Origin: Aequoribacter fuscus | Lineage (GTDB): Bacteria; Pseudomonadota; Gammaproteobacteria; Pseudomonadales; Halieaceae | Reading direction: 5' to 3' | DNA length: 64,000 nucleotides | Assembly (NCBI RefSeq): GCF_009910365.1 | Contig: NZ_CP036423.1 | Location: 1,860,001 to 1,924,000 of the forward strand | Shown here: positions 1-64,000 of the stretch, piece after piece | Layout of the letters: each line of letters opens with the position of its first letter | How positions within the stretch are numbered: the stretch's first letter is position 1 | Position numbers and translations under genes: made by a program | The notes under the pieces: generated by a model | What the model saw: the letters and a program-made list of their open reading frames with translations, nothing else | Told to the model about the DNA's origin: nothing | Database searches by the model: none

Positions 1-164
1 AAGACAAAAGCGGAATTGCCCGTAATCAACTCTAAACAAGTCAGATAATTCATGCTAATTTTATTTTTTTTTATTATTAATAGATTTTAAAAATAGTATG
101 CCAAGCGCGCAAAGCTAGGAAAGCTCAACGCCATGCGTCAACATGCACACAGTGGGAACTCATC
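1..164. other. AT-rich non-coding leader of the LysR gene
   Basis: No open frame is supported here. The stretch at about 57-100 is almost pure A/T, with a long T run around 61-75, and would suit a promoter for the LysR gene that starts at 165. No clear -35/-10 pair or LysR T-N11-A box could be fixed by eye. Confidence 0.4.
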
Positions 165-1067
165 ATGTTTAACTTGAATCAGCTGTATCACTTCGCATTG
201 GTCGCCGAGACAGGAAATTTTGCTCAAGCTGCGAAGCGTGCTCACATAACTCAACCCGCGTTAAGTAACTCCATAAGAACACTCGAAGAACGCGCGGGCC
301 TAAAGCTTTTCGACCGTAGTGAAAGGCCCATTAAATTAACGCCTGTGGGGCGTAATTTATTGTCTCGGACTGAGAGCCTCCTAAAAGAGGCAAAAAACTT
401 TGAAAAAGAGGTTATGTATCTGGGGAGAGGTATGGCAGGCGAGCTCAGAATAGGATTCACCGCGCAATCATCGGGCAGCATGGGAGGAAGGATTCTAGGC
501 GAATGGCAAGCCCAAAATCCAAAAATGAGCGCTGACGTGACCGTTGCTGACACGCCCGCCTTGATAGAGCTTTTGAAAGCGGAGCAGCTCGACCTCATCA
601 TAGGCGATGGACGCGACTTGCCGTCGCACTCTTCTGACCTTGAAATGATACCAATTCCTCCCGAGGTCGGTGGTATATTTTGTCGCGCCAATCACCCTTT
701 GTTAAAAGACGACGATCTTAATTTCAAATCATTACTTCCGTACCGATTTGCAGGGGCACATCTATCAGAGACTCTGCTAGATGCGTTAGCTGACCGATTT
801 AATTTACGGGATCGACACGAAATTCACTTCGCAATAAAGAGTGACAACATTGCCGTTCTGCGGGACGCAGTCATGCACAGCGACCTCATATTACTGTCAA
901 CACCGGGCGCCGTTCACAACGAAATTGCCGCCGGATTCATGGCCAAACTTCCCATCAATCCAGAAGAGCTTGCGATCTGGTTCTCGGTAACTTTAAAAAC
1001 CACGGTAGCTCACCCCGCAATGAGCAATCTCAGAAAAGTTATCGAAGAAAAAACGAAACCACAGTGA
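165..1067 (+). CDS. LysR-family transcriptional regulator
   Basis: The 300-residue product has the standard LysR plan: an N-terminal winged helix-turn-helix at about residues 3-62 (GNFAQAAKRAHITQPALS, then the LFDRSERPIKLT wing) and a periplasmic-binding-like effector domain from about residue 90 to the end. Length is normal for the family. It is the only plus-strand gene in the first 14 kb and converges on the minus-strand amidohydrolase run, ending 70 bases from it. LysR regulators usually control a divergent or adjacent catabolic gene set, so control of the neighbouring cluster is possible, but the convergent orientation gives no shared promoter to support it. The effector cannot be told from sequence. 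Confidence 0.92.
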   Translation: MFNLNQLYHFALVAETGNFAQAAKRAHITQPALSNSIRTLEERAGLKLFDRSERPIKLTPVGRNLLSRTESLLKEAKNFEKEVMYLGRGMAGELRIGFTAQSSGSMGGRILGEWQAQNPKMSADVTVADTPALIELLKAEQLDLIIGDGRDLPSHSSDLEMIPIPPEVGGIFCRANHPLLKDDDLNFKSLLPYRFAGAHLSETLLDALADRFNLRDRHEIHFAIKSDNIAVLRDAVMHSDLILLSTPGAVHNEIAAGFMAKLPINPEELAIWFSVTLKTTVAHPAMSNLRKVIEEKTKPQ

Positions 1068-1136
1068 GCGTAAGAGGTGTGGGTGACCCAGAGAATAATA
1101 GCATCCAGCTATCCTAGTCATCGTTGTAAGCGTGGC

Positions 1137-2798
1137 TCACCGCATCCAGCCTGAACCGCGAATAGCTCGCCCAGGCCTAGCACCGGTATGCCTCCCCTCA
1201 AAAACAACAGGTTGCCCGTTAACCAGCACATGCTCCATACCGACCGAGTACTGGTGAGGTGTGCTGAACGTTGCCTTGTCTTCAATAGCGTCGGGGTCGA
1301 AAATAGCAATATCCGCAAAATAACCCAGTTTAATACGACCTCGCTCACGGATCCCCAAACTCTGTGCTGGCAGCAAAGTCAGTTTCCGAATGGCTTCTTC
1401 CATAGCCAGAACTTTTTCTTCGCGGACATACTTGCCCAGCAATCGGGCCACGTTGCCATACGTTCTTGGGTGGACGCCGCTATTCAGCGTCCTACCTTCT
1501 GCGGCGGGCGCCGTGGCATCAGAGCCAAACATTACCCAAGGTTGACGCATTTGCTTCTTAAGATTCTCTTCTGACATCAAATAATACGCCGTAGCGACCC
1601 GAGAACCATCTTCAAGAACCAAATCAATAATCGTATCACGAGGGTCCTGTCCGCGTTCCATGGCTACTTCAGCCAGTGTTTTGCCCACGTATTTGTGCAG
1701 TGCTTCGTTCTTAAACTCGAGAAATACCACTCCATCGGGCGTAGCGAGATAACCCAAGTTTTCCCATTCCTGCGTGTTCACACCCATCTCGTTTTTAACT
1801 CGCTCGCGAATTTTGGGATCTTTGAGACGCTCAGCCCATTTTCTATAGCCACCGGCCTGCACCCAGGTTGGCATTGCTGCTTCCAGACCACTGCCGCCCG
1901 CGACATAGGTATACATATCTGCCGTAACGGGAACACCTTCGCGGCGCGAAGCTTCGATTTTTTCGATAGCTAAATCCATCTTGTGCCAATTCGGCTTTCC
2001 AGCTGCCTTTAAATGGTGGATTCTTACCGGCAGCTTAGCCTCTCGGCCGATGCGCAAGGTCTCGTCAACGGATTCGATAAGCCGATTACTCTCAGAACGA
2101 ATGTGCGCTGTATAAACACCACCGTAGCGACTAACGACTTTTGCAAGTTCGATGAGCTCTTGAGTCTCAGCGTAGGTGGCCGGCGCGTATATCAAAAACG
2201 TGGTAAGACCCAGTGCTCCATCCTCCATTGCCTGAGCCACCTGCAGCTTCATTTTATCAAGCTGCTCTGGGGTTGGATCGACGTCATCCGTACCGATAAT
2301 GTTCATTCGCACGGTGGCTGCTGATACAAAGGTGGCGAAGTTTACCGAGACACCGCCTGCTTCAACGGTTCGAAGGTAATCGTCGACTGTAGTCCACGTC
2401 ATATCAACTTTCTCTTTAGAGAAATACGACCAAAAGGCCGCAGACGTTGTTGTTAAGGGGCTGAACGAAATCTCGCTAAGGACCTCAAAAGTCACGCCCT
2501 GCATTACATCGCTCATCGCTCTACCATCACTGATTAAGGATAAGTGCGAATGACTCAGCATATTGAAAAAGCCGGGGGCAACCGCAAGACCCGTAGCATC
2601 AATTTCAAGAGTGGCGGAGCCAGAGGGAATTTGCCCGATAGCGCTTATGCGATCTTCACGAATTCCCAGGTCTGCAATGTAGGGTGCTGCACCAGTTCCA
2701 TCATAAACACTGCCATTGCGGATGATGACATCGAACTCAACCGCTGCCGCAGTGGTGGCAATCACGCTCAAAACAACGACAATAACTATTCTCAGCAT
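1137..2798 (-). CDS. D-aminoacylase-type amidohydrolase, exported
   Basis: A 553-residue amidohydrolase-superfamily protein related to N-acyl-D-amino-acid deacylases. A hydrophobic signal peptide covers residues 1-19. The family landmarks are present: the beta-strand plus PGF element at about 75-78, an HSH metal-site motif at 83-85, HIRSE and HHLK further in, and a GSDAT...HPRTYG stretch near the C terminus that carries the catalytic Asp and the substrate loop of D-aminoacylases. The first metal motif reads NMLSHSHLS where typical members have D-x-H-x-H-x-D, so metal binding may differ. It is the last gene of the minus-strand run. Expected activity is removal of an acyl group from N-acyl-D-amino acids in the periplasm; the acyl chain and amino acid are unknown. 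Confidence 0.85.
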   Translation of the reverse strand: MLRIVIVVVLSVIATTAAAVEFDVIIRNGSVYDGTGAAPYIADLGIREDRISAIGQIPSGSATLEIDATGLAVAPGFFNMLSHSHLSLISDGRAMSDVMQGVTFEVLSEISFSPLTTTSAAFWSYFSKEKVDMTWTTVDDYLRTVEAGGVSVNFATFVSAATVRMNIIGTDDVDPTPEQLDKMKLQVAQAMEDGALGLTTFLIYAPATYAETQELIELAKVVSRYGGVYTAHIRSESNRLIESVDETLRIGREAKLPVRIHHLKAAGKPNWHKMDLAIEKIEASRREGVPVTADMYTYVAGGSGLEAAMPTWVQAGGYRKWAERLKDPKIRERVKNEMGVNTQEWENLGYLATPDGVVFLEFKNEALHKYVGKTLAEVAMERGQDPRDTIIDLVLEDGSRVATAYYLMSEENLKKQMRQPWVMFGSDATAPAAEGRTLNSGVHPRTYGNVARLLGKYVREEKVLAMEEAIRKLTLLPAQSLGIRERGRIKLGYFADIAIFDPDAIEDKATFSTPHQYSVGMEHVLVNGQPVVFEGRHTGARPGRAIRGSGWMR

Positions 2799-2870
2799 AG
2801 CGGTACTCCCAGTCTACATCATTGATTTATCGCTGTGCGTTCTTGACCTAGTAATCCGCATTGCAAAACC

Positions 2871-2888
2871 TTTTAGGTGCTCCTAAAA
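2871..2888. terminator. short hairpin between two hydrolase genes
   Basis: TTTTAGG and CCTAAAA form a 7-bp stem around a 4-base loop just downstream of the serine hydrolase that ends at 2892. It is A/T-rich and no uninterrupted T run follows on the minus strand, so it may only attenuate or stabilise the message. Confidence 0.3.
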
Positions 2889-2891
2889 AAC

Positions 2892-4832
2892 CTAGCTAAA
2901 GTAATTAAAACCCAAGAGATTCCAGTAGCTATAAAACCAGACCATGTATAGCCCCGCTAGATTGACTACGATTAGCTTGGCAAGCGCCCTAGGGCCTTCA
3001 AGTTCGCCATGTCGCAGGACCTGAAACGTGCAATAAATATGGTAAAGGGTCAACAAAGCAGCCAATATTGGAAAAATCAGAGCAATTTTCAAGGTAAGCG
3101 GAACATCATACATAAGGGCTATAAGACCGCCGCTGGCGCCTACTGCCGCAAAAGTAAGGAATGAAAAGTGTGTCGCAGCCAAGAGAGTTGAAGCCACCAC
3201 TGCTTTTCTTTCGAACGCTACAAGCGTATTAAATTCACGCCTTCGATACACCGCTTGCAACAAAACATGCATAAAAACCAAAAGCACCGAGCCAAGCGAG
3301 AGCATTATGAATCGACCTGTTTCGTAAAACGGTGCTCGATAAAACTGCATGACGCCAAAACCATCGATGACGAGACCCGTTATCTTGCCATTTACGTCTT
3401 CTTGAAAGGCGATTCGACCATTATCGTCCGCTTCCTGAAATAAGTTAGTGTCGATTTCAACGTATCGCTTACCTCCAATCATCAGCGTGTTATCGGGCAA
3501 TAAAACCACCTTCAAACTTGTGATAAGACGAAGCAACGACTCGATCTTAGTGAAGCTCGAGCGCCAGCTATGGTAGGTGCCCTCGTAGCGCTTACCCCGC
3601 TCGAAAAAATCAGCAGGTGGATCGACCTTCGATGCTTCGCTCGGGAAAAACTCATCGTAAAACGATTTAACAAACGTACTGTGTACCTCTTTAGCACCCG
3701 GGCCGCCAAAAGAAGAGAACAGCATAAAGTTTTCTTTAGACGACAAACCCAAATGGGAACTGAATATGGTGGTACCACCATCGTGGCCGAAAACGTCTAG
3801 ATCATCTCGCCCATATCTGCGTTTGAGAAATCCAAGGCCCATTCCCCGAACTCGCGGGTCATGCGTAAAGCCGCCATCCACCATTTGCTGCAGCGTTGAT
3901 GATTTTAAAATTCGCTTTCCATCAACAGCGCCCCCATTCAGTAAAGCTTGCGCGAAAATCGACATGTCACGCGCAGACACGGCTGCCGCGCCAGCCGGTC
4001 CAAAGTTAGAGATGATCTCGTAATTTAGCTCGACATAACGTCCTTGTGAATAGCCGTAAGCCTTGGCCACGTTCGAGGCGAGTTGCGGTGGAAGGGGCTC
4101 CAAAAAACTGGAATGAGTCATGCCCAAAGTATCAAAAATGTGGCGCTGGACATAATCATTAAATGACATCCCGGATACTTCCTCAACAACCAAACCGGCC
4201 AATGCGGTAGCCCAGTTTGAATAGGCTGTATGCACCCCGGGCGGATTAATGCGCTGCGGTTGATATTTAGCTAACGATTGTTCGAGCGGCATAATACGGC
4301 TAGGGTCATCTATAATCAGATATCCGAGGAATCCGTCTTCAAATCCTGCGGTATGAGTCATAATATGACGCAGCGTAACCGGCTGCCCAGGCCACGTATT
4401 CGCAACTTTCAAAGACTTAAGATACCCATTAACGTCGACATCTAAATCCACGTTACCTTGTTCTACTTGCTGCATGACCGCAACCCAAGTGAACAGTTTA
4501 GAAATGGAGCCTGGGCGGAAAAGTGTCGTGTTTGGATCAACAGGAATACGTTTTTCTACATCAAGAAAACCATAGCCCTTGGAGAAAATCATCTCACCAT
4601 CTTTCATGACAGCTACGACACCGGCAGAGCTCTTGGCGTTCTTCATGCTTGCTTTAACGACACCATCCACGAACGCCTCAACCACATCGGAATTCGCGAC
4701 ATTCGGAGGGATCGAGGCATAACTTCCGTCATTCCCCATCAAAAAAGCAAGGAATACTAGCCCAAGTTGCTTTGAACCGATCTTCAACTTATCAATCATC
4801 ATATGTGTCTCTAAAAATTCGGTAATTACCAT
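2892..4832 (-). CDS. membrane-anchored beta-lactamase-family serine hydrolase
   Basis: A 646-residue protein with a class C beta-lactamase/DD-peptidase-like domain in the first 400 residues and four predicted membrane helices after about residue 495. Ser109-Ile-Ser-Lys112 is the nucleophile SxxK motif, and YSNW supplies the Tyr-x-Asn element. An HDGG motif stands for the third conserved box. The start is uncertain: Met1 at 4832 gives a ten-residue tail, while Met11 or Met12 (4802/4799) places a signal peptide (about residues 20-40) at the N terminus and looks more natural. The catalytic domain would face the periplasm. Members cleave D-amino-acid peptides, esters or amides. Its position between two D-aminoacylase-type genes suggests a peptide or amide substrate with a D-residue (inference). 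Confidence 0.85.
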   Translation of the reverse strand: MVITEFLETHMMIDKLKIGSKQLGLVFLAFLMGNDGSYASIPPNVANSDVVEAFVDGVVKASMKNAKSSAGVVAVMKDGEMIFSKGYGFLDVEKRIPVDPNTTLFRPGSISKLFTWVAVMQQVEQGNVDLDVDVNGYLKSLKVANTWPGQPVTLRHIMTHTAGFEDGFLGYLIIDDPSRIMPLEQSLAKYQPQRINPPGVHTAYSNWATALAGLVVEEVSGMSFNDYVQRHIFDTLGMTHSSFLEPLPPQLASNVAKAYGYSQGRYVELNYEIISNFGPAGAAAVSARDMSIFAQALLNGGAVDGKRILKSSTLQQMVDGGFTHDPRVRGMGLGFLKRRYGRDDLDVFGHDGGTTIFSSHLGLSSKENFMLFSSFGGPGAKEVHSTFVKSFYDEFFPSEASKVDPPADFFERGKRYEGTYHSWRSSFTKIESLLRLITSLKVVLLPDNTLMIGGKRYVEIDTNLFQEADDNGRIAFQEDVNGKITGLVIDGFGVMQFYRAPFYETGRFIMLSLGSVLLVFMHVLLQAVYRRREFNTLVAFERKAVVASTLLAATHFSFLTFAAVGASGGLIALMYDVPLTLKIALIFPILAALLTLYHIYCTFQVLRHGELEGPRALAKLIVVNLAGLYMVWFYSYWNLLGFNYFS

Positions 4833-5094
4833 GAATAACCCCGAGGTCTGGCATTTTTCAATCTTGTATTGCCCATCGGGTCAGGTTGCACGTAACCTAA
4901 GTATCTACCCCTAGGGCGACGCCATCTCCTAGACAGGCGGCACGGCCACAACCTTTTGCGCCTGACGAGCTGCGCTCGCTGCACTCGAGTCAGCGCCCCG
5001 TGAGACGAACGTTCACTGAGACCTCTGCATTAATCGTTGCAGCATTTCACGGCCACGCGAGCGCCAGCCACGAGTGCTTACCCTGTAAACTAAC

Positions 5095-6762
5095 TCAATG
5101 CGCTCGCGGATCAGAAAAGTGCTCGTCCTGAAATTCAATAGGGAGCGACATGGTGGTATTGTCATCCAGCCACTTACTCCACTCCACACGCTCAAAGCGG
5201 CCCTCAGCCGACACTGGAAAACGAATCGGTTGTCCAGGTTTTACGGGCTGCACAACTGAATCGCGGACCACAACAGTACCGTTAACAATGACCCAAGGAA
5301 TACCCGCTGAGGGCAGCCCATTCTCGCCGGATTTGTAGGTTGCCCTAGGGCCAACAGTCGCAGGGTCAAACAACGTCAGATCGGCAATTTTGCCGACCTG
5401 AACACGACCGCGCTCCTGCATCGAGACCAAGCCCATATCACCCAAGTGTTTCGCATTCCAGTAGCTTAACTGGGCTAAGGTGAACATTAGAGGGATATCT
5501 TGCTCGCGCGCTAGTTTTAAGGTGGTTGAAAAAGTCGACACTGTGCGCGGATGCCCTGCGTATTCACTGGGATCGGCATCGTAGGGCAACAGATCTCCGT
5601 TCTTATCGAATCCCATCATTGCATCAGATGCGACCACCATCTCAGGTATGCTCAACCAATATTTCATCCAATCTTTTCGCGCCGGCATAAAAACCACAAT
5701 CACGCGCGCAGGGTCTTTCTCAACAGCCTCGAGATACTCTGCCTTGCTCAGGAATTTATCTAGGCCGGGATCATAGAGAGTCTCTGAGTACTGATAACCA
5801 TTAACCTCTTCCCACATAGAAGGCTTGAGAAAATCGGCGCTAATAAACGTGGATCCTGCTTCAAACGGGTAATATTCGCCCCAAACGTTGTAACCCTTTG
5901 CTCGAGCAAGCCTTAACTTTTCTTGATTCTCCCACCAACCGTAATCGTTGTCGTGGGCCAGCAATAAAGGTGCATCCAACAGCATTGCATTTAGTAACAC
6001 CTCATCAAGGGCGATGGGCGCTTCTGTCGGAGTCTTGGCGTTAAGATGATACCGAGTGTGCACCGAAGCAAGCCTGCCGTAACGCGCCGCAGTTCTCTGT
6101 ATTTCAAACAACTCATAACTCGTCATGCCACGCTGCATATAAGCGGCACCCACTCCAACACCCAATGCTCCCTGCCGCAGGTCCTCGTCAATCAGTTGTA
6201 TTATTTGATTCAGCTCAGACAAATTACTACGTTTCATTGACCAGCCCGGCGTACCATCTATCGCTGCCTGATCGAGAACTGTGCCAAGCGTCGATGCATC
6301 AACAGACTGGTCAATGACCACCTCTGGATCGTGCACCAGTAATCGGGTGACACCAACGCTCGACGTCGTACCATAATTAACCTGCCAACCAGTTGCTTCT
6401 TTATTTTTATACCATTCGCCAACACGGCTCGCTCCAGCTTCCAGATCCATACCGGTGGTAATGCCGTCGCGCACAGCGAGTTTTGTCGCAAAAGGGTCTA
6501 CGGAGTGAAAATGGGTATCAATAAATCCCGGAGCAACAACCAAACCGGTCGCATCGATAACTTCCTTGCCTGCCAGGGGCTCTTGAGAAATTGCAGCTAT
6601 CCTACCGTCGTTAATGCCGACGTTTGCGACACCATCGTACATGGTCTCGGGGTCCATCACCCGACCATTCGCAATAACGAGATCGTACTCTTCTGCGTTT
6701 GACGCGCCCGAAGCAAATAAAGCAGCTAGCAGTATGTACAAGATTTTTTTGATGGGTGTCAT
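5095..6762 (-). CDS. D-aminoacylase-type amidohydrolase, exported (second copy)
   Basis: A 555-residue amidohydrolase with a signal peptide ending near residue 23 (SNA|EE). Unlike the 1137-2798 protein it keeps the textbook metal motif DTHFHSVD, with His84, His86 and Asp89. HTRYH and AHDND further in match other metal-ligand positions. The C-terminal part (KIADLTLFDP, then a VIVNGTVVV strand) is the small beta domain that closes the family fold. It is far diverged from the other amidohydrolase, so it is not a recent duplicate. The gene lies 71 bases downstream of the class A beta-lactamase-like gene, consistent with one transcript. Expected role is periplasmic hydrolysis of an N-acyl amino acid, dipeptide or cyclic amide. 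Confidence 0.87.
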   Translation of the reverse strand: MTPIKKILYILLAALFASGASNAEEYDLVIANGRVMDPETMYDGVANVGINDGRIAAISQEPLAGKEVIDATGLVVAPGFIDTHFHSVDPFATKLAVRDGITTGMDLEAGASRVGEWYKNKEATGWQVNYGTTSSVGVTRLLVHDPEVVIDQSVDASTLGTVLDQAAIDGTPGWSMKRSNLSELNQIIQLIDEDLRQGALGVGVGAAYMQRGMTSYELFEIQRTAARYGRLASVHTRYHLNAKTPTEAPIALDEVLLNAMLLDAPLLLAHDNDYGWWENQEKLRLARAKGYNVWGEYYPFEAGSTFISADFLKPSMWEEVNGYQYSETLYDPGLDKFLSKAEYLEAVEKDPARVIVVFMPARKDWMKYWLSIPEMVVASDAMMGFDKNGDLLPYDADPSEYAGHPRTVSTFSTTLKLAREQDIPLMFTLAQLSYWNAKHLGDMGLVSMQERGRVQVGKIADLTLFDPATVGPRATYKSGENGLPSAGIPWVIVNGTVVVRDSVVQPVKPGQPIRFPVSAEGRFERVEWSKWLDDNTTMSLPIEFQDEHFSDPRAH

Positions 6763-6833
6763 GGGGTTATGTTCTCCACAAAAATAACTACTTCATAAAT
6801 TCAATGTTTATAACGGACGGATGTAATGACTCA

Positions 6834-7838
6834 TCAGAGAAACGAAAAATAGTCATACAAGGTTCTTGCCACTTCGGCTATTGCACGCTCGCGGTCGCTC
6901 GGCGGGCTTTGACTACCGCGGGTAAACACAGCAATCGCAAATACGCGTCCATTGGGCAGTGTGATGTACCCGACATCGTTAGCGACCCCTCCGACAGTAC
7001 CGGTTTTGTGTGCAATTGCCGTGTTCTTTGGAAGCAATGCGCTAAGACGTCTGGGCATCGTCACCGTTCGCATCATTGTATCCATCAACAACCGGGTGCT
7101 TTCATCGCTGAGCGCTCGTCCGCTGCTCAAGGTCGTCAACAAATTGAGCATCGCCCTAGGAGTAGATTTGTCTAGCGGATCTGCCTCAAACTCAGGGTTA
7201 GCCGCAATGGCTTTGTTGGGGTCAGCCGCAGCGATGCGCACTATTTTTCCTAGATTTTCTCGGCCCGGTTCGACGCCGTAAAAATCTCTCAGAAGATCAG
7301 CCGTAGAGCGATCGACGCGCATACCATCAATACCCAACTGCCCTAAATATTGATTAACGGCCGAGGGTCCGCCAGCAAGCCTCAAACAGATATCAGTGGC
7401 AGTGTTATCGCTCTGCGTAATCATTACCTCTAATAGGTTAGCAATGGACAGCGATACCCCTTGATGAATAAAATTTGCCGCAATGACTTGCGAATAGACC
7501 CATTCACTATCGTCAATATCGACCATATCTGTCAGGTTAAGTTCACCGTGATCAACTTTGGCTAGCAGAGTCATCGCTATGGCGATCTTGTACGTACTTG
7601 CCATCGGAAATGGCTCGTCTCCATTCAAAAATATCTGAGCGCCGGTGGTCATATCTTGGGCAGCAACTCCGGCAACACCAACCAAACCTGAGGTCACTGT
7701 ATGTAGTGCCAATGCGACTTTAGCGGGCGCTACCGCAGAGCCAACTTGCTGCGGCTGACTATTACCCTTTGCTGAGGCAAGCATAACAACCAAGGCCAAA
7801 CTTATTAACCAAAACCTTGTATTCACTCTCATGACCAT
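6834..7838 (-). CDS. class A beta-lactamase-like serine hydrolase lacking Glu166
   Basis: A 334-residue exported protein with a signal peptide in residues 8-28. Class A landmarks are clear: Ser81-Thr-Tyr-Lys84 (the S70xxK73 equivalent), Ser143-Asp-Asn145 (SDN) and Lys278-Thr-Gly280 (KTG). The omega-loop motif, normally R-x-E-x-x-L-N, reads DRSTADLL at 176-183, so the general base Glu166 is replaced by Thr. About 40 extra residues follow before the DKSTPRAM stretch. It is therefore probably not an efficient beta-lactamase; a peptidase, amidase or slow acyl-enzyme role is more likely. It sits between the YkvI-type protein and the canonical amidohydrolase with gaps of 61 and 71 bases. Confidence 0.87.
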   Translation of the reverse strand: MVMRVNTRFWLISLALVVMLASAKGNSQPQQVGSAVAPAKVALALHTVTSGLVGVAGVAAQDMTTGAQIFLNGDEPFPMASTYKIAIAMTLLAKVDHGELNLTDMVDIDDSEWVYSQVIAANFIHQGVSLSIANLLEVMITQSDNTATDICLRLAGGPSAVNQYLGQLGIDGMRVDRSTADLLRDFYGVEPGRENLGKIVRIAAADPNKAIAANPEFEADPLDKSTPRAMLNLLTTLSSGRALSDESTRLLMDTMMRTVTMPRRLSALLPKNTAIAHKTGTVGGVANDVGYITLPNGRVFAIAVFTRGSQSPPSDRERAIAEVARTLYDYFSFL

Positions 7839-7899
7839 TCACCACTATGGAAAGTTAAAACCCTGTAAGCCCGCGAGAAACAAACGTCTAAAGAAAAAC

Positions 7900-9021
7900 T
7901 CATCCTCTTTCCGGGCTTGCCTCTAACGATTGTGTAATACCAGACGATTTCACGATCTTCACAATACCTAAGGTGCAGATAGGAATTATGTATACCATCG
8001 CAAAACCCACTGATAGCGCGCTGTACCCGCTAGCCACGAGCGATACTATACCGAAGGTACCTAACAGACCGCCCACCCCTAGGGCGAATATTGCGATCAT
8101 GGCTCTCGGGAAGTGACCCAAAGACTCCCCCTCGTTTGGCTTCAGCACAACTTCAATACGTTCAATAAGACCCTGTACCAGACCAGCACCGGTTTCCACC
8201 AAGGTGCCGAGTAAAGCGAGCAAAAAAACGGCTAACAACAGCGGATTGGTGTACTCCGACATCATCCAATAATTAGGGACTGGCTTGTCCAGCACCTCGG
8301 GATAGCCGACAGCGTAGCTTAAGTGAAACAACGTGGCTGGGATCATTACCACAACGCCGGTAACCAAACCCGACATGGCCGCCTCTTTGCGTGAGGCGAT
8401 AGCACGAGTCGAAAACAATAGCACGGGGGCGATCGCTAAGTTGTACATCGCGTACAAAACACCGCCTTGAAGCCAACCGGGCTCAACGCCACTAGCACTA
8501 AACGCTTTCGACAGTATGACGCCATCATTGCTTATGACAGCCACAAAATAAGCGATAAACACCCCGTACATACCTATGGACCACCAAGTGAGTACCTTTT
8601 CTACCGCTTGTCTCCCAAAGTACACCAGCACAATGACTAAGCCCAAGACAGCGCCCATGCCAAATACACCAGAGATACCAAATTCCTGCTCAAGTAAAGT
8701 GCTAGCTGCTGAGCCTACAACCCCAAGCACCAGCAAAAACAACAGTAAATACAGAATTTCGAAGCATATCCAAAAAGGCCCAATGAGCTTACCGAAAAAA
8801 GAACGGTAGTCGTAAACCTGAAACACTCGAGCAAATTCGTAAGTACAGGCCAGAACAAGAGAAAAAAGACAGGCCGAGACCCCAATGCCAAACAAGCCCC
8901 CGAGCAAACCGTAGCGCGTGAAAAACTCGACAACTTCCCTACCTGTACCATAGCCGCCCCCCATTACTACCGAGATAAAGACTGCGGCGGGTACAACATA
9001 AACAGGCATCAGGCGTTTCAT
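7900..9021 (-). CDS. YkvI-type multi-pass membrane protein
   Basis: A 373-residue, very hydrophobic protein with about ten membrane helices. The N-terminal GGGYGTGREVVEFF stretch in the first helix is typical of the YkvI group, which resembles LeuT-fold amino-acid transporters but has no settled substrate. The frame can be extended to 9051, but the Met at 9021 has a GAGG ribosome-binding site eight bases upstream and starts directly at the first helix, so it was chosen. In this cluster the natural job would be to move the released amino acid or a small product across the inner membrane (inference from context only). Confidence 0.82.
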   Translation of the reverse strand: MKRLMPVYVVPAAVFISVVMGGGYGTGREVVEFFTRYGLLGGLFGIGVSACLFSLVLACTYEFARVFQVYDYRSFFGKLIGPFWICFEILYLLLFLLVLGVVGSAASTLLEQEFGISGVFGMGAVLGLVIVLVYFGRQAVEKVLTWWSIGMYGVFIAYFVAVISNDGVILSKAFSASGVEPGWLQGGVLYAMYNLAIAPVLLFSTRAIASRKEAAMSGLVTGVVVMIPATLFHLSYAVGYPEVLDKPVPNYWMMSEYTNPLLLAVFLLALLGTLVETGAGLVQGLIERIEVVLKPNEGESLGHFPRAMIAIFALGVGGLLGTFGIVSLVASGYSALSVGFAMVYIIPICTLGIVKIVKSSGITQSLEASPERG

Positions 9022-9136
9022 AGCGGCCTCGCAGAAAAATAGCAACAACATGCGTTGAGCACAGTGGCAAAAGACAATGTACCCAACGCGTTATCTACCC
9101 AGATCAAATAGTCGTTTGATGCAAAAACATAAACGT

Positions 9137-11371
9137 TTACTGACCCAAGTTATACTTCACTTCGACCCCGAATAAACGTGGCATACCCCAAATATTGCGC
9201 TCAACCGCTGTCAGCGCCGTCTGACTGTGATTCACAATGTACTCCTCGTCTGTAAGATTGCGAACCCAGGCTGAGACTTGCCATTGGTTATTCGTTGGGG
9301 TGTAACTCACGCGCGCATTCCACAAGTCATAGCTAGGCACTAACACAATATCCGTATTGGTATTGTTCGTGTACAGATCATCTTGATAGGTGTAATCAAG
9401 ATTAAAAATAAGCTCACCGGCACTGCCAACTGGCTGAGCATATTGAAGTCCCGCATACAATTTAGTTTTCGGCGCGTAATTCAAATCATTGCCATTAAAA
9501 TCCTTGGGCTGAGTTGGGTCTACGGCAGATATGGGGTTTTCAAATTTATCGTAGGTCGCATCCAAATACGTGGCGTTAACGGTCAGCTGCAGGCTATCCG
9601 AGGGCAACCAAACGGTTTCCAACTCTACGCCCTGACTGGTCGCCTCACCAGCGTTAGACACAATCTGCACGTTTGTATTGCCAACCGGTACTGATTGGAA
9701 TAACTGAAAGTCAGAGAATTTCTGAACAAACACATCGGCATTGACGCGAAGCTTGCCATCAGCTGACGTGGACTTCACACCCACTTCAAACGCATCGACA
9801 TACTCTGAATCAAACTGAATAGCAGGTAGGTAAGGGTTGAAATCGCCATTGAATCCACCGCTTTGATACCCTCGAGAATACTTCGCGTAGTACATAACGC
9901 TATCGTTTAGCTTGTAATTCAAGCCAATAGTAGGCGACACATGACTATCACTGTACTTATCTTGGTAGCTTAAGTTAAACGCGTTAAACAAAGCTCCCGG
10001 AGCCTGAGAAGCGAGGAAAGCGGCAGTCGCAGCAGGAAGTCCGAGTCCTACCTCTAACACGACCGCTCCGGTCGCTGGGTCGCTCGGCGCATTGACCTGG
10101 TTAAAATCAAAGTCTTTTTCCTCGTCGGTATAGCGCAATCCCGCGGTGAGCTCCCATTTGTCAGCGAAACGATAATTGCCTTGGACGTAGGCGGCGTAAC
10201 TCGTGACATCGACTACGCTAGGAATCGCGATAGTACCGCTGAGTGCTTGACTGGGTAGCACAGGGGCCCCAAACAGCAAATTTCTCCCTGTGGCGACAGA
10301 GCTCTCAAAATAGTAGAGGCCGGCGACCCAATCAAAGTCTTCGGACTCTGGCGATACAATACGAAATTCTTGCGAGAACTGGTCCGAATCTTCGTCAAAG
10401 GTGGTCTGAAATGCGTCAACAGCAGGGGTAAAGTCTTCGTCACCATACAGGTAATACTTATTCTCTCGATAGGCCGAAATTGACGACACTGTGTATCCGC
10501 TGTCCGTTGAGTAGTTGACCGTCAAGGCAGTACCCCAAAAATCCACCTCATCCAACTCATCATCTTTACCCGACTCAAAAGCAGGCCGCGCTGCGGTAGT
10601 AAAAACCGGAGCCTCATTCGAAGACTTACCCCAGTCTGCAGCAAAAACCATCTCTAATTGATCACTCGGAAGGAATCGCAATTGTGCGCGCGCACCTTCT
10701 TGCGCCCAGTCGCCGACCTCTTTACCGAGTACAACATTATTGAACAAGCCGTCACGTTCTTGTTTCGTGTAGGCAATCGATGCGAAGACGGTCTCGCTCA
10801 AAGGCCCACTTAAATAACCAGAACCCGTCCAGTAACCTTCGTTTCCAATACCGGCCTTGAGCTCTCCCATAAAGTCTTCGGATGCTTTCCTGGTGTTCAG
10901 GTTAATGGCGCCCGACACCGTATTTTTACCGAACAAGGTGCCCTGCGGCCCTCTCAGTATTTCAACGCTCTCCAGACCCAGCAGAGGCTGGTTCGCTGTG
11001 GAAGACCTACCTTGGTAAACACCATCAATATAAACCCCCATCCGAGCATCGATACCGATGTTTCGAGCGAAGTCTACTACGCCCCTCAAACCGCTCTGCG
11101 TATTACTACCTGGAATACCACCAACACTCAATGAAGGCGCGCTTGCGGCCAAATCAAAGAGTTCGGTTGCACCGAGTTTCTCGATCGACTCCGCTCCGAA
11201 GGCTTGAATACTGATCGGTACATCTTGGCTGCTCTCGCTCCGTTTTTGGGCGGTAACAATGACCTCCTCAAGCACAAACCCTTTAGCCGCCTGTTGTGCT
11301 ATCGCTGGCGACATCGTTGCCATTGCTAGTGCGGCCCCCCCAATATGAAGTGCTAATAGTGTCTTACGCAT
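9137..11371 (-). CDS. TonB-dependent outer-membrane receptor
   Basis: A receptor of 744 residues from the chosen Met. The signal peptide ends at AIA|QQ and is followed by the TonB box FVLEEVIVTAQKR. The plug domain contains the LRGPQGTLFGKNTVSGAINL motif region, and the rest is a beta-barrel rich in alternating aromatic residues and YxxGxK-type strands. An upstream Met at 11434 would add 21 lysine-rich residues; the Met at 11371 is preceded by GGGAG and begins the signal peptide, so it is preferred. The last residues are NLGQ rather than the usual terminal aromatic residue. It should import a scarce, bulky ligand with TonB energy. Neighbours suggest a peptide or N-acyl amino acid rather than iron. 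Confidence 0.93.
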   Translation of the reverse strand: MRKTLLALHIGGAALAMATMSPAIAQQAAKGFVLEEVIVTAQKRSESSQDVPISIQAFGAESIEKLGATELFDLAASAPSLSVGGIPGSNTQSGLRGVVDFARNIGIDARMGVYIDGVYQGRSSTANQPLLGLESVEILRGPQGTLFGKNTVSGAINLNTRKASEDFMGELKAGIGNEGYWTGSGYLSGPLSETVFASIAYTKQERDGLFNNVVLGKEVGDWAQEGARAQLRFLPSDQLEMVFAADWGKSSNEAPVFTTAARPAFESGKDDELDEVDFWGTALTVNYSTDSGYTVSSISAYRENKYYLYGDEDFTPAVDAFQTTFDEDSDQFSQEFRIVSPESEDFDWVAGLYYFESSVATGRNLLFGAPVLPSQALSGTIAIPSVVDVTSYAAYVQGNYRFADKWELTAGLRYTDEEKDFDFNQVNAPSDPATGAVVLEVGLGLPAATAAFLASQAPGALFNAFNLSYQDKYSDSHVSPTIGLNYKLNDSVMYYAKYSRGYQSGGFNGDFNPYLPAIQFDSEYVDAFEVGVKSTSADGKLRVNADVFVQKFSDFQLFQSVPVGNTNVQIVSNAGEATSQGVELETVWLPSDSLQLTVNATYLDATYDKFENPISAVDPTQPKDFNGNDLNYAPKTKLYAGLQYAQPVGSAGELIFNLDYTYQDDLYTNNTNTDIVLVPSYDLWNARVSYTPTNNQWQVSAWVRNLTDEEYIVNHSQTALTAVERNIWGMPRLFGVEVKYNLGQ

Positions 11372-11433
11372 AGTGATACTCCCGGCCGTAGCCTTTTTTG
11401 TGTTTTTATCTTGGTACTTTTTGTGTTTTGGCA

Positions 11434-12609
11434 TTAACTCGCCGCCGCTTCAAACAATCCACCTACCTCTTCTGATCTAGAGTTCAAACGGTCGGGAGCA
11501 ACAAAGTCTCGTTTAAAACCAGCCGCCTCTAAATCCGGGGGAACCTGATTTTTAGAAATCAGAGACGCTGCTAATCGAGCCGCTGCTGGTGCAATCTGGA
11601 TGCCATGCCCCCCTTGCCCTGCCAACCAAAAAAATCCCGCCACACGGGAATCGAAACCGATGACGGGCGTCCGGTCTCGGGCAAAGGTGCGCAAACCCGC
11701 CCAGCGATGGCGAACTTGCTTAACATGAAGATTTAGAGCCTTTTGTGCATAGTCAACCGCATACGCTATGTCTAACTCTTCTGGCTGAGCGTCACAGGCT
11801 AACGATGGATTTTCATCGGCCGGGGACGCCAAGATCAAGCCAGCATCAGGCTTGAGGTAAAAAGAACCGTCGACTGCCATAACGAGCGGCCAGGCAGACA
11901 CATCACAAGCGACTGGCGGGTCAAGCAACACTGCTGTGCGTCTCAAAGGCATAAGCCCAAGGCGATCCACACCGGCGAGCGCAGCTAATTCGTCAGCCCA
12001 CGCACCCGCTGCGTTGACGACGACAGGCGCCGAGTACCTAGCACTGTCGGTCGACACGGTCCAAACCCCATGATCTCGTGTTAACGCGCCGATCGTACAG
12101 TTACTCACCAACTGCCCACCCGCCTGCTTCAAAGCCTTTAAATATCCCAAGTGCAAGGCATGAACATCCATGTCAAACACATCGGGCTCAAACCATCCGG
12201 ATTTTGAATATTCGTCGTTAATAATCGGCACGTGTTGTCGAATGACCTCTCGGCCAACCTTGACAATATTCGGTATAACCACCTGCAGCTTTTCGAGCTC
12301 GGTTTCGACCGACACGGCGCAATCAGGCGGACACAAAGACAGCAATCCACGACGATGCAGCAGGGTCTCGACTTGAAAATCGGCTGGAGGCTCAGCCAAA
12401 AAATTCAAACTGCACTCAGTTAGAAACCGAAGGCTTGGGTTATCGAAGCCGTAAGACGGGATGTACGCCGCAGCGGATCGCCCCGTAGAGTGGTATCCGG
12501 GCTGCTTTTCTCGCTCAAGCACCAATACGCTGGCAGTCGGAGCCAATTCCGCCGCGACAGATGCGCCCGCCATTCCTGCGCCGATAACTATGACATCGAA
12601 CACGTCCAA
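11434..12609 (-). CDS. FAD-dependent amino-acid oxidase/dehydrogenase (DAO family)
   Basis: A 391-residue flavoprotein. The dinucleotide-binding motif VIVIGAGMAGAS occupies residues 7-18, the E/K-rich LVLEREKQPG stretch follows, and the C-terminal WLAGQGGHGIQIAPAAARLA element closes the FAD site as in DadA/SoxB-type enzymes. No signal peptide is visible, so it acts in the cytoplasm, perhaps at the membrane. The start codon is TTG, with GGAGAG upstream. It lies 149 bases downstream of RidA and 62 upstream of the receptor. Oxidation of a D- or N-substituted amino acid to an imino acid fits with RidA next door. The exact substrate, and whether electrons go to oxygen or a quinone, cannot be read from sequence. 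Confidence 0.88.
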   Translation of the reverse strand: MDVFDVIVIGAGMAGASVAAELAPTASVLVLEREKQPGYHSTGRSAAAYIPSYGFDNPSLRFLTECSLNFLAEPPADFQVETLLHRRGLLSLCPPDCAVSVETELEKLQVVIPNIVKVGREVIRQHVPIINDEYSKSGWFEPDVFDMDVHALHLGYLKALKQAGGQLVSNCTIGALTRDHGVWTVSTDSARYSAPVVVNAAGAWADELAALAGVDRLGLMPLRRTAVLLDPPVACDVSAWPLVMAVDGSFYLKPDAGLILASPADENPSLACDAQPEELDIAYAVDYAQKALNLHVKQVRHRWAGLRTFARDRTPVIGFDSRVAGFFWLAGQGGHGIQIAPAAARLAASLISKNQVPPDLEAAGFKRDFVAPDRLNSRSEEVGGLFEAAAS

Positions 12610-12659
12610 GAGCCCTACTCTCCGTTCAACTTAATTATGTGTTGGTTCTAACCGTAACA

Positions 12660-12715
12660 CGAAATTTCGATATCGAAAATATTTTATCGAAAAAATTTTT
12701 CGGTTACGAAAATTT
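12660..12715. promoter_or_regulatory. candidate operator/promoter with two A/T-rich palindromes
   Basis: Upstream of the oxidase gene lie a perfect 14-bp palindrome TTTCGATATCGAAA (12665-12678) and a second one CGAAAAA-A-TTTTTCG (12688-12702), followed by a TTACGAAAA half-site at about 12704-12712. All share a TCGAAAA core. Nothing similar was seen elsewhere in the cluster. The adjacent XRE-cupin regulator is the obvious candidate to bind them (inference). Confidence 0.5.
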
Positions 12716-12758
12716 AGGCCCAAAAAAAACCACCTAAGTTGCCTTCACAGTGCCATCA

Positions 12759-13154
12759 CTAAACCTCCTGATAGGTTGCGACAGCTTCAATTTCAACCCG
12801 TGCACCAGGCAACATAAGATCCGATCGAACAGTAGAGCGCGCTGGACGATGCCCGCCAAAAAACTCGATATACGCCGCATTAAATCCAGCAAAATCGTCT
12901 ATGTGTGTAAGCCAAACCGTAACTTTGACGACATGCTCATTCGACAAACCTTCAAGCTCAAGCAACTTCTGAATATTCGCGAGACAGAGTTGCGTTTGCT
13001 CTTTAATGTCACCAGTATTCAACCGAGCGTCGGCATCAAACGCCAACTGCCCTGAGGTAAACAAAAATCCGTTGGATCGGTAGGCAGCCGACAAGGGTGC
13101 CTTATCGCCACTCGGCAAGATAATCTCTTTCCCGACAGGTCTAGTCTCTTTCAT
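12759..13154 (-). CDS. RidA-family imine/enamine deaminase
   Basis: A 131-residue protein of the YjgF/YER057c/UK114 (RidA) family. It shows the SGQLAFDAD strand, the N-terminal LPSGDKAPLSAAYRSNGFLF segment, and the C-terminal RPARSTVRSDLMLPGARVEIEAVA stretch that carries the conserved Arg used to bind the carboxylate of imino acids. Length is normal. It overlaps the end of the XRE-cupin gene by 14 bases, so the two are probably translated from one message. RidA proteins hydrolyse reactive imines made by amino-acid oxidases and PLP enzymes, which matches the oxidase gene immediately downstream. Confidence 0.93.
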   Translation of the reverse strand: MKETRPVGKEIILPSGDKAPLSAAYRSNGFLFTSGQLAFDADARLNTGDIKEQTQLCLANIQKLLELEGLSNEHVVKVTVWLTHIDDFAGFNAAYIEFFGGHRPARSTVRSDLMLPGARVEIEAVATYQEV

Positions 13155-13809
13155 CTTTTTCCCTCTTCATTGGTCGAAACGTATCCGACACGTTTTGATA
13201 GCCCTCTAAGGACATACTAATTAATATCTCCGCAGGATTTGGCCCAACCGATACGTAATGATGACCCATCGAAGAGTCGAACAGGATGCTATCCCCCGCA
13301 TTCAACAACACAGGTTCGTACAATTCAGTATACAGCTCTAGTCCACCGCTCAAGACATACAGGAACTCTTGCCCTTGGTGGCGATGCCAGGGCAAAGAAT
13401 CATCAAAAGTGAACGAGTTTACGACACCCTTAAGATAGCCCTGCCGATGATTAGCGACTTCACTGCACAGCACCTCGTAATCGACATCGGTCGTGTTAAA
13501 CATAACCCCATGACCACCAATCGTAATTGCTCGACGGCCCATCATATGGCTACTCGGGTTGGTCAGATCAGTTACAGCAAGACCCAGCCCCGTCGCGAGT
13601 TTATTGACACTACTAAAATTGAGATCTGTCTTGCCGTGCTCCAGTTTCGACAACGTTCCTACCGAGATACCCGTTCTCTTCGAGACATCGGCGAGCGTCC
13701 AGTCCTGCTCCTTTCGAAGCTGTCGCAGGCGACGTCCGATAGGATTAGGAAGCCGGTCTGCCTCTTCGTTGGGCGGCTGTGCCTTCTGTTTTTTTACAAT
13801 ACTGACCAA
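13141..13809 (-). CDS. XRE-cupin transcriptional regulator
   Basis: A 222-residue regulator with an N-terminal XRE helix-turn-helix at about residues 25-80 (IGRRLRQLRKEQDWTLADVS, then GTLSKLEHGK) and a C-terminal cupin beta-barrel at about 130-215 (WHRHQGQEFLYVLSG, LNAGDSILFDSSMGHHY). Such regulators sense a small metabolite in the cupin pocket and often control amino-acid or amine catabolic genes beside them. The start is a TTG at 13809 with AGAGGA ten bases upstream; no ATG occurs before the DNA-binding domain. It heads the minus-strand catabolic run and is coupled to RidA by a 14-base overlap. Confidence 0.9.
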   Translation of the reverse strand: MVSIVKKQKAQPPNEEADRLPNPIGRRLRQLRKEQDWTLADVSKRTGISVGTLSKLEHGKTDLNFSSVNKLATGLGLAVTDLTNPSSHMMGRRAITIGGHGVMFNTTDVDYEVLCSEVANHRQGYLKGVVNSFTFDDSLPWHRHQGQEFLYVLSGGLELYTELYEPVLLNAGDSILFDSSMGHHYVSVGPNPAEILISMSLEGYQNVSDTFRPMKREKDERD

Positions 13810-14155
13810 AGAACTAATCCTCTAAAATCAAATTGACTGACGCCACCAACACCACACAATACACTCTTTTTTTCGACAACGAAACGTAGCGCTACACCCT
13901 AGACGCCGAGCTAGCGAAGAGCTTACCGAGAAATTGTAAGCACCTAAACCGCTCTACATCAATGTTGCAGTCTGCAAAGCACCGCTATGAATCCCCTAAA
14001 AGTGATAGACTCACACAGTACGAACCATTAGTGTTTTTACACTGCGACCAGAATCGGCGTTCCAAAGCGTTTGCTTTAGTTAGGGCACAGCAGAAAACCG
14101 GCACAAGTAACGTTTTTTGAACGACTCTAAAACGCCCCGAACATGAGAAAGCACA
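13810..14155. other. divergent intergenic region
   Basis: This 346-base gap separates the XRE-cupin gene (minus) from the serine hydrolase (plus) and must hold both promoters. A short A/T-rich part lies near 13850-13880. No RNA gene, repeat or convincing operator was recognised. Confidence 0.4.
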
Positions 14156-15445
14156 ATGACGAAAGCACCTGCGAAAACCAACATTTTTGGTGATACCAGC
14201 CCAGGTTTTGAATCCGTTCGGGACCTGTTTACAAAAAATATGAACCAATGGGAAGAAGAGCACGCCCAGCTTTGCGTGTATCACAGAGGTCAAAAAGTCG
14301 TCGATTTGTGGGGTTCAAAGGGCGACACCGGGCAGTTTACGCCAGACTCCCTGATCAACATCTTCAGCAGCGGCAAAAGCCTAGAAGCATTAGCAATTGC
14401 TCATCTAGCAGGCGCTGGGCAGTTAGACTACGACGCACCCATTGCTCGCTATTGGCCAGAATTCGCAGCTCAGGGCAAAGACGCAGTGACGGTTGCGGAT
14501 CTCATGCGCCACGAAGCGGGGCTGGCTAATTTTGACGTTTCACTTGAAACCGAAGACTTGCTCACGCATCGAATCAAAGAAAACGCGATCGGGAAGTATA
14601 TCGAAGAGCACTCACAACATTTCAAAGACCGAGCACGCACCGCAAGAGAATATCATGCGCTAACACGTGGCTGGATCGCTAACGAACTCTTCCGACGTGT
14701 GGACCCACAAGGCCGCACCATAGGCGAATTCGTACAACAGGAAATTAGCCAACCCCTGCAACTCGACCTAGCCATAGGCGTTACCGAAGAGCAGTATGAG
14801 CGTCGCGTACCGATAACCCCTCTTCATCCACTTAAACATTTGCTCGCGACCTTCCGCCCCAAACTATTTGGACGTCGCGTTTTGCATAACACCTTTCAGC
14901 TGTTCGCACGCTTGTTCATGCTGATTAAAACCCTGTTTAGAGGACCCTCGAAAAAATGGCCCACCCCCATTCAAGGAATGACCGGCATTGGTTTTTTTAA
15001 TGATAAGAATCTAGCGATGGGTGAAACGCCCTCGGCAAATACCAGCGCTTCGGCCCGGGCACTTGCAAAAGTGGCAGCAGGTATGGCTGCTGGCGGCATG
15101 TTCGAGGATCATACAATTCTGAGTAAAGAAGCCTGGGACCTACTGCACACCGACCCCGTACACGCCACCATGGGTGGCTTCCTTCCGTGCGCATTCACGC
15201 AAGGCGGTGTCGCACATTATGCCCTTTCTAGCTCTAATTCCAACTGGCTTCAGCGCGCCTTTAATCAAGGACGCGAAGGCTTTTACGGCTGGATGGGCTT
15301 GGGGGGCTCCCTATTCCAGTGGCACCCCCAGCATGAGATCGGCTTTGCATTTGTGCCCACGTCGCTCCACATGCTGGATTTAATGAACGAGCGCGGCAAG
15401 TGCTACCAGGAAGAAGTCCTGCGTTGCGTCAGCAACTTAAATTAG
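14156..15445 (+). CDS. serine hydrolase, EstB/class C beta-lactamase-like
   Basis: A 429-residue cytoplasmic-looking protein without a signal peptide. Ser71-Ser-Gly-Lys74 is the SxxK nucleophile motif, and the REYHALTRGW segment provides the Tyr of the second motif, in the form typical of EstB-like carboxylesterases rather than true beta-lactamases. The C-terminal GWMGLGGSLFQWHPQHEIGFAFVP stretch corresponds to the third box region. The upper-middle part (about residues 220-270) is an insertion common in this esterase group. Likely an ester or amide hydrolase of unknown substrate. It is divergent from the D-amino-acid-type cluster and 138 bases ahead of glutaryl-CoA dehydrogenase. Confidence 0.85.
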   Translation: MTKAPAKTNIFGDTSPGFESVRDLFTKNMNQWEEEHAQLCVYHRGQKVVDLWGSKGDTGQFTPDSLINIFSSGKSLEALAIAHLAGAGQLDYDAPIARYWPEFAAQGKDAVTVADLMRHEAGLANFDVSLETEDLLTHRIKENAIGKYIEEHSQHFKDRARTAREYHALTRGWIANELFRRVDPQGRTIGEFVQQEISQPLQLDLAIGVTEEQYERRVPITPLHPLKHLLATFRPKLFGRRVLHNTFQLFARLFMLIKTLFRGPSKKWPTPIQGMTGIGFFNDKNLAMGETPSANTSASARALAKVAAGMAAGGMFEDHTILSKEAWDLLHTDPVHATMGGFLPCAFTQGGVAHYALSSSNSNWLQRAFNQGREGFYGWMGLGGSLFQWHPQHEIGFAFVPTSLHMLDLMNERGKCYQEEVLRCVSNLN

Positions 15446-15583
15446 GTGCTTGACCCGAATACGTTTAAAACTCATGAACATTAAATCAGACAGCACATCG
15501 ACAGGCTCAGAGTACGATAAAATTACGTGCTAACCTAGCATACGACCCGTATCGGACCAGCACACCACAACACGGCGAACGTT

Positions 15584-16783
15584 ATGACGAATTCCACCAT
15601 TTCAAAAACACCTTGGACCACTTTCGATTGGCAAGATCCCTTCCTACTCGAGCAACAGCTAACCGATGAGCAGCGCCTAATACGGGACACCGCAAAGCAA
15701 TACGCGCAAGAGAAATTACTACCCCGTGTGACTCAGGCGTTTCGAGAAGAAAGCACGGACGCCAGCATTTTCAAAGAGATGGGTGCCTTGGGCCTATTGG
15801 GCTCGACGATCAAGGGCTACGGCTGTGCGGGTGTCGATTACATCAGCTACGGCCTGATCGCTCGTGAGGTCGAACGCGTCGATTCTGGATATCGCTCTAT
15901 GTTGAGCGTGCAGTCCTCGCTGGTGATGTATCCCATCTACGCTTTTGGCACGGAAGAGCAGCGCGAAAAGTACCTGCCCAAACTAGCGACCGGCGAGTGG
16001 ATTGGATGCTTCGGTCTAACTGAACCCGATTACGGCTCGGATCCGGGCGGCATGATCACTCGCGCTCGAAGTGTTGAGGGTGGCTATCGCTTGAGCGGCG
16101 CCAAAATGTGGATTAGCAACAGTCCTATTGCCGACGTCTTTGTCGTGTGGGCTAAAACCGATGACGGGCAAATTCGCGGATTTATTCTGGAAAAAGGTAT
16201 GCCAGGCCTCAGTGCTCCTAAGATTGAAGGGAAGCTTGCACTGCGGGCCTCCATCACGGGCGAGATCGTGATGGAGGATGTCTTCGTCAGCGAAGAGCAG
16301 TTACTGCCCAATGTTAAGGGGCTGAAAGGACCATTCAGCTGTTTGAATATGGCGCGCTATGGTATTGCTTGGGGAGCTTTGGGTGCAGCAGAAACCTGCT
16401 GGCAAACCGCACGAGCCTATACACTCGAACGCTCTCAGTTCGGTCGCCCACTGGCCGCGAATCAGCTGATTCAGCTCAAGCTCGCTGACATGCAAACCGA
16501 TATTGCTTTAGGCTTACAAGGCTGCTTTAGGGCTGGGCAGCAACTCTGTGATGACGGGATCGCACCAGAGCTCATATCCCTGATCAAACGCAACTCGTGC
16601 GCTAAAGCTTTACACATTGCTCGACAAGCGCGCGACATGCTGGGCGGTAATGGAATATCTGATCAATACCCGGTCATGCGCCATATGATGAACCTAGAAG
16701 TGGTGAACACTTACGAAGGCACCAGCGATATTCACGCTCTAATTCTAGGGCGTTCACAGACTGGCTTGGCCAGTTTTAGCTGA
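15584..16783 (+). CDS. gcdH: glutaryl-CoA dehydrogenase
   Basis: A 399-residue acyl-CoA dehydrogenase closely following the glutaryl-CoA dehydrogenase pattern. It has the [21 protein letters not shown] segment, the FAD-contact stretch [17 protein letters not shown], and the catalytic Glu378 inside [16 protein letters not shown]. The enzyme oxidatively decarboxylates glutaryl-CoA to crotonyl-CoA in lysine, tryptophan and other glutarate-producing pathways, passing electrons to ETF. The usual companions (a glutarate CoA-transferase and a LysR regulator) are not next to it here. The serine hydrolase upstream is on the same strand but has no obvious link. Confidence 0.93.
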
Positions 16784-17188
16784 GGATCGCATGAACCGGC
16801 GGTCTACTGTGCGATTGACTAGTGTACAGTGACCATCGTTGGCAGCTGTGGTTGCCAGCATAGGGCGCACTGGCCTCTGTGCCCATGATGTTAACGTTCA
16901 TGCTGTTCCATTGCATGTCTGATCTATCATCACTTTGCCGACGTAACTACTGGCACGCCCTGCTGCTTGAATAAAGCCCAGTACCCAAACGATGCCAACG
17001 GCGTCCGCGTGGCCAGCGCGAGAGCATAAACCGAGCCAGCGCCAGTACCTTTTGGGCTACAATGCGAGTCGACAATGGTAGGCGAGGTTGAGTGTCTTGT
17101 TGTGGGCTTGAATACAGACACGCCGTAATACCCTATAACGTTGCGTGTTTCAAAATACACGATTGCTCCATCGAAGGGTTACACCACA
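16784..17188. other. intergenic region, no convincing gene
   Basis: About 400 bases between gcdH and the RND adaptor. A 76-codon minus-strand frame (16930-17160) exists, with a VYALALATRTPLASFGYWAL hydrophobic stretch, but it has no recognised family and no strong ribosome-binding site. The RND promoter should lie here. Confidence 0.35.
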
Positions 17189-18250
17189 ATGACGAACCGC
17201 TCGCGCCAAAAATTTTTAACCTCTCACCTCACGCTGTGGTGTTTGTTGCTGAGCATTCATGCCACTGGACAACCTTACGGGAGCAGAGAAGCGCTCGTTT
17301 TAGTAGAGCCCATTGTTTATGCGAACGAAGAAACTCGTCTCGAAGCGGTTGGCACCGCAGAAGCGAGACGCTCCGTGACACTCTACGCCGCCGTCGCTGA
17401 GCGAGTGGCAGCCGTCAATTTCAAATCTGGCGACTACGTTACGCAAGGCGCCATACTGGTGCAACTTGATGACCGCCGGCAACAAGTGGCTCTGAAACAA
17501 GCTCAACTCAATCTGCAGGATACTGAACGCACTCTTGAGCGCGTACGCAAAAATTTCGAGCAAGGAGCCGTGCCGCAATCAGACCTTGATCGAGCTAAAC
17601 TTGCACGAGACCTCGCGCTCGTAGATTTAAACCAAGCTCAAATCGAGGTTGAGGATCGCCAAATTATTGCACCGTTCAGCGGTTATTTAGGTCTTTCTGA
17701 CATTGAGCCAGGAGACAGAATCAATAGCCAAACGGCAATCGCCACGCTCGACGATCGTGAAACATTGATCATCGATCTTAAAGTCCCCGAGGCAGCGGTC
17801 AGTTTGCTGGCAACCGACGCCACGCTCACCGTGCAGCCTTGGCGCTACAGTGGTGATCCTGTGACCGCCACCGTCGTAGAAAAAGACTCACGGATCGATC
17901 CGCAAACGCGATTATTCCGAGTTCGTGCAGAATTAGACAACCGCCGAGACGATTTCCTGCCAGGAACAAGCTTCAGAACAATCATCCAAAGCGTTGGTGA
18001 GGAGTTTATCGCAATCCCCGAGGCCGCTCTGTCGTGGGGCCCCAACGCGCCCTATATTTGGTTAGCGCGCGACCGCGTCGCTCGACGTGTTCCCGTCCAG
18101 ATCGAGCAACGCCAACGCGGGCGGGTATTAGTCTCGGGGGATATCTTATTCAATGACTTATTGATCACCGAGGGCATTCAAAATATCCGTGAAGAACAAG
18201 CACTCAAATTTAAAGACCTTCCTCCTCCGGGAATGGAGGCGGCAGAATAA
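17189..18250 (+). CDS. RND efflux periplasmic adaptor (membrane fusion protein)
   Basis: A 353-residue HlyD/MFP-type adaptor. A signal peptide (LTLWCLLLSIHATG) occupies about residues 12-27. Next come the lipoyl half (VNFKSGDYVTQGAILVQLDD), a coiled-coil hairpin of heptad-like sequence at about 85-140, the second lipoyl half (IIAPFSGYLGLSDIEPGDRI) and the beta-barrel domain. The frame could begin at 17141, but the Met at 17189 gives a proper signal peptide. It ends in the TAATG overlap with the pump gene, so the two proteins are made together. It bridges the inner-membrane pump to an outer-membrane channel, whose gene is not in this window. Confidence 0.93.
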   Translation: MTNRSRQKFLTSHLTLWCLLLSIHATGQPYGSREALVLVEPIVYANEETRLEAVGTAEARRSVTLYAAVAERVAAVNFKSGDYVTQGAILVQLDDRRQQVALKQAQLNLQDTERTLERVRKNFEQGAVPQSDLDRAKLARDLALVDLNQAQIEVEDRQIIAPFSGYLGLSDIEPGDRINSQTAIATLDDRETLIIDLKVPEAAVSLLATDATLTVQPWRYSGDPVTATVVEKDSRIDPQTRLFRVRAELDNRRDDFLPGTSFRTIIQSVGEEFIAIPEAALSWGPNAPYIWLARDRVARRVPVQIEQRQRGRVLVSGDILFNDLLITEGIQNIREEQALKFKDLPPPGMEAAE

Positions 18251-21200
18251 TGACCGATCAATCACGCACAGAGGCCCCTTCGGCCAACGATTTACCCTCG
18301 GTATCTATCCGGCGGCCAATTTTGATTGTCGTTTTGAATATACTGGTGGCACTGGCCGGCATTGCCGCCCTCAATGGGGTAGAGGTACGAGAGCTCCCGG
18401 ACGTCGACCGCCCCGTCGTCACCGTGCGTGCGAATCTACCCGGAGGTGCACCTGAGACGGTCGATGCGGAAGTCACCAGCGTATTAGAAGGGGCCGCAGC
18501 ACGAGTCTCGGGCGTGAAATCGCTTCGATCACAATCGGAAGAAAATTCAGCGCGAACCGTTGTGGAATTTCGCCCAGGCGTCGACCTTGACGTTGCCGCG
18601 AGCGAGGTACGGGAATCGGTCAATCAAATCCGTCGTCGCTTGCCCAATGATGTAGAGCAGGTCAATGTGGTTAAGGCCGATGATGATGCCAGAGCCGTTT
18701 TGGATATAGCCATAAGCAGCGATACGCTGAGCCTAGAGGAATTATCGCGACGCTTAGAAACGGATATTGCGCCTGAGTTTTTATCCATCGATGGGGTCGC
18801 CGATGTTCGCCTGAACGGTGCGCGCGAGCGCGTTTTGCGCGTTGCCATTGACCCGCTCAAACTATCGAGCTTTGGCCTTTCTATCTCTCAAGTCGCGAAT
18901 GTTTTGCGCCAGGCCCCTTTCGATGTGCCCGCTGGTAGTTTGATATCTACCGATCAACGATTGATCGTGCGTGCGGATGCAACCTCGGTCACTGCGGAGC
19001 AAGTCGAGAATATTATCGTATCGGGCAACACCAGAATTGGCGATCTTGCTCAGGCTTATTTTGGCCCCGCAGACGCAGGGAGCTTTGTGCGACTGAACGG
19101 CAAGCCCGTCGTGGGCTTGGGCGTCATACGTCAAGCGGGATCGAACACGATCGAGATATCCGATCAAGCGTTGCCAATGCTCGATCAACTGCGTGACCGC
19201 TTCCCCGATTTAGAGATGACAGTAACCAATGACGACGCCCTGTTCATTAGAAAATCTGTGAGCGAGGTCATTACGACACTTGCGATCACCGTCGTACTCG
19301 TTGTTGCAACCTTGTGGGTATTTATTGGGTCTTTTAGGGCCACCATCGTTCCCGCGTTTTCCATACCTATAGCGCTGTTTGGTGCCATCGCCGCGCTATG
19401 GCTAATGGACTTCTCGATTAATATTCTGACACTGCTGGCTCTCGTACTTGCGACCGGGCTGATCGTAGACGACGCCATCGTAGTAACAGAAAACATCCAG
19501 CGGCGACGCAGTATGGGCTTAGGCCCCCGAGCGGCGGCTGTGCTGGGCACACGCGAAGTATTCTTCGCCGTCGTCGCAACGACTGCGGTGCTGGTCGCCG
19601 TGTTTGTGCCCATTGCCTTCTTACCCTCAACTGCTGGGCGATTGTTTCGTGAATTCGGCGGTGTATTAGCCGCTGCGGTCATCATCTCGTCCTTTGTCGC
19701 GCTATCGCTTGTGCCTGCATTCACGGCTAAATTGCCTAAATCTGCGGGGCAAAAAAACCACTTTGCCTTTGTCGGTCGAGGGTTTGCGAGAGTCTACGAA
19801 AAAACCTTGCATTGGGCGCTCAACAAAGCTTGGTTGATTGCAGGGCTGTCGCTAGCGTCAGCACTGGGTGCGGTAACACTTTACGACGAGGTGGCATCTG
19901 AACTACTACCCAGCGAAGACCGCGGCACAGTCCGCGTGTTCTCGAGGGGACCAGACGGCGTAGGGCTTGATTTCATGGACCGACAAACACGTCAGCTCGA
20001 AGAGATCTTGGCCCCCTACACTGAACAAGGTGTATTTGACTCTGTGTATACAGTCGTGGGGCAATGGGATGTCAATTTGAGTTTCATTACGGCCAATATG
20101 AAACCTTGGGAAGAGCGAGATATTTCGCAGCAGCAAGTGATTCAGCAAATACGGCCAGAACTGGCCAATATACCGGGCGCTCCCGGTAGAGCTTTTGGAT
20201 CGAACTCACTCAATGTGCGCGGCGGTCGCGGCGGCGGCGCCATTGAAATGGCTATTACCGGCGAAAACTACAGCGATATTTTTGCGGCTGCGCAAGCGTT
20301 CACAAAAGAAGTCGTAAAACGAGATCCGAAGTTCAGTCGCCCCGACATCTCTTACCAGCCGACGCAACCACAGCTGCGCTTTAAAATAGATCGCCGCAGA
20401 GCCGCGGACCTCGGCGTTGCGCTGTCCGATATATCCTCTACCCTAAGAGCGGCGATTAACGGGGACAACGTGGCCGACCTCAATATTGGCGACCAACAAA
20501 TTCCGGTCTATCTGCAAACACGACTCAACGCCGTACGATCGCCTCAAGACATGCAGAATCTTTACGTCCCCGCACGTAATGGCGAGTTGGTACCGATTTC
20601 CAGTGTCGCCGAGATTGTTGAAGAGGGCGTATCGGCCGAGCTCGAGCGACATGGACAACGCCGAGCCATCGAAGTGCAATTTGAAATCGCCGAAGACTAC
20701 CCCTTATCGGAAGCAACAGCAGCACTGCGTGGCTTTGCCCAAGAATTACTGCCCGACAGCATGGGCTTGCTGTTTTTGGGCGAAGCGCAGACCTTTGAGG
20801 ACACCAATCGAGAAGTCGTGATGACCTACGTGCTCGCATTTTTGATTGTGCTTCTGGTATTAGCCGCTCAGTTCGAGAGTGTCAACAGCGCTGTCGTTGT
20901 TGTATTGACCGTACCCTTTGGTCTGGCTGCTGCGATCTATGCCCTGTATCTGACTGGAATTTCTTTAAACATTTATTCGCAAATAGGCCTCGTAATGCTC
21001 ATCGGACTGCTCGCGAAAAACTCGGTTCTTTTGGTTGAATTTGCAAACCAGTTGCGAGATCGCGGAGAGACCGTCCGCGACGCGATCGAGCATGCGGCTA
21101 CCATTCGATTGCGTCCTATTATGATGACGCTTATCTCAACGATTCTTGGGGGCCTTCCGCTCATTTTATCGACCGGCGCTGGCGCCGAAGCGCGAAACTC

Positions 21201-21357
21201 GATCGGGTGGGTCGTGTTTGGAGGTCTAGGGCTGGCAACACTCTTCACGCTCTATTTAACACCCGTGCTGTATCTGTGGCTCGCGAGGTTTGCGAAACCC
21301 CGCGCAGATGAATCAGCTCGACTGGAGCGCGAGCTTATCGACGCAGACAGGCTCTAA
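18250..21357 (+). CDS. RND-family efflux pump, inner-membrane subunit
   Basis: A 1035-residue pump of normal RND length, with twelve helices arranged as 1 plus 5 plus 1 plus 5 around two large periplasmic loops. The proton-relay pair is visible as Asp407-Asp408 in the LATGLIVDDAIVV helix 4, and the second-half helix contains GLLAKNSVLLVEF. The start shares one base with the adaptor stop codon. The N terminus (SVSIRRPILIVVLNILVALAG) is typical of the HAE1/multidrug type rather than heavy-metal pumps. Substrate is unknown. The absence of a local TetR or MarR gene means regulation cannot be inferred from context. Confidence 0.94.
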   Translation: MTDQSRTEAPSANDLPSVSIRRPILIVVLNILVALAGIAALNGVEVRELPDVDRPVVTVRANLPGGAPETVDAEVTSVLEGAAARVSGVKSLRSQSEENSARTVVEFRPGVDLDVAASEVRESVNQIRRRLPNDVEQVNVVKADDDARAVLDIAISSDTLSLEELSRRLETDIAPEFLSIDGVADVRLNGARERVLRVAIDPLKLSSFGLSISQVANVLRQAPFDVPAGSLISTDQRLIVRADATSVTAEQVENIIVSGNTRIGDLAQAYFGPADAGSFVRLNGKPVVGLGVIRQAGSNTIEISDQALPMLDQLRDRFPDLEMTVTNDDALFIRKSVSEVITTLAITVVLVVATLWVFIGSFRATIVPAFSIPIALFGAIAALWLMDFSINILTLLALVLATGLIVDDAIVVTENIQRRRSMGLGPRAAAVLGTREVFFAVVATTAVLVAVFVPIAFLPSTAGRLFREFGGVLAAAVIISSFVALSLVPAFTAKLPKSAGQKNHFAFVGRGFARVYEKTLHWALNKAWLIAGLSLASALGAVTLYDEVASELLPSEDRGTVRVFSRGPDGVGLDFMDRQTRQLEEILAPYTEQGVFDSVYTVVGQWDVNLSFITANMKPWEERDISQQQVIQQIRPELANIPGAPGRAFGSNSLNVRGGRGGGAIEMAITGENYSDIFAAAQAFTKEVVKRDPKFSRPDISYQPTQPQLRFKIDRRRAADLGVALSDISSTLRAAINGDNVADLNIGDQQIPVYLQTRLNAVRSPQDMQNLYVPARNGELVPISSVAEIVEEGVSAELERHGQRRAIEVQFEIAEDYPLSEATAALRGFAQELLPDSMGLLFLGEAQTFEDTNREVVMTYVLAFLIVLLVLAAQFESVNSAVVVVLTVPFGLAAAIYALYLTGISLNIYSQIGLVMLIGLLAKNSVLLVEFANQLRDRGETVRDAIEHAATIRLRPIMMTLISTILGGLPLILSTGAGAEARNSIGWVVFGGLGLATLFTLYLTPVLYLWLARFAKPRADESARLERELIDADRL

Positions 21358-21370
21358 CATCGCTCACAGC

Positions 21371-21595
21371 CTAACGGGACGCCGAGCTTTCATAATCCTG
21401 AAGGATTTGAAAAGCCTCTTGCGTCTGCGTGTTAGGAACGGAAATGAAGATTAATCCGGCGGCGGGTAGTTCACCCATACCGCCAACGAGCGTGTCACCG
21501 TGGACTTCGGCTTCAACGCCGAATTGCCGCATCATTCCCTTTAGAAGATGTGCCTCAATTAAGGTCGCTGGCTCATAGACTTTGATGCGGGACAT
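21371..21595 (-). CDS. DUF2007-type small signalling protein
   Basis: A 74-residue soluble protein matching the DUF2007 pattern: KVYEPATLIEAHLLKGMMRQFGVEAEVHGD, then a Gly-rich turn and a FISVPNTQTQEAFQILQDYE C-terminal strand-helix. Members are annotated as putative signal-transducing proteins resembling PII-like folds, without proven function. It is convergent with the RND pump, 13 bases from its stop. Confidence 0.8.
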   Translation of the reverse strand: MSRIKVYEPATLIEAHLLKGMMRQFGVEAEVHGDTLVGGMGELPAAGLIFISVPNTQTQEAFQILQDYESSASR

Positions 21596-21669
21596 ATGCG
21601 GTCGCCATTTAGTTTACAATCGCCCTCGGTACAGCAACCTAGGGCCGGTGCAGCCATCTATCGTGCGCT

Positions 21670-22359
21670 TCACATCGCCAATAGTTGTCGTTCCAACTCG
21701 CGTGTGATCACCGGATCAAGCTCTAAGGCGCTTGCCAGCTGATCAAGCCAGGCGCGTTCCATTGGATTTTGGTCATCGATAATAGCTGCACTCACCAAGT
21801 AAATCTCCCTCTTACCTTGTGGGCAATCAACTGTTCGCGCGAAGACAGAAGGATCAAGGGGGGCATCAAACTGCTGCTGAATCCACGCATGGAGCTCATC
21901 GTCAGGCTGCAATTTTGCAATTTCCTGAGACAACAGTTCGCGTTCCTTACCGTCTATGTGACCATCCGCGCGTGCAGCCATAATCATCGCCTGAAGAATT
22001 TGTAAGCCCCGTTGCTCTTGCGGTACCCCGACAAGCTGATCAAGCTGCTGGCCTTGCTGTTCGACCGAGGAGGACGGCGCCGCTGTTTGCTGTGAATTAC
22101 TTTGATAGTTTTGATAAGCCTTCCAGGCTAACGCGCCAACCCCCGCAACAGCACCGTATTTGAGCGCCTTCTTCCCCATTTTTCGTCCACGCTTAGAGCC
22201 CAGCAACAGCCCAAGAGCCCCACCACCAACTAGACTTTTCATGTCAATTCCACCCCCCGATGAACTGGGCGTCTGCTGGGGCTGGTTTGACTGCAAAGTG
22301 CCGGCTTGATTCATGATCTGGTTAAGTACAGACATTATGTTCATGCTCTCTCCCATCAA
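21670..22359 (-). CDS. DUF533 / TerB-like inner-membrane-associated protein
   Basis: A 229-residue protein. A flexible Gln/Ser/Pro-rich N terminus leads to a Gly-rich GGALGLLLGSKRGRKMGKKA segment and a short hydrophobic helix (YGAVAGVGALAWKAYQNY), then a C-terminal TerB-like helical domain with the acidic DGHIDGKERELL loop, as in YebE/DUF533 proteins. The first Met choices at codons 1, 6 and 9 are all possible. Function is unknown; the family is stress-linked in enterics. A damaged, clearly homologous fragment of this gene occurs at 56286-56532. Confidence 0.85.
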   Translation of the reverse strand: MMGESMNIMSVLNQIMNQAGTLQSNQPQQTPSSSGGGIDMKSLVGGGALGLLLGSKRGRKMGKKALKYGAVAGVGALAWKAYQNYQSNSQQTAAPSSSVEQQGQQLDQLVGVPQEQRGLQILQAMIMAARADGHIDGKERELLSQEIAKLQPDDELHAWIQQQFDAPLDPSVFARTVDCPQGKREIYLVSAAIIDDQNPMERAWLDQLASALELDPVITRELERQLLAM

Positions 22360-22642
22360 AAAGTAACGGTTGGGTTATGACCGTCTGTATTAAAGCGAGT
22401 TTCAGATACAAATACCACACAAGGCGCGCGCTGTCCGAGCAACGGTTTGTTAAGGCCTCTGGTTTCTCTGCGGTATGAATGTACCCATGACGCAATCGCC
22501 TGCTATTGGGACGCACTTAGGGCAGAGGTTGTGCTGCAAACGCCTTTGGGGGAGGTATTTAACCTCGACCCAGTGCCAGAAACTTTTAAAAACGGCGTTG
22601 TCAATGACGAGCTGTTGACGCTAATAAATGCCCGTGACTCGA

Positions 22643-22759
22643 CTACTTTTTTTCATCGCCGTCTGAATCAGATTGACTTTTTCGTTGTTTGGAGGCGATC
22701 ACTACAATCGCGATGCAAATAATGACAGCAACGACGACGCCGACTACTTCACTTTCCAT
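22643..22759 (-). CDS. 38-residue single-pass membrane peptide
   Basis: A short frame with a GGAGAGA ribosome-binding site seven bases before its ATG. The peptide begins MESEVV, runs through a hydrophobic helix (about residues 5-22, Val/Ile/Ala rich) and ends in a charged tail (SKQRKSQSDSDGDEKK). The pattern is that of a real small membrane protein: acidic start, one helix, positively charged residues just after it. No family is recognised. It lies 51 bases from the guaA-like attachment sequence. Confidence 0.5.
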   Translation of the reverse strand: MESEVVGVVVAVIICIAIVVIASKQRKSQSDSDGDEKK

Positions 22760-22804
22760 GATGGCTCTCTCCTCAATCAAACGAAGGCATCATCGCCCCC
22801 CTAT

Positions 22805-22955
22805 TGGAATTATTCCCACTCGATTGTAAATGAGAGCATATTTCTATTTATTTTCAAACAGTTACAAAGAAGCATATTCACAATACCATGAAAAATACCA
22901 TGCTCAGAAATTTCTTGTAAAAAATTTATTTTGAGCGGATAAATGCGCCATTTTA
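22805..22955 (-). other. guaA-3'-end-like attachment sequence, left copy
   Basis: Read on the minus strand, 22827-22810 is ACAATCGAGTGGGAATAA, the codons Thr-Ile-Glu-Trp-Glu-stop that end GMP synthase in many bacteria, though no guaA gene is attached. About 55 bases away (22882-22910) is a paired repeat AATACCATG-AAA-AATACCATG followed by CTCAGAAA. The same arrangement with nearly the same spacing recurs at 59009-59108. The guaA 3' end is a well-known target of tyrosine-recombinase islands, and short direct repeats of this sort can be integrase arm sites. No integrase gene is present. Confidence 0.5.
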
Positions 22956-22985
22956 CGGCGTATCTGAAGATAACCTCCCAAATCC

Positions 22986-24046
22986 GGGGGTGTAGATAAT
23001 TCTGTGTGTTGAGCCATACCATGGCCTTATTGGAGGGCGCTAGTATGGCAACAAAAAAACGCACTGATGGCATTAATCGAGATGTCCTCGATCAGTTGAT
23101 CAAAGAGCGAGGTGCCGTGGGGGCTGCTGACTTTGAATCTCTGGCTGCCGAGCTCAAGAAAGCGCTTGCGGAGCGTATGCTCAATGCTGAGTTGGACGTG
23201 CATCTGGATGGTGAATCGGAGCAAGCCACGGGCAATCATCGCAATGGCACAAGCCCCAAGACAGTCGATACCGGCTCTGAGCGGATCGTCCTGGACATAC
23301 CCCGCGACCGCCAGGGCCGTTTCGATCCGGTCCTGATCGCCAAGTACCAGCGCCGCTTTCCCGGCTTCGACGACAAGATCATTGCGATGTACGCCCGGGG
23401 GATGAGTACGCGCGATATCCGTGACCATATTGGTGAGATCTATGGCATTGATGTATCGCCGGACCTGGTATCGGCGATTACCGATAGCGTCATTGATGAG
23501 GTCCACGCTTGGCAGAACCGGCCTCTTGAGGAAACGTACGCGATTGTCTACTTCGACGCCTTGCGAGTGAAAATCCGCGATGAGGGGATGGTGCGCAACA
23601 AGGCGGTTTATCTTGCCATCGGTGTCACCTGCAATGGCGACAAGGACGTCCTCGGGTTGTGGATCGAGCAGACCGAAGGCGCCAAATTCTGGCTGCGGGT
23701 TATGAATGAACTCAAGGCCCGTGGCACACACGACATCCTGATCGCTGTCGTTGATGGCCTGAAGGGGTTTCCAGAGGCGATTACCAGTGCGTTCCCGGAC
23801 TGCGTGGTCCAGACCTGCATCGTCCACCTAATCCGTTACTCCATGCAATTTGCCGCCTGGAAAGAGCGGAGGTCTCTCGCAAAAGCGCTGAGGCCGATCT
23901 ACGGCGCTGTGAATGCTGAGACGGCGGCTCAGGCCCTGAAGGAGTTTGAGACGGGCCCCTGGGGCGAGAAATATCCTGCCGTAGTGGCTAGCTGGCATCG
24001 GCGCTGGTCCGAGGTCGTGCCCTTCTTCGCCTTTTCTCAAGAGGTG
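22986..24046 (+). mobile_element. IS256-family insertion sequence, 3' end missing
   Basis: The left end appears to start at the GGGGGTGTAGATAATTCTG sequence typical of IS256-family inverted repeats, about 55 bases before the transposase. The element stops abruptly near 24046, inside the transposase gene, where the sequence turns into a GST gene on the other strand. No right inverted repeat is found. The element can no longer move by itself. Confidence 0.8.
23045..24046 (+). pseudogene. truncated IS256-family (mutator-type) transposase
   Basis: The frame opens with ATG after GGAGGGC and encodes about 334 genuine residues. It contains the first catalytic Asp region ([16 protein letters not shown]), the [26 protein letters not shown] stretch, and the second Asp region ([16 protein letters not shown]) followed by [15 protein letters not shown]. 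Family members are about 400 residues; the last 60-70 residues with the final catalytic Glu are lost at the junction near FFAFSQEVR. The open frame runs on to 24121 through antisense GST sequence, which is not native. Confidence 0.87.
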
Positions 24047-24570
24047 CGACCCAAACGCTTGCTCATAAAGGCTGCGTGCCCCAGCATGATATCCGCGCCA
24101 GAAAAATCGCCAATCAGGTAGTCCTTACCTTCAAGCGCGGCCTCTACCGGCTCCCAAGCCTTGGTCAGCAAACGTTTGGCCTGGCCGAGTACGGTCTCGT
24201 CGCGGCGCTCCGGCGGAAGCAATAAGGTGTGAACAACTATGGTATTCACGGGCGGCATCACCATACCTTCGCAGTAATGGAACCACTGCAAGTACATGGG
24301 AAACTCCGGGCTGTCGACACTCGGTTTCAAACCACCGTTTTTGTGGCGTTCCAAAATATATTCCACAATCGCACCCGACTCATAAATCGAGACGTCTCCG
24401 TCGTCTAGGACCGGCACTCGGCCGAGCGGATGCCGAGCACGGTGCTCATCCGATTTAGGATCTTTGGGGTGGAAAGACATCATATTGAGCTCATAGGGAA
24501 GCTCGAGCTCTTCAAGTAGCCAGCTGATTCGGCTTGCGCGGCTGTTCGGTGCAAAATGGAGTTTGAGCAT
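24047..24570 (-). pseudogene. glutathione S-transferase, C terminus cut by IS junction
   Basis: About 174 residues of a GST. The N-terminal thioredoxin-like domain carries FAPNSRASRISWLLEELELPY and the VPVLDDGDVSIYESGAIVEYIL segment that binds the gamma-glutamyl group. The helical C-terminal domain runs to [17 protein letters not shown]. Roughly 25-35 residues expected at the end are missing, replaced by RTS read from the IS256 remnant. Activity is doubtful but not excluded. A second, more damaged GST lies at 59364-59968. Confidence 0.83.
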
Positions 24571-24666
24571 GTGCGTTACCTCTCGATTTATTTGTTCTGA
24601 TCATAGTGTGCAAGCACGCGCTCTGTATAGGTCATTCCGCGTTAATCTAAAAGGTGAGAGTTAATG

Positions 24667-24750
24667 CGGAGTTCGGAGTTCGGAGTTCGGAGTTCGGAGT
24701 TCGGAGTTCGGAGTTCGGAGCTCGGAGTTCGGAGTTCGGAGTTCGGAGTG
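24667..24750 (+). repeat. 12 x 7-bp tandem repeat (CGGAGTT)
   Basis: Seven perfect CGGAGTT units, one CGGAGCT variant, three more perfect units and a terminal CGGAGTG lie about 185 bases before the tdk start. With 12 units (84 bases) a GTG-initiated frame from 24654 runs through the repeat and joins tdk in frame. A heptamer array can change length by slippage, and each gain or loss shifts the frame. Confidence 0.9.
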
Positions 24751-24935
24751 CCAGAAGTTTGTCGATCGGCCCTCCTCACTACCAATCGCGGTTGAGACTA
24801 AAACGCAATCCCTCTGGGCCGCTCTGGTCTACTTGCAACGCCGGTTCATTTTACGCAGCGCTTAACTTAGGAGTCTTAAGAGGAGTCAACTTCAGTGTTA
24901 CACTGGCGGTCGCGAGAAATCCAAGGTTCGACCAT

Positions 24936-25517
24936 ATGAGTAAACTCTTCTTCCGCTACGGCGCAATGAATAGCGGTAAAAGCACCGCGCTGCTTCAGGT
25001 GGCACACAACTACGAAGAGCGAGATCAATCCGTTATTTTGGTCAAGCCCGCCGTTGATACCAAAGGCAAAACGAACGTAGTGTCACGGCTCGGCGTGAGT
25101 CGGCAGGTTGATATCTTGCTCGGCCCCTCGGAAAACCTGAGGGAAGCGGTGGCAATAAAACAAACCCGGCATACGGATACAGGCAAACCCATCGCCTGCG
25201 TTCTAATAGACGAAGCGCAGTTTCTAACGCCCGCTCAAGTCGATCAGGCACTCGAGGTCGCAATCTATTTGAATCTGCCCGTCATCGCCTACGGCCTTCG
25301 AACCGACTTTCGAACGCAGTCGTTCCCAGGCAGCCAGCGTTTACTCGAGGTCGCGCACACGCTCGAAGAAATGAAAACCATCTGCCGCTGTGGCCGGAAA
25401 GCCATATTTAATGCGCGCCTAACGGATAGCGGCAAAACCAAAGAGGGTAGCCAAGTCATGATCGATGAGGGCACGGTGCGCTATGAGGCGCAGTGCGCTG
25501 AATGCTACCTAGCCTAA
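24936..25517 (+). CDS. tdk: thymidine kinase
   Basis: A 193-residue type II thymidine kinase that phosphorylates thymidine to dTMP in the salvage pathway. The P-loop GAMNSGKST spans residues 9-17, the Walker B/DEAQF motif is at 92-96, and four zinc-binding cysteines are at 150, 152, 187 and 190. Length is standard. The Met at 24936 opens the beta-strand before the P-loop and is the natural start; a longer in-frame version beginning in the heptamer repeat region (24654) would add 94 low-complexity residues. The C-terminal sequence is repeated in diverged form 80 bases downstream. Confidence 0.95.
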   Translation: MSKLFFRYGAMNSGKSTALLQVAHNYEERDQSVILVKPAVDTKGKTNVVSRLGVSRQVDILLGPSENLREAVAIKQTRHTDTGKPIACVLIDEAQFLTPAQVDQALEVAIYLNLPVIAYGLRTDFRTQSFPGSQRLLEVAHTLEEMKTICRCGRKAIFNARLTDSGKTKEGSQVMIDEGTVRYEAQCAECYLA

Positions 25518-25554
25518 TCGAAAAATTATTGGGGAGACGCCGAGACGTCACACA

Positions 25555-25582
25555 AAAGGGTTAGAGTCGACTCCGACCCTTT
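25555..25582. repeat. palindromic element 1 (GGGT..GAGTCGACTC..ACCC)
   Basis: An imperfect inverted repeat AAAGGGTTAGAGTCGACTC then CGACCCTTT just after tdk. It belongs to a family of related palindromes found in intergenic spaces between 25.5 and 41.7 kb. It could act as a bidirectional terminator or be a REP-type mobile palindrome. Confidence 0.7.
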
Positions 25583-25591
25583 GAAGGCAGT

Positions 25592-25657
25592 TAAGGCATG
25601 ACCGATGAGGCCTCGGTGCGCTACGAGGCCCAATGCGCTGAGTGCTACTTAAGCTAA
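25592..25657 (+). pseudogene. leftover 3' tail of a second, diverged tdk
   Basis: The codons MTDEASVRYEAQCAECYLS plus stop match the last residues of tdk (MIDEGTVRYEAQCAECYLA). Most of the DNA differences are synonymous third-base changes (TAT/TAC, GCG/GCC, CAG/CAA, GAA/GAG). That shows the fragment came from a separately evolved tdk under selection and not from a fresh local duplication. It is flanked by palindromic elements 1 and 2. Confidence 0.75.
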
Positions 25658-25695
25658 TCGTTACAGCCCTCTGATCCAGCGCGAAGCTACCGACG

Positions 25696-25723
25696 AAGGG
25701 GTCGGAGTGCACTCCGACCCTTT
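25696..25723. repeat. palindromic element 2 (GGGTCGGAGTGCACTCCGACCC)
   Basis: The most perfect copy of the palindrome family, with an uninterrupted 11-bp stem either side of GTGCAC and flanking AAGG/CTTT. It sits between the tdk remnant and the sulfatase gene. Confidence 0.85.
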
Positions 25724-25826
25724 GTATGTTTTGGCACTTTTTGTGACAAAAAATGGCATTTGCCCTTTACACTCGGCCAGGCGAGCTGTCAGACTGAAAG
25801 AAAAACAGGTTTCTTGAGGAGACGTT

Positions 25827-28169
25827 ATGTTGAATCCAAAGACCACACTTTTTCTTTTATTAACCGTTTTTCTTGTCGCGTGCAGTGGCGACGACGGAGC
25901 CGATGGACTAAATGGCGCGAACTCCATAACCACCCAAACGGAGCTCAGTGCCGACGATACGCGTTGCGAAGCTGGGGGTGTCGAAATCAACAGTGGGACC
26001 GACACCAACGGTAATGGCTCACTCGATTCGAACGAAATTACCAACACATCGGTTACCTGCAACGGGTTGGATGCCACTGGCGACGCCAGCGGTACCCTTC
26101 CCTTCGAAGAGGGCTATACCCTACCCAATATCATCTTTGTCGTAGCCGATGATGTCGGGGTGGATCAATTCGAGTCATTTGGGTTCGGAGGACTCGACGC
26201 CCCCGCTGTACCCACACTCGATTCACTCGCTGAATCTGGCGTGCGATTCGCCAACACGTGGTCAATGCCGACCTGCTCAGCAACGCGCGTCGCTTTATTC
26301 ACCGGCCGTTATCCACCGCAAACCAACGTCAACACGGCGATTGTATCAATCGATCTCGCAAACTCGCAGATGTCGCCTTACGAACTCGCACTACCCAAAG
26401 TACTCGCGAGATCAGGCTATGAAAACGCCTATATCGGCAAGATTCATGCCTCCGGCTCGGACGTCAATCCAGCCAATTACCCGCTCGGAGATGCAACGAT
26501 TACAACACTGGGGTGGGATTATTTCGCAGGCTATTTAGATGGTGGGCCCCGACCCATCGACAGCAGTGCAGGCTTAACCAATAGACTAGCGACCGATGAA
26601 CCCTATACCTGCGGTTTCATACCAACCAGCGCAGATCACCCCCAGGGCGCTGATCAAGGTGCATGCTATATTGCAGACGGCACCTGCCAAGACATCAGTA
26701 ATTCAGCTACGGCCTCAGCGGGCAAACAGTGCTTGGATCGCGGGGGCATCCTGGATCCCAATGCGTCTTGCGCAGCGCAACCCCCTGCTCACGTTGACTT
26801 CAGCCGAGCCAACGCCTATTACACGGCCGATCTGATCATCAGCGATGACCTTGGCGTTCGCACAATTCCCACCACGGACCCTCGAACACGAAAGCACCGG
26901 ACGGCGCTGGAAACGGACCTCGCGCTCGACTGGGTTCAGTCGCGCAAGCAGAACAGACCGTGGATGCTTACCATCGGTTATTCATCGGCGCATGCGCCCC
27001 TTCAGCCCGTCCCCGACGATCTGATTCCCGGCGCGACCCCCTTAGAATCGGGCGTTAGCTGCACGGGCATTCGGGACGTCAGAGCACTCATGAACCAGAA
27101 TTTGACGGGAATTGATGCAGAGATCGGGCGCCTACTTCAAGGTATAGGTGTTATGAAAACCAATGAGGCGGGCGAATTGGTCTACGATCCAGAAAGTAAC
27201 ACTGTGGTGGCTTTTATTGGAGACAACGGCAGCCTGGGCACGACGGTGAAAGCGCCCTTCATACCGGCTCGAGCCAAGGCATCCATCTATCAAGGCGGCG
27301 TGTGGATCCCCATGTTAGTAACCACACCGTACAACGCCAACCTGGGAGCGCGTGTCGACCATCTGACCAATGTAGTCGATCTGTATCAGCTGTTTTCGAC
27401 CTTGGCCGAGCAAGAATTGTCCAGCGACGAGCTAGATAGATTAGATGTAAAACCCCTACTGCCTTACCTAACGGAGGTCTCACCACCCCCACAACGAGAC
27501 TACAATTTCACGTATTCCGGCCGCAACATTCAGCTTGAAAAACCCGCACCTTGCGTATTGCCGGACCTCACTATTTGCCTTCAACTCTTCCCACAGCAAG
27601 CTGTTTGCCAATCCGAGGGGGGAGATTGGTATGGTGAAGGCGGTGTCGTCAGCGGACAATCATTTGATTCATGCTGTGCGGTAAATGAGTACTTTACCAG
27701 TCAGGGCCAAGAACAAGTAGCTATCCTTGCTGAAACACAAGCGGCAATCCGTAACCGCGACTACAAGTTACTGCGATTCGAGGAGCCCAATTGCGCAGCG
27801 GGGGGCGTGCTTTCGGCTCGAGAGGAGCTCTACCGACTTACAGCGGGCACGAACAACCCAGAAGCCAATCTCGATAACTTTGCGGTGGAAGATTTGCTTA
27901 CAGACGGTGTTTTGGCGCTCGAAGTGGATGAAAAACTTAACTACGACGACTTAGCCGCAGAGCTTGATAAAACTCTTGCCAACACATCCAACTGTGCTGG
28001 CGATGGCAATCAGGATGGTGTAATCGACCAACGCGATATTGATGACTGGGAGTTTTGGGCAAACAAGACTTCGGGGCAATCAAGCTGGTATGACATCAAT
28101 CTCGATGGATTAACCGACGAGGCCGATAAACAAATTATCGAAGATCGCCTCGGTGTGACTTGCCCGTGA
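25827..28169 (+). CDS. lipoprotein sulfatase (FGly type) with modular ends
   Basis: A 780-residue protein. A lipoprotein signal ends at LVAC19. A short Asp/Gly/Asn-rich module with TDTNGNGSLDSNEIT follows (DUF7151-like, with a calcium-loop look). The sulfatase domain starts near residue 98 (NIIFVVADDVG, metal-binding DD) and carries the formylglycine motif C150-Ser-Ala-Thr-Arg in TCSATRVALFTGRYPP, plus the FIGDNGS metal motif. The C terminus (about 725-780) has two dockerin/EF-hand-like calcium loops, DGNQDGVIDQRDIDDW and DINLDGLTDEAD. It should remove sulfate from a glycan, lipid or aryl substrate at the cell surface. No formylglycine-generating enzyme or glycoside hydrolase is nearby. GAGGAG precedes the start. 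Confidence 0.9.
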   Translation: MLNPKTTLFLLLTVFLVACSGDDGADGLNGANSITTQTELSADDTRCEAGGVEINSGTDTNGNGSLDSNEITNTSVTCNGLDATGDASGTLPFEEGYTLPNIIFVVADDVGVDQFESFGFGGLDAPAVPTLDSLAESGVRFANTWSMPTCSATRVALFTGRYPPQTNVNTAIVSIDLANSQMSPYELALPKVLARSGYENAYIGKIHASGSDVNPANYPLGDATITTLGWDYFAGYLDGGPRPIDSSAGLTNRLATDEPYTCGFIPTSADHPQGADQGACYIADGTCQDISNSATASAGKQCLDRGGILDPNASCAAQPPAHVDFSRANAYYTADLIISDDLGVRTIPTTDPRTRKHRTALETDLALDWVQSRKQNRPWMLTIGYSSAHAPLQPVPDDLIPGATPLESGVSCTGIRDVRALMNQNLTGIDAEIGRLLQGIGVMKTNEAGELVYDPESNTVVAFIGDNGSLGTTVKAPFIPARAKASIYQGGVWIPMLVTTPYNANLGARVDHLTNVVDLYQLFSTLAEQELSSDELDRLDVKPLLPYLTEVSPPPQRDYNFTYSGRNIQLEKPAPCVLPDLTICLQLFPQQAVCQSEGGDWYGEGGVVSGQSFDSCCAVNEYFTSQGQEQVAILAETQAAIRNRDYKLLRFEEPNCAAGGVLSAREELYRLTAGTNNPEANLDNFAVEDLLTDGVLALEVDEKLNYDDLAAELDKTLANTSNCAGDGNQDGVIDQRDIDDWEFWANKTSGQSSWYDINLDGLTDEADKQIIEDRLGVTCP

Positions 28170-28176
28170 ACTATGT

Positions 28177-28200
28177 GGGGGCGGAATTCACTCCGCCCCC
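28177..28200. repeat. palindromic element 3 (GGGGGCGGA-ATTCA-CTCCGCCCCC)
   Basis: A strong hairpin eight bases after the sulfatase stop codon, related to the other palindromes but with GGCGG in place of GGTCGG and an altered centre. Its position suits a transcription terminator, although no T run follows. Confidence 0.75.
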
Positions 28201-28267
28201 AGTGTCGCGACCTTAGTGTCACGGCCGCTCCATCGGAGGCCTTTGGTCAACGTCGTTTCTTCACTGT

Positions 28268-28347
28268 CCTGCACCCAACTCATCCATATGCACCATACGC
28301 CATGCCTGCACCCAACTCATCCATATGCACCATACGCTATACCTGCA
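28268..28347 (+). repeat. 37-bp direct repeat, two copies plus 6 bases
   Basis: Copies at 28268-28304 and 28305-28341, each containing CACCCAACTCATCCATATGC, differ at only a few positions; a third begins (CCTGCA) and stops. They lie between the sulfatase and the SDR gene, about 60 bases before the SDR start. Confidence 0.85.
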
Positions 28348-28400
28348 TCTCGCGGTAAGCTTAATCCCCTGATCACAATAACGTAGGGAGCGCATCACGT

Positions 28401-29249
28401 ATGAGCACACCAAATTCATCACCTATTTGTGTCATCACCGGTGCCGGCAGCGGCATTGGCTCCGGCCTAACACGCGAAGCCATACGCCGCGGCATGCGCG
28501 TCATCGGCGCCGATATCGACAACGAAGGGCTAGAGCGAGTCGCAGACAGCTTGGGGGATCAAGCCGCGCAGTTTTCATATCAGACGCTTGATGTAACAAA
28601 CGCCGAGGCGGTAGGCGCTTTTGCGGAGCAGGTGTTTGCTGAGCACGGCCAGGTGAATCTTATGTTCAACAATGCAGGCGTGCTGGTGGATGGCAAATGC
28701 TGGGAGCGTCCCCTCGCCGATTGGCGTTGGATTATCGAAGTCAACTTCATGGGCGTATTACACGGCATACATCATTTTGTTCCCAAAATGCTGAAGCAAA
28801 ACGCCCCGGGGCGGATCGTAAACACCGCGTCCATCGGCGGCATACTGGGCGGCGGCACCTTCATGAGCCCCTATCAAACCACCAAACATGCTGTCGCGGT
28901 CTTATCCGAGAGCCTGTATAAAGAGCTGGAACAAGAGCCGGCAGATATCACAGCATCCGTACTGTGTCCCGCCGAGGTGGCCACTCAAATTTGGCATTCC
29001 GATCGCCATAGAAGCGACGACGAGCGCTTTGATCTGGGCGCAGCCGAACAACAGTTTCACGATGCCGTGGCGGACAATGTCGCCAAAGGGCTTGATGCAG
29101 ATACCTTTGCGACTCAGGTGTTTGCTGGCATCGATGCCAATAAGTTCTGGCTGGTGCCCGATGTATCCTTCGCGCCCATTTTGCGCGAGCGCACCGAGGA
29201 TATTTTGGCAACGCGGAACCCAAATCCGATTACCGAGATCGATTTCTAG
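28401..29249 (+). CDS. SDR-family oxidoreductase
   Basis: A 282-residue classical short-chain dehydrogenase. The NAD(P)-binding TGAGSGIG motif is near residues 13-20, NNAG is present around residue 90, and the catalytic Ser with Tyr-x-x-x-Lys appears as TASIGGI and SPYQTTKHAV. The acidic GADID after the second strand suggests NAD preference. Substrate is unknown; this subtype often acts on alcohols or ketones of bulky hydrophobic compounds. It is followed by a palindromic element and the convergent PQQ dehydrogenase. Confidence 0.9.
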   Translation: MSTPNSSPICVITGAGSGIGSGLTREAIRRGMRVIGADIDNEGLERVADSLGDQAAQFSYQTLDVTNAEAVGAFAEQVFAEHGQVNLMFNNAGVLVDGKCWERPLADWRWIIEVNFMGVLHGIHHFVPKMLKQNAPGRIVNTASIGGILGGGTFMSPYQTTKHAVAVLSESLYKELEQEPADITASVLCPAEVATQIWHSDRHRSDDERFDLGAAEQQFHDAVADNVAKGLDADTFATQVFAGIDANKFWLVPDVSFAPILRERTEDILATRNPNPITEIDF

Positions 29250-29290
29250 GCGAATGATTTCTGGGGTAGTGAGTTCTAGCAACTTTACAC

Positions 29291-29320
29291 GAAGGGGTCG
29301 GAGTGCACTCCGCCCCCTTC
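29291..29320. repeat. palindromic element 4
   Basis: GAAGGGGTCGGAGTGCACTC paired with CGCCCCCTTC, 41 bases after the SDR stop and before the convergent PQQ dehydrogenase. Both genes could use it as a shared terminator. The stem carries one mismatch (T against C) relative to the consensus. Confidence 0.8.
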
Positions 29321-29382
29321 GTTAAGCGAACGTTCAGTACCACCACACACCGCTACGTCGGTCTCAGCACCACCCCATCCCA

Positions 29383-31911
29383 CTAATTCGGTAAGGAGTA
29401 AGCAACCAGATAATCACCTATCTGGGTTTGCATATACTGATGCCCGCCTGCCGCAATCACAACGTACTGCTTACCGTCGTCTTCCGATACAAAACTCATC
29501 GGGGTCGCTTGGCCGCCCGCCGGTAGTCGCCCTTTCCACAGCTCCTCCCCCGTCGCGACATCAAAAGCACGAAGGTAGCTGTCCTGCGTTGCACCTACAA
29601 AAATGAGCCCGCCTTTTGTCAGAATCGAGCCACCCTGCGTGAAGGCACCCGACATGGCAATACCAAATGGAGCGTTGTCCTTAGTGGTTCCCAAAGGCCG
29701 CTGCCAAACAAGCTCGCGTGTTTTTAAGTTGATCACGGACATCTTGCCCCAGGGTGGCGCATTGCAAGGGATGCCCAAGGGCGACAGCATCGGGCGCTCG
29801 GTTCTAACGCCGTAGGGCGTGCCGATTTGTGGTGAAAGCGGTACGTAGTTTTCATCAAAGAAGATCTGCTCGCCCTCGGGCATCTCTTCGCGCGGCACCA
29901 GCTGCACCACCAAGGGCGCATTTGATGAGTTCGTTGCGAGCAGGCCGCGCTCGGGATCAACCGTAATACTGCCCCAGTTCATCACCCCCATGTTACCCGG
30001 CCACTGCAAAGAGGCATCGAGCCCTGGGGGCGTAAAGCGACCCTCGTAGCGTAATTTTTTAAATTCAATTCGACACCACAACTGATCCAAAGCAGTAGCG
30101 CCCCACATATCCGCCTCGGTCATTTCGGGTGGATTCAAGCTGGGGATACCCACACTCACGGGTTGAGTAGGTGAATAGCGCTCGCCAGGAATATCACCTT
30201 TGGGCACCGATTTCTCCTGCACCTCTGCTATGGGCTCTCCGGTTAAACGATTCAGCATGAACAGCTCACCCTGCTTTGTGGGCTGGATGAGAGCAGGAAT
30301 CAGTTCGCCTGCCACAGGAATATCAAGCAGAGTGGGCTGCGAGGGCACATCGTAGTCCCACAGATCGTGATGCACCGTTTGGAATGACCAAACGACATCT
30401 CCGTTTGCCGCATTGAGCGCAACAACCGAGGTTGAGTGTTTATCCTGAGCCTCGGTGCGATGCGCGCCATAGTAATCAGGCGTGGTGTTCCCAGTTGGAA
30501 CGTAGACCATGCCTAAGTTTTCGTCAGCACTGAATAAACTCCAGGCGTTGGGTGAGCCGCGAGTATACGCTTCGCCGGGCTGCCAGCGACCCGCATCCAA
30601 AGGTCGACCGGAATCCCAAGCCCACAGCTGCTCACCCGTCTTAACCGAGTAGCCTCGCACCACGCCCGGCGGCTCATCGACCGACATATTGTCTAATACG
30701 AAGCCACCCACCACCGCGACATCACCCACGATCGCCGGCGGAGAAGAGACCAAGTAATAACCCGGTTTAGCCTCGCCCATTCCTTCAAGCAAAGAAACCT
30801 GACCGCCTTGACCAAAGCCTTCGCATGGTTCACCCGTTTTGGCATCGAGCGCGATCAGACGGGCATCGAGCGTTGCCGTGATAATTCGGCTGCTACAGGC
30901 TTCAGCTGAATCCGAATCCGCGTCTATTGCCGAACCTATGGTTGAGCCAAAAGCCTCAGCTGCAAAGCCGGCGCCGGCGTCGAAGTCCGAAGCAGAGGCC
31001 TCGGCTTTGGCCAAGCCAGCATCAGCACCAGCTAATGATACCGATTCGCTTACAGAGGACACGGCGTCTTCATGGTACGAGACGCCTCTGCAGGCAAACA
31101 TAAAGACCCCTGTGGTATCAATCTTGGGGTCATATACCCACTTAGGCTCGCCCGTCTCAGGATCCAGTGCATGCACGCTGTTATTACCAGCACACACATA
31201 CAGCGTGTCGCCCACTTTGATTGGCGTAGCCTGAAAAGCGAACGCCGTGGTACCACCCGGATAGGCCTCGGGCGTTACACCGGTTTGGTAGGTCCAGGCG
31301 ACCTCTAGATCCTTAACGTTGAGCACGTTGATTTGATCGGCGCCAACAAATCGCGTTCCCGCCTGTGTATTGCCGTAATGAGGCCACTGACTTGGATCAC
31401 TTTCAACCGATGCCGGATTTGCGTCGGTCGACCACATTGAGGGATTCGCCTCGTCGATCGAGCCATTAAGGCTAAAATGCCCATCTATCGAGAAAGCGTA
31501 AATCAGAGCGAGGCCGCCCAAACCTAGGGTGCCCCAGGCACTGCTTTGAAGCCTACGACCGCTTTGCTCGAACTGCGCGTCAATGAGCTCCCGAGAAGTC
31601 CGAGCCCAAATCACCATCAGCAATAGAATACCAAAGGGCATCGCCAAACGCGGCAGTAACAGCCAAAAGGCGAAACCCACTTCGTACAGGGCCCAAATCA
31701 GAGTCAGCGCGCTCAGTGCCGCATAAACTACAATGCCCGAGGCGGACTTTCGCCAAACGAGCCCAGCGCAGGCGAGCATGAGAACACCTGAGCCGAGGTA
31801 ATATAGAGACCCGCCCAAGCTCGCTAACTGCACTCCACCGTAGGTGAACCAAGCACCCACAACCAATAGACCCAAGGTGAGCAAGCTCCGGAGCACGATT
31901 TCTAAATTCAT
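29383..31911 (-). CDS. membrane-bound PQQ dehydrogenase (glucose/quinate/shikimate type)
   Basis: An 842-residue quinoprotein. Five hydrophobic helices fill residues 1-145, followed by the eight-bladed PQQ propeller with repeats such as VYVPTGNTTPDYYG, VVWSFQTVHHDLWDYDVPSQP and the final KGGLIFVGATQDSYLRAFD blade. Enzymes of this type oxidise sugars or cyclic polyols in the periplasm and feed ubiquinone. Residues about 283-337, between the CRGVSYHE and CSSRIITATLDARLIALDA elements, are an added Ser/Ala/Asp/Glu-rich stretch of about 50 residues not expected in the family. No PQQ synthesis genes are nearby. A LuxR-type regulator is divergently placed 308 bases upstream. Confidence 0.92.
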   Translation of the reverse strand: MNLEIVLRSLLTLGLLVVGAWFTYGGVQLASLGGSLYYLGSGVLMLACAGLVWRKSASGIVVYAALSALTLIWALYEVGFAFWLLLPRLAMPFGILLLMVIWARTSRELIDAQFEQSGRRLQSSAWGTLGLGGLALIYAFSIDGHFSLNGSIDEANPSMWSTDANPASVESDPSQWPHYGNTQAGTRFVGADQINVLNVKDLEVAWTYQTGVTPEAYPGGTTAFAFQATPIKVGDTLYVCAGNNSVHALDPETGEPKWVYDPKIDTTGVFMFACRGVSYHEDAVSSVSESVSLAGADAGLAKAEASASDFDAGAGFAAEAFGSTIGSAIDADSDSAEACSSRIITATLDARLIALDAKTGEPCEGFGQGGQVSLLEGMGEAKPGYYLVSSPPAIVGDVAVVGGFVLDNMSVDEPPGVVRGYSVKTGEQLWAWDSGRPLDAGRWQPGEAYTRGSPNAWSLFSADENLGMVYVPTGNTTPDYYGAHRTEAQDKHSTSVVALNAANGDVVWSFQTVHHDLWDYDVPSQPTLLDIPVAGELIPALIQPTKQGELFMLNRLTGEPIAEVQEKSVPKGDIPGERYSPTQPVSVGIPSLNPPEMTEADMWGATALDQLWCRIEFKKLRYEGRFTPPGLDASLQWPGNMGVMNWGSITVDPERGLLATNSSNAPLVVQLVPREEMPEGEQIFFDENYVPLSPQIGTPYGVRTERPMLSPLGIPCNAPPWGKMSVINLKTRELVWQRPLGTTKDNAPFGIAMSGAFTQGGSILTKGGLIFVGATQDSYLRAFDVATGEELWKGRLPAGGQATPMSFVSEDDGKQYVVIAAGGHQYMQTQIGDYLVAYSLPN

Positions 31912-32219
31912 GGCGTTATTCTCGTTTTAGTTGCACTCAGGTTATCGGAGCCTCTTCAGATCAACATCATGCATTTGTAGCAAATCGTCTGCGCACTTTG
32001 AGTGGTACCCTTGGGTGCAAACGTCTACTATCTAACCAACGAGAGTTGCACAAAATAAATCGAACCAATGCTGAGCCCATGCTGACATCTACAGGAACCG
32101 AACCGCTAAGGCACACAAGGATCAACACACCTGTGCGCCGGAAGGACGGCGTACCCTCGTTAACAAGGACCGGTCTGTTTTTGTTACCCAGTATCGGCCA
32201 AAACTAGAGACCACGGCGG
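31912..32219. other. divergent promoter region
   Basis: A 308-base gap between the PQQ dehydrogenase (minus) and the LuxR-type regulator (plus). It must contain both promoters. No clear operator repeat was seen. A 69-codon plus-strand frame (31998-32207) is present but has no recognisable features. Confidence 0.4.
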
Positions 32220-33347
32220 ATGCCCACTCCGAGCAACCCAACAGTCACACTAAGCGAATTTGCCTCTCTAGCAGCGGCACTCATGCGTGGCCCACTGCAA
32301 GACGCTCCATGGAGCGACTTTTTGAAAGCGCTGCGAGAGCAACTATCGCCCTGCATGGTGGTGATCGGCTTGGATCTTCCTCAGCCGGGCGATGCCGGAA
32401 TTTCATTTATCGAAGGCGGCGAATTTTCCCCTGAAGACAAACTCGGCTTTGCTAACAAACACGCCTCGCTGGATCCACTGCTGGGCCTACCCGAGGGCAC
32501 ACTCGTCTCGCTTGACGATGTCATACCGAGAGAAAAGCTGATCGAAACCGACTTCTACCAAACCTTCATGAAACCGCTACGGCACTCGCAAATCATGGGC
32601 TTTGACGTACATCGCAAAGGTAAAATGGCCCTTTATTTGCGAATCATTCGTCATGAAGGCGAACCCGATTTCAGTATCGAAGAGCGAGCGACTGTTGAAT
32701 TACTGATTCCCTTATTCCATGAACTCGCACATTGGATGGAACACAACCAGCGCCACACCCGTGAACACTCTCTCTACGAACAAGCTTTCTCAACGCTTGC
32801 TGTCGGCACCGTAATTTTAGACGATGAACTGAAGATCGTCTTTGCGAACCAAGTGGCCGATCAGCTCCTCGAGGACAACAAAGACATCACCGTGCATTCC
32901 AGTAAGTTACGGCTGGCGCGACAGCATGAAAATCAGAATTTACAGAAAGTACTGCAGAGTCTGTTGACCGATGACGGACACGCGGTCCCGCAAGTGATCC
33001 CGGTTCAACGAGCGAGCGAGTCCTCGCCGCTTTTCATCACTGCGCACAGGCTTTCTTTGCAAGATCAGCTGGAATCTAAACACCATATCGCGCTCTACAT
33101 GACCGACCCAGAGCTCCGCCAAATCGATCAGACCCAGCTGGTCATGCAAGCTTTCTCTCTAACCAAACAGGAAGCGCGACTGGTCATCGCTTTGGCCAAC
33201 GGCGGCACACTTGAAGATTTTTCTTTAGAAACGGGGGTGAGCAAAAACACGGCGCGGTCACATTTATACTCAAGCTTTCGGAAGGTCGGCGTCACCCAGC
33301 AGTCCGCCTTGGTGAGCCATGTGATTCGGGCTATTTATGGCCTGTAG
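32220..33347 (+). CDS. LuxR-type helix-turn-helix regulator with PAS-like sensor
   Basis: A 375-residue regulator. Residues about 190-260 resemble a PAS domain (LAVGTVILDDELKIVFAN and onward), and the C-terminal 65 residues form a LuxR/GerE-like helix-turn-helix: FSLTKQEARLVIALANGGTL, then SKNTARSHLYSSFRKVGV. The N-terminal half has no recognised family. No receiver phosphorylation site is visible, so it probably senses a small molecule directly. The divergent position next to the PQQ dehydrogenase and upstream of an SDR suggests control of one or both. Confidence 0.85.
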   Translation: MPTPSNPTVTLSEFASLAAALMRGPLQDAPWSDFLKALREQLSPCMVVIGLDLPQPGDAGISFIEGGEFSPEDKLGFANKHASLDPLLGLPEGTLVSLDDVIPREKLIETDFYQTFMKPLRHSQIMGFDVHRKGKMALYLRIIRHEGEPDFSIEERATVELLIPLFHELAHWMEHNQRHTREHSLYEQAFSTLAVGTVILDDELKIVFANQVADQLLEDNKDITVHSSKLRLARQHENQNLQKVLQSLLTDDGHAVPQVIPVQRASESSPLFITAHRLSLQDQLESKHHIALYMTDPELRQIDQTQLVMQAFSLTKQEARLVIALANGGTLEDFSLETGVSKNTARSHLYSSFRKVGVTQQSALVSHVIRAIYGL

Positions 33348-33373
33348 CGAAACCCACATAGTTTGCAGCGCAG

Positions 33374-33450
33374 TGCCTGATGCCTGATGCCTGATGCCTG
33401 ATGCCTGATGCCTGATGCCTGATGCCTGATGCCTGATGCCTGATGCCTGA
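33374..33450 (+). repeat. 11 x 7-bp tandem repeat (TGCCTGA)
   Basis: Eleven perfect TGCCTGA units begin 27 bases after the LuxR-type stop and end 87 bases before the next SDR start. Unit length equals that of the 24.7-kb array, but the sequence is unrelated. Perfect conservation points to recent slippage. Confidence 0.92.
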
Positions 33451-33536
33451 TAATCTCAGCTCATAAATTTGCATGAGGCTACCGCACCGTTTTACAGACA
33501 TCATGAACGTTTACTAGAACAATAATAGGAGAACGC

Positions 33537-34319
33537 ATGTATCCTGACCTTAAACACAAAGTCGCTGTTGTCACCGGCGCAGGCAGCGGCATCGGTCGCG
33601 CTACGGCACAAGCACTCAGCCGCGAAGGCTGTCGACTGGTTTTAAACGATCAAAATGCCGAAGCCCTAACCGAGACGATAAGCTCACTTCAAGAGCCTCA
33701 ATCTGCTCAAGCGGTGGTGGGCAGCATCGCAGAATCGAGCACATCCGATAGGCTTGCTATATCGGCCAAAGAGCACTTTGGCAAACTCGATATTTGGATT
33801 AATAACGCGGCGATATCGATTTTTGGCCCCCTCGCTGAATGCACCAATGAAGCGTGGGATACCGTGATGGATGTCACCCTTAAAGGCAGCTTTTATGGTG
33901 TCCGTACCGCGCTTCAACACATGCTTGCGCAAACCCCCTCGGGCGGCGCTATTGTGAATATTTCCTCGGGAGCGGCGCTGGGCGGTGAAGAAGGCTTGGG
34001 CTCGTACGGTGCGGCTAAAGCCGCTTTGGCAAATCTCACAAAAACCACGGCAGTAGAAAACGCCAAGCAAGGCATCCGATGCAACTGCATCTTACCTGGC
34101 CCTATTGCCACACCGCCCATGCTGGCGGCCGCGGAATACGCACCCGGCGGCATGCAAGGTTGGGAAGCGCAAACGGTACCGGGGCGTTTTGGTCAGCCCG
34201 AAGAAATCGCAAACGCCATTTTATTTTTGGTATCGGATCAAGCGTCCTACATTAATGGCGTATTGCTCAGCGTGGATGGCGCGCAATCAGCGCGAACCAA
34301 TTCGCCCAAATTTTCCTAA
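33537..34319 (+). CDS. SDR-family oxidoreductase
   Basis: A 260-residue short-chain dehydrogenase. TGAGSGIG is near residues 14-21, NNAA around 90, Ser in NISSGAAL, and Tyr-x-x-x-Lys in SYGAAKAAL. LVLNDQN after the second strand suggests NAD. AATAGGAG just before the ATG is a good ribosome-binding site. The C-terminal VSDQASYINGVLLSVDGA is typical of 3-ketoacyl reductase or steroid-dehydrogenase-like members. Confidence 0.91.
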   Translation: MYPDLKHKVAVVTGAGSGIGRATAQALSREGCRLVLNDQNAEALTETISSLQEPQSAQAVVGSIAESSTSDRLAISAKEHFGKLDIWINNAAISIFGPLAECTNEAWDTVMDVTLKGSFYGVRTALQHMLAQTPSGGAIVNISSGAALGGEEGLGSYGAAKAALANLTKTTAVENAKQGIRCNCILPGPIATPPMLAAAEYAPGGMQGWEAQTVPGRFGQPEEIANAILFLVSDQASYINGVLLSVDGAQSARTNSPKFS

Positions 34320-34467
34320 ACGGTGCGTCTAACCACTCGGCCTAGCAAAGTTTGTTCACCACACTACAACTCTCTCGCAATGGTGAAACGCACAGGCAAA
34401 GGCCTGTCGCTTGTGGCTAGAACGGTTTAGGCGCTCCCATTGAACGCACACCAACTTCGCGACAGGA

Positions 34468-34519
34468 TAAAAAATAGACGCACACCCCAATATCCGCGAG
34501 GAGCCCTGCCGGTGTGCGC
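34468..34519 (-). terminator. terminator of the transketolase pair
   Basis: On the minus strand, GCGCACACC and GGTGTGCGT pair (34511-34518 with 34479-34486) around a roughly 25-base loop and are followed by a T-rich TATTTTTTA run. It lies 11 bases after the stop of the transketolase C-terminal subunit. The loop is long for an intrinsic terminator. Confidence 0.5.
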
Positions 34520-34529
34520 CTGAGTAAAC

Positions 34530-35507
34530 CTATCGAGAAGGCAGTAGCTCACGCATACGTTGCGCCGTATTCGCAACCGTCAGGCCATAGTGCGCGTAGA
34601 GTTCGTCCGGCATACCGACCGTGAGAGTCTCATCCGGCAAACCCAAAATCGAGAAGGGGATTCCCGAACGATTACGCGCCAATACTTCACCCACAGCAGT
34701 GCCTAAGCCGCCACTCACGATATGTTCTTCTACGGTGAGGATGGCGCCTGTTTCAGCGGCCGCCGCGCGAATGGCTTCTTCATCTAATGGCTTAAGGCTA
34801 TATGCATCCAGGACTCGAATCGAGAGACCCTCTTTAGCCAACTCGTCGGCTGCGCCGACTGCCAATTGCGCACCCAAACCGGTACCAATAATAGTGGCGT
34901 CACACCCCTCACGAACCAAACCGAAGCGCCCTAACTCGAGTTTGGGCGGCGCCTCATAAACAGGATTTATGTTCGCATCAGTGAGTCGAATGAATACCGG
35001 ACCATCGGCCTGCTCAGTCAGCTTTAACATGGCCGTTGCCGCGTTATCGTCCGCCGGCGCGAAAACCGTGAGCCCGGGGATCGCTCGAGTTATCGCTATA
35101 TCCTCTACCGCGTGGTGAGAGGTGCCAAAAAAGCCCATTGCCAAACCACTCCACGCAGAAAGAATACGCACCGGCGTCTTAGTAAAGGCGATATCGGTAC
35201 GAATCTGCTCGGCGCATTTGATCGCACCAAAAGCGCCCATTTGCAGAACAAACACTTTATACCCGTAACAGGCCATGCCCGCTGCGATCGACATCGCATT
35301 GCCTTCGGCGATACCGGCGTCAATAAAACGATCGGGAAAACTTTGTATAAATGGACCGGTAACAGGGCCACCGCCCAAATCAGGCGAGATCAACAAAACA
35401 TCTTCGTCTTGAGCACCGTAAAAACGAAAGGCTTCGCCTAAGTTGCCGACATAACTGCTTTCGACCGCACCCGCGTTAAAGCTAAAAGGATCACTCATAC
35501 CGCTCAT
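34530..35507 (-). CDS. transketolase, C-terminal (pyrimidine/C-domain) subunit
   Basis: A 325-residue half transketolase covering the PYR and C-terminal domains: AGIAEGNAMSIAAGMACYGY contains the Glu that activates thiamin diphosphate, AVEDIAITRAIPGLTVFAPAD follows, and VEEHIVSGGLGTAVGEVLA is in the C-terminal domain. Together with the next gene it forms a complete split transketolase. Its start overlaps the stop of the N-terminal subunit by 4 bases. Such split enzymes serve sugar-phosphate exchange or dedicated secondary pathways; the local SDR-rich context hints at a dedicated role, but this is not shown. Confidence 0.92.
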   Translation of the reverse strand: MSGMSDPFSFNAGAVESSYVGNLGEAFRFYGAQDEDVLLISPDLGGGPVTGPFIQSFPDRFIDAGIAEGNAMSIAAGMACYGYKVFVLQMGAFGAIKCAEQIRTDIAFTKTPVRILSAWSGLAMGFFGTSHHAVEDIAITRAIPGLTVFAPADDNAATAMLKLTEQADGPVFIRLTDANINPVYEAPPKLELGRFGLVREGCDATIIGTGLGAQLAVGAADELAKEGLSIRVLDAYSLKPLDEEAIRAAAAETGAILTVEEHIVSGGLGTAVGEVLARNRSGIPFSILGLPDETLTVGMPDELYAHYGLTVANTAQRMRELLPSR

Positions 35508-36370
35508 TGTCCGGCCTCCTCAATTTCTTGCTTGGCTCTAACCAAGTCTTCACCCATCAATGCACCTAAATGCCACTCCCTCGGCGATGCCTCCATAAAT
35601 GAGATTCCCTTCCCTTTCAGCGTGCGCGCTACCACACAGAAAGGTTTACCCGGGCTCTCAGATGCCTGCTTAAAGGCCTGCATGAGTGCTGCGGTATCAT
35701 GGCCATCGACCTCGACACAATGCCAGCCAAAACTGCTGAAACGATCGACCAAGGGCTCGATGCTCATAACCGACTCGGTCGGACCATCTGCACAAGATCC
35801 GTTGGCATCCACAATAGCCACAAGGTTATCCGCTTTATAGTGACCGGCCGCCATCGCGGCCTCCCAAACCTGCCCCTCGTGGATTTCGCCATCACCTAGC
35901 AAGACGTACATACGATGATCAAATCCGCGTCGCTTTGCTGCCAGAGCCATCCCCAAACCGACCGATAGATTGTGTCCAAGGGAGCCAGAGCTAAAGTCCA
36001 CCCCCGGAGCACGATGCATATCCGGATGATCGGTCAATTTACTGTCGAGACTGCCGAATGTTTTCAGCCAATCGGCTGGAAAGAAGCCAAGTTCCGCAAA
36101 GAGTGGCCACAGGGCTACAGCCACGTGTCCTTTGCCGAGCAAGAAACGGTCACGATCAGCCCACGCTGGGTCGCCTGCACGCAACCGCAGCACGTGTTTA
36201 TACAGCGTTGCTAAGATTTCGGCGCAGGATAAGCTGCTGGAATAGTGGCCCATTGGGGCGTGGCTGATCACATCCAGTATTTCAAGCCTGAGCTGCTTGG
36301 CTCGTGCCGCGAGTTCAGCGGCGCTGGTGTCACGAAAGCGTTCGAGCGTGACGATACTCGGGGTAGTCAT
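35504..36370 (-). CDS. transketolase, N-terminal (PP-domain) subunit
   Basis: A 288-residue half transketolase with the thiamin diphosphate/Mg motif GDGEIHEGQVWEAAMAAGHY leading to NLVAIVDANG, the GHYSSSLSCAEILATLY entry segment, and GSLGHNLSVGLGMAL. AGGAG lies about 12 bases ahead of the ATG at 36370. The stop overlaps the next start (ATGA-type, 4 bases), so the two halves are made in equal amounts. Confidence 0.93.
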   Translation of the reverse strand: MTTPSIVTLERFRDTSAAELAARAKQLRLEILDVISHAPMGHYSSSLSCAEILATLYKHVLRLRAGDPAWADRDRFLLGKGHVAVALWPLFAELGFFPADWLKTFGSLDSKLTDHPDMHRAPGVDFSSGSLGHNLSVGLGMALAAKRRGFDHRMYVLLGDGEIHEGQVWEAAMAAGHYKADNLVAIVDANGSCADGPTESVMSIEPLVDRFSSFGWHCVEVDGHDTAALMQAFKQASESPGKPFCVVARTLKGKGISFMEASPREWHLGALMGEDLVRAKQEIEEAGQ

Positions 36371-36437
36371 TAACCTGTTTCTCCTTAGGCACTCAGCTAA
36401 ATAGGTTCGAAGAGTGCGTTTTTATTGTTTTCTTACA

Positions 36438-36466
36438 AAGGAATAGGATTGCACTCCGACCCCTTC
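36438..36466. repeat. palindromic element 5, degenerate
   Basis: AAAGGAATAGGATTGCACTC followed by CGACCCCTTCG keeps the right arm of the palindrome family but has a decayed left arm. It lies upstream of both the split transketolase and the divergent DUF1214 gene. Confidence 0.55.
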
Positions 36467-36653
36467 GTTATCAACTTACCTTTACACGTTACCTAAAATC
36501 GCTTCTGCAAAACTCCTGCGTTTGTACGAGTCATCTCGTCAAAGGCACTGCTATTCTGATATCGTCAAAAACAAAAGCACGATTACGTGCACTCGGTTAC
36601 AACCCGTTTAAACCGAGACCCGAAGCACCGAAAGACAATAAAAAGGAATCCAT

Positions 36654-37841
36654 ATGAGCGCATCTACGTCTCAAGATACCGAACTCGCTCGAGCCTGGGA
36701 TCAGTTCTGTGATCAGCTCAAAGAGGCCGGCAAGATACCTTTTCGAGAAGGCGTGCCAGCAGGTGACTTGAGCCGCGTAGCGGGCTTTCGCTGCCTCGTT
36801 CAAAATATCGGCTTGGGCGTACAGTTCTACCTAGAGAACGATGACCCGTTGCACCCGGAACTCTTGCATTACTTCGACCCCATTCGTAAGCAGGGGGGCG
36901 ACAACCCCGACGCGGTATACGTCGGTGGGCCCATTAACGGCACCGATACTTACCGAATCCATGGCAATCGCGGCTCAGCAAAATACTTCGCGGTTACCGC
37001 GGTTGAGACCGGCGATACACCCTGGGGCGGCGGTGTTGCGAGTACGCTGTTTGGCCAAGATATGAAGGTCGATGAAGACGGCAACTTCGAAATCATTTGC
37101 AGCCCAGAGCCGCACCCCGGCAACTGGTTAAAAACCACCCCCAATACCTTTCGGGTCACCTTCCGGCAGTTCTTTGCGGATTGGGAAAACGAGCGCCCCA
37201 TGCACGCGGCGATCGACCGTATTTCGCCCATGGTTGCGCCCAAACCCGTAATGGATGCCGATCGACTGAGCAAAGGTTTAGACGCCGTGTCGCGCTGGGT
37301 TGGTGTTTCGCTGAACTACTGGGCCGATATGATCGAAAAGTGGAAAGCACAGCCCAACCGGTTTTTGTCTTACCGCCAACTCGACGATAACAAGATCGAC
37401 GCGACGCCGGGCGGCGAGCCCCTGATCATGTATTGGCAGTTACCTGCCGATGAGGCCATTGTGATTCGCGTAAAACCACCTGAGGCAGTCTACTGGGCGG
37501 TGGAGTTTGGCAACTACTGGTGGTGCTCCATGGATTACCGCAGCATTTTGAGCAATACCAACTGCCACTATGCTCTGCTCGAGGACGACGGCGAACTCAT
37601 TGTGGTTGTGGCTCACCAAGATACGGGGCACGCCAATTGGCTTGATCCCGCGGGATTTAGCGAGGGCTATGTCACCATTCGCTGGATGCAGGCGGATCAC
37701 TACCCGACGCCCATCGCAACACAACTTAAACTGACCGAACTGGGGAACCTGTTACCTCAGGCTAAAAAATTGACACAGGAAGAGCGAGTCGAGCAGATCG
37801 CAACGCGGCGCCGGGGTGTCGTTCAGCGCTTTGGCATTTGA
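36654..37841 (+). CDS. DUF1214 domain protein
   Basis: A 395-residue soluble protein whose C-terminal third (NYWWCSMDYRSILSNTNCHY, later DPAGFSEGYVTIRW and RMQ-like stretches) matches the DUF1214 type, while the first part is the usual N-terminal extension of the longer members. No signal peptide is present. Its function is not established. Such genes commonly lie next to SDRs, sulfotransferases and CoA-linked enzymes in hydrophobic-compound degradation clusters, as here. Confidence 0.8.
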   Translation: MSASTSQDTELARAWDQFCDQLKEAGKIPFREGVPAGDLSRVAGFRCLVQNIGLGVQFYLENDDPLHPELLHYFDPIRKQGGDNPDAVYVGGPINGTDTYRIHGNRGSAKYFAVTAVETGDTPWGGGVASTLFGQDMKVDEDGNFEIICSPEPHPGNWLKTTPNTFRVTFRQFFADWENERPMHAAIDRISPMVAPKPVMDADRLSKGLDAVSRWVGVSLNYWADMIEKWKAQPNRFLSYRQLDDNKIDATPGGEPLIMYWQLPADEAIVIRVKPPEAVYWAVEFGNYWWCSMDYRSILSNTNCHYALLEDDGELIVVVAHQDTGHANWLDPAGFSEGYVTIRWMQADHYPTPIATQLKLTELGNLLPQAKKLTQEERVEQIATRRRGVVQRFGI

Positions 37842-37889
37842 TTTACGAGTACACACAAACACAGTAAGTATAAAAACGAGGAGTAAATT

Positions 37890-38723
37890 ATGGATCTAGG
37901 ACTACAAGGCAAAACCGCAGTGATCACCGGGGGCAGCGGCGGCATAGGCCGAGGCTTAGTGCTTGAATTCGCCCGCGAGGGCTTGAATGTCGTAAGCGCT
38001 TCGCGCGATGCGGCGACCGGTGAAAAACTGGCGGCCATTGCCGAAGAGCAAGGTTTCGCGGGTAAGATCCTCGCCGTTGCGACCGACGTGACCGATCGCA
38101 AAAGTGTCGATGCCATGATCGCCAAAACGCACGAGGCTTTCGGCTTAGTAGACGTGCTTGTTAATAACGCAGGCGGAGTCGCTATCCCATCGGATTTTGA
38201 AGCCATGACAGCGGAAAGCCGCGATTGGGAAAAAGCCCTTAACATCGACGGCGTTGTGAACTGTTGTCAAGCCGTTGCTGAAGACATGCTGTCCCGCCAA
38301 ACCGGCAGCGTAATCAACATATCCTCGAATTCATCGCTCTTGGGCGAAGCCGCTGCCAACATCGTGCACTACGGTGGTGTTAAAGGGTTCGTAAACAGCT
38401 TCAGCAAAGGGCTCGCTTGGGAATGGGCGCGTAAAGGCGTGCGCGTCAACAACATCTGCCCGGGCTGGATTGTACCGCGCGACGAGACAGAAGTCGGCGA
38501 GGGCAGCTTCTGGAACCGCTTTGGCTTTGACATGATGGGTCGTCCAAACGAAATGGACCAAGCATTGCAAGACGGCACGCTGTACAACATGAGCAGCCTA
38601 CCTATTCCAAAACTGGGCCGCCCAGAAGACATCGCTTGGCTAGCCTTGTTCCTTGCGTCAGAGCGTTCCGGCTACATTACCGGCCAGATGATCTCGGTGA
38701 GCGGCGGTGCGTGGATGCCCTAG
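37890..38723 (+). CDS. SDR-family oxidoreductase
   Basis: A 277-residue short-chain dehydrogenase, 48 bases after the DUF1214 gene and on the same strand. TGGSGGIG lies near residues 12-19, NNAGG near 90, Ser in NISSNSSL, and Tyr-x-x-x-Lys in HYGGVKGFV. A longer-than-usual loop before the last strand (VGEGSFWNRFGFDMMGRP and on) may form the substrate lid. GAGGAG precedes the start. Confidence 0.91.
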   Translation: MDLGLQGKTAVITGGSGGIGRGLVLEFAREGLNVVSASRDAATGEKLAAIAEEQGFAGKILAVATDVTDRKSVDAMIAKTHEAFGLVDVLVNNAGGVAIPSDFEAMTAESRDWEKALNIDGVVNCCQAVAEDMLSRQTGSVINISSNSSLLGEAAANIVHYGGVKGFVNSFSKGLAWEWARKGVRVNNICPGWIVPRDETEVGEGSFWNRFGFDMMGRPNEMDQALQDGTLYNMSSLPIPKLGRPEDIAWLALFLASERSGYITGQMISVSGGAWMP

Positions 38724-38817
38724 TGAGCAATCTTTGCCACTTATGTTATAGACCCAACCGGCATGCAGGTAGATAAACATCGACCTGCACTACCACCGAC
38801 CCACAAGGAGACACAAA

Positions 38818-40062
38818 ATGAGTAACTGGACGCCACCAGAGCGCCCCGAGTGGGTCGCGAAAGTCATTGAAGAAGGCGAGCACATGGATATTAAGCGGGT
38901 GGTTCCGCTGAATCCAGACGAACTCATGGCCACCGCGATCGAGGCAACCGGCTTTAGCGACTTTGGTGCCGATTATTGGCTCGAGGGATTTCATGTCTTT
39001 ATCGACGCCCTCGAGAATGAGGCTGAACTGCACTTGCTTGGGCGCCTTATGGCGCGTTCGGACATACTGAATTGGCTGCAAGCAAGATTGGGGATAGAAG
39101 CAGCTTACGCTCAGCACCCGGAAATCGAAGATGAAGTGATCGATAGCCCCGTCGTGGTAACCGGCCTACCTCGTGCCGGCACCTCCATCCTGTTCGAACT
39201 ACTGGCGCAGGATACCCAGTTCGGTTCGCCGCGCAACTGGGAGATCGTGTTTCCCTACCCCCCTCCTGAAACAGCGACCTACCATACGGATCCCAGAATC
39301 GAGCAGTGTGAACAACTGGTCACCCAGTGGAATCGGGTGACGCCTACATTCGCGGCGATGCACGAACTAGGAGCAGAGATTCCAAACGAATGTATCGTAG
39401 CCATGAGCTACACTTTCTTAACCGAGAATTTGCCGGGGCAGTACCAAATACCAAGCTACAACGCCTGGTACTACCAGCAGGATTTACGCCCAGCTTATGC
39501 CGATTACAAGCGTATGCTTAAGCTTTTACAGTGGAAAAACCCGCGCAAACACTGGCTCTTGAAAGCACCATCGCACTTGGGCAACCTGCCTGTCGTGTTT
39601 GATACCTTCCCCGATGCCCGGGTCGTTATCACTCACCGAGACCCCATTGTCGCACAGGCGTCGGTCACAAATTTGCTGGGAACGCTCTACTGGATGCGCA
39701 GTAGCCAAGCGTTTGATGCGGGCGCCTTCGAGAACCTGATGACACCAGAGGCGGGCGCTGCGAGACTTAACGGTGTGGTCGATTTACTTGAAGGCGGCAC
39801 CGTACCTACCCCTCAGATTCACCACTTTTTATACGCCGATTTGGTCAGCACCCCCGCCGAGGCGTTGACGCGTTTGTATCAAGAATTCGGTGAGCCCATT
39901 ACCGCGGATGCGCTGACGGCGATGCAGAGCTACTTGGAACACAAGCCCCAGGGTAAGTTCGGTAAGCACAACTACTCGATTGGGGAGCAGCAAGAGATCG
40001 AGCGAAAGCGCGGCCTTTATCAGCGCTACCAATCCTACTTTGGAATCCCGAACGAGTTTTGA
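38818..40062 (+). CDS. sulfotransferase-family protein
   Basis: A 414-residue protein. The PAPS 5'-phosphosulfate loop VTGLPRAGTSILFELL spans residues 114-129, the 3'-phosphate-binding region is VITHRDPIVAQASVTNLLG, and an intervening KAPSHLGNLP holds a catalytic-type residue. The N-terminal 100 residues are the extension seen in bacterial sulfotransferase 3-like members, which may accept sterol-like or lipid acceptors. It is cytoplasmic. CAAGGAG precedes the start. With the sulfatase at 25.8 kb, the window holds both an enzyme that adds and one that removes sulfate. Confidence 0.88.
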   Translation: MSNWTPPERPEWVAKVIEEGEHMDIKRVVPLNPDELMATAIEATGFSDFGADYWLEGFHVFIDALENEAELHLLGRLMARSDILNWLQARLGIEAAYAQHPEIEDEVIDSPVVVTGLPRAGTSILFELLAQDTQFGSPRNWEIVFPYPPPETATYHTDPRIEQCEQLVTQWNRVTPTFAAMHELGAEIPNECIVAMSYTFLTENLPGQYQIPSYNAWYYQQDLRPAYADYKRMLKLLQWKNPRKHWLLKAPSHLGNLPVVFDTFPDARVVITHRDPIVAQASVTNLLGTLYWMRSSQAFDAGAFENLMTPEAGAARLNGVVDLLEGGTVPTPQIHHFLYADLVSTPAEALTRLYQEFGEPITADALTAMQSYLEHKPQGKFGKHNYSIGEQQEIERKRGLYQRYQSYFGIPNEF

Positions 40063-40093
40063 TGAATAAACAAATGGGGCGAAGTACGACACA

Positions 40094-40117
40094 GGAGTCG
40101 GAGTGCACTCCGTCTCC
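40094..40117. repeat. palindromic element 6 (GGAGTCGGAGTGCACTCCGTCTCC)
   Basis: A family member 31 bases after the sulfotransferase stop. The outer arms differ from the consensus (GGAG/CTCC instead of GGGG/CCCC), and pairing is largely kept by matching changes on both arms, a sign that the hairpin matters. Confidence 0.8.
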
Positions 40118-40244
40118 ATCGTTGTGCTAGCGCGAGTTACACCTGCAACTCACTCCAGAGAATATACGAGCCCAGGAAAGGCTAATTAGAATATCGGGCT
40201 GAACAACACCGCTTTTCGACCGATGGAGCTCGACTTTGAACACA

Positions 40245-40268
40245 GGGGTCGGAGTGCACTCCGACCCC
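40245..40268. repeat. palindromic element 7 (GGGGTCGGAGTGCACTCCGACCCC)
   Basis: A perfect 24-bp palindrome in the gap between the sulfotransferase and the convergent reductase, 128 bases from element 6. Two copies in one intergenic space are consistent with duplication of a mobile palindrome. Confidence 0.85.
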
Positions 40269-40427
40269 ATCGATCCGATCGAGCTTTAAACAATGAGCAG
40301 GCGTCGAACAAATGGGCGGACTAGACTCCACCCACGATGTTCGCGACCCTTTAGTTCTGATCTCATTTTTTCAAGCAGTTATAGTGTGAAACGGGCAGCC
40401 CTGAAGAGCGGCAAGACACCACTAACC

Positions 40428-40487
40428 ATTCACATCCACCACTAGCGATTCACATCCACTACTACCGATTTACATCCACCACAACCC
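40428..40487. repeat. 20-bp tandem triplication at the reductase 3' end
   Basis: Three near-identical 20-bp units (ATTCACATCCACCACTAGCG type) overlap the final codons of the minus-strand reductase. The unit encoding its VVDVNR-stop end is repeated twice more beyond the stop codon, each copy retaining a stop. It looks like local slippage that lengthened the 3' untranslated end without altering the protein. Confidence 0.8.
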
Positions 40488-41445
40488 GACCTTTGATCTT
40501 GCCTTGCAAGATATCCTCGCCGGCTTTAACGGCATCGGCTAAACCGATTTCAGTAGCAATGGAATCAAAGACGGTAGCATCGAGATCGCGCGCTAGACGC
40601 TCCCATGCCTTCATGCGAATCGGTTTAGGCGCCATCACACTATCGACACCTAGCAAAGCGACGCCGCGCAAAATGAACGGCATGACCGTTGCCGGTAGAT
40701 CGGCGCCCTGTGCCAAACCACAGGCGGCAACCGCGCCGCGATATTGAGTGGAGGCCAATGCGTTAACAAGTGTATGACTACCAACCGCGTCGACCACGCC
40801 TGCCCAGCGCTCTTTTTGTAAGGGGCGGCCCTTTTCAATAAGCTCTGCACGGTCGATCACCGCGCTGGCACCAAGTGATTTCAGGTAAGCCTCCTCGCTT
40901 AATTTACCCGTCGCAGCGACCACCGAAAAACCCGCAGCGGCTAACAGACATACAGCAAAACTGCCAACACCACCTGTGGCGCCGGTGACTAAGATCTCGC
41001 CCTGATCTGGGGTTATGCCGTAATCGACCAGCGCATCAACACACAAAGCTGCTGTGTATCCACCCGTACCAATAGTCATCGCTTGCTTGGTCGTAAAAGC
41101 CGACGGCAAAGGAATCAACCATTCGCTGTTGAGTCGCGCTTTTTGTGCAAGGCCACCCCAATGGCCCTCGCCTACGCCCCAGCCATTCAACACGACCCGA
41201 TCGCCCACTTTAAAATCGGCGCTGTCGCTGGCCGTCACACGCCCCGCAAGATCAATTCCCGGAACCATGGGGAAAGATCGCACAACGGGCGATGCGCCGG
41301 TAATGGCCAGTCCGTCTTTAAAGTTGATCGTGGAGTACTCGACGTCAATTGATACATCACCGTCGGGTAGTTGCGTGTCTTCTATCTGCTGAACAGCAAC
41401 CGTTTGTCCTTCATCGGTTTTATTAATTACGATCCCTGAAAACAT
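40462..41445 (-). CDS. acuI: acryloyl-CoA reductase / YhdH-type zinc-less MDR oxidoreductase
   Basis: A 327-residue medium-chain reductase of the AcuI/YhdH group. MVPGIDLAGRV is the entry motif, GWGVGEGHWGGLAQKA the AcuI-type loop, and VTGATGGVGSFAVCLLAAAGF the NADPH-binding fold, with no catalytic zinc cysteines. AcuI reduces toxic acryloyl-CoA to propionyl-CoA, for instance during DMSP breakdown in marine bacteria. The family also contains general quinone or enoyl reductases, so the name is likely but not certain. It is convergent with the sulfotransferase. Confidence 0.85.
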   Translation of the reverse strand: MFSGIVINKTDEGQTVAVQQIEDTQLPDGDVSIDVEYSTINFKDGLAITGASPVVRSFPMVPGIDLAGRVTASDSADFKVGDRVVLNGWGVGEGHWGGLAQKARLNSEWLIPLPSAFTTKQAMTIGTGGYTAALCVDALVDYGITPDQGEILVTGATGGVGSFAVCLLAAAGFSVVAATGKLSEEAYLKSLGASAVIDRAELIEKGRPLQKERWAGVVDAVGSHTLVNALASTQYRGAVAACGLAQGADLPATVMPFILRGVALLGVDSVMAPKPIRMKAWERLARDLDATVFDSIATEIGLADAVKAGEDILQGKIKGRVVVDVNR

Positions 41446-41631
41446 AGCAAAGGCCTTTTAATTGCGTTGATGAGTAGTTCCGGCTCAGTTTATCACCATA
41501 CGTCATCGGATTGGCTTGAAAACGAGAAGAACCTAGGAAAGGTACAAAGGAGTGAGTCAAAGAGCGACAGCGCACTCAAACAAGAGTGTGAGAGCGCACT
41601 CCCGAACCAGCGGTAGGATTAAAGTGACGCC

Positions 41632-41656
41632 GGGGTCGGAGTGGACTCCGAGCCCC
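41632..41656. repeat. palindromic element 8 (GGGGTCGGAGTGGACTCCGAGCCCC)
   Basis: The last and rightmost copy, between the reductase and the truncated lipase. The centre is GTGGAC rather than GTGCAC and one outer arm base differs. No copy was noticed to the right of this point or left of 25.5 kb. Confidence 0.75.
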
Positions 41657-41708
41657 TCGTCTCTAGACCAATGCGTATTGCGAACGACACAACACCACAA
41701 GTTCTCAG

Positions 41709-42747
41709 TTAGTGAGATTGATCACACGTCGTCTCAATTTCAATTCCGAGAAAACGATCCTGCACAAAATTAAGCACATCTGCGGTGGCACCCGGCACGA
41801 CACCCCTATGATCTAAATCCGGATAAAACTTCGAAACAACGGCGGTTCCTGCCTCGCACATTTTGTTAATCAACATCCTTTGCATCTTCGGCGGCGTATC
41901 TCGATCAAGCCCGCCCGTTCCTACAAATATGGGAACATCGAGAGCAAACTTGGGATACGACATCGCCTCAAAACTTTTGAATAAAGCTTGCCTCGGCGAC
42001 TCATCAAAAGATTCCGAATAAGTGAGGGCTGCCTCCGTCACGAGCTCTTTCATTTCTCGGTAACAGAGATCATCGACCCGCGCGGCGATAGGCATGGCTT
42101 TCTCAGACACGTACGCTGACATTGAAAATTCAGCATCAAGTTGCTCTGTTAGGGTCATTGCAAAGAAAGAATACCCAAGCAGAGGATCCGGCTTGCTGGG
42201 ATTCCTTAAGCGCTCCATTGCCTCAAAAATAGCAGGTACAAAAAACGGGACTCCCGTTGCGACCACACCGATGACGCTGAGCTCCGGTGCGTAGGTCGAG
42301 GCATAGCCAGCGGAAGCTACAGCGGCACCGGCGCCCTGAGACTGACCTATCAGAATCACGTCGTTTGAAACGGAAAAAGGTGCCCGCTGAGCGGCTCTGA
42401 TGATATCCAAGTTACTGTATGCCGCCGATCTTGATGCGAGGTAAGGGTGCGTGCCTTCTGTCCCAAGCCCCTGGTAATCCGATGCCACGATGGCAAAGCC
42501 GTGTGTCAGAAAATGATTCAAGTAAGCTTCATCCTGCGCTTGTCGCCCATCCCATGAGGGCGCGCAAGAATCGGCAATCCCAACGGTACCGTGTGTCCAA
42601 GCCAGTAGAGGCCACCCACTGGCTGGTGGCTCACCTTTAGGCAGATATAGAGCACCAGACACAGGAACAATTCGGTCATTCGATATTCCATCTGTGGAGG
42701 TATAGAGCAAGCGTAGATTCGAACCCGCTTGGCTCAGAGACTGCTGT
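41709..42747 (-). pseudogene. secretory lipase-like alpha/beta hydrolase, 5' end removed by IS91
   Basis: About 345 native residues of a LIP-type secreted lipase/esterase. TWTHG-like oxyanion region LLAWTHGTVG, the nucleophile elbow GQSQGAG, an Asp region (VPIFVGTGGLDRDTPP) and the catalytic His in YPDLDHRGV are all present. The signal peptide and start are missing because an IS91-family end begins at 42748. The open frame continues into the IS to 42917 and would give a chimeric 402-residue protein with a charged, non-signal N terminus, so secretion should be lost. Confidence 0.8.
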
Positions 42748-43985
42748 GAGTATAGGAAGAATAAACGCCGTTTTTCTCCAAGTCCAGCCACTGTAGACCG
42801 CGAATGACGGCCTGCTTTGCCAGTGGGTGATTCTGAATCCGGCCCGTGTAGCCATCGATCCCGCCGAAAATTCACCCGTTTTTCCCGACAGCCGGGGCCA
42901 ACCCAAGCCGCCGGCATAACGCATCCCTGCCGCGGCTGAATTACCGCAGCATCGTGATCGGAATCGTTTGGGACGGGTCAGGTAAACAGACCCGGCGACA
43001 GGCCAGCCGGTGGTGCCCGGCTCTCGGGCAACGGGCTGGACTCGTTGGTTTCGGCTTTTTGCTTCAGATGGTCGAGGATCTGCTTGATCACTACCGGATC
43101 TTCAATACAGGCAATCACCTTCATGGCACCGCCGCATTCGCTGCAAGTCTCGATGTCGATTTGGAATACACGCTTGAGCCGCTGTGCCCATTTCATCGAC
43201 GCTCGCCGCCCAGCGGGTGTTGGCGGCTCATCCGATACCTTGACCTTTTTGCTCCCCTTGCCCCTCATGGCAGGTGTAACCAGGGCGCGGTGCTTGCTGT
43301 TGGGCGCAAACACCCCATGAAACCGGGTAAGGTTCACACGTGGCTTCGGCACCAACGCCGACAGTCTTGCGATGAAGTCCAGCGGCTCAAAGATCACATG
43401 CGTGGTGCCGTCCCGGTACGGCGTCTTGAGCTGGTAGCGCACGTTGCCATTCTTCGTGAGCGACAGCCGTTTCTCAGACACCGCCGGGCGGCTGATGTAG
43501 TGGCACAGCCGTTCGAGTTTGCTGCGCTCATGGGCCTTGGCCGCTACGCCGGCATGTAGCGAGAAACCGGCAACCTTACCGGGCATGTCACCAAACTGAT
43601 CTTCCGGGTCGCAGGCGGGCAGTGTCTGCAGGGTGAACACCTTGCGCCCTGCCTGTGGCCCCACGGCGATGCGATACGTGATGGAATGCCCCAGCAGTGG
43701 AGTCATCGCATCTTCATCCACCGCATCCAAGGCCAGGTAACTGTTTTCAGCATCCCGCTCCAGTAGGCCTTGCCGCTCCAAATAGCGGCCGACCCGATGG
43801 GCGATGGTGTGCGCCAGTTGGGTGAGTTCGGCGCTGGTCGGCGCCCTGACCCAGAGGAACCGGGCTGTTCCATTGGGACGCTCAACGTACACGCCATCGA
43901 GGAACAGCATGTGAAAGTGAATGTTGAGGTTCAGTGCACTGCCGAAGCGCTGGATCAGGGTGACGGCACCGGTCTTGGCCGCTTG
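42748..43985 (-). mobile_element. IS91-family element, truncated copy
   Basis: Matches 51100-52337 of the second copy base for base as far as could be followed, with no shift in spacing over 1238 bases. It keeps the transposase 3' end and the outer end that corresponds to oriIS in this family, and lacks the transposase 5' end and terIS. The break at 43985 is directly joined to an IS3-family fragment. Confidence 0.88.
42978..43985 (-). pseudogene. IS91-family Y2/HUH transposase, N-terminal third missing
   Basis: Encodes the C-terminal 336 or so residues, including the NIHFH metal site, but lacks the N-terminal zinc-finger domain (about 165 residues). The first in-frame Met inside the remnant is at 43910. 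It is identical in protein sequence to the same part of the copy at 51330-52841. Confidence 0.88.
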
Positions 43986-44222
43986 CTACATTTTTCACCT
44001 GCATCGAGTAAGTCGCGATGAATCCATGGGTTGCCATAGGTGCCACCACTGGCCATATAAGATTCTTTAATGAGCTTCATCAATCGCTGACCTTCTAGTG
44101 CCCTGTTAGAAAGCGGTTGATGCAGCCAAGCATAAAAACCACTGCGATGCAGTTTAAACACGCGGCACATACTCACCACAGAAAACTCATCGCGGTGATC
44201 ACGAATGAAGGCGTACTTTACT
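43986..44222 (-). pseudogene. IS3-family orfB fragment (transposase N terminus)
   Basis: Reads VKYAFIRDHRDEFSVVSMCR and FKLHRSGFYAW, the standard start of IS3 OrfB with its HTH_21 region, overlapping orfA in a shifted frame as expected for programmed frameshifting. After ASGGTYGNPWIHRDLLDAGEK it runs into IS91 sequence, so the DDE catalytic core is lost. The WIHRDL segment deviates from the usual GSPRIHREL-type sequence. Confidence 0.8.
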
Positions 44223-44496
44223 CGGGGTTGTTGGCAAAGTACTTTGCGGCCTTTTTTAGAATGTCGCGCTCCTCTGTGACTCGATTAAGCTCAGCTTTGA
44301 GCCTAGCAATCTCTGCCTGATCGTCGGATGACTTTATTTCTTTTGGGCTGCCGTGGAAGTCGGTACGCCATTGATAAAGCGTCTTTGTACAAACGCCGAG
44401 TCGCTCCGCGACTTCGGCTACACTGTAGCCGCGCTCAATAACCTGTTTAACCGCCTCTTTTTTAAACTCTTCTGTATATCGTTTGCCTTTGCTCAT
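44218..44496 (-). CDS. IS3-family orfA (HTH protein)
   Basis: A 92-residue OrfA: KGKRYTEEFKKEAVKQVIER, then AEVAERLGVCTKTLYQW (helix-turn-helix) and a leucine-zipper tail EIARLKAELNRVTEERDILKKAAKYF. It normally binds the element ends and, by frameshift with OrfB, makes the transposase. It is intact but stranded. Confidence 0.87.
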   Translation of the reverse strand: MSKGKRYTEEFKKEAVKQVIERGYSVAEVAERLGVCTKTLYQWRTDFHGSPKEIKSSDDQAEIARLKAELNRVTEERDILKKAAKYFANNPE

Positions 44497-44576
44497 AAAC
44501 ACCTCTGGTTGAGTTACATTTTAACTCTTTTAGGTGTCTAGCAAGGGCTGGGAAGTCCAATGCCATGGTTTGCATT

Positions 44577-45917
44577 TCAGTTATTAACCGACGGGATTCG
44601 AGTGGACTCTGGATTTAACTGAAGTGACACCTCACAATCCATATTATTTTTAGTTACATCAGTCACTTTCCATAGCATCTTAAGCTCATTCACCTCTGGC
44701 GCTTTTCCAACACCATAAGCATGCGCTAGAAGAGCAGCTGAAACCCTACTCAATTCTTGATCATGCGCGCAGGCCATCTCTAATTGCCATTGTGAATAAT
44801 CAGACATACGCTCATATAATAGGTTTAAGCACTGCTGAGTATTTTGTTCAGAGGCGGCACGCATATAGCCTGCTTTTAGCTGACGCTTTTGCTTTGCTAG
44901 ATCTAGTCTGTTTCTAATTGATATAAAACTAGGTAATTGAATTAGCTTTCGAATCACAAAGAAGCTCAAGGCCAATGCAAGTATCCCAATGCCTGTGTAT
45001 AGAAAAAGCCATTTATTCTCTTTAAACGAAGGCTTTAATGAAATTTGGCTACCTAAACTCAAACCTGATACTTCAAATTCACGCCCCGGCAATTCTATTG
45101 TTTCAACTGAGTTGGTATCTAGATCGAGCCAAAAGAGTTGATCATCTGGAATAGTGAATGAACCTGCGGTGTTAAAAGTAATGACTGTCTTTTCTTCTCG
45201 AATACCCTGTATTGATCCTCTAACCGTTTTGTCGTTCACCTTTGCCGGTGCTTGGTATACCTGAAGCCCGTCAAGCTTAATCTCAGGGGAGTCTGGTATC
45301 GACATAGCTGGGGCTGAATCAATCGTGAAGCGCCTAATACGGGTGACGGCATCACCGACCTGATACTCTTCAAGCTCGCCTTCCCAAGATTCATCCACCG
45401 TAAAATCCGTCGATGCGACCCAATAATCCAAAGCCTCTGATCCTGGTGGTGCTTGTATTTCAAGCTCTGGTGCCTCTAGCGTAATTTCTCCTTCGATCAC
45501 ACCATGCATTTCAGTATCGACAGAAATAAAAACCGTTAGAGGGGGAGTCTGCAGACGGCCTGTTTTTTGGGCATAGAGGTAAAAACTCCAACTTTGAAAC
45601 GACCAGGTATCGCCATCTCGTCGCCTTGAATCATTAAAAGCAAAACTTGAGGTTGGGCGCACTAAAGTTTCAGCCACAATGAAATCATGTACCTTAGTGC
45701 CACGCTTAAACCAACGATCAGTACCGACTTCGACCGAGATTTCAATCGGTGCTTTCTGATACAGCGGTGGTTTTTTTTCAATAACAAGCTGCGCCTCTAA
45801 CTCACCTGCTGAGATAAGATCTTCAATGGTTTTGATTTCTATTGATTCTGTTGCCTGCGCAAATTGAACACTTAGTGAAAGCAGCATGAGCCATAACAAA
45901 CGAATGGATTTATTCAT
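44577..45917 (-). CDS. BatD-like membrane protein of the MoxR-Bat operon
   Basis: A 446-residue protein with a signal peptide ending at QA|TE (about residue 22), a long beta-rich extracytoplasmic region (KPPLYQKAPIEISVEVGTDRWF and on) and one membrane helix near residues 305-328 before a cytoplasmic tail. This is the usual BatD layout. It is the last gene of the seven-gene operon; its start overlaps the preceding stop by 4 bases. The stop codon is only 18 bases from the IS3 end, so the natural C terminus could have been trimmed. Confidence 0.8.
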   Translation of the reverse strand: MNKSIRLLWLMLLSLSVQFAQATESIEIKTIEDLISAGELEAQLVIEKKPPLYQKAPIEISVEVGTDRWFKRGTKVHDFIVAETLVRPTSSFAFNDSRRRDGDTWSFQSWSFYLYAQKTGRLQTPPLTVFISVDTEMHGVIEGEITLEAPELEIQAPPGSEALDYWVASTDFTVDESWEGELEEYQVGDAVTRIRRFTIDSAPAMSIPDSPEIKLDGLQVYQAPAKVNDKTVRGSIQGIREEKTVITFNTAGSFTIPDDQLFWLDLDTNSVETIELPGREFEVSGLSLGSQISLKPSFKENKWLFLYTGIGILALALSFFVIRKLIQLPSFISIRNRLDLAKQKRQLKAGYMRAASEQNTQQCLNLLYERMSDYSQWQLEMACAHDQELSRVSAALLAHAYGVGKAPEVNELKMLWKVTDVTKNNMDCEVSLQLNPESTRIPSVNN

Positions 45918-46609
45918 TGCGAGCCCTCTTCTTTTGCTTCCTTTCCTTCTTTTTCGTCTTGCTCAAGCTGAAGATAAAATTTAGTACTTAGAAATTCAGA
46001 AGGATCACGTTGTATTTGTCTAAGCCACATATCGGTTAGATTGGGGTCTTGCAATAACTCATCGGCACTGAGTTGCTCTACCTCCATGCTTTGACGTTCA
46101 CTACCTTCAGAAGATTTTGGTCCCTCATCGGTTTTTGGATTAAGCTCACCTCTTTCACTAGCTTGGCTTTCCGACAAGCGCTGATTATCTTTAATCAGCT
46201 GCTCAATAATTGGCAGATTAACTTTCAGCGCAGGGTGGTCTGGGTAGTGTTTCGCCAATTCTTGGTAAGCACGCCTTGCAGGTATGTATTCGCGCTGATG
46301 AGCTAATGCATTGGCTCGAGTTAACAAAGACTGTGCATCTTTAAAGCGTGAAAAATAATTAGCTGCTTCGTCAAAGTCTTCAGCGGCATATAAACTAAAG
46401 CCCTGCCATCTAGGGTTTTCAAAAGTTCGAGCAGCACGTTGATAATCACCCAACTCGAACCATAGCCGCCCTTGTTGATCTGGGGTTAGCCATAAATTCA
46501 CAAAGGATTGCGTGTCGGTAAACGCCCAAACTAACACTGAGGCTATAAACACGGCCGATATACGCCTGCTTTTGCTTACATCTTTTATACGCTTCGCATG
46601 CTTCACCAT
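45914..46609 (-). CDS. TPR-containing Bat-operon protein (BatC/BatE-like)
   Basis: A 231-residue protein with an N-terminal membrane anchor (SAVFIASVLVWAFTDTQSFV), TPR-like helices (GRLWFELGDYQRAARTFENP; FDEAANYFSRF; ARRAYQELAKHYPDHP) and a highly charged low-complexity C terminus rich in Glu, Lys and Ser. It overlaps both neighbours by a few bases. It is predicted to be a scaffold for the two VWA proteins. Confidence 0.8.
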   Translation of the reverse strand: MVKHAKRIKDVSKSRRISAVFIASVLVWAFTDTQSFVNLWLTPDQQGRLWFELGDYQRAARTFENPRWQGFSLYAAEDFDEAANYFSRFKDAQSLLTRANALAHQREYIPARRAYQELAKHYPDHPALKVNLPIIEQLIKDNQRLSESQASERGELNPKTDEGPKSSEGSERQSMEVEQLSADELLQDPNLTDMWLRQIQRDPSEFLSTKFYLQLEQDEKEGKEAKEEGSQ

Positions 46610-47574
46610 TTCAGCGACCAGCCCTGTCTAAACCACAATAAGAACAGCAACATAATAGGTCCAACAAAGTAATAGCCTGAATCTATCCATGGTCTTGAAC
46701 TGTCTTCACTAAGTTCATAATGTCGATTAATACGGCTAAGAATTTGTTTAACATCGTCATCGCTAGCGCTTACTCGCTGGTAGGAGCCAGCAGCGGCACT
46801 GGCCAGTTTTTTCAATTCTGCTTCTTGAAGTGGCAAAGCAGAATTTTCAAGCCCTCGTTCCGCATCCTTATTCATTTCATCTACGGTTTTACCCATACCC
46901 CAAACAATCACTTGCATACCTGATGCTTTACCCAATTCCTTAAATGCATCGATGGAAGCTTGCGAGGCCCCATCAGTAACGATCAATAATGTTGCTGAAT
47001 TTTGATCTTTTCCTTTTGTAAGCAATTTTCGAACAATAGGTAGGTTCAACTCAGGTGACTTGCCCTCTTTAGGTAACATACCCACGTATAAAGCATCTAA
47101 ATAATGCAGTAGCAGATTTCTATCATCCGATAACGGTAATACCATATGGCCAGAACCTGCATAGGCAAGCAAGGCTGTATAAGCATCCCCTCTAGCTTTA
47201 GCTAACTCTAAGACTTTACTTCTTGCTCTTTGCATTCTATCAGGCTGAAGGTCCTCACTGCTCATGGAGTCACTTAAGTCCATCGCAATCACAAGCGCGG
47301 CAGAGTCTACGGCAAAGGGCGACTCACCCCGTGACCAACTCGGGCCTGCCAGAGCGATAACTAATAGGGGAATCACCAAGGCCGAAACCCACAAAGGAGA
47401 GAACAAGCGGCGCTGACTACCGCGCACGATCATTTTTGGCAGCAGATGCGGTGCAATAACCGCCTGCCATTGACGAGCATAATCACCTGTACGCCATTGC
47501 AGATAAGTGATTGCCGCAAAAGGGATCAATAATAAAAACCATTCAGGTCTTAGAAAGTGAAAGTTTGCAAGCAC
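46603..47574 (-). CDS. VWA-domain membrane protein (BatB-like)
   Basis: A 323-residue protein with two N-terminal helices, a von Willebrand A domain from about residue 92, and a C-terminal helix. The MIDAS metal site is Asp99-x-Ser101-x-Ser103 (AMDLSDSMSS), with TLLIVTDGASQ supplying the later Asp. BatB and BatA likely form a metal-dependent pair in the membrane. It overlaps the TPR gene by 7 bases and follows BatA by 2 bases. Confidence 0.88.
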   Translation of the reverse strand: MLANFHFLRPEWFLLLIPFAAITYLQWRTGDYARQWQAVIAPHLLPKMIVRGSQRRLFSPLWVSALVIPLLVIALAGPSWSRGESPFAVDSAALVIAMDLSDSMSSEDLQPDRMQRARSKVLELAKARGDAYTALLAYAGSGHMVLPLSDDRNLLLHYLDALYVGMLPKEGKSPELNLPIVRKLLTKGKDQNSATLLIVTDGASQASIDAFKELGKASGMQVIVWGMGKTVDEMNKDAERGLENSALPLQEAELKKLASAAAGSYQRVSASDDDVKQILSRINRHYELSEDSSRPWIDSGYYFVGPIMLLFLLWFRQGWSLKW

Positions 47575-47576
47575 GA

Positions 47577-48563
47577 TTAGCTAAGCCTCCTCTTCCTGTG
47601 ACCTAAGAGTGAAAACAACGGCATGGCAATCACGTACAACAAGGCAAACGCCATCAGCGGTATATGAAACAGAGAAGTACGCGGACGGTAAGAAAGGCTG
47701 TCGTAACTCGCAGGCTCTAATTCATCAATGCGCTGATAAGTTTCTTGCAAAGCTTTCAAATCAGCAGCATTAAAACTAACGCCACCGGTTGTTTGTGCGA
47801 TAGAGTCTAAAACCTCTAAATCTAAGGCTTCTTCACCAACTGTTTCAGGATCACCCACCGCCACTGTATAGATAGTTACACCTTCTGCCTTAGCCACTTG
47901 TGCAGCATCTAAGGGAGGGACTTTACTGCCCGTATCATTACCATCAGTCAGTACAATCAATACTCTGTTTTTGGTTTTAGACTCACGAAAATGTGCAATC
48001 GATAAACCAATTGCATCACCTAATGCGGTGCTTGGTCCTGCCATGTTAACAATGCTCTCATCGAGTAAGGCCAGCCAAGTCTCTCGATCATCGGTAAACG
48101 GAGCTTGCAGGTACGCTGCACTACCAAACACAATCAAGCCTAGTCGATCACCCTCGCGCCCTGCTACAAATTGCTTAAGCACTTGTTTTGCTGCACTTAA
48201 ACGATCTGTTTGCTTGCCTGTTGCATCAACAAAGTCGGTAGCTTCCATCGAGCCTGAGATGTCCACAGCCAGCATTAAATCACGTGCGGTTTTCTCAATT
48301 TTAATCGGCTCACCAACCCAAACAGGGCGAGCTAGAGCCAATACCAATAGGCACCAACCGATCAAACTCGCTACGGCCTGAATGACCAGGCGCCTGCGAA
48401 CGCTGGCACCTGAGCGTGGGGTTTCACCGCTTAAATCAACCAAGCGCTGAAAATATGGCACTTGCAGCGAATCACTGCTTTCTCTGTGGGCTGGGGCTAA
48501 CCAACGAATCAATAATGGCGCCAGAAGAAAAACAAAAGCCCAAGCTTCGCTAAACTCAAGCAT
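47577..48563 (-). CDS. VWA-domain membrane protein (BatA-like)
   Basis: A 328-residue protein with N-terminal helices (AFVFLLAPLLIRWL; LIGWCLLVLALARP), a VWA domain with MIDAS residues Asp101, Ser103 and Ser105 (LAVDISGSMEATD) and VLIVLTDGNDTGSK, and a final helix. The frame opens at 48605, but the Met at 48563 is preceded by AGGAT and begins the first helix, leaving an 8-base overlap with the DUF4381 gene. Confidence 0.88.
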   Translation of the reverse strand: MLEFSEAWAFVFLLAPLLIRWLAPAHRESSDSLQVPYFQRLVDLSGETPRSGASVRRRLVIQAVASLIGWCLLVLALARPVWVGEPIKIEKTARDLMLAVDISGSMEATDFVDATGKQTDRLSAAKQVLKQFVAGREGDRLGLIVFGSAAYLQAPFTDDRETWLALLDESIVNMAGPSTALGDAIGLSIAHFRESKTKNRVLIVLTDGNDTGSKVPPLDAAQVAKAEGVTIYTVAVGDPETVGEEALDLEVLDSIAQTTGGVSFNAADLKALQETYQRIDELEPASYDSLSYRPRTSLFHIPLMAFALLYVIAMPLFSLLGHRKRRLS

Positions 48564-49071
48564 GGCTATCCTGAACCCTATGTCGTATGATCCAGCGTTC
48601 AACATCCGCTATTACCGCCTCTAGATCTATGAGCTCTAGCTCTTCTTCAACAAGAGGTGCATAGGCAAGATATTCAAGCTGTTCTATCGGCAAGCACTCT
48701 TCATCAGGTGCCAACTCAGACAAAGCCTGAGCATAAGCTAAGCCTTGTAGGTTAGACATGGCCTCTCGACCTGCCGCGGCGACTGCGGTGGCTTTAAGCA
48801 AGGGCGCAATATCTCTCACCGCTTCTTTAGAATTTTCTTTCAATCGTAATTTAATCTCAGAAAGCTCAGCCAAAGCTTCTCGGCGGTAACGATTGGCTAA
48901 ATATCGCTGTCTGATCCGCCAAACCGTTCTTATGATAAGTACTACAATCAGTGCTAAAAGTAACCACCAGCCAGGTGTTTGAGGCCATAATGAAATCTGC
49001 TCAGGAAATTCTGGCTCAATAAAAGAACGCAGTACCGGATTCCCCCAAGTTGAATCAAACACTTTATTCAT
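48556..49071 (-). CDS. DUF4381-domain membrane protein
   Basis: A 171-residue protein with one N-terminal helix (WWLLLALIVVLIIRTVW) following a short proline-rich periplasmic segment, then a cytoplasmic helical region (YRREALAELSEIKLRL). This is the standard DUF4381 protein between the DUF58 and VWA genes of Bat operons. Role unknown. It overlaps the DUF58 gene by 4 bases. Confidence 0.85.
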   Translation of the reverse strand: MNKVFDSTWGNPVLRSFIEPEFPEQISLWPQTPGWWLLLALIVVLIIRTVWRIRQRYLANRYRREALAELSEIKLRLKENSKEAVRDIAPLLKATAVAAAGREAMSNLQGLAYAQALSELAPDEECLPIEQLEYLAYAPLVEEELELIDLEAVIADVERWIIRHRVQDSHA

Positions 49072-50033
49072 ATCTTGGCACCTATCTTAGAACCTAAGGC
49101 AATCAGCAGCTGTCTTAAAGGATCATCTACGGTGTTGATTTCAATTAAAGGTAAGCCGAAGCGCTCAAGCGCATCACTCATGTGCTTTACGTGATTTAGA
49201 TAACTGTCTTCGAAACGACTTTGTAATTGTTGATGTGTGCCCGAGACGATAATCTGCATTTCGCCATCAGAAACCACCAGCTCTTGAAGATTAGGCAGCT
49301 CTTGCTCTGCACGATCAAATACCTTGATGGCAATCACATCGTTTTTGATTGAGAGTCTTTTTAGTTTCTCATCGCTTTGTTCATTCCAGCCAAAGCCATC
49401 ACCAATATAGATAACTAGAGCATCGTGTTTGACATACCTGAGCAGCACATCGAATGCTTCGTTAAATTGTTCGGCATTAGCTTGACAGCCCGAGCTTAAA
49501 GCAGCATTAGTCTTTTCTAAACGCTTAAGAATATTAAATACCGTTTCTCGGCTGCGCTGCGGTTTAAAATAGTAACTATTCTGATCATCAAAGATCAAAG
49601 CACCAACTCGATCACCCGATCCTAATACGCGCCATGCAGCCAATGCGGCAATCTCTGCAGCAACTGCAGATTTCATTGCATGCTCTGAGCCAAAATACAT
49701 ACTGACGCGTTGATCCACAAAGAGAAAAATCTGCCGCTCTTTTTCTTCGGTATAAACACGCACATGGGGCTTGCCGGTACGGTTGGTCACTTTCCAATCC
49801 ATGGTGCGAATATCATCGCCTGGACGGTAGTGACGCAGCTCCTCAAAATTTAGGCCTCGACCGCGTAGCCTTGAGCCATGTCTGCCGCTAAGAATACTAT
49901 TCACCGGCTGGCGTGGCAGAAAAGAGAAGCCGCGGGCTGTAAATTCTAAGGCTCGCAAACGCGCAAGACTGACCGCAACACGATCGTCTTGTTCGCTATC
50001 AGCCTCTTGATTAATGCCCTTAAACCATTTCAT
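49068..50033 (-). CDS. DUF58-domain protein
   Basis: A 321-residue protein with the diagnostic DUF58 segment (RGRGLNFEELRHYRPGDDIRT, then MDWKVTNRTGKPHVR) and a degenerate VWA-like fold behind it (IFLFVDQRVSMYFG). It has no membrane helix. It always accompanies MoxR and is probably its partner or substrate in assembling membrane or periplasmic complexes. Confidence 0.9.
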   Translation of the reverse strand: MKWFKGINQEADSEQDDRVAVSLARLRALEFTARGFSFLPRQPVNSILSGRHGSRLRGRGLNFEELRHYRPGDDIRTMDWKVTNRTGKPHVRVYTEEKERQIFLFVDQRVSMYFGSEHAMKSAVAAEIAALAAWRVLGSGDRVGALIFDDQNSYYFKPQRSRETVFNILKRLEKTNAALSSGCQANAEQFNEAFDVLLRYVKHDALVIYIGDGFGWNEQSDEKLKRLSIKNDVIAIKVFDRAEQELPNLQELVVSDGEMQIIVSGTHQQLQSRFEDSYLNHVKHMSDALERFGLPLIEINTVDDPLRQLLIALGSKIGAKI

Positions 50034-50069
50034 CGGAACTTATTTAGGATTAATTTATGCAGGGGTCAT

Positions 50070-51044
50070 TTATGCAGGAAGAACCTGCTTTAAGATTTCA
50101 TCAATAACAGCATCAGCATTTACTGAATCAGCCAGTGCGTCGTAACTTAAAATTAAGCGATGGCGCAGAACCGAGTGTGCAACACCTCGAACATCATCGG
50201 GCGTGACATAGTCCCGACCTGCAAGCCATGCTGAGGCACGCGCACATTTATCTAAGGCAATACTGGCCCTTGGGCTTGAACCCACTCTAATCCAATCTTT
50301 CAAAGGTGAATCGGGATATCTTTTAGGGTCGCGTGTAGCCATCACTAAAGCGACAATGTATTTATTGATATTAGTAGATACGGTAATAGCGGCTACTTCC
50401 TCTCTTGCAGCAAAAACCATATCTTGAGAAAAACGAGGCTCTTCTATTGCCTCACCGGCCTCCTCCCCTCTAACCAAATTAATAATGGCTTCTTCGGCAG
50501 CATCATCAGGATAATCGACATTAACCTTCATCAAAAAACGATCCATCTGAGCTTCAGGCAGAGGATAGGTACCCTCTTGCTCAATCGGATTTTGAGTGGC
50601 CAACACCATAAATAGAGGCGGAAGCTCATAGCTTTTACCGGCAACCGTCACGGTACGTTCTTCCATGGCCTCTAACAAAGCAGCTTGGACTTTTGCAGGC
50701 GCACGGTTAATTTCATCGGCAAGTACGATATTATTAAATACCGGGCCTTGCTGAAACTGAAGCAGCTGACGTCCTTCAACTTCTTGATAGACCTCGTTAC
50801 CGGTAACATCTGAAGGCAGCAAATCAGGCGTAAACTGTATACGCCCCAAGCTGGTTTCTAAACAACGCGCCAAGGTTTTTACCGCTCGGGTTTTCGCCGT
50901 GCCAGGCAGCCCTTCAAGTAAAACATTGCCATTGATCAGCAAAGAAAACAGTAAGGTTCTAACCACCTGCTCTTGGCCAACAACCGCACGGTTAATCGCA
51001 TCATTAAGCGACTGAAACGCTTCAAGGTTCGTGTTAGCTTGCAT
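50070..51044 (-). CDS. MoxR-family AAA+ ATPase
   Basis: A 324-residue AAA+ protein with Walker A GLPGTAKT (residues 45-52), Walker B VLADEINRAP and the VLATQNPIEQEGTYPLPEAQ sensor region typical of MoxR. MoxR proteins act as chaperones for metalloenzyme or VWA complexes and have been tied to envelope stress. It is the first gene of the operon. The region between its start and the IS91 end (51045-51099) is only 55 bases, so its native promoter is probably gone and expression may come from the IS. Confidence 0.92.
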   Translation of the reverse strand: MQANTNLEAFQSLNDAINRAVVGQEQVVRTLLFSLLINGNVLLEGLPGTAKTRAVKTLARCLETSLGRIQFTPDLLPSDVTGNEVYQEVEGRQLLQFQQGPVFNNIVLADEINRAPAKVQAALLEAMEERTVTVAGKSYELPPLFMVLATQNPIEQEGTYPLPEAQMDRFLMKVNVDYPDDAAEEAIINLVRGEEAGEAIEEPRFSQDMVFAAREEVAAITVSTNINKYIVALVMATRDPKRYPDSPLKDWIRVGSSPRASIALDKCARASAWLAGRDYVTPDDVRGVAHSVLRHRLILSYDALADSVNADAVIDEILKQVLPA

Positions 51045-51099
51045 AGTTTATCCTTAAAAAACCATTAATTGGTACGAACCACTTCACTAGGTCGCCACG

Positions 51100-52870
51100 G
51101 AGTATAGGAAGAATAAACGCCGTTTTTCTCCAAGTCCAGCCACTGTAGACCGCGAATGACGGCCTGCTTTGCCAGTGGGTGATTCTGAATCCGGCCCGTG
51201 TAGCCATCGATCCCGCCGAAAATTCACCCGTTTTTCCCGACAGCCGGGGCCAACCCAAGCCGCCGGCATAACGCATCCCTGCCGCGGCTGAATTACCGCA
51301 GCATCGTGATCGGAATCGTTTGGGACGGGTCAGGTAAACAGACCCGGCGACAGGCCAGCCGGTGGTGCCCGGCTCTCGGGCAACGGGCTGGACTCGTTGG
51401 TTTCGGCTTTTTGCTTCAGATGGTCGAGGATCTGCTTGATCACTACCGGATCTTCAATACAGGCAATCACCTTCATGGCACCGCCGCATTCGCTGCAAGT
51501 CTCGATGTCGATTTGGAATACACGCTTGAGCCGCTGTGCCCATTTCATCGACGCTCGCCGCCCAGCGGGTGTTGGCGGCTCATCCGATACCTTGACCTTT
51601 TTGCTCCCCTTGCCCCTCATGGCAGGTGTAACCAGGGCGCGGTGCTTGCTGTTGGGCGCAAACACCCCATGAAACCGGGTAAGGTTCACACGTGGCTTCG
51701 GCACCAACGCCGACAGTCTTGCGATGAAGTCCAGCGGCTCAAAGATCACATGCGTGGTGCCGTCCCGGTACGGCGTCTTGAGCTGGTAGCGCACGTTGCC
51801 ATTCTTCGTGAGCGACAGCCGTTTCTCAGACACCGCCGGGCGGCTGATGTAGTGGCACAGCCGTTCGAGTTTGCTGCGCTCATGGGCCTTGGCCGCTACG
51901 CCGGCATGTAGCGAGAAACCGGCAACCTTACCGGGCATGTCACCAAACTGATCTTCCGGGTCGCAGGCGGGCAGTGTCTGCAGGGTGAACACCTTGCGCC
52001 CTGCCTGTGGCCCCACGGCGATGCGATACGTGATGGAATGCCCCAGCAGTGGAGTCATCGCATCTTCATCCACCGCATCCAAGGCCAGGTAACTGTTTTC
52101 AGCATCCCGCTCCAGTAGGCCTTGCCGCTCCAAATAGCGGCCGACCCGATGGGCGATGGTGTGCGCCAGTTGGGTGAGTTCGGCGCTGGTCGGCGCCCTG
52201 ACCCAGAGGAACCGGGCTGTTCCATTGGGACGCTCAACGTACACGCCATCGAGGAACAGCATGTGAAAGTGAATGTTGAGGTTCAGTGCACTGCCGAAGC
52301 GCTGGATCAGGGTGACGGCACCGGTCTTGGCCGCTTGGTGGGTATAGCCCGCTTTCTTGACCAGATGCGTGGCGATGACGCGGTAAACGATGCCCAACAC
52401 CCGGCCCATGACCTCCGGCCGGCTGGCGAACAGAAAGCGCAATTGAAAGGGAAAGCTGAGTACCCATTGGCGCATGGGCTGTACGGGCAGAACCTCATCG
52501 ACCAGTAGCGCGGCGCTTTCGGCCATACGCCGTGCGCCACAACTAGGACAGAAGCCCCGACGTTTGCAGCTGAACGCAACCAGGTGCTCAGCGTGACACG
52601 ACTCACAACGCACCCGCAGAAAGCCGTGTTCGAGACGGCCGCATTTGAGGTAGTCGTCAAACTCGCGTTGCACATAGCCGGGCAGTTCCCTGCCCTGCGC
52701 CGCCAAATGGGCAGCGAACGTCGGGTAGTATTCTTCGACGATCCGATAGAGCAGGGTTTGCTCGGGCCGGTGACGCTGGTAACGACCAGTGTTCTCGTCC
52801 CGGCTGGCCATCCTGGCCGCCACTTGGGGCATGATCCGCATCCTTGCGATACTGTGTTTTTATACAGTTT
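51100..52870 (-). mobile_element. IS91-family element, apparently full length
   Basis: The left end at 51100 matches the left end of the truncated copy (42748). The right end is placed loosely after the transposase start, between about 52860 and 52910, where an acyl-CoA synthetase fragment begins. It carries one transposase gene on the minus strand. No terminal inverted repeat or target duplication is expected in this rolling-circle family. Confidence 0.82.
51330..52841 (-). CDS. IS91-family Y2/HUH transposase
   Basis: A 503-residue rolling-circle transposase. The N-terminal zinc-finger region has paired cysteines (RCESCHAEHLVAFSCKRRGF, then CPSCG), the HUH metal site is IHFH near residue 193, and the C-terminal part holds the REP-like YISRPAVSEKRL tyrosine region and a final CSECGG knuckle. 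It nicks at oriIS and moves single-stranded DNA toward terIS. Complete and presumably active, so it could also act on the truncated copy's remaining oriIS end. Confidence 0.92.
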   Translation of the reverse strand: MRIMPQVAARMASRDENTGRYQRHRPEQTLLYRIVEEYYPTFAAHLAAQGRELPGYVQREFDDYLKCGRLEHGFLRVRCESCHAEHLVAFSCKRRGFCPSCGARRMAESAALLVDEVLPVQPMRQWVLSFPFQLRFLFASRPEVMGRVLGIVYRVIATHLVKKAGYTHQAAKTGAVTLIQRFGSALNLNIHFHMLFLDGVYVERPNGTARFLWVRAPTSAELTQLAHTIAHRVGRYLERQGLLERDAENSYLALDAVDEDAMTPLLGHSITYRIAVGPQAGRKVFTLQTLPACDPEDQFGDMPGKVAGFSLHAGVAAKAHERSKLERLCHYISRPAVSEKRLSLTKNGNVRYQLKTPYRDGTTHVIFEPLDFIARLSALVPKPRVNLTRFHGVFAPNSKHRALVTPAMRGKGSKKVKVSDEPPTPAGRRASMKWAQRLKRVFQIDIETCSECGGAMKVIACIEDPVVIKQILDHLKQKAETNESSPLPESRAPPAGLSPGLFT

Positions 52871-52917
52871 ATCGCTCAGCTGCGAGATATTGAAGTCTCA
52901 GCTGTGATGCCAGCCAA

Positions 52918-53538
52918 CGTGATGATGTGCCCGTGTACGCGCTGGGCTTTGCCGACGAACTCGCCCCAGTTGCGCTACTGGACAATGAAGGTAATGAAGT
53001 TGCCGTGGGCGAGGTGGGGGAAATCGCCATAAAACCAACCGAGCCCTACCTTATTTTTAACGGCTATTTTGATGACCCAGAAGCCACAAAAAAAGCCTTC
53101 CATGGCGACTGGTATTGCACTGGAGATATGGGTAGGCAAGACCCAGCTACCGGCGCGTTTTTCTACATTGATCGAAAGCGCGACGCCATTCGCTTTGGTG
53201 GTCGCAATATCTCGACGCTGGAAGTTGAAGGCGTAGCGCGAAAGTTTCCTGGTATTGCGGATATCGCTGCCTATGGCATGCCGCACCCTGACGTGCCCGG
53301 GGAGCATGAACTCGCGCTCGCTATCGTTGAGGCTCAAGGTGCTAAAGTGGATGAAAGAGCGTTGTGCGAATTTATAAATGAAAACGGGCCATACTATTTT
53401 GTGCCCAGGTACATCACCAAATTTGAGGCTCTGCCCTATACGCCAACGAACAAGGTGCAGAAGTTTCAATTGCAAGAAAAAGGGGTCTTAGTACAAACGT
53501 GGGATATAAAAACCTCTGACTATGTAGTAAAACGTTAA
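52918..53538 (+). pseudogene. acyl-CoA synthetase (AMP-binding), C-terminal piece
   Basis: About 205 residues of an adenylate-forming enzyme. They include the GEIAIKPTEPYLIFNGYFDD stretch, the ATP-binding WYCTGDMGRQD motif, the hinge RKRDAIRFGGRNIST and the C-terminal NKVQKFQL segment with the catalytic Lys. The N-terminal 300 residues or so, including the P-loop, are absent because the IS91-family element lies upstream. A GTG at 52927 could start a shortened product, but it would have no adenylation core. A TonB receptor follows 34 bases later. Confidence 0.87.
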
Positions 53539-53572
53539 CAAAGATTAACAATAACCAAAATGGGAGTAGCAC

Positions 53573-56131
53573 ATGAGCTTAAACAAGCAAACTAAACGGT
53601 CGGTTCTCGCTTTGTCGGTCGCCGCTGCAGTGGGTGGATTTAGCGTTCCGTCAGCCTTCTCGCAGAGCGTGTTGATGGAAGAAGTAATCGTTACCGCTCA
53701 GAAACGAGAAGAAAGCAACCAGAATATCCCGATTTCTATTACCGCAATGAGTGCTGAGATGATGGAAAAGCGGGGCATCCAGAACACGCAGGATTTGCTG
53801 CTTCAAACCCCTGGTATGGGCGGTTTTGAGTCGCCTGGGTCAAAGGGTACAACGGCGATTAATATGCGGGGCGTTGGTGCGGGTCAGCCGGCTAACTTGT
53901 CGGTGGATCCAGCGATCGGGATTTATGTCGACGGTGTCTTCATCGGGAAGCAGGTAGGATCGGCACTCGACGTGGCAGAAGTTGAGCGCATCGAAGTGCT
54001 GCGTGGCCCGCAGGGCACACTGTACGGTCGTAACACCGTGGGCGGTGCAGTTAACTTCATCTCGAAAAAGCCAACGGGCGAATTCGATATGAAAATCCAA
54101 GCGGGTGTAGGCAACTACGGCGCCAAGAAATTCCGCGTAGTGACCAACCTGCCAGCGGTGGGTGAGGTAGGCAGCGGTTTAGGTCAGCTTTCAACTAACT
54201 TCGTTTACCAGACACGCGAGCGTGACCCTTTCTATGATGATGTGGATCCGTCAAAGCCCGGTTATAACGATCAAGACCGTCAGGCCTATCGGTTTGCGGC
54301 TAATTTAGACGTGAGCGAGCGGTTCTCGATTGACTACATCTACGACAAGAGTGAGCTCGATGAACTCAATAACTTGGAACGTATCGTTGGGGTTAACCCT
54401 CTTGATCCCGCCGGTAACGTGCCGTTAATTGGGACTTTGCAAGGTTTACTTCAAGGTGCTCAGTTTTGGGGTAGTAACCCTGCGGCTGACCCATTGATAG
54501 CATCGCGGTGGGTACCCTCGCTGCAAAAGACCATCGCTGAATACCAAGCGCGTCTTGCAGAGGGTAGTGGCCGCAAAAGCAAGGGCGCTTCAGATTCGAC
54601 TCCGGTAACCGTAACTGAAGCAGACGGTCATAACTTGTCTCTGACCTGGGACTTTGATGATTTTCAGGTTAAGTCGATCACCGCGCAGCGCGAAATTGAG
54701 AGCTACGTGGGCGGTGACCTTGAAGATCTTGATAGCCGATTGGACGCAAATGGCATCGGTGCTTATGGTGATCTCGTGCATTTGACACTAGGTCAGATTT
54801 ACGGTGGCACGGTAGCTGCAACCGCGGGGTTATTTGGCCCGGGAACCCCGGGGGTCGCTTTCGCATCGCCATTTACCGCAGCGCTTTGGAATGCCATTGA
54901 TACCCAAGGCGCTAACCAGAGCTATCAGGATACGTATAGCGACTACGAGCAATTCAGCCAAGAACTTCAGGTGGTTGGTTCCAAAGATCTTGTCGAATAT
55001 GCCTTTGGTATTTACTACTTTGAAGATGAAAGTAACTACGATCGTTACGCTATCTTCGCGGCGCCGCTTACCGGTAATGGCTCGCAGAAGTATCGGCTAG
55101 AAACGGAGGCTGTAGCAGTCTATGGCCAAATGACTTTCCGCCCAAGTGAAGACAGCCCATTTGCTGCGACTTTTGGTATTCGCTATACGGAGGAAGACAA
55201 GTCGATAGCCTATAACTATCCCGCATACAATACGCCCTTCGGCCCCGCGCCTGCGCTTGTGGGTGATGATGCCGAGAGTTTTGATGACATTAGCTATACG
55301 CTCGCTTTGTCATACCAGCCAAGTGATGATCTCAACGTATATGGTCGCTACGCTACCGGTTATCGATCTGGCGGTTTTAACGGTGAACAGGCAGGTAGTG
55401 ATGCTTTCCAGGAAGAGAAAGTAAACTCTTGGGAGTTGGGTGCCAAGAGCTCACTCATGGATGGTCGCTTACGCGCAAACTTTGCGCTGTGGGGTTACGT
55501 TTGGGAGGACATTCAGGTTGCGGTAAGTGATACCTCCTCTGGTAGCATCACTTCTGGCTTGGTTAACGCCGGTGAAGCAGATCGTTGGGGTTCCGAAATT
55601 GAGCTGATGGGCGCCTTGAGTGACAACCTCGTACTCGGATTTAACTACAGCTATATCAACGGTGATTTCGAGGAATTCCCTGACGTGTGTGGCTTCTCCG
55701 GTATTTGTATTGACGGCACATCGGCGGCTACACGAGGTACCTCGCCCAGCAATCAGTACAGCGTGTTCGCTGATTTTACGGTGGCGCGTTTGAGTAACGG
55801 TGAAATCACGGGTTTTGTTAACGCGTCTTATTCAGACGAGATTGCTGAGAACGCACTGTGGTCCCAGATTTTGAACGATGCTGATGGTAGGGCAGCGTTT
55901 CCACGCGTAAATCCACCACAGATTCTAGATCAAAAGACCTTAGTTAATGCACAGTTGGCTTGGCAAGATATTCAAGTGGGCGACGGCACGTTAACCGTGA
56001 CCTTATGGGGCCGCAACTTGCTCGATGATGACTATCCAAACTACTCCATTAACTTTGGTGGTTTGAACTTCATCACTGAGTCTTATGGCGATCCTAAAAC
56101 CTACGGTCTGGATTTTACCTACGAGTTCTAA
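53573..56131 (+). CDS. TonB-dependent outer-membrane receptor
   Basis: An 852-residue receptor. The signal peptide ends near AFS|QS (residue 30), the TonB box is EEVIVTAQKREE, the plug contains VLRGPQGTLYGRNTVGGAVN, and the barrel ends with the aromatic YGLDFTYEF that the BAM machinery recognises. GGGAG precedes the ATG. It was probably co-transcribed with the acyl-CoA synthetase before the IS91 insertion, which points to a lipid, sterol-like or aromatic acid ligand (inference). Confidence 0.94.
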   Translation: MSLNKQTKRSVLALSVAAAVGGFSVPSAFSQSVLMEEVIVTAQKREESNQNIPISITAMSAEMMEKRGIQNTQDLLLQTPGMGGFESPGSKGTTAINMRGVGAGQPANLSVDPAIGIYVDGVFIGKQVGSALDVAEVERIEVLRGPQGTLYGRNTVGGAVNFISKKPTGEFDMKIQAGVGNYGAKKFRVVTNLPAVGEVGSGLGQLSTNFVYQTRERDPFYDDVDPSKPGYNDQDRQAYRFAANLDVSERFSIDYIYDKSELDELNNLERIVGVNPLDPAGNVPLIGTLQGLLQGAQFWGSNPAADPLIASRWVPSLQKTIAEYQARLAEGSGRKSKGASDSTPVTVTEADGHNLSLTWDFDDFQVKSITAQREIESYVGGDLEDLDSRLDANGIGAYGDLVHLTLGQIYGGTVAATAGLFGPGTPGVAFASPFTAALWNAIDTQGANQSYQDTYSDYEQFSQELQVVGSKDLVEYAFGIYYFEDESNYDRYAIFAAPLTGNGSQKYRLETEAVAVYGQMTFRPSEDSPFAATFGIRYTEEDKSIAYNYPAYNTPFGPAPALVGDDAESFDDISYTLALSYQPSDDLNVYGRYATGYRSGGFNGEQAGSDAFQEEKVNSWELGAKSSLMDGRLRANFALWGYVWEDIQVAVSDTSSGSITSGLVNAGEADRWGSEIELMGALSDNLVLGFNYSYINGDFEEFPDVCGFSGICIDGTSAATRGTSPSNQYSVFADFTVARLSNGEITGFVNASYSDEIAENALWSQILNDADGRAAFPRVNPPQILDQKTLVNAQLAWQDIQVGDGTLTVTLWGRNLLDDDYPNYSINFGGLNFITESYGDPKTYGLDFTYEF

Positions 56132-56150
56132 TCCATTACGAGTCTCAAAG

Positions 56151-56177
56151 AAACCCAGCCTCGGCTGGGTTTTTTTT
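56151..56177 (+). terminator. rho-independent terminator of the TonB receptor
   Basis: AAACCCAGCC and GGCTGGGTTT form a 10-bp stem around a TC loop, followed by a T run, 19 bases after the receptor stop codon. The clearest intrinsic terminator in the window. Confidence 0.93.
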
Positions 56178-56285
56178 GGCCTTGCGAGTTACAACTTGGA
56201 TTGAGCGAGGTAGCTAGCCTGAATCGGCGAGTCAACTCCATGAGGGCAGCGAATCAACTCTGTGAGTGGATTGAATCGAATCCGG

Positions 56286-56532
56286 TCCGCGCGTGCGGCC
56301 ATAATCATCGCCTGAAGAATTTGCAAGCCCCGCTGCTCTTGCGGCACCCTAGCAAGTTGATCAAGCTGCTGGCCTTGCTGCTCGACCGAGGGAGACGGCG
56401 TAGCTGCTTGCTGTGTGTTAGTTTGATAGTTTTGATAAGCCTTCCAGGCTAAAGCGCCAACCCCCGCAACAGCACCATATTTGAGTGCGTTCTTCCCCAT
56501 TTTTCGTCCACGCTTAGAGCCCAGCAACAGCT
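56286..56532 (-). pseudogene. DUF533 gene fragment
   Basis: Encodes LLGSKRGRKMGKNALKYGAV through AMIMAARAD, corresponding to about residues 50-131 of the intact DUF533 protein at 21670-22359 with roughly 10 percent changes. Both ends are lost: sequence similarity starts at TCCGCGCGTGC and stops at CAGCAACAGC. The open frame extends further on both sides (56189-56659), but those parts are unrelated. Confidence 0.85.
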
Positions 56533-56578
56533 CGCAAATTGCAGGGCAATAAGAAAGTAATGCTAATTCCCGCGCAAT

Positions 56579-56780
56579 AGATCCGAGATCCTGCAGAGAG
56601 AGGATCAAGATCGGCTCGAAAAAGCGGGAGTTGAAGTTGTCGAAGCGCGGATAAGCCACTCAGCCTACTCGCCAGAGATCGCTAGTGCGATGCGTCAACG
56701 CTAACAAGCCTCCGCTATCGTAGCTGCGCGCCACAATATTGCTGAAGGTGCGGTAAGCATAGTCGGGGGCCACTTTAGAA
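56579..56780 (+). pseudogene. SPFH/Band-7 protein fragment
   Basis: Plus-strand translation gives [20 protein letters not shown], then [11 protein letters not shown], a TAA stop at 56702, and in the same frame QASAIVAARHNIAEGAV. This is the end of the SPFH domain of stomatin/prohibitin-like proteins (AGVEV-EARI-H-AYAPEIA, QQA-AIVAAR--IVEGAV in the family). The N-terminal part and everything beyond are missing. It starts directly where the DUF533 fragment ends. Confidence 0.75.
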
Positions 56781-56880
56781 CCAAGCTTAACTCCACTGAT
56801 CTAGACGCAGCCATTCAAACATGGAGCAGCACCAAGCAGCTCTGTTAAAAGCGCACCCAGAAATTGCGGTGGCTGTTGAA

Positions 56881-57549
56881 TCAAGAAATGTCTGTGTGCC
56901 ACTGAATCAGATCGCCAAAATCAGCACGAGCCGTGCGACACTGGTTGACCGGCGCGTCCTCTATAGGCCGGCCAAACGACAGACCAAACATCAGTTTGCG
57001 ACCATCAGTAATGCCCAGAGCATCCCTCAAAGTGCCTGCATGAAAACTCAAAGCCGTTTGCGGACAACTGCCGAGCCCCTCGTTTACCAAACCCAACATA
57101 ACGCTTTGGGCAAACATCCCCAGATCGCACGCCTCTCTTTCCGCAAAGCCCGCGGGCAAATAAAAGAACGCGACATGAGGCGCATCAAAAAACGTAAAGT
57201 TACGCATAAAGGCGATGTCGCGATTCACTTTATCGTGCCGGTCAATACCGGCTGCCTCTGTCAATGCCTTCGCGGATGCGATTTGTCGCTCCCTAAATTC
57301 CCCTTCGTACGCGCCGTCAAAAGGAAAATCTAGTTCGATCTCGCCCGCCTTCATTTTATTAGGCAACACCGCGCGTAACGCCTCGAGCTGAGGGCCGCTA
57401 ACAATGTGGACATACCACGGCTGCGTATTGCAGTTACTGGGTGCTGCAAGCGCGTTCTGAAACACTCGCTCGATGACGTTTTGATCTATCGTCTCAGGAT
57501 AGAATGCTCGCGTCGCACGTCGTTTATCAAGTACCTCATAAAACTCCAT
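56881..57549 (-). CDS. nitroreductase-family protein
   Basis: A 222-residue flavin enzyme. The entry segment RRATRAFYPETI and NALAAPSNCNTQPW form the FMN-binding part, and MLGLVNEGLGSCPQTALS with the C-terminal FGLSFGRPIED complete the fold. The frame extends to a GTG at 57570, but the ATG at 57549 has AAGGA about ten bases upstream. It reduces nitro or quinone-like compounds with NAD(P)H. It is the only intact-looking gene in the 56.2-59.9 kb decayed stretch. Confidence 0.88.
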   Translation of the reverse strand: MEFYEVLDKRRATRAFYPETIDQNVIERVFQNALAAPSNCNTQPWYVHIVSGPQLEALRAVLPNKMKAGEIELDFPFDGAYEGEFRERQIASAKALTEAAGIDRHDKVNRDIAFMRNFTFFDAPHVAFFYLPAGFAEREACDLGMFAQSVMLGLVNEGLGSCPQTALSFHAGTLRDALGITDGRKLMFGLSFGRPIEDAPVNQCRTARADFGDLIQWHTDIS

Positions 57550-57686
57550 AAAATGAATCCTTATCGCCACAAAGTTGGACCCTCACAATGTATAGGGAGT
57601 GCTACCTATTGTCGAGTAGCTTCAGTCTGTCACAAACCCAAGTCCATACGGGCGAAAAAGATCGCGCAAATCAAAGAGGGCATTAG

Positions 57687-58307
57687 CTAATTAATGAGTA
57701 CCATTCTGCCAACATCGTCTGCGAATTGGCCGCTATCGCGGTATCTGCAGGATTGAAGGCGAACAGTTAATGGTTCTTGTGTTAGATGGTGGCCAGTGGA
57801 GGTGATATTTTTTCCCGGTTGCAGACTAACGTTGGGATAGTGCGACTCGAACTCATCCACCATGTGCCAGAAGACGGTGGCGACCTTGTTGTCGAGCAGA
57901 CCAGTCTTGGCGAAGAGAAAAGTACCGGTGTGCAGGCAGGCGATCATGGCTCCCCTTTGGTGTTGCTCGAGTAACCAATCGATAGTGGTCCTGTGTGTCT
58001 CAATAAGCTGCTCTACTTCACACCAGATACCGGAGACCACAATCAAATCTGTATGCTCGACATCTGCAATTGAACAGTCACGTTGGTACCGTGAGCCGCT
58101 AGAGGTTTGCACCTGCTCACCGTCCTGAGTGGCAACCAAGACCTGCTCTCTGGAGCGAACGGTTGTTGCGGGCTCGGCGTGCAGCTGTGCCACTGCTCCG
58201 GCGTGGAACAAATCTCGTGCCATCACAATACTCATCTCCATCGAGCCATCAACTGCCAAGATGGTGACGGAATTTCGGGGGGTGGGAGTTGCGCGCGCGG
58301 CACTCAT
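57687..58307 (-). pseudogene. GlxA-type regulator lacking its AraC DNA-binding domain
   Basis: The first 155 residues follow the DJ-1/PfpI-like sensor domain of GlxA/FtrA regulators (SVTILAVDGSMEMSIVMARD, DLIVVSGIW, MIACLHTGTFLFAKTGLLDN, then VATVFWHMVDEFESHYPNVSL). After PGKNIT the sequence leaves the family and ends within 40 residues. The AraC-type helix-turn-helix half (about 120 residues) is absent, so it cannot act as a normal regulator. Confidence 0.8.
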
Positions 58308-58493
58308 AAATGGGCATTCTCCGATTCATGCAGCTTCGTCGTTGGGTAAGTGTACTGTTGAGAATATTACTATGTTGGGCCGTTTTATCTTATCAGGGGG
58401 TGCTTTTACGCAGGGCCATACTTGTTCGTCAGTCCTATGATGGTTCCTATATCAGTTATCCATCAAACCGACTTACCTGACAAGGAGGTTGCA

Positions 58494-58832
58494 ATGCCCA
58501 CTGTACTGTACGAAAGACGCGGGAGAATCGCTTACGTTACCCTTAATCGTCCCAAGGACATGAACGCCATTAACGAGGAAATGCACAAACTCTTGTGGGA
58601 AGTCTGGCAGGAGTTTGCCGCCGAGGAGATGGCCACGCGTATCCTGCCCAATGAGCAGTGGCGGTGCGCTCGGCCACGGAGACCATTCTTAACGTTATCG
58701 GCAGCCAAGCTCGCCTACGAGGCCTTCACCGGCTATTCGGGCGCAGCCAACCCGCCTGTGGTAGAGCTGTTGAAAAATTTTGCCGACAAGACTGACAAGG
58801 GACGCGCAGGAAGAAACAAAACCGAGCTGTAG
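58494..58832 (+). pseudogene. enoyl-CoA hydratase (crotonase) with the middle deleted
   Basis: AAGGAGG and an ATG lead into a good crotonase N terminus (VLYERRGRIAYVTLNRPKDM, then NAINEEM), and the last part (YSGAANPPVVELLKNFADKT, then DKGRAGRN) is a normal C terminus. Roughly 100-130 residues with the oxyanion-hole sequence are missing between. A short piece around 58651-58705 (AVAVRSATETILNVIG) reads in another frame, so small indels also occurred. The rejoined frame is open but catalytically empty. Confidence 0.82.
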
Positions 58833-59363
58833 TTGGCTGGGCCCGGTACCAGACTTCTGAATCAGTGTGGTAACGGGCAACTGCAACCGAAACTTCTGCT
58901 TTCAGATCGTGACGCACTTTAGCTCTTGCAGCCTATCGCCTGGCCGCTAGATCTTGAAGCTTAAGCAGTGACGGCAGCCAATGCCAGACGTTGCCTGTGA
59001 GTACCTATCACTCCCACTCTATTATCAATAAGCCATTTTCGTCTTTTATTTTCAATGGCTTATTTTACTTCTAATCGGTAATACCATGAAAAATACCATG
59101 CTGAGAAAATCCTTCAAAAAGTTTCATTTTTCGGCAAATCCGTAAGCACCGCATGTCTCATTCGAACACTCTTTCAACAGGATAGCCGTGAACGTCGAGG
59201 GCAGTGCAGGTCCACTTGTGCGTACTAACGGCCACTACCCTCAAACTCAGGCGACAAGCGGTTTAGCCTTCTCTATTCGTGCCCGCCGCTTTGGTGTGTT
59301 AAGCGCTTTCCACAGCATTCAGGGTAGTCTTTAAACGAGAAAGCTTGAAAGGACTCTACTCAC
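58833..59363. other. decayed non-coding stretch
   Basis: Apart from the attachment-like sequence at 59006-59150, no frame longer than a few tens of codons or recognisable fragment was identified here. Stop codons occur in all frames. Confidence 0.5.
59006..59150 (-). other. guaA-3'-end-like attachment sequence, right copy
   Basis: On the minus strand 59022-59008 reads ATAGAGTGGGAGTGA, that is Ile-Glu-Trp-Glu-stop, sharing GAGTGGGA with the left site. At 59080-59108 is AATACCATG-AAA-AATACCATG followed by CTGAGAAA, identical to the left copy but for one base. The spacing between core and repeats is 57 bases here and 55 there, with a TTTATTTTCAA block in between at both sites. Confidence 0.5.
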
Positions 59364-59968
59364 TCACAACCGGACAGTTCCGATCAATGTGGGCCCTGCT
59401 AGCGAGTTTAAAGCAAGAGATATTAGTCCGCCTGCATTTTTGCGCGCGGCAATCACGTTGGGTAACCAAGTACCGCCCGTCACAACCACTCGCGCGCAAC
59501 GCAGAACGATATCCGCAAGCGTGATCTGCTCACCATCAGAAAGGGGGTGAAGTGTCCCACTCGTTGAATGGACACAAGTGCCTAGACCATCAACACTGCA
59601 ACATCGTCGAGTACTGACTTCTCCAACGGCGCTCCACCGATGGGCGCAGGGATCACGCGCCAGCTCTGGCTTTCTATGTAAAACTCACAGATCTTCATGA
59701 GCTCGTGCATTTTCGCCTGACCCCAGATATCCGGCGGTGACAAAGGCTGTTACGGATAGCAGGCTTCAATATAGGCCAGAATCAGGCCGGTTTCTGACAA
59801 GAAGCGGCGGGGTGTTTCGATGCAGGGAATTTTCCCCAACGGACTTTTGTCGAGAGAGGTTGGATCGGTACCCGGTACAGCGGCTACTTCTTCAAAATCT
59901 ATGCCGCTGCTCAACATTGCCGTTACTAAAACCTCAGGTGATAAAACGCAACATATTTTCAGCACGCT
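59364..59968 (-). pseudogene. glutathione S-transferase, broken by a stop and a frameshift
   Basis: The N-terminal half reads LKICCVLSPEVLVTAMLSSG, then the PLGKIPCIETPRRFLSETGL glutathione-binding segment and YIEACYP, where a TAA (59750-59752) interrupts. The same frame continues with GQAKMHELMKICEFYIESQS. Further on, another frame gives DGEQITLADIVLRCARVVVT to a stop at 59364. At least one nonsense change and one frameshift are needed to explain it. Its 5' end overlaps the end of the deacetylase gene. Confidence 0.78.
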
Positions 59969-61049
59969 GAAGGAATTGATCTTGTTGCTCACTAAGTTTC
60001 TGATGCTCCTCAACGATAAACCCTGTGTAGGGGCCCTCAAAAGGATTGTCCTCTTTAGTAATTCTGGATTTCAGCCCACTCAACTCCTCGAAGATCGCCA
60101 GTGCCAGAAACGGCGTCATCGTCGGGTCATACCCCCCCTCATGGCTCAGCACCAAGTTACCGCTACACACATTAGCGGCGAGCTCCATGGTATATCGCGT
60201 CATTAGGCGGAAGCTTTCCGAGTGCAACAACATGCGCGCCGTTGGGTCGCTGAAACCTGCATCCAAGCCACTGGCCACAACGATCAAGTCCGGGCCAAAC
60301 TGGGTCACAGCTGGAATGATGATGCGCTCGAAAGCTGTGAGGTAGGCGCCAGTCCCGGAACCGGGTGGAAGCGGGATATTGAGGTTGTAGCCCTCCCCGT
60401 CGCCTTCACCGTTGTGTTCGACAAAACCACGCCCATAAATCATCTGGTCCTGATGAATCGAGAGCGTCAGAACCGAAGGATCAGAGTAAAAAGCGGATTC
60501 GGTTCCGTTTCCGTGGTGGGCGTCCCAATCAATTATTGCGACTTTCCGCAGGCCATGCTCTTGCATAGCGGACTTCACCGCGACGGCGATATTGGAAAAC
60601 ACACACAGCGCCATACCCGTGTCTTTCTCAGCGTGATGCCCTGGCGGCCTCACCAACGCATAGGCATTGCTGACTTCCTTATTTAATACGGCATCAATTG
60701 CTGCCTTAGTGCCGCCCGCCGCCAACGCGGCCAGCTCGAAACCCCCGCTAGGCATGAGCAGGCCTGACCCCGCGTAGCCTCCATGATCCGCGCTAATCTC
60801 TGCCACGCGGTTGATATAGTCCAGATCGTGGACAAGTGCTAATTCCTCGTTGGACACACACGCCGGCTTGATCAGTTTAAGCTGTTCCAGAAGCCCGGCC
60901 GTCTCGAGCAGATTCAGTATTCGCCGCTTGCTTTCAGGTGTTTCGGGCTGAGTACCTGGTTGAATGAAACGGTAGTCATTGAACACGCTAGCGTAGGAAC
61001 CGAAGTCGTACCACATATAACGCTCATCCCACACCAAACCCGTTTTCAT
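59934..61049 (-). CDS. histone-deacetylase-family amidohydrolase
   Basis: A 371-residue zinc amidohydrolase of the acetylpolyamine/class II HDAC type. RPPGHHAEKDTGMALCVFSN holds the catalytic His138-His139. Zinc ligands are Asp176 and His178 in DWDAHHGNGTESAFY and Asp263 in SGLDAGFSDP. SHEGGYDP supplies the catalytic Tyr. In bacteria such enzymes remove acetyl groups from acetylpolyamines, acylated amines or related small amides. It is followed upstream (in transcription) by the PhyH gene with a 53-base gap. Confidence 0.92.
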   Translation of the reverse strand: MKTGLVWDERYMWYDFGSYASVFNDYRFIQPGTQPETPESKRRILNLLETAGLLEQLKLIKPACVSNEELALVHDLDYINRVAEISADHGGYAGSGLLMPSGGFELAALAAGGTKAAIDAVLNKEVSNAYALVRPPGHHAEKDTGMALCVFSNIAVAVKSAMQEHGLRKVAIIDWDAHHGNGTESAFYSDPSVLTLSIHQDQMIYGRGFVEHNGEGDGEGYNLNIPLPPGSGTGAYLTAFERIIIPAVTQFGPDLIVVASGLDAGFSDPTARMLLHSESFRLMTRYTMELAANVCSGNLVLSHEGGYDPTMTPFLALAIFEELSGLKSRITKEDNPFEGPYTGFIVEEHQKLSEQQDQFLQRAENMLRFIT

Positions 61050-61102
61050 CGCGATACTCCCGTTCTAGTTGAGTTTCTGCAGCCTCATCATTGCCGGCTA
61101 CT

Positions 61103-61957
61103 TTACAATCTGCCTGCTGCCAGCATGTCCGCTGGGATGCCGTTATCCACCGCCCCTAAAAAACCTTCGCCTTTTGCGATTCCATCATGCACGCCGAAGC
61201 CCAAGAGCTCTTGTGCTCTACGCGACATTTTCCGAACGCGCTCTCTAGAAATGGATAAATAGCTGTTCTCTTCGGTCCGGAGCCAGCCAAGGCAAAAGCT
61301 GGTATGCATGCCTCGCCGGACGGCGTCTGTTCTATTAGAGCCCGCACCGTGCAGCGTAGACCCCAGATAAATCACTGCCGATCCTGGAGCCATTTCAGCA
61401 ATGACGATTTCTTCGGGTTTTGGCACTCGATCATGGGGCCACCGATGGCTACCTGGCACCACGCGAGTCGCACCCATATCTGCAGTGTACTCACTGAGAG
61501 CAATAAGTGACGCAAATTGCACATGGCCACCGATGGCACTCGTTAACTCCCTGGGCCAGACATCCTGATCGCGATGAATCAATTGATCCCCTGACCCAGG
61601 CCCACGATCGAGAACGTGAGCAAGATTTAAAGTATAATCAGAGCAATTGGGTAGCAGTATCTGATCACCTACCAGCTTGAAAATAGGGTGAAGCAATACC
61701 GCATTCACAAATGTGTCTGACACATTGGCAACCCCGGTCAAATGTTTTGTGTGCGGACCGTGAAAGAACTCAACCGCTGCGTTTGGATGGGCATGATTCA
61801 CCGGTTTCTTTTCCAGCGCAGGGTTAATCTCAGCGTTTAACCGATCGAGTTCCTCGCTTGTCAAAAAACCCTCAATAACGAGCGCGCCATTTAGGTCAAG
61901 CTCGTTGAGGATGTCCGCGGCTGAAGCCGTCACAGGGAAGTGTTTGAGAGTCGTCAT
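61103..61957 (-). CDS. phytanoyl-CoA dioxygenase (PhyH) family protein
   Basis: A 284-residue Fe(II)/2-oxoglutarate oxygenase. The metal triad is His133-x-Asp135 (LIHRDQD) and His208 (STLHGAGSNRT), counted from the GTG at 61972; the 2-oxoglutarate Arg lies in DAVRRGMH. The ATG at 61957 was chosen because a GTG five codons earlier has no better ribosome-binding site. It hydroxylates small molecules, often amino acids or lipids. The neighbours suggest an amine- or amino-acid-derived substrate. Confidence 0.88.
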   Translation of the reverse strand: MTTLKHFPVTASAADILNELDLNGALVIEGFLTSEELDRLNAEINPALEKKPVNHAHPNAAVEFFHGPHTKHLTGVANVSDTFVNAVLLHPIFKLVGDQILLPNCSDYTLNLAHVLDRGPGSGDQLIHRDQDVWPRELTSAIGGHVQFASLIALSEYTADMGATRVVPGSHRWPHDRVPKPEEIVIAEMAPGSAVIYLGSTLHGAGSNRTDAVRRGMHTSFCLGWLRTEENSYLSISRERVRKMSRRAQELLGFGVHDGIAKGEGFLGAVDNGIPADMLAAGRL

Positions 61958-62017
61958 AGAATATGCGTCCACAAAATAGTCACGTTTTCTTTCACAAAAT
62001 AGCGAGCTAACCCGACA

Positions 62018-62503
62018 TTAATTCGACGCGATAGCTGAAACTTCAATCAGTATTCTGGAGTCAGCGAGTGTTTCCACGCCAATCATGCTGAAAGCGTGTG
62101 CCGGAAACGGCTGACCCTCAAGTGCTACGGCCATTCCTGCCATGATTTCCTGTGCAGCTTCTGCATTCAGGCCGCGAATATACAAGGTACTACTGACGAT
62201 ATCTTCCGGCTCGGCCCCCGCCGCGCGAATCGCGAGAATGACATTCCCAAGTGCTTGTATTGTTTGCGCACGGTAATCACCAATTCCCACGAGTTTCATG
62301 TTTTCGTCATAGGCGACCTGCCCCGCAACGTAAATCGTCTCGCGGCCGGTTGTCGCCATCACTTGATGGAAACCTGGCATTGCGAACAAGCCGGGGGGAT
62401 CTATCGCCCGATGGGTAAGTGGCTGGCTTTGAGGGCCAGTGGCGGAGCACCCTTGTGTGACAATCGCCGCAAAAACAACCAGCCATGCATATAAAGGTTT
62501 CAC
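62018..62503 (-). CDS. RidA-family protein exported as a lipoprotein
   Basis: A 161-residue RidA-fold protein with a lipoprotein signal (WLVVFAAIVTQGC, Cys19). The domain includes YVAGQVAYDENMKLVGIGDY, then VSSTLYIRGL, and ends in ILIEVSAIA. The C-terminal Arg typical of active imine deaminases is replaced around ADSRILIEV, though an Arg is nearby. Extracytoplasmic RidA proteins are unusual; this one matches the exported oxidase encoded just upstream. Confidence 0.88.
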   Translation of the reverse strand: MKPLYAWLVVFAAIVTQGCSATGPQSQPLTHRAIDPPGLFAMPGFHQVMATTGRETIYVAGQVAYDENMKLVGIGDYRAQTIQALGNVILAIRAAGAEPEDIVSSTLYIRGLNAEAAQEIMAGMAVALEGQPFPAHAFSMIGVETLADSRILIEVSAIASN

Positions 62504-62529
62504 TAACGTTCTCCGTAAAAGGTTTTTGC

Positions 62530-64000
62530 TTACAGGATACCGAGGCGCTGCGCTATACGTGCCGCCGGAATCATCAGGCTGCGGATCAAGAACTCCTGCT
62601 TCCCAGGATTTGAGACTGCTTGTGGGCGTTCAATAGGAAACGGCAGTTGATCGAGACGGTCACGGGCGATAGCCGTTGCGAGCGCCCTACCCATCAACGG
62701 CGCCATGACGTTGCCCCAGGCATTGAAGTGCATCAAACCGTAGATGCCGGGCCTCAATTCGTACATTCCTGGGAACTCCTGCTGCCGCATTGCGACCTTT
62801 CCTGTCCAGTAGGCCTGGAGTTTGATGGGGAACTCTCGTGTCACAGGCCACGTACGATGTATCCACGCCAAATGCTGCTGAAAGTGCCAGTCGGCATCCC
62901 AAGGTTTACTCCGGCTGGGCATAGAAGCCGTGATGATACGGTCGTGACCGTCGATCAGAAATGGATTGAGGTCGAAGGGCACCTGCGCGAGTGTTGCTCT
63001 GCTGGGCATAATTTGGTCCCGCAGCTCGTGTGGCAGTGGCCCACTGGACAGTGCATAGGCGGTCATCGGATAACAGGATTGCCGTAGCTCGGGTACCACG
63101 TCGGTTGCATAGGCGTTAGTGCAGAAAACCACCCGCTTGCAGCGCACCGTTGATCCATTCTGCACGCGAACGCGCCAATCGTCGCCGTTCTGCGACAAGC
63201 TGGTGACTTCAGTGTCGCCAAAGATGCGTGCGCCCTGCGCACGCGCCGCAGCGCTCATGCCGGCGGTAAACAGGTAGGGATTGATGCGTCCTCCCGAGGG
63301 ATACAGAACCCCGTGGGAGTAATAGTTGGAACCCGTCATTGCAAGCATGGCAGGCGCATCGACAGATTCCAGATTCTGCCCTAACTTGTCGGCGGGCTGC
63401 GTCGAAGCCGCATGAAACTTCTCAAAGGCACTTTGCGACGTCATGGCATTAAGATAGCCGCTTTGCGTGGCATCACAGTCAATATTGTAGCGCTGCGCAA
63501 TCTCGAACGGGATACCGTGATGCTCCCGAAAGAGTTCAAAAAAAGCGCGGCCTTGATCAGGGAACGACTCGAAGACACTCATGTCACGCAGTAGTGGCAG
63601 CACATGACCAGCATTGCGGCCCGAGGCGCCCCAGCCGGGTTGGTGCATTTCCAACACGACAGTACTGAGTCCCAGCTCGGTCAGGTGCAAAGCCAGGGAG
63701 CTGCCGGCGAGTCCCGCACCCACAACCACAACATCTGCTGTCAGGTCTTGCTCTAGCGCTGGGTAATCGGGAGCAACGCCCAAAGTTTGGGTCCAGCCGC
63801 TATTGGCGATTGGCACACTACCTTGCTCATAGAGATCTTCCGTAGCATGGTGCCCCTGCACTGTCGTGCCGCTGGCGACCTCCGTGTCAGCAGCGTTACC
63901 GCAGCCCGCCAGTGCGCTGCCCATCATCAGATATCCCCCGTTGCGCAATATATCGCGTCGAGTTAATGAATCATCGACGCGATTGTCGGCTTTGATGACC
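62530..64000 (-). CDS. Tat-exported DAO/OrdL-type FAD oxidoreductase, 5' end beyond window
   Basis: At least 489 residues. The frame continues to the window edge with LTRRDILRNGGYLMMG and LAGCG, a twin-arginine signal followed by a lipobox Cys, so the protein is folded with FAD before export and then lipid-anchored. The mature part opens DYPALEQDLTADVVVVGAGLAG (Rossmann motif), LGLSTVVLE and GWGASGRNAGHV, the pattern of OrdL/PuuB gamma-glutamylputrescine-oxidase-like enzymes. The C-terminal GIYGLMHFNAWGNVMAPLMG closes the FAD site. It is the first visible gene of a DAO, RidA, PhyH, deacetylase series. Confidence 0.88.
   Translation of the reverse strand, partial: VIKADNRVDDSLTRRDILRNGGYLMMGSALAGCGNAADTEVASGTTVQGHHATEDLYEQGSVPIANSGWTQTLGVAPDYPALEQDLTADVVVVGAGLAGSSLALHLTELGLSTVVLEMHQPGWGASGRNAGHVLPLLRDMSVFESFPDQGRAFFELFREHHGIPFEIAQRYNIDCDATQSGYLNAMTSQSAFEKFHAASTQPADKLGQNLESVDAPAMLAMTGSNYYSHGVLYPSGGRINPYLFTAGMSAAARAQGARIFGDTEVTSLSQNGDDWRVRVQNGSTVRCKRVVFCTNAYATDVVPELRQSCYPMTAYALSSGPLPHELRDQIMPSRATLAQVPFDLNPFLIDGHDRIITASMPSRSKPWDADWHFQQHLAWIHRTWPVTREFPIKLQAYWTGKVAMRQQEFPGMYELRPGIYGLMHFNAWGNVMAPLMGRALATAIARDRLDQLPFPIERPQAVSNPGKQEFLIRSLMIPAARIAQRLGIL

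What the first reader, a model, noticed from the sequence alone, without database searches (positions are those of the whole stretch)
1137..13809. Nine-gene D-amino-acid or N-acyl-amino-acid uptake and breakdown cluster
Seen: an unbroken minus-strand run of XRE-cupin regulator, RidA, DAO oxidase, TonB receptor, YkvI-type membrane protein, Glu166-less class A hydrolase, D-aminoacylase, membrane-anchored SxxK hydrolase, D-aminoacylase. Known: D-aminoacylases release D-amino acids, DAO enzymes oxidise them to imines, RidA hydrolyses imines, and TonB receptors import large ligands. Inference: a complete route for scavenging a D-residue-containing acyl or peptide compound (peptidoglycan fragment, lipopeptide or beta-lactam-like product). 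I do not recognise this gene combination as a described locus.
Basis: partly seen in the sequence, partly recalled or inferred. Interest (0 to 1): 0.62.

Follow-up and report, generated by a model that had tools for sequence, protein, structure and literature searches.

The report
Marine D-amino-acid scavenging gene cluster
A set of nine neighbouring genes in a marine bacterium looks like a complete kit for taking up, freeing and burning mirror-image (D-) amino acids, with its own on/off switch sequence, and it points to a job for a widespread membrane protein family (YkvI) for which no function was found.

Summary
The nine minus-strand genes at 1137-13809 are real. The core (XRE-cupin regulator, RidA, DauA-type FAD dehydrogenase, TonB receptor, YkvI, Glu166-less class A hydrolase or S12 hydrolase, D-aminoacylase) is conserved in other Halieaceae, in a Porticoccaceae MAG and in other Pseudomonadales. 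I found a 14-bp operator candidate, TTTCG-N4-CGAAA. It lies before the regulator and, twice, before the dehydrogenase; three of the genome's seven copies are here. In regulator-bearing relatives all 13 strict copies sit at cluster genes, at remote D-aminoacylase arrays, or before a branched-chain 2-oxoacid dehydrogenase operon. The dehydrogenase is 41% identical to P. aeruginosa D-arginine dehydrogenase, but its guanidinium-binding Glu87 is Leu, so hydrophobic or branched-chain D-amino acids are the likelier substrate. YkvI, without Pfam or NCBIfam match, is predicted to have the LeuT/APC transporter fold and lies beside D-aminoacylases in 13 of 32 family genomes (0.4 expected); elsewhere it neighbours D-glutamate (DgcA/DgcN) or DadA genes. 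Best reading: a regulated D-amino-acid scavenging operon with YkvI as inner-membrane permease. A new variant of a known kind, notable mainly for YkvI and the regulon.

The parts
1137..2798 (-). DacA: secreted D-aminoacylase-like amidohydrolase lacking the alpha-site His-x-His; keeps the Glu in place of Cys96, and His220, His250, Asp366 equivalents
   Evidence: relatives beside YkvI in L087, L126, L137
2892..4832 (-). S12-type (PF00144) SxxK serine hydrolase with C-terminal membrane helices
   Evidence: 68% identical homologue directly downstream of YkvI in S. unica (L031/L068)
5095..6762 (-). DacB: secreted N-acyl-D-amino-acid deacylase family protein (NF006560, 341.2 vs cut-off 340), full metal ligand set with Glu for Cys96
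6834..7838 (-). ClsA: secreted class A beta-lactamase-fold serine hydrolase without conserved Glu166
7900..9051 (-). YkvI-type membrane protein, predicted LeuT/APC-fold transporter; likely start at 9021
   Evidence: linkage
9137..11434 (-). TonB-dependent receptor (signal-peptide start likely near 11371)
11434..12609 (-). DauA-type FAD D-amino-acid dehydrogenase, Glu87->Leu, Thr50->Ile, His48->Ala, Glu246->Gly; Arg222, Arg305, Tyr53, Tyr249 kept
12665..12678 (.). operator candidate TTTCGATATCGAAA upstream of DauA
12698..12711 (.). operator candidate TTTCGTAACCGAAA (minus-strand reading) upstream of DauA
12759..13154 (-). RidA/Rid-family imine deaminase
13141..13809 (-). XRE-cupin transcriptional regulator
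13871..13884 (.). operator candidate TTTCGTTGTCGAAA (minus-strand reading) upstream of the regulator

Best explanation
This is a self-regulated operon (or two linked ones) for scavenging D-amino acids that are locked in peptides or N-acyl conjugates, most likely hydrophobic or branched-chain D-amino acids such as D-Leu or D-Val. Inferred steps: the TonB receptor brings the compound into the periplasm; the secreted serine hydrolases (ClsA, S12 protein) and amidohydrolases (DacB, DacA) cut off acyl or peptidyl groups; YkvI carries the free D-amino acid across the inner membrane; the DauA-type flavoenzyme oxidises it to the imino acid; RidA speeds hydrolysis to the 2-oxo acid and ammonia; the 2-oxo acid enters ordinary catabolism. 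The XRE-cupin protein senses a pathway ligand and binds TTTCG-N4-CGAAA before its own gene (with ridA) and before dauA and the genes behind it. Shown by computation: the genes, their conserved linkage, the operator distribution, the active-site residues and the predicted YkvI fold. Not shown: any binding, transport or catalysis.
For: Genes and families. Conserved linkage: XRE-RidA-DauA-TonB-YkvI-ClsA/S12 in L067, L068, L073 (66-79% id), RidA-XRE-DauA-YkvI-ClsA-DacB-TonB in a Porticoccaceae MAG (L077/L197), RidA-DacB-XRE-DauA-YkvI in L135, L142, L199. In 390 order genomes every XRE-cupin hit of 55% identity or more (6) sits in this cluster; the 5 hits of 47% or less do not. Operator: 3 copies in the window (0.19 expected), 3 of 7 genomic copies here; in the 8 family genomes with the regulator 13 strict sites against 1.9 expected (P about 1e-7), all at cluster genes, D-aminoacylase arrays or a branched-chain 2-oxoacid dehydrogenase operon. 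Substrate: Glu87 to Leu/Met and Thr50 to Ile in all clusters of this type; in PaDADH Glu87 and Glu246 bind the guanidinium (PMC11193025). YkvI: LeuT-type fold, Z 24-28 to amino-acid and related transporters; beside D-aminoacylases in 13 of 32 genomes (0.4 expected), beside DgcA/DgcN and DadA. Rid proteins act on imines released by DauA in vitro (PMC5619798).
Against: No activity, expression or binding data. PaDADH is broad, so loss of Glu87 does not prove a branched-chain substrate. The branched-chain dehydrogenase link is seen in two related genomes only (the second with one mismatch), and no close relative of it was found in the window's genome. In the published test archetypal RidA did not act on iminoarginine, only Rid2/Rid3 did; the window's RidA falls below the TIGR00004 cut-off and its subfamily was not settled. 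DacA lacks half of the metal site. The order ClsA/S12/DacB varies among relatives, and no operator lies in the 262-bp gap before the S12 gene, so the two left-most genes may be expressed separately. The motif was first seen upstream of the regulator genes of the window and three relatives, so those copies are not independent.
Confidence: 0.8

Rival explanations
1. The cluster degrades oxidised chitin sugars: an ong-like pathway in which N-acetyl-D-glucosaminic acid (a D-amino acid in form) is deacetylated by the D-aminoacylase and deaminated with RidA.
For: Same logic of TonB receptor, D-aminoacylase, deaminase, RidA and regulator in marine gammaproteobacteria; OngB is among the solved relatives of both amidohydrolases.
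Against: No PLP deaminase, KDG kinase, GH20 hexosaminidase, SSS transporter or MurR/RpiR regulator among the nine genes; DacA scores higher against D-aminoacylase than against OngB; the two SxxK peptidase-fold hydrolases have no place in it.
Confidence: 0.05
2. A cell-wall recycling or peptidoglycan-scavenging cluster whose D-amino acid is D-Ala or D-Glu rather than a hydrophobic one.
For: SxxK hydrolases of penicillin-binding-protein type; YkvI paralogues sit with DgcA/DgcN D-glutamate genes and M19 dipeptidases; NF006560 has been annotated as D-glutamate deacylase (memory).
Against: PaDADH-type enzymes do not oxidise D-Glu or D-Asp (PMC11193025); the dehydrogenases of these clusters carry a hydrophobic pocket; the operator precedes a branched-chain 2-oxoacid dehydrogenase in two relatives.
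Confidence: 0.2
3. A detoxification cluster against a non-ribosomal lipopeptide or beta-lactam-like antibiotic: the hydrolases inactivate it and the rest removes the released D-residues.
For: Several secreted hydrolases of beta-lactamase or D-peptidase kind; TonB receptors can import such compounds (general knowledge).
Against: The class A protein lacks the deacylation Glu166, and the natural Glu166-less LRA-5 gives no resistance (PMC12777564); a complete catabolic half with regulator suggests nutrition.
Confidence: 0.07
4. The genes on the left (S12 hydrolase, DacA) are an unrelated neighbour and only XRE to DacB form the unit.
For: 262-bp gap without operator; these two are absent from several orthologous clusters.
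Against: A 68% homologue of the S12 protein follows YkvI directly in S. unica, and DacA relatives (48-71%) flank YkvI or its D-glutamate relatives in L087, L126, L137, L149.
Confidence: 0.3

Closest known systems
Pseudomonas aeruginosa dauBAR / D-arginine dehydrogenase DauA
   Same: FAD dehydrogenase 41% identical over 374 residues with the same carboxylate-binding residues; Rid proteins can process its imine
   Different: Guanidinium-binding Glu87 and Glu246 lost; no DauB; added TonB receptor, YkvI and secreted hydrolases; different regulator
ong cluster of marine chitin oxidation (PMC9537276)
   Same: TonB receptor + D-aminoacylase + deaminating enzyme + RidA + own repressor
   Different: PLP deaminase, sugar kinase, hexosaminidase and SSS transporter instead of FAD dehydrogenase, SxxK hydrolases and YkvI
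DgcN-DgcA D-glutamate pathway of marine bacteria
   Same: YkvI paralogues, D-aminoacylases, S12 hydrolases and TonB receptors in the same neighbourhoods; in G135 the two kinds of cluster are neighbours
   Different: N-acetylation and racemisation instead of oxidation; here no DgcN or DgcA
D-aminoacylase (1M7J) and N-acyl-D-glutamate deacylase (3GIP)
   Same: DacB and DacA belong to this amidohydrolase group
   Different: Glu replaces Cys96; DacA lacks the alpha-metal motif; both carry signal peptides (by eye)
LRA-5, a Glu166-less class A 'precursor' beta-lactamase
   Same: Fold (Z 35.7) and absence of Glu166
   Different: About 31% identity; long inserted loop in place of the omega loop; linked to D-amino-acid genes

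Membership tests
DauA D-arginine dehydrogenase | FAD DAO fold and closest solved relative DauA | tested here: met
   E 3e-84; 41% identity
DauA D-arginine dehydrogenase | carboxylate-binding Arg222, Arg305, Tyr53, Tyr249 | tested here: met
DauA D-arginine dehydrogenase | guanidinium-binding Glu87 (and Glu246) | tested here: not met
   Leu and Gly; role from PMC11193025
ong oxidised-chitin cluster | PLP deaminase OngC, KdgK kinase, OngA hexosaminidase, SSS transporter | tested here: not met
   none among the nine genes; definition from PMC9537276
N-acyl-D-amino-acid deacylase (DacB) | HxH, bridging residue, two His and catalytic Asp; NF006560 cut-off | tested here: met
   341.2 vs 340 bits, (Glu replaces Cys96)
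N-acyl-D-amino-acid deacylase (DacA) | alpha-site HxH | tested here: not met
   (Leu-Ser-His); 221 bits, below the NF006560 cut-off
Class A beta-lactamase (ClsA) | SxxK, SDN, KTG and fold | tested here: met
Class A beta-lactamase (ClsA) | general base Glu166 | tested here: not met
   no conserved Glu in the loop across seven homologues
Rid family | PF01042 fold | tested here: met
   (98 bits)
Archetypal RidA subfamily | TIGR00004 cut-off | tested here: not met
   93.4 vs 106.25 bits
LeuT/APC-superfamily transporter (YkvI) | LeuT fold with interrupted helices 1 and 6 | tested here: met
   AF2 pLDDT 92.7, (predicted structure)
LeuT/APC-superfamily transporter (YkvI) | transport of amino acids | not testable with these tools
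   only gene context and fold
XRE-cupin regulator | HTH_3 plus Cupin_2 | tested here: met
XRE-cupin regulator | binding of TTTCG-N4-CGAAA | not testable with these tools
   distribution only

The most novel reading that the evidence does not exclude
YkvI proteins, found across many phyla, are a family of D-amino-acid permeases, and this cluster is the first recognised regulon (XRE-cupin with operator TTTCG-N4-CGAAA) dedicated to D-branched-chain or other hydrophobic D-amino acids, which are regarded as refractory in the sea.
Probability: 0.4. Interest if true: 0.7.

Novelty: new variant of a known kind. Interest (0 to 1): 0.55.

Why it matters
[quoted passage not shown] A regulated cluster that links outer-membrane uptake, release, inner-membrane transport and oxidation would give a marker for this trait in marine genomes. 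It also gives the first concrete hypothesis I could find for YkvI: only 8 papers of the open library mention the name, none in title or abstract, and several of these are sporulation or transcriptome studies; none mentions COG3949, the COG I recall for it.

Tried and rejected
YkvI by sequence: no Pfam, NCBIfam or PDB relative; only the predicted structure placed it. Promoter and terminator scans no better than shuffles. A shared 9-mer upstream of the regulators (GCTTACCGA) has one further exact longer match, inside YkvI, and was dropped for the palindrome. The ong pathway was considered and set aside for missing enzymes. An alternative Glu166 in 'VEPGREN' of ClsA is not conserved in homologues. 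Of the four other TTTCG-N4-CGAAA sites in the genome, all with G or C in the centre, the three fetched do not neighbour cluster homologues; the fourth was not read. Gene families around YkvI in Aminicenantes and Gemmatimonadota gave mixed neighbours (GMP synthase, CocE/NonD peptidase), so the D-amino-acid link there is open. A close relative of the branched-chain dehydrogenase was not found in the window's genome.

Full report
OBSERVATION. The window lies in a complete 3.10-Mb genome. The host looks like Halieaceae, because the nearest named clusters are from Seongchinamella and Pseudohalioglobus and family members include Haliea and strain NOR5-3; the genome itself is unnamed. The nine ORFs are open, collinear and on the minus strand. 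The gene order from upstream is XRE-cupin, RidA, DauA-type dehydrogenase, TonB receptor, YkvI, ClsA, DacB, S12 hydrolase, DacA.

CONSERVED LINKAGE. YkvI was found in 32 of 140 family genomes. Neighbourhoods were read from genome loci and from 80 named loci. XRE, RidA, DauA, TonB receptor and YkvI, with ClsA or the S12 protein, are 66-79% identical and in the same order in L067, L068 and L073 (in L068 the DauA ORF was not picked by the script but is present in the matching locus L031). A Porticoccaceae MAG (L077) holds RidA-XRE-DauA-YkvI-ClsA-DacB-amidohydrolase-TonB at 45-58%, apart from the second amidohydrolase. Three further loci (L135, L142, L199) hold RidA-DacB-XRE-DauA-YkvI at 39-58%. 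In a sample of 390 order genomes all six XRE-cupin hits of 55% identity or more lie in such a cluster and the five hits of 47% or less do not. Within the family, however, two regulator-bearing genomes (G035, G051) show only regulator plus TonB receptor in the stretch read, in G051 up to a contig end. The cluster is patchy: only 8 of 140 family genomes carry the regulator, and none of the four same-genus genomes does, so it is an accessory trait.

OPERATOR. Aligning the regions before the regulator genes of the window and relatives showed TTTCGTTATCGAAA-like palindromes. TTTCG-N4-CGAAA occurs three times in the window against 0.19 expected, in none of 100 shuffles as often, and only seven times in the genome. 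Two copies, 33 bp apart, lie in the RidA-DauA gap and one before the regulator. Equivalent places, exact or with one mismatch, are occupied in L067, L068, L073, L077, L135, L142, L149, L152, L198 and L199. The strict form TTTCGWWWWCGAAA has 13 copies in the eight regulator-bearing family genomes against 1.9 expected from the other 132 (P about 1e-7). All 13 lie before cluster genes, before tandem D-aminoacylase arrays in G028 and G025 (37 bp upstream; arrays also hold ClsA and S12 homologues), or about 16 bp before the likely start codon of a branched-chain 2-oxoacid dehydrogenase operon in G025, with a one-mismatch copy in G028. The copies before the regulators used for discovery are not independent; the others are. 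That the XRE-cupin protein is the binder is inference from co-occurrence.

SUBSTRATE. The dehydrogenase is 41% identical to PaDADH. The residues that hold the alpha-carboxylate are kept; the two acidic residues that hold the guanidinium are Leu and Gly, and Thr50 is Ile; position 87 is Leu or Met in every cluster of this type, while position 246 is Glu in the L135/L142/L198/L199 group. [quoted passage not shown] With the branched-chain dehydrogenase under the motif in two relatives, hydrophobic or branched-chain D-amino acids are the best guess (my estimate about 0.55). Rid2 and Rid3 proteins, but not archetypal RidA, act on DauA-made iminoarginine (PMC5619798); the Rid subfamily here was not settled.

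YkvI. AlphaFold2 gives a confident model (pLDDT 92.7) with interrupted helices 1 and 6. It matches LeuT-fold transporters over its length (Z 24-28, rmsd 3.2-5.1 A), among them AgcS, AdiC, ApcT and LAT/Asc types, but also choline, nucleobase and metal transporters, so the fold alone does not give the substrate. Context does: a D-aminoacylase lies within 10 kb in 13 of 32 genomes against 0.4 expected, in 9 of 14 genera (counted); DgcN- and DgcA-like genes of D-glutamate catabolism adjoin many paralogues, and DadA adjoins one. The DgcN- and DgcA-like proteins fall just under their NCBIfam cut-offs (463 vs 480; 399.1 vs 400). In distant phyla the neighbours are mixed.

HYDROLASES. DacB keeps the metal-site positions with Glu for Cys96; DacA has lost the alpha-site His-x-His, as have its homologues, which fits a one-metal enzyme but is untested. 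ClsA has the class A fold (Z 37) and SxxK, SDN and KTG, but no conserved Glu166; LRA-5, a natural Glu166-less relative, gives no resistance (PMC12777564). The signal peptides of DacA, DacB and ClsA were judged by eye.

VERDICT. The combination is a new variant of D-amino-acid catabolic clusters, not a new kind of system.

Noticed in passing
L146 3499-15657 (G028:C17) and L176 2577-12308 (G025:C23): Tandem arrays of D-aminoacylases (five in G028) with ClsA and S12 homologues and the operator 37 bp upstream, about 20 kb from the main cluster: a second, remote hydrolase battery with the same motif.
   Followed up: partly
L155 8901 (G003:C20:133901): A same-genus genome without a detectable XRE-cupin orthologue keeps the operator 56 bp before a 68% identical DacB gene.
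   Followed up: no
L149 and L052 (G135:C11): XRE-RidA-DauA-TonB module directly beside a DacA/S12/TonB/DgcA/DgcN/YkvI/D-aminoacylase module: a D-amino-acid island with two routes.
   Followed up: partly
L038 about 9500-12900 (strain NOR5-3): YkvI-ClsA-DacB remain, next to a short TonB-receptor ORF and an IS1182 transposase; XRE, RidA and DauA were not seen, suggesting a decayed cluster.
   Followed up: no
L036, L037, L071, L072: A 70-71% identical YkvI subgroup sits instead with an Xaa-Pro-dipeptidase-like amidohydrolase (below its NCBIfam cut-off), so some YkvI may serve other amino acids.
   Followed up: no
window 44577-52841: Lower-GC MoxR-AAA / DUF58 / DUF4381 / vWA / TPR operon with an IS91-type transposase gene beside it.
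   Followed up: no
window 14156-16783: Divergent plus-strand serine hydrolase (LipL-like, below cut-off) and acyl-CoA dehydrogenase next to the regulator; not seen with the cluster in the relatives read.
   Followed up: partly
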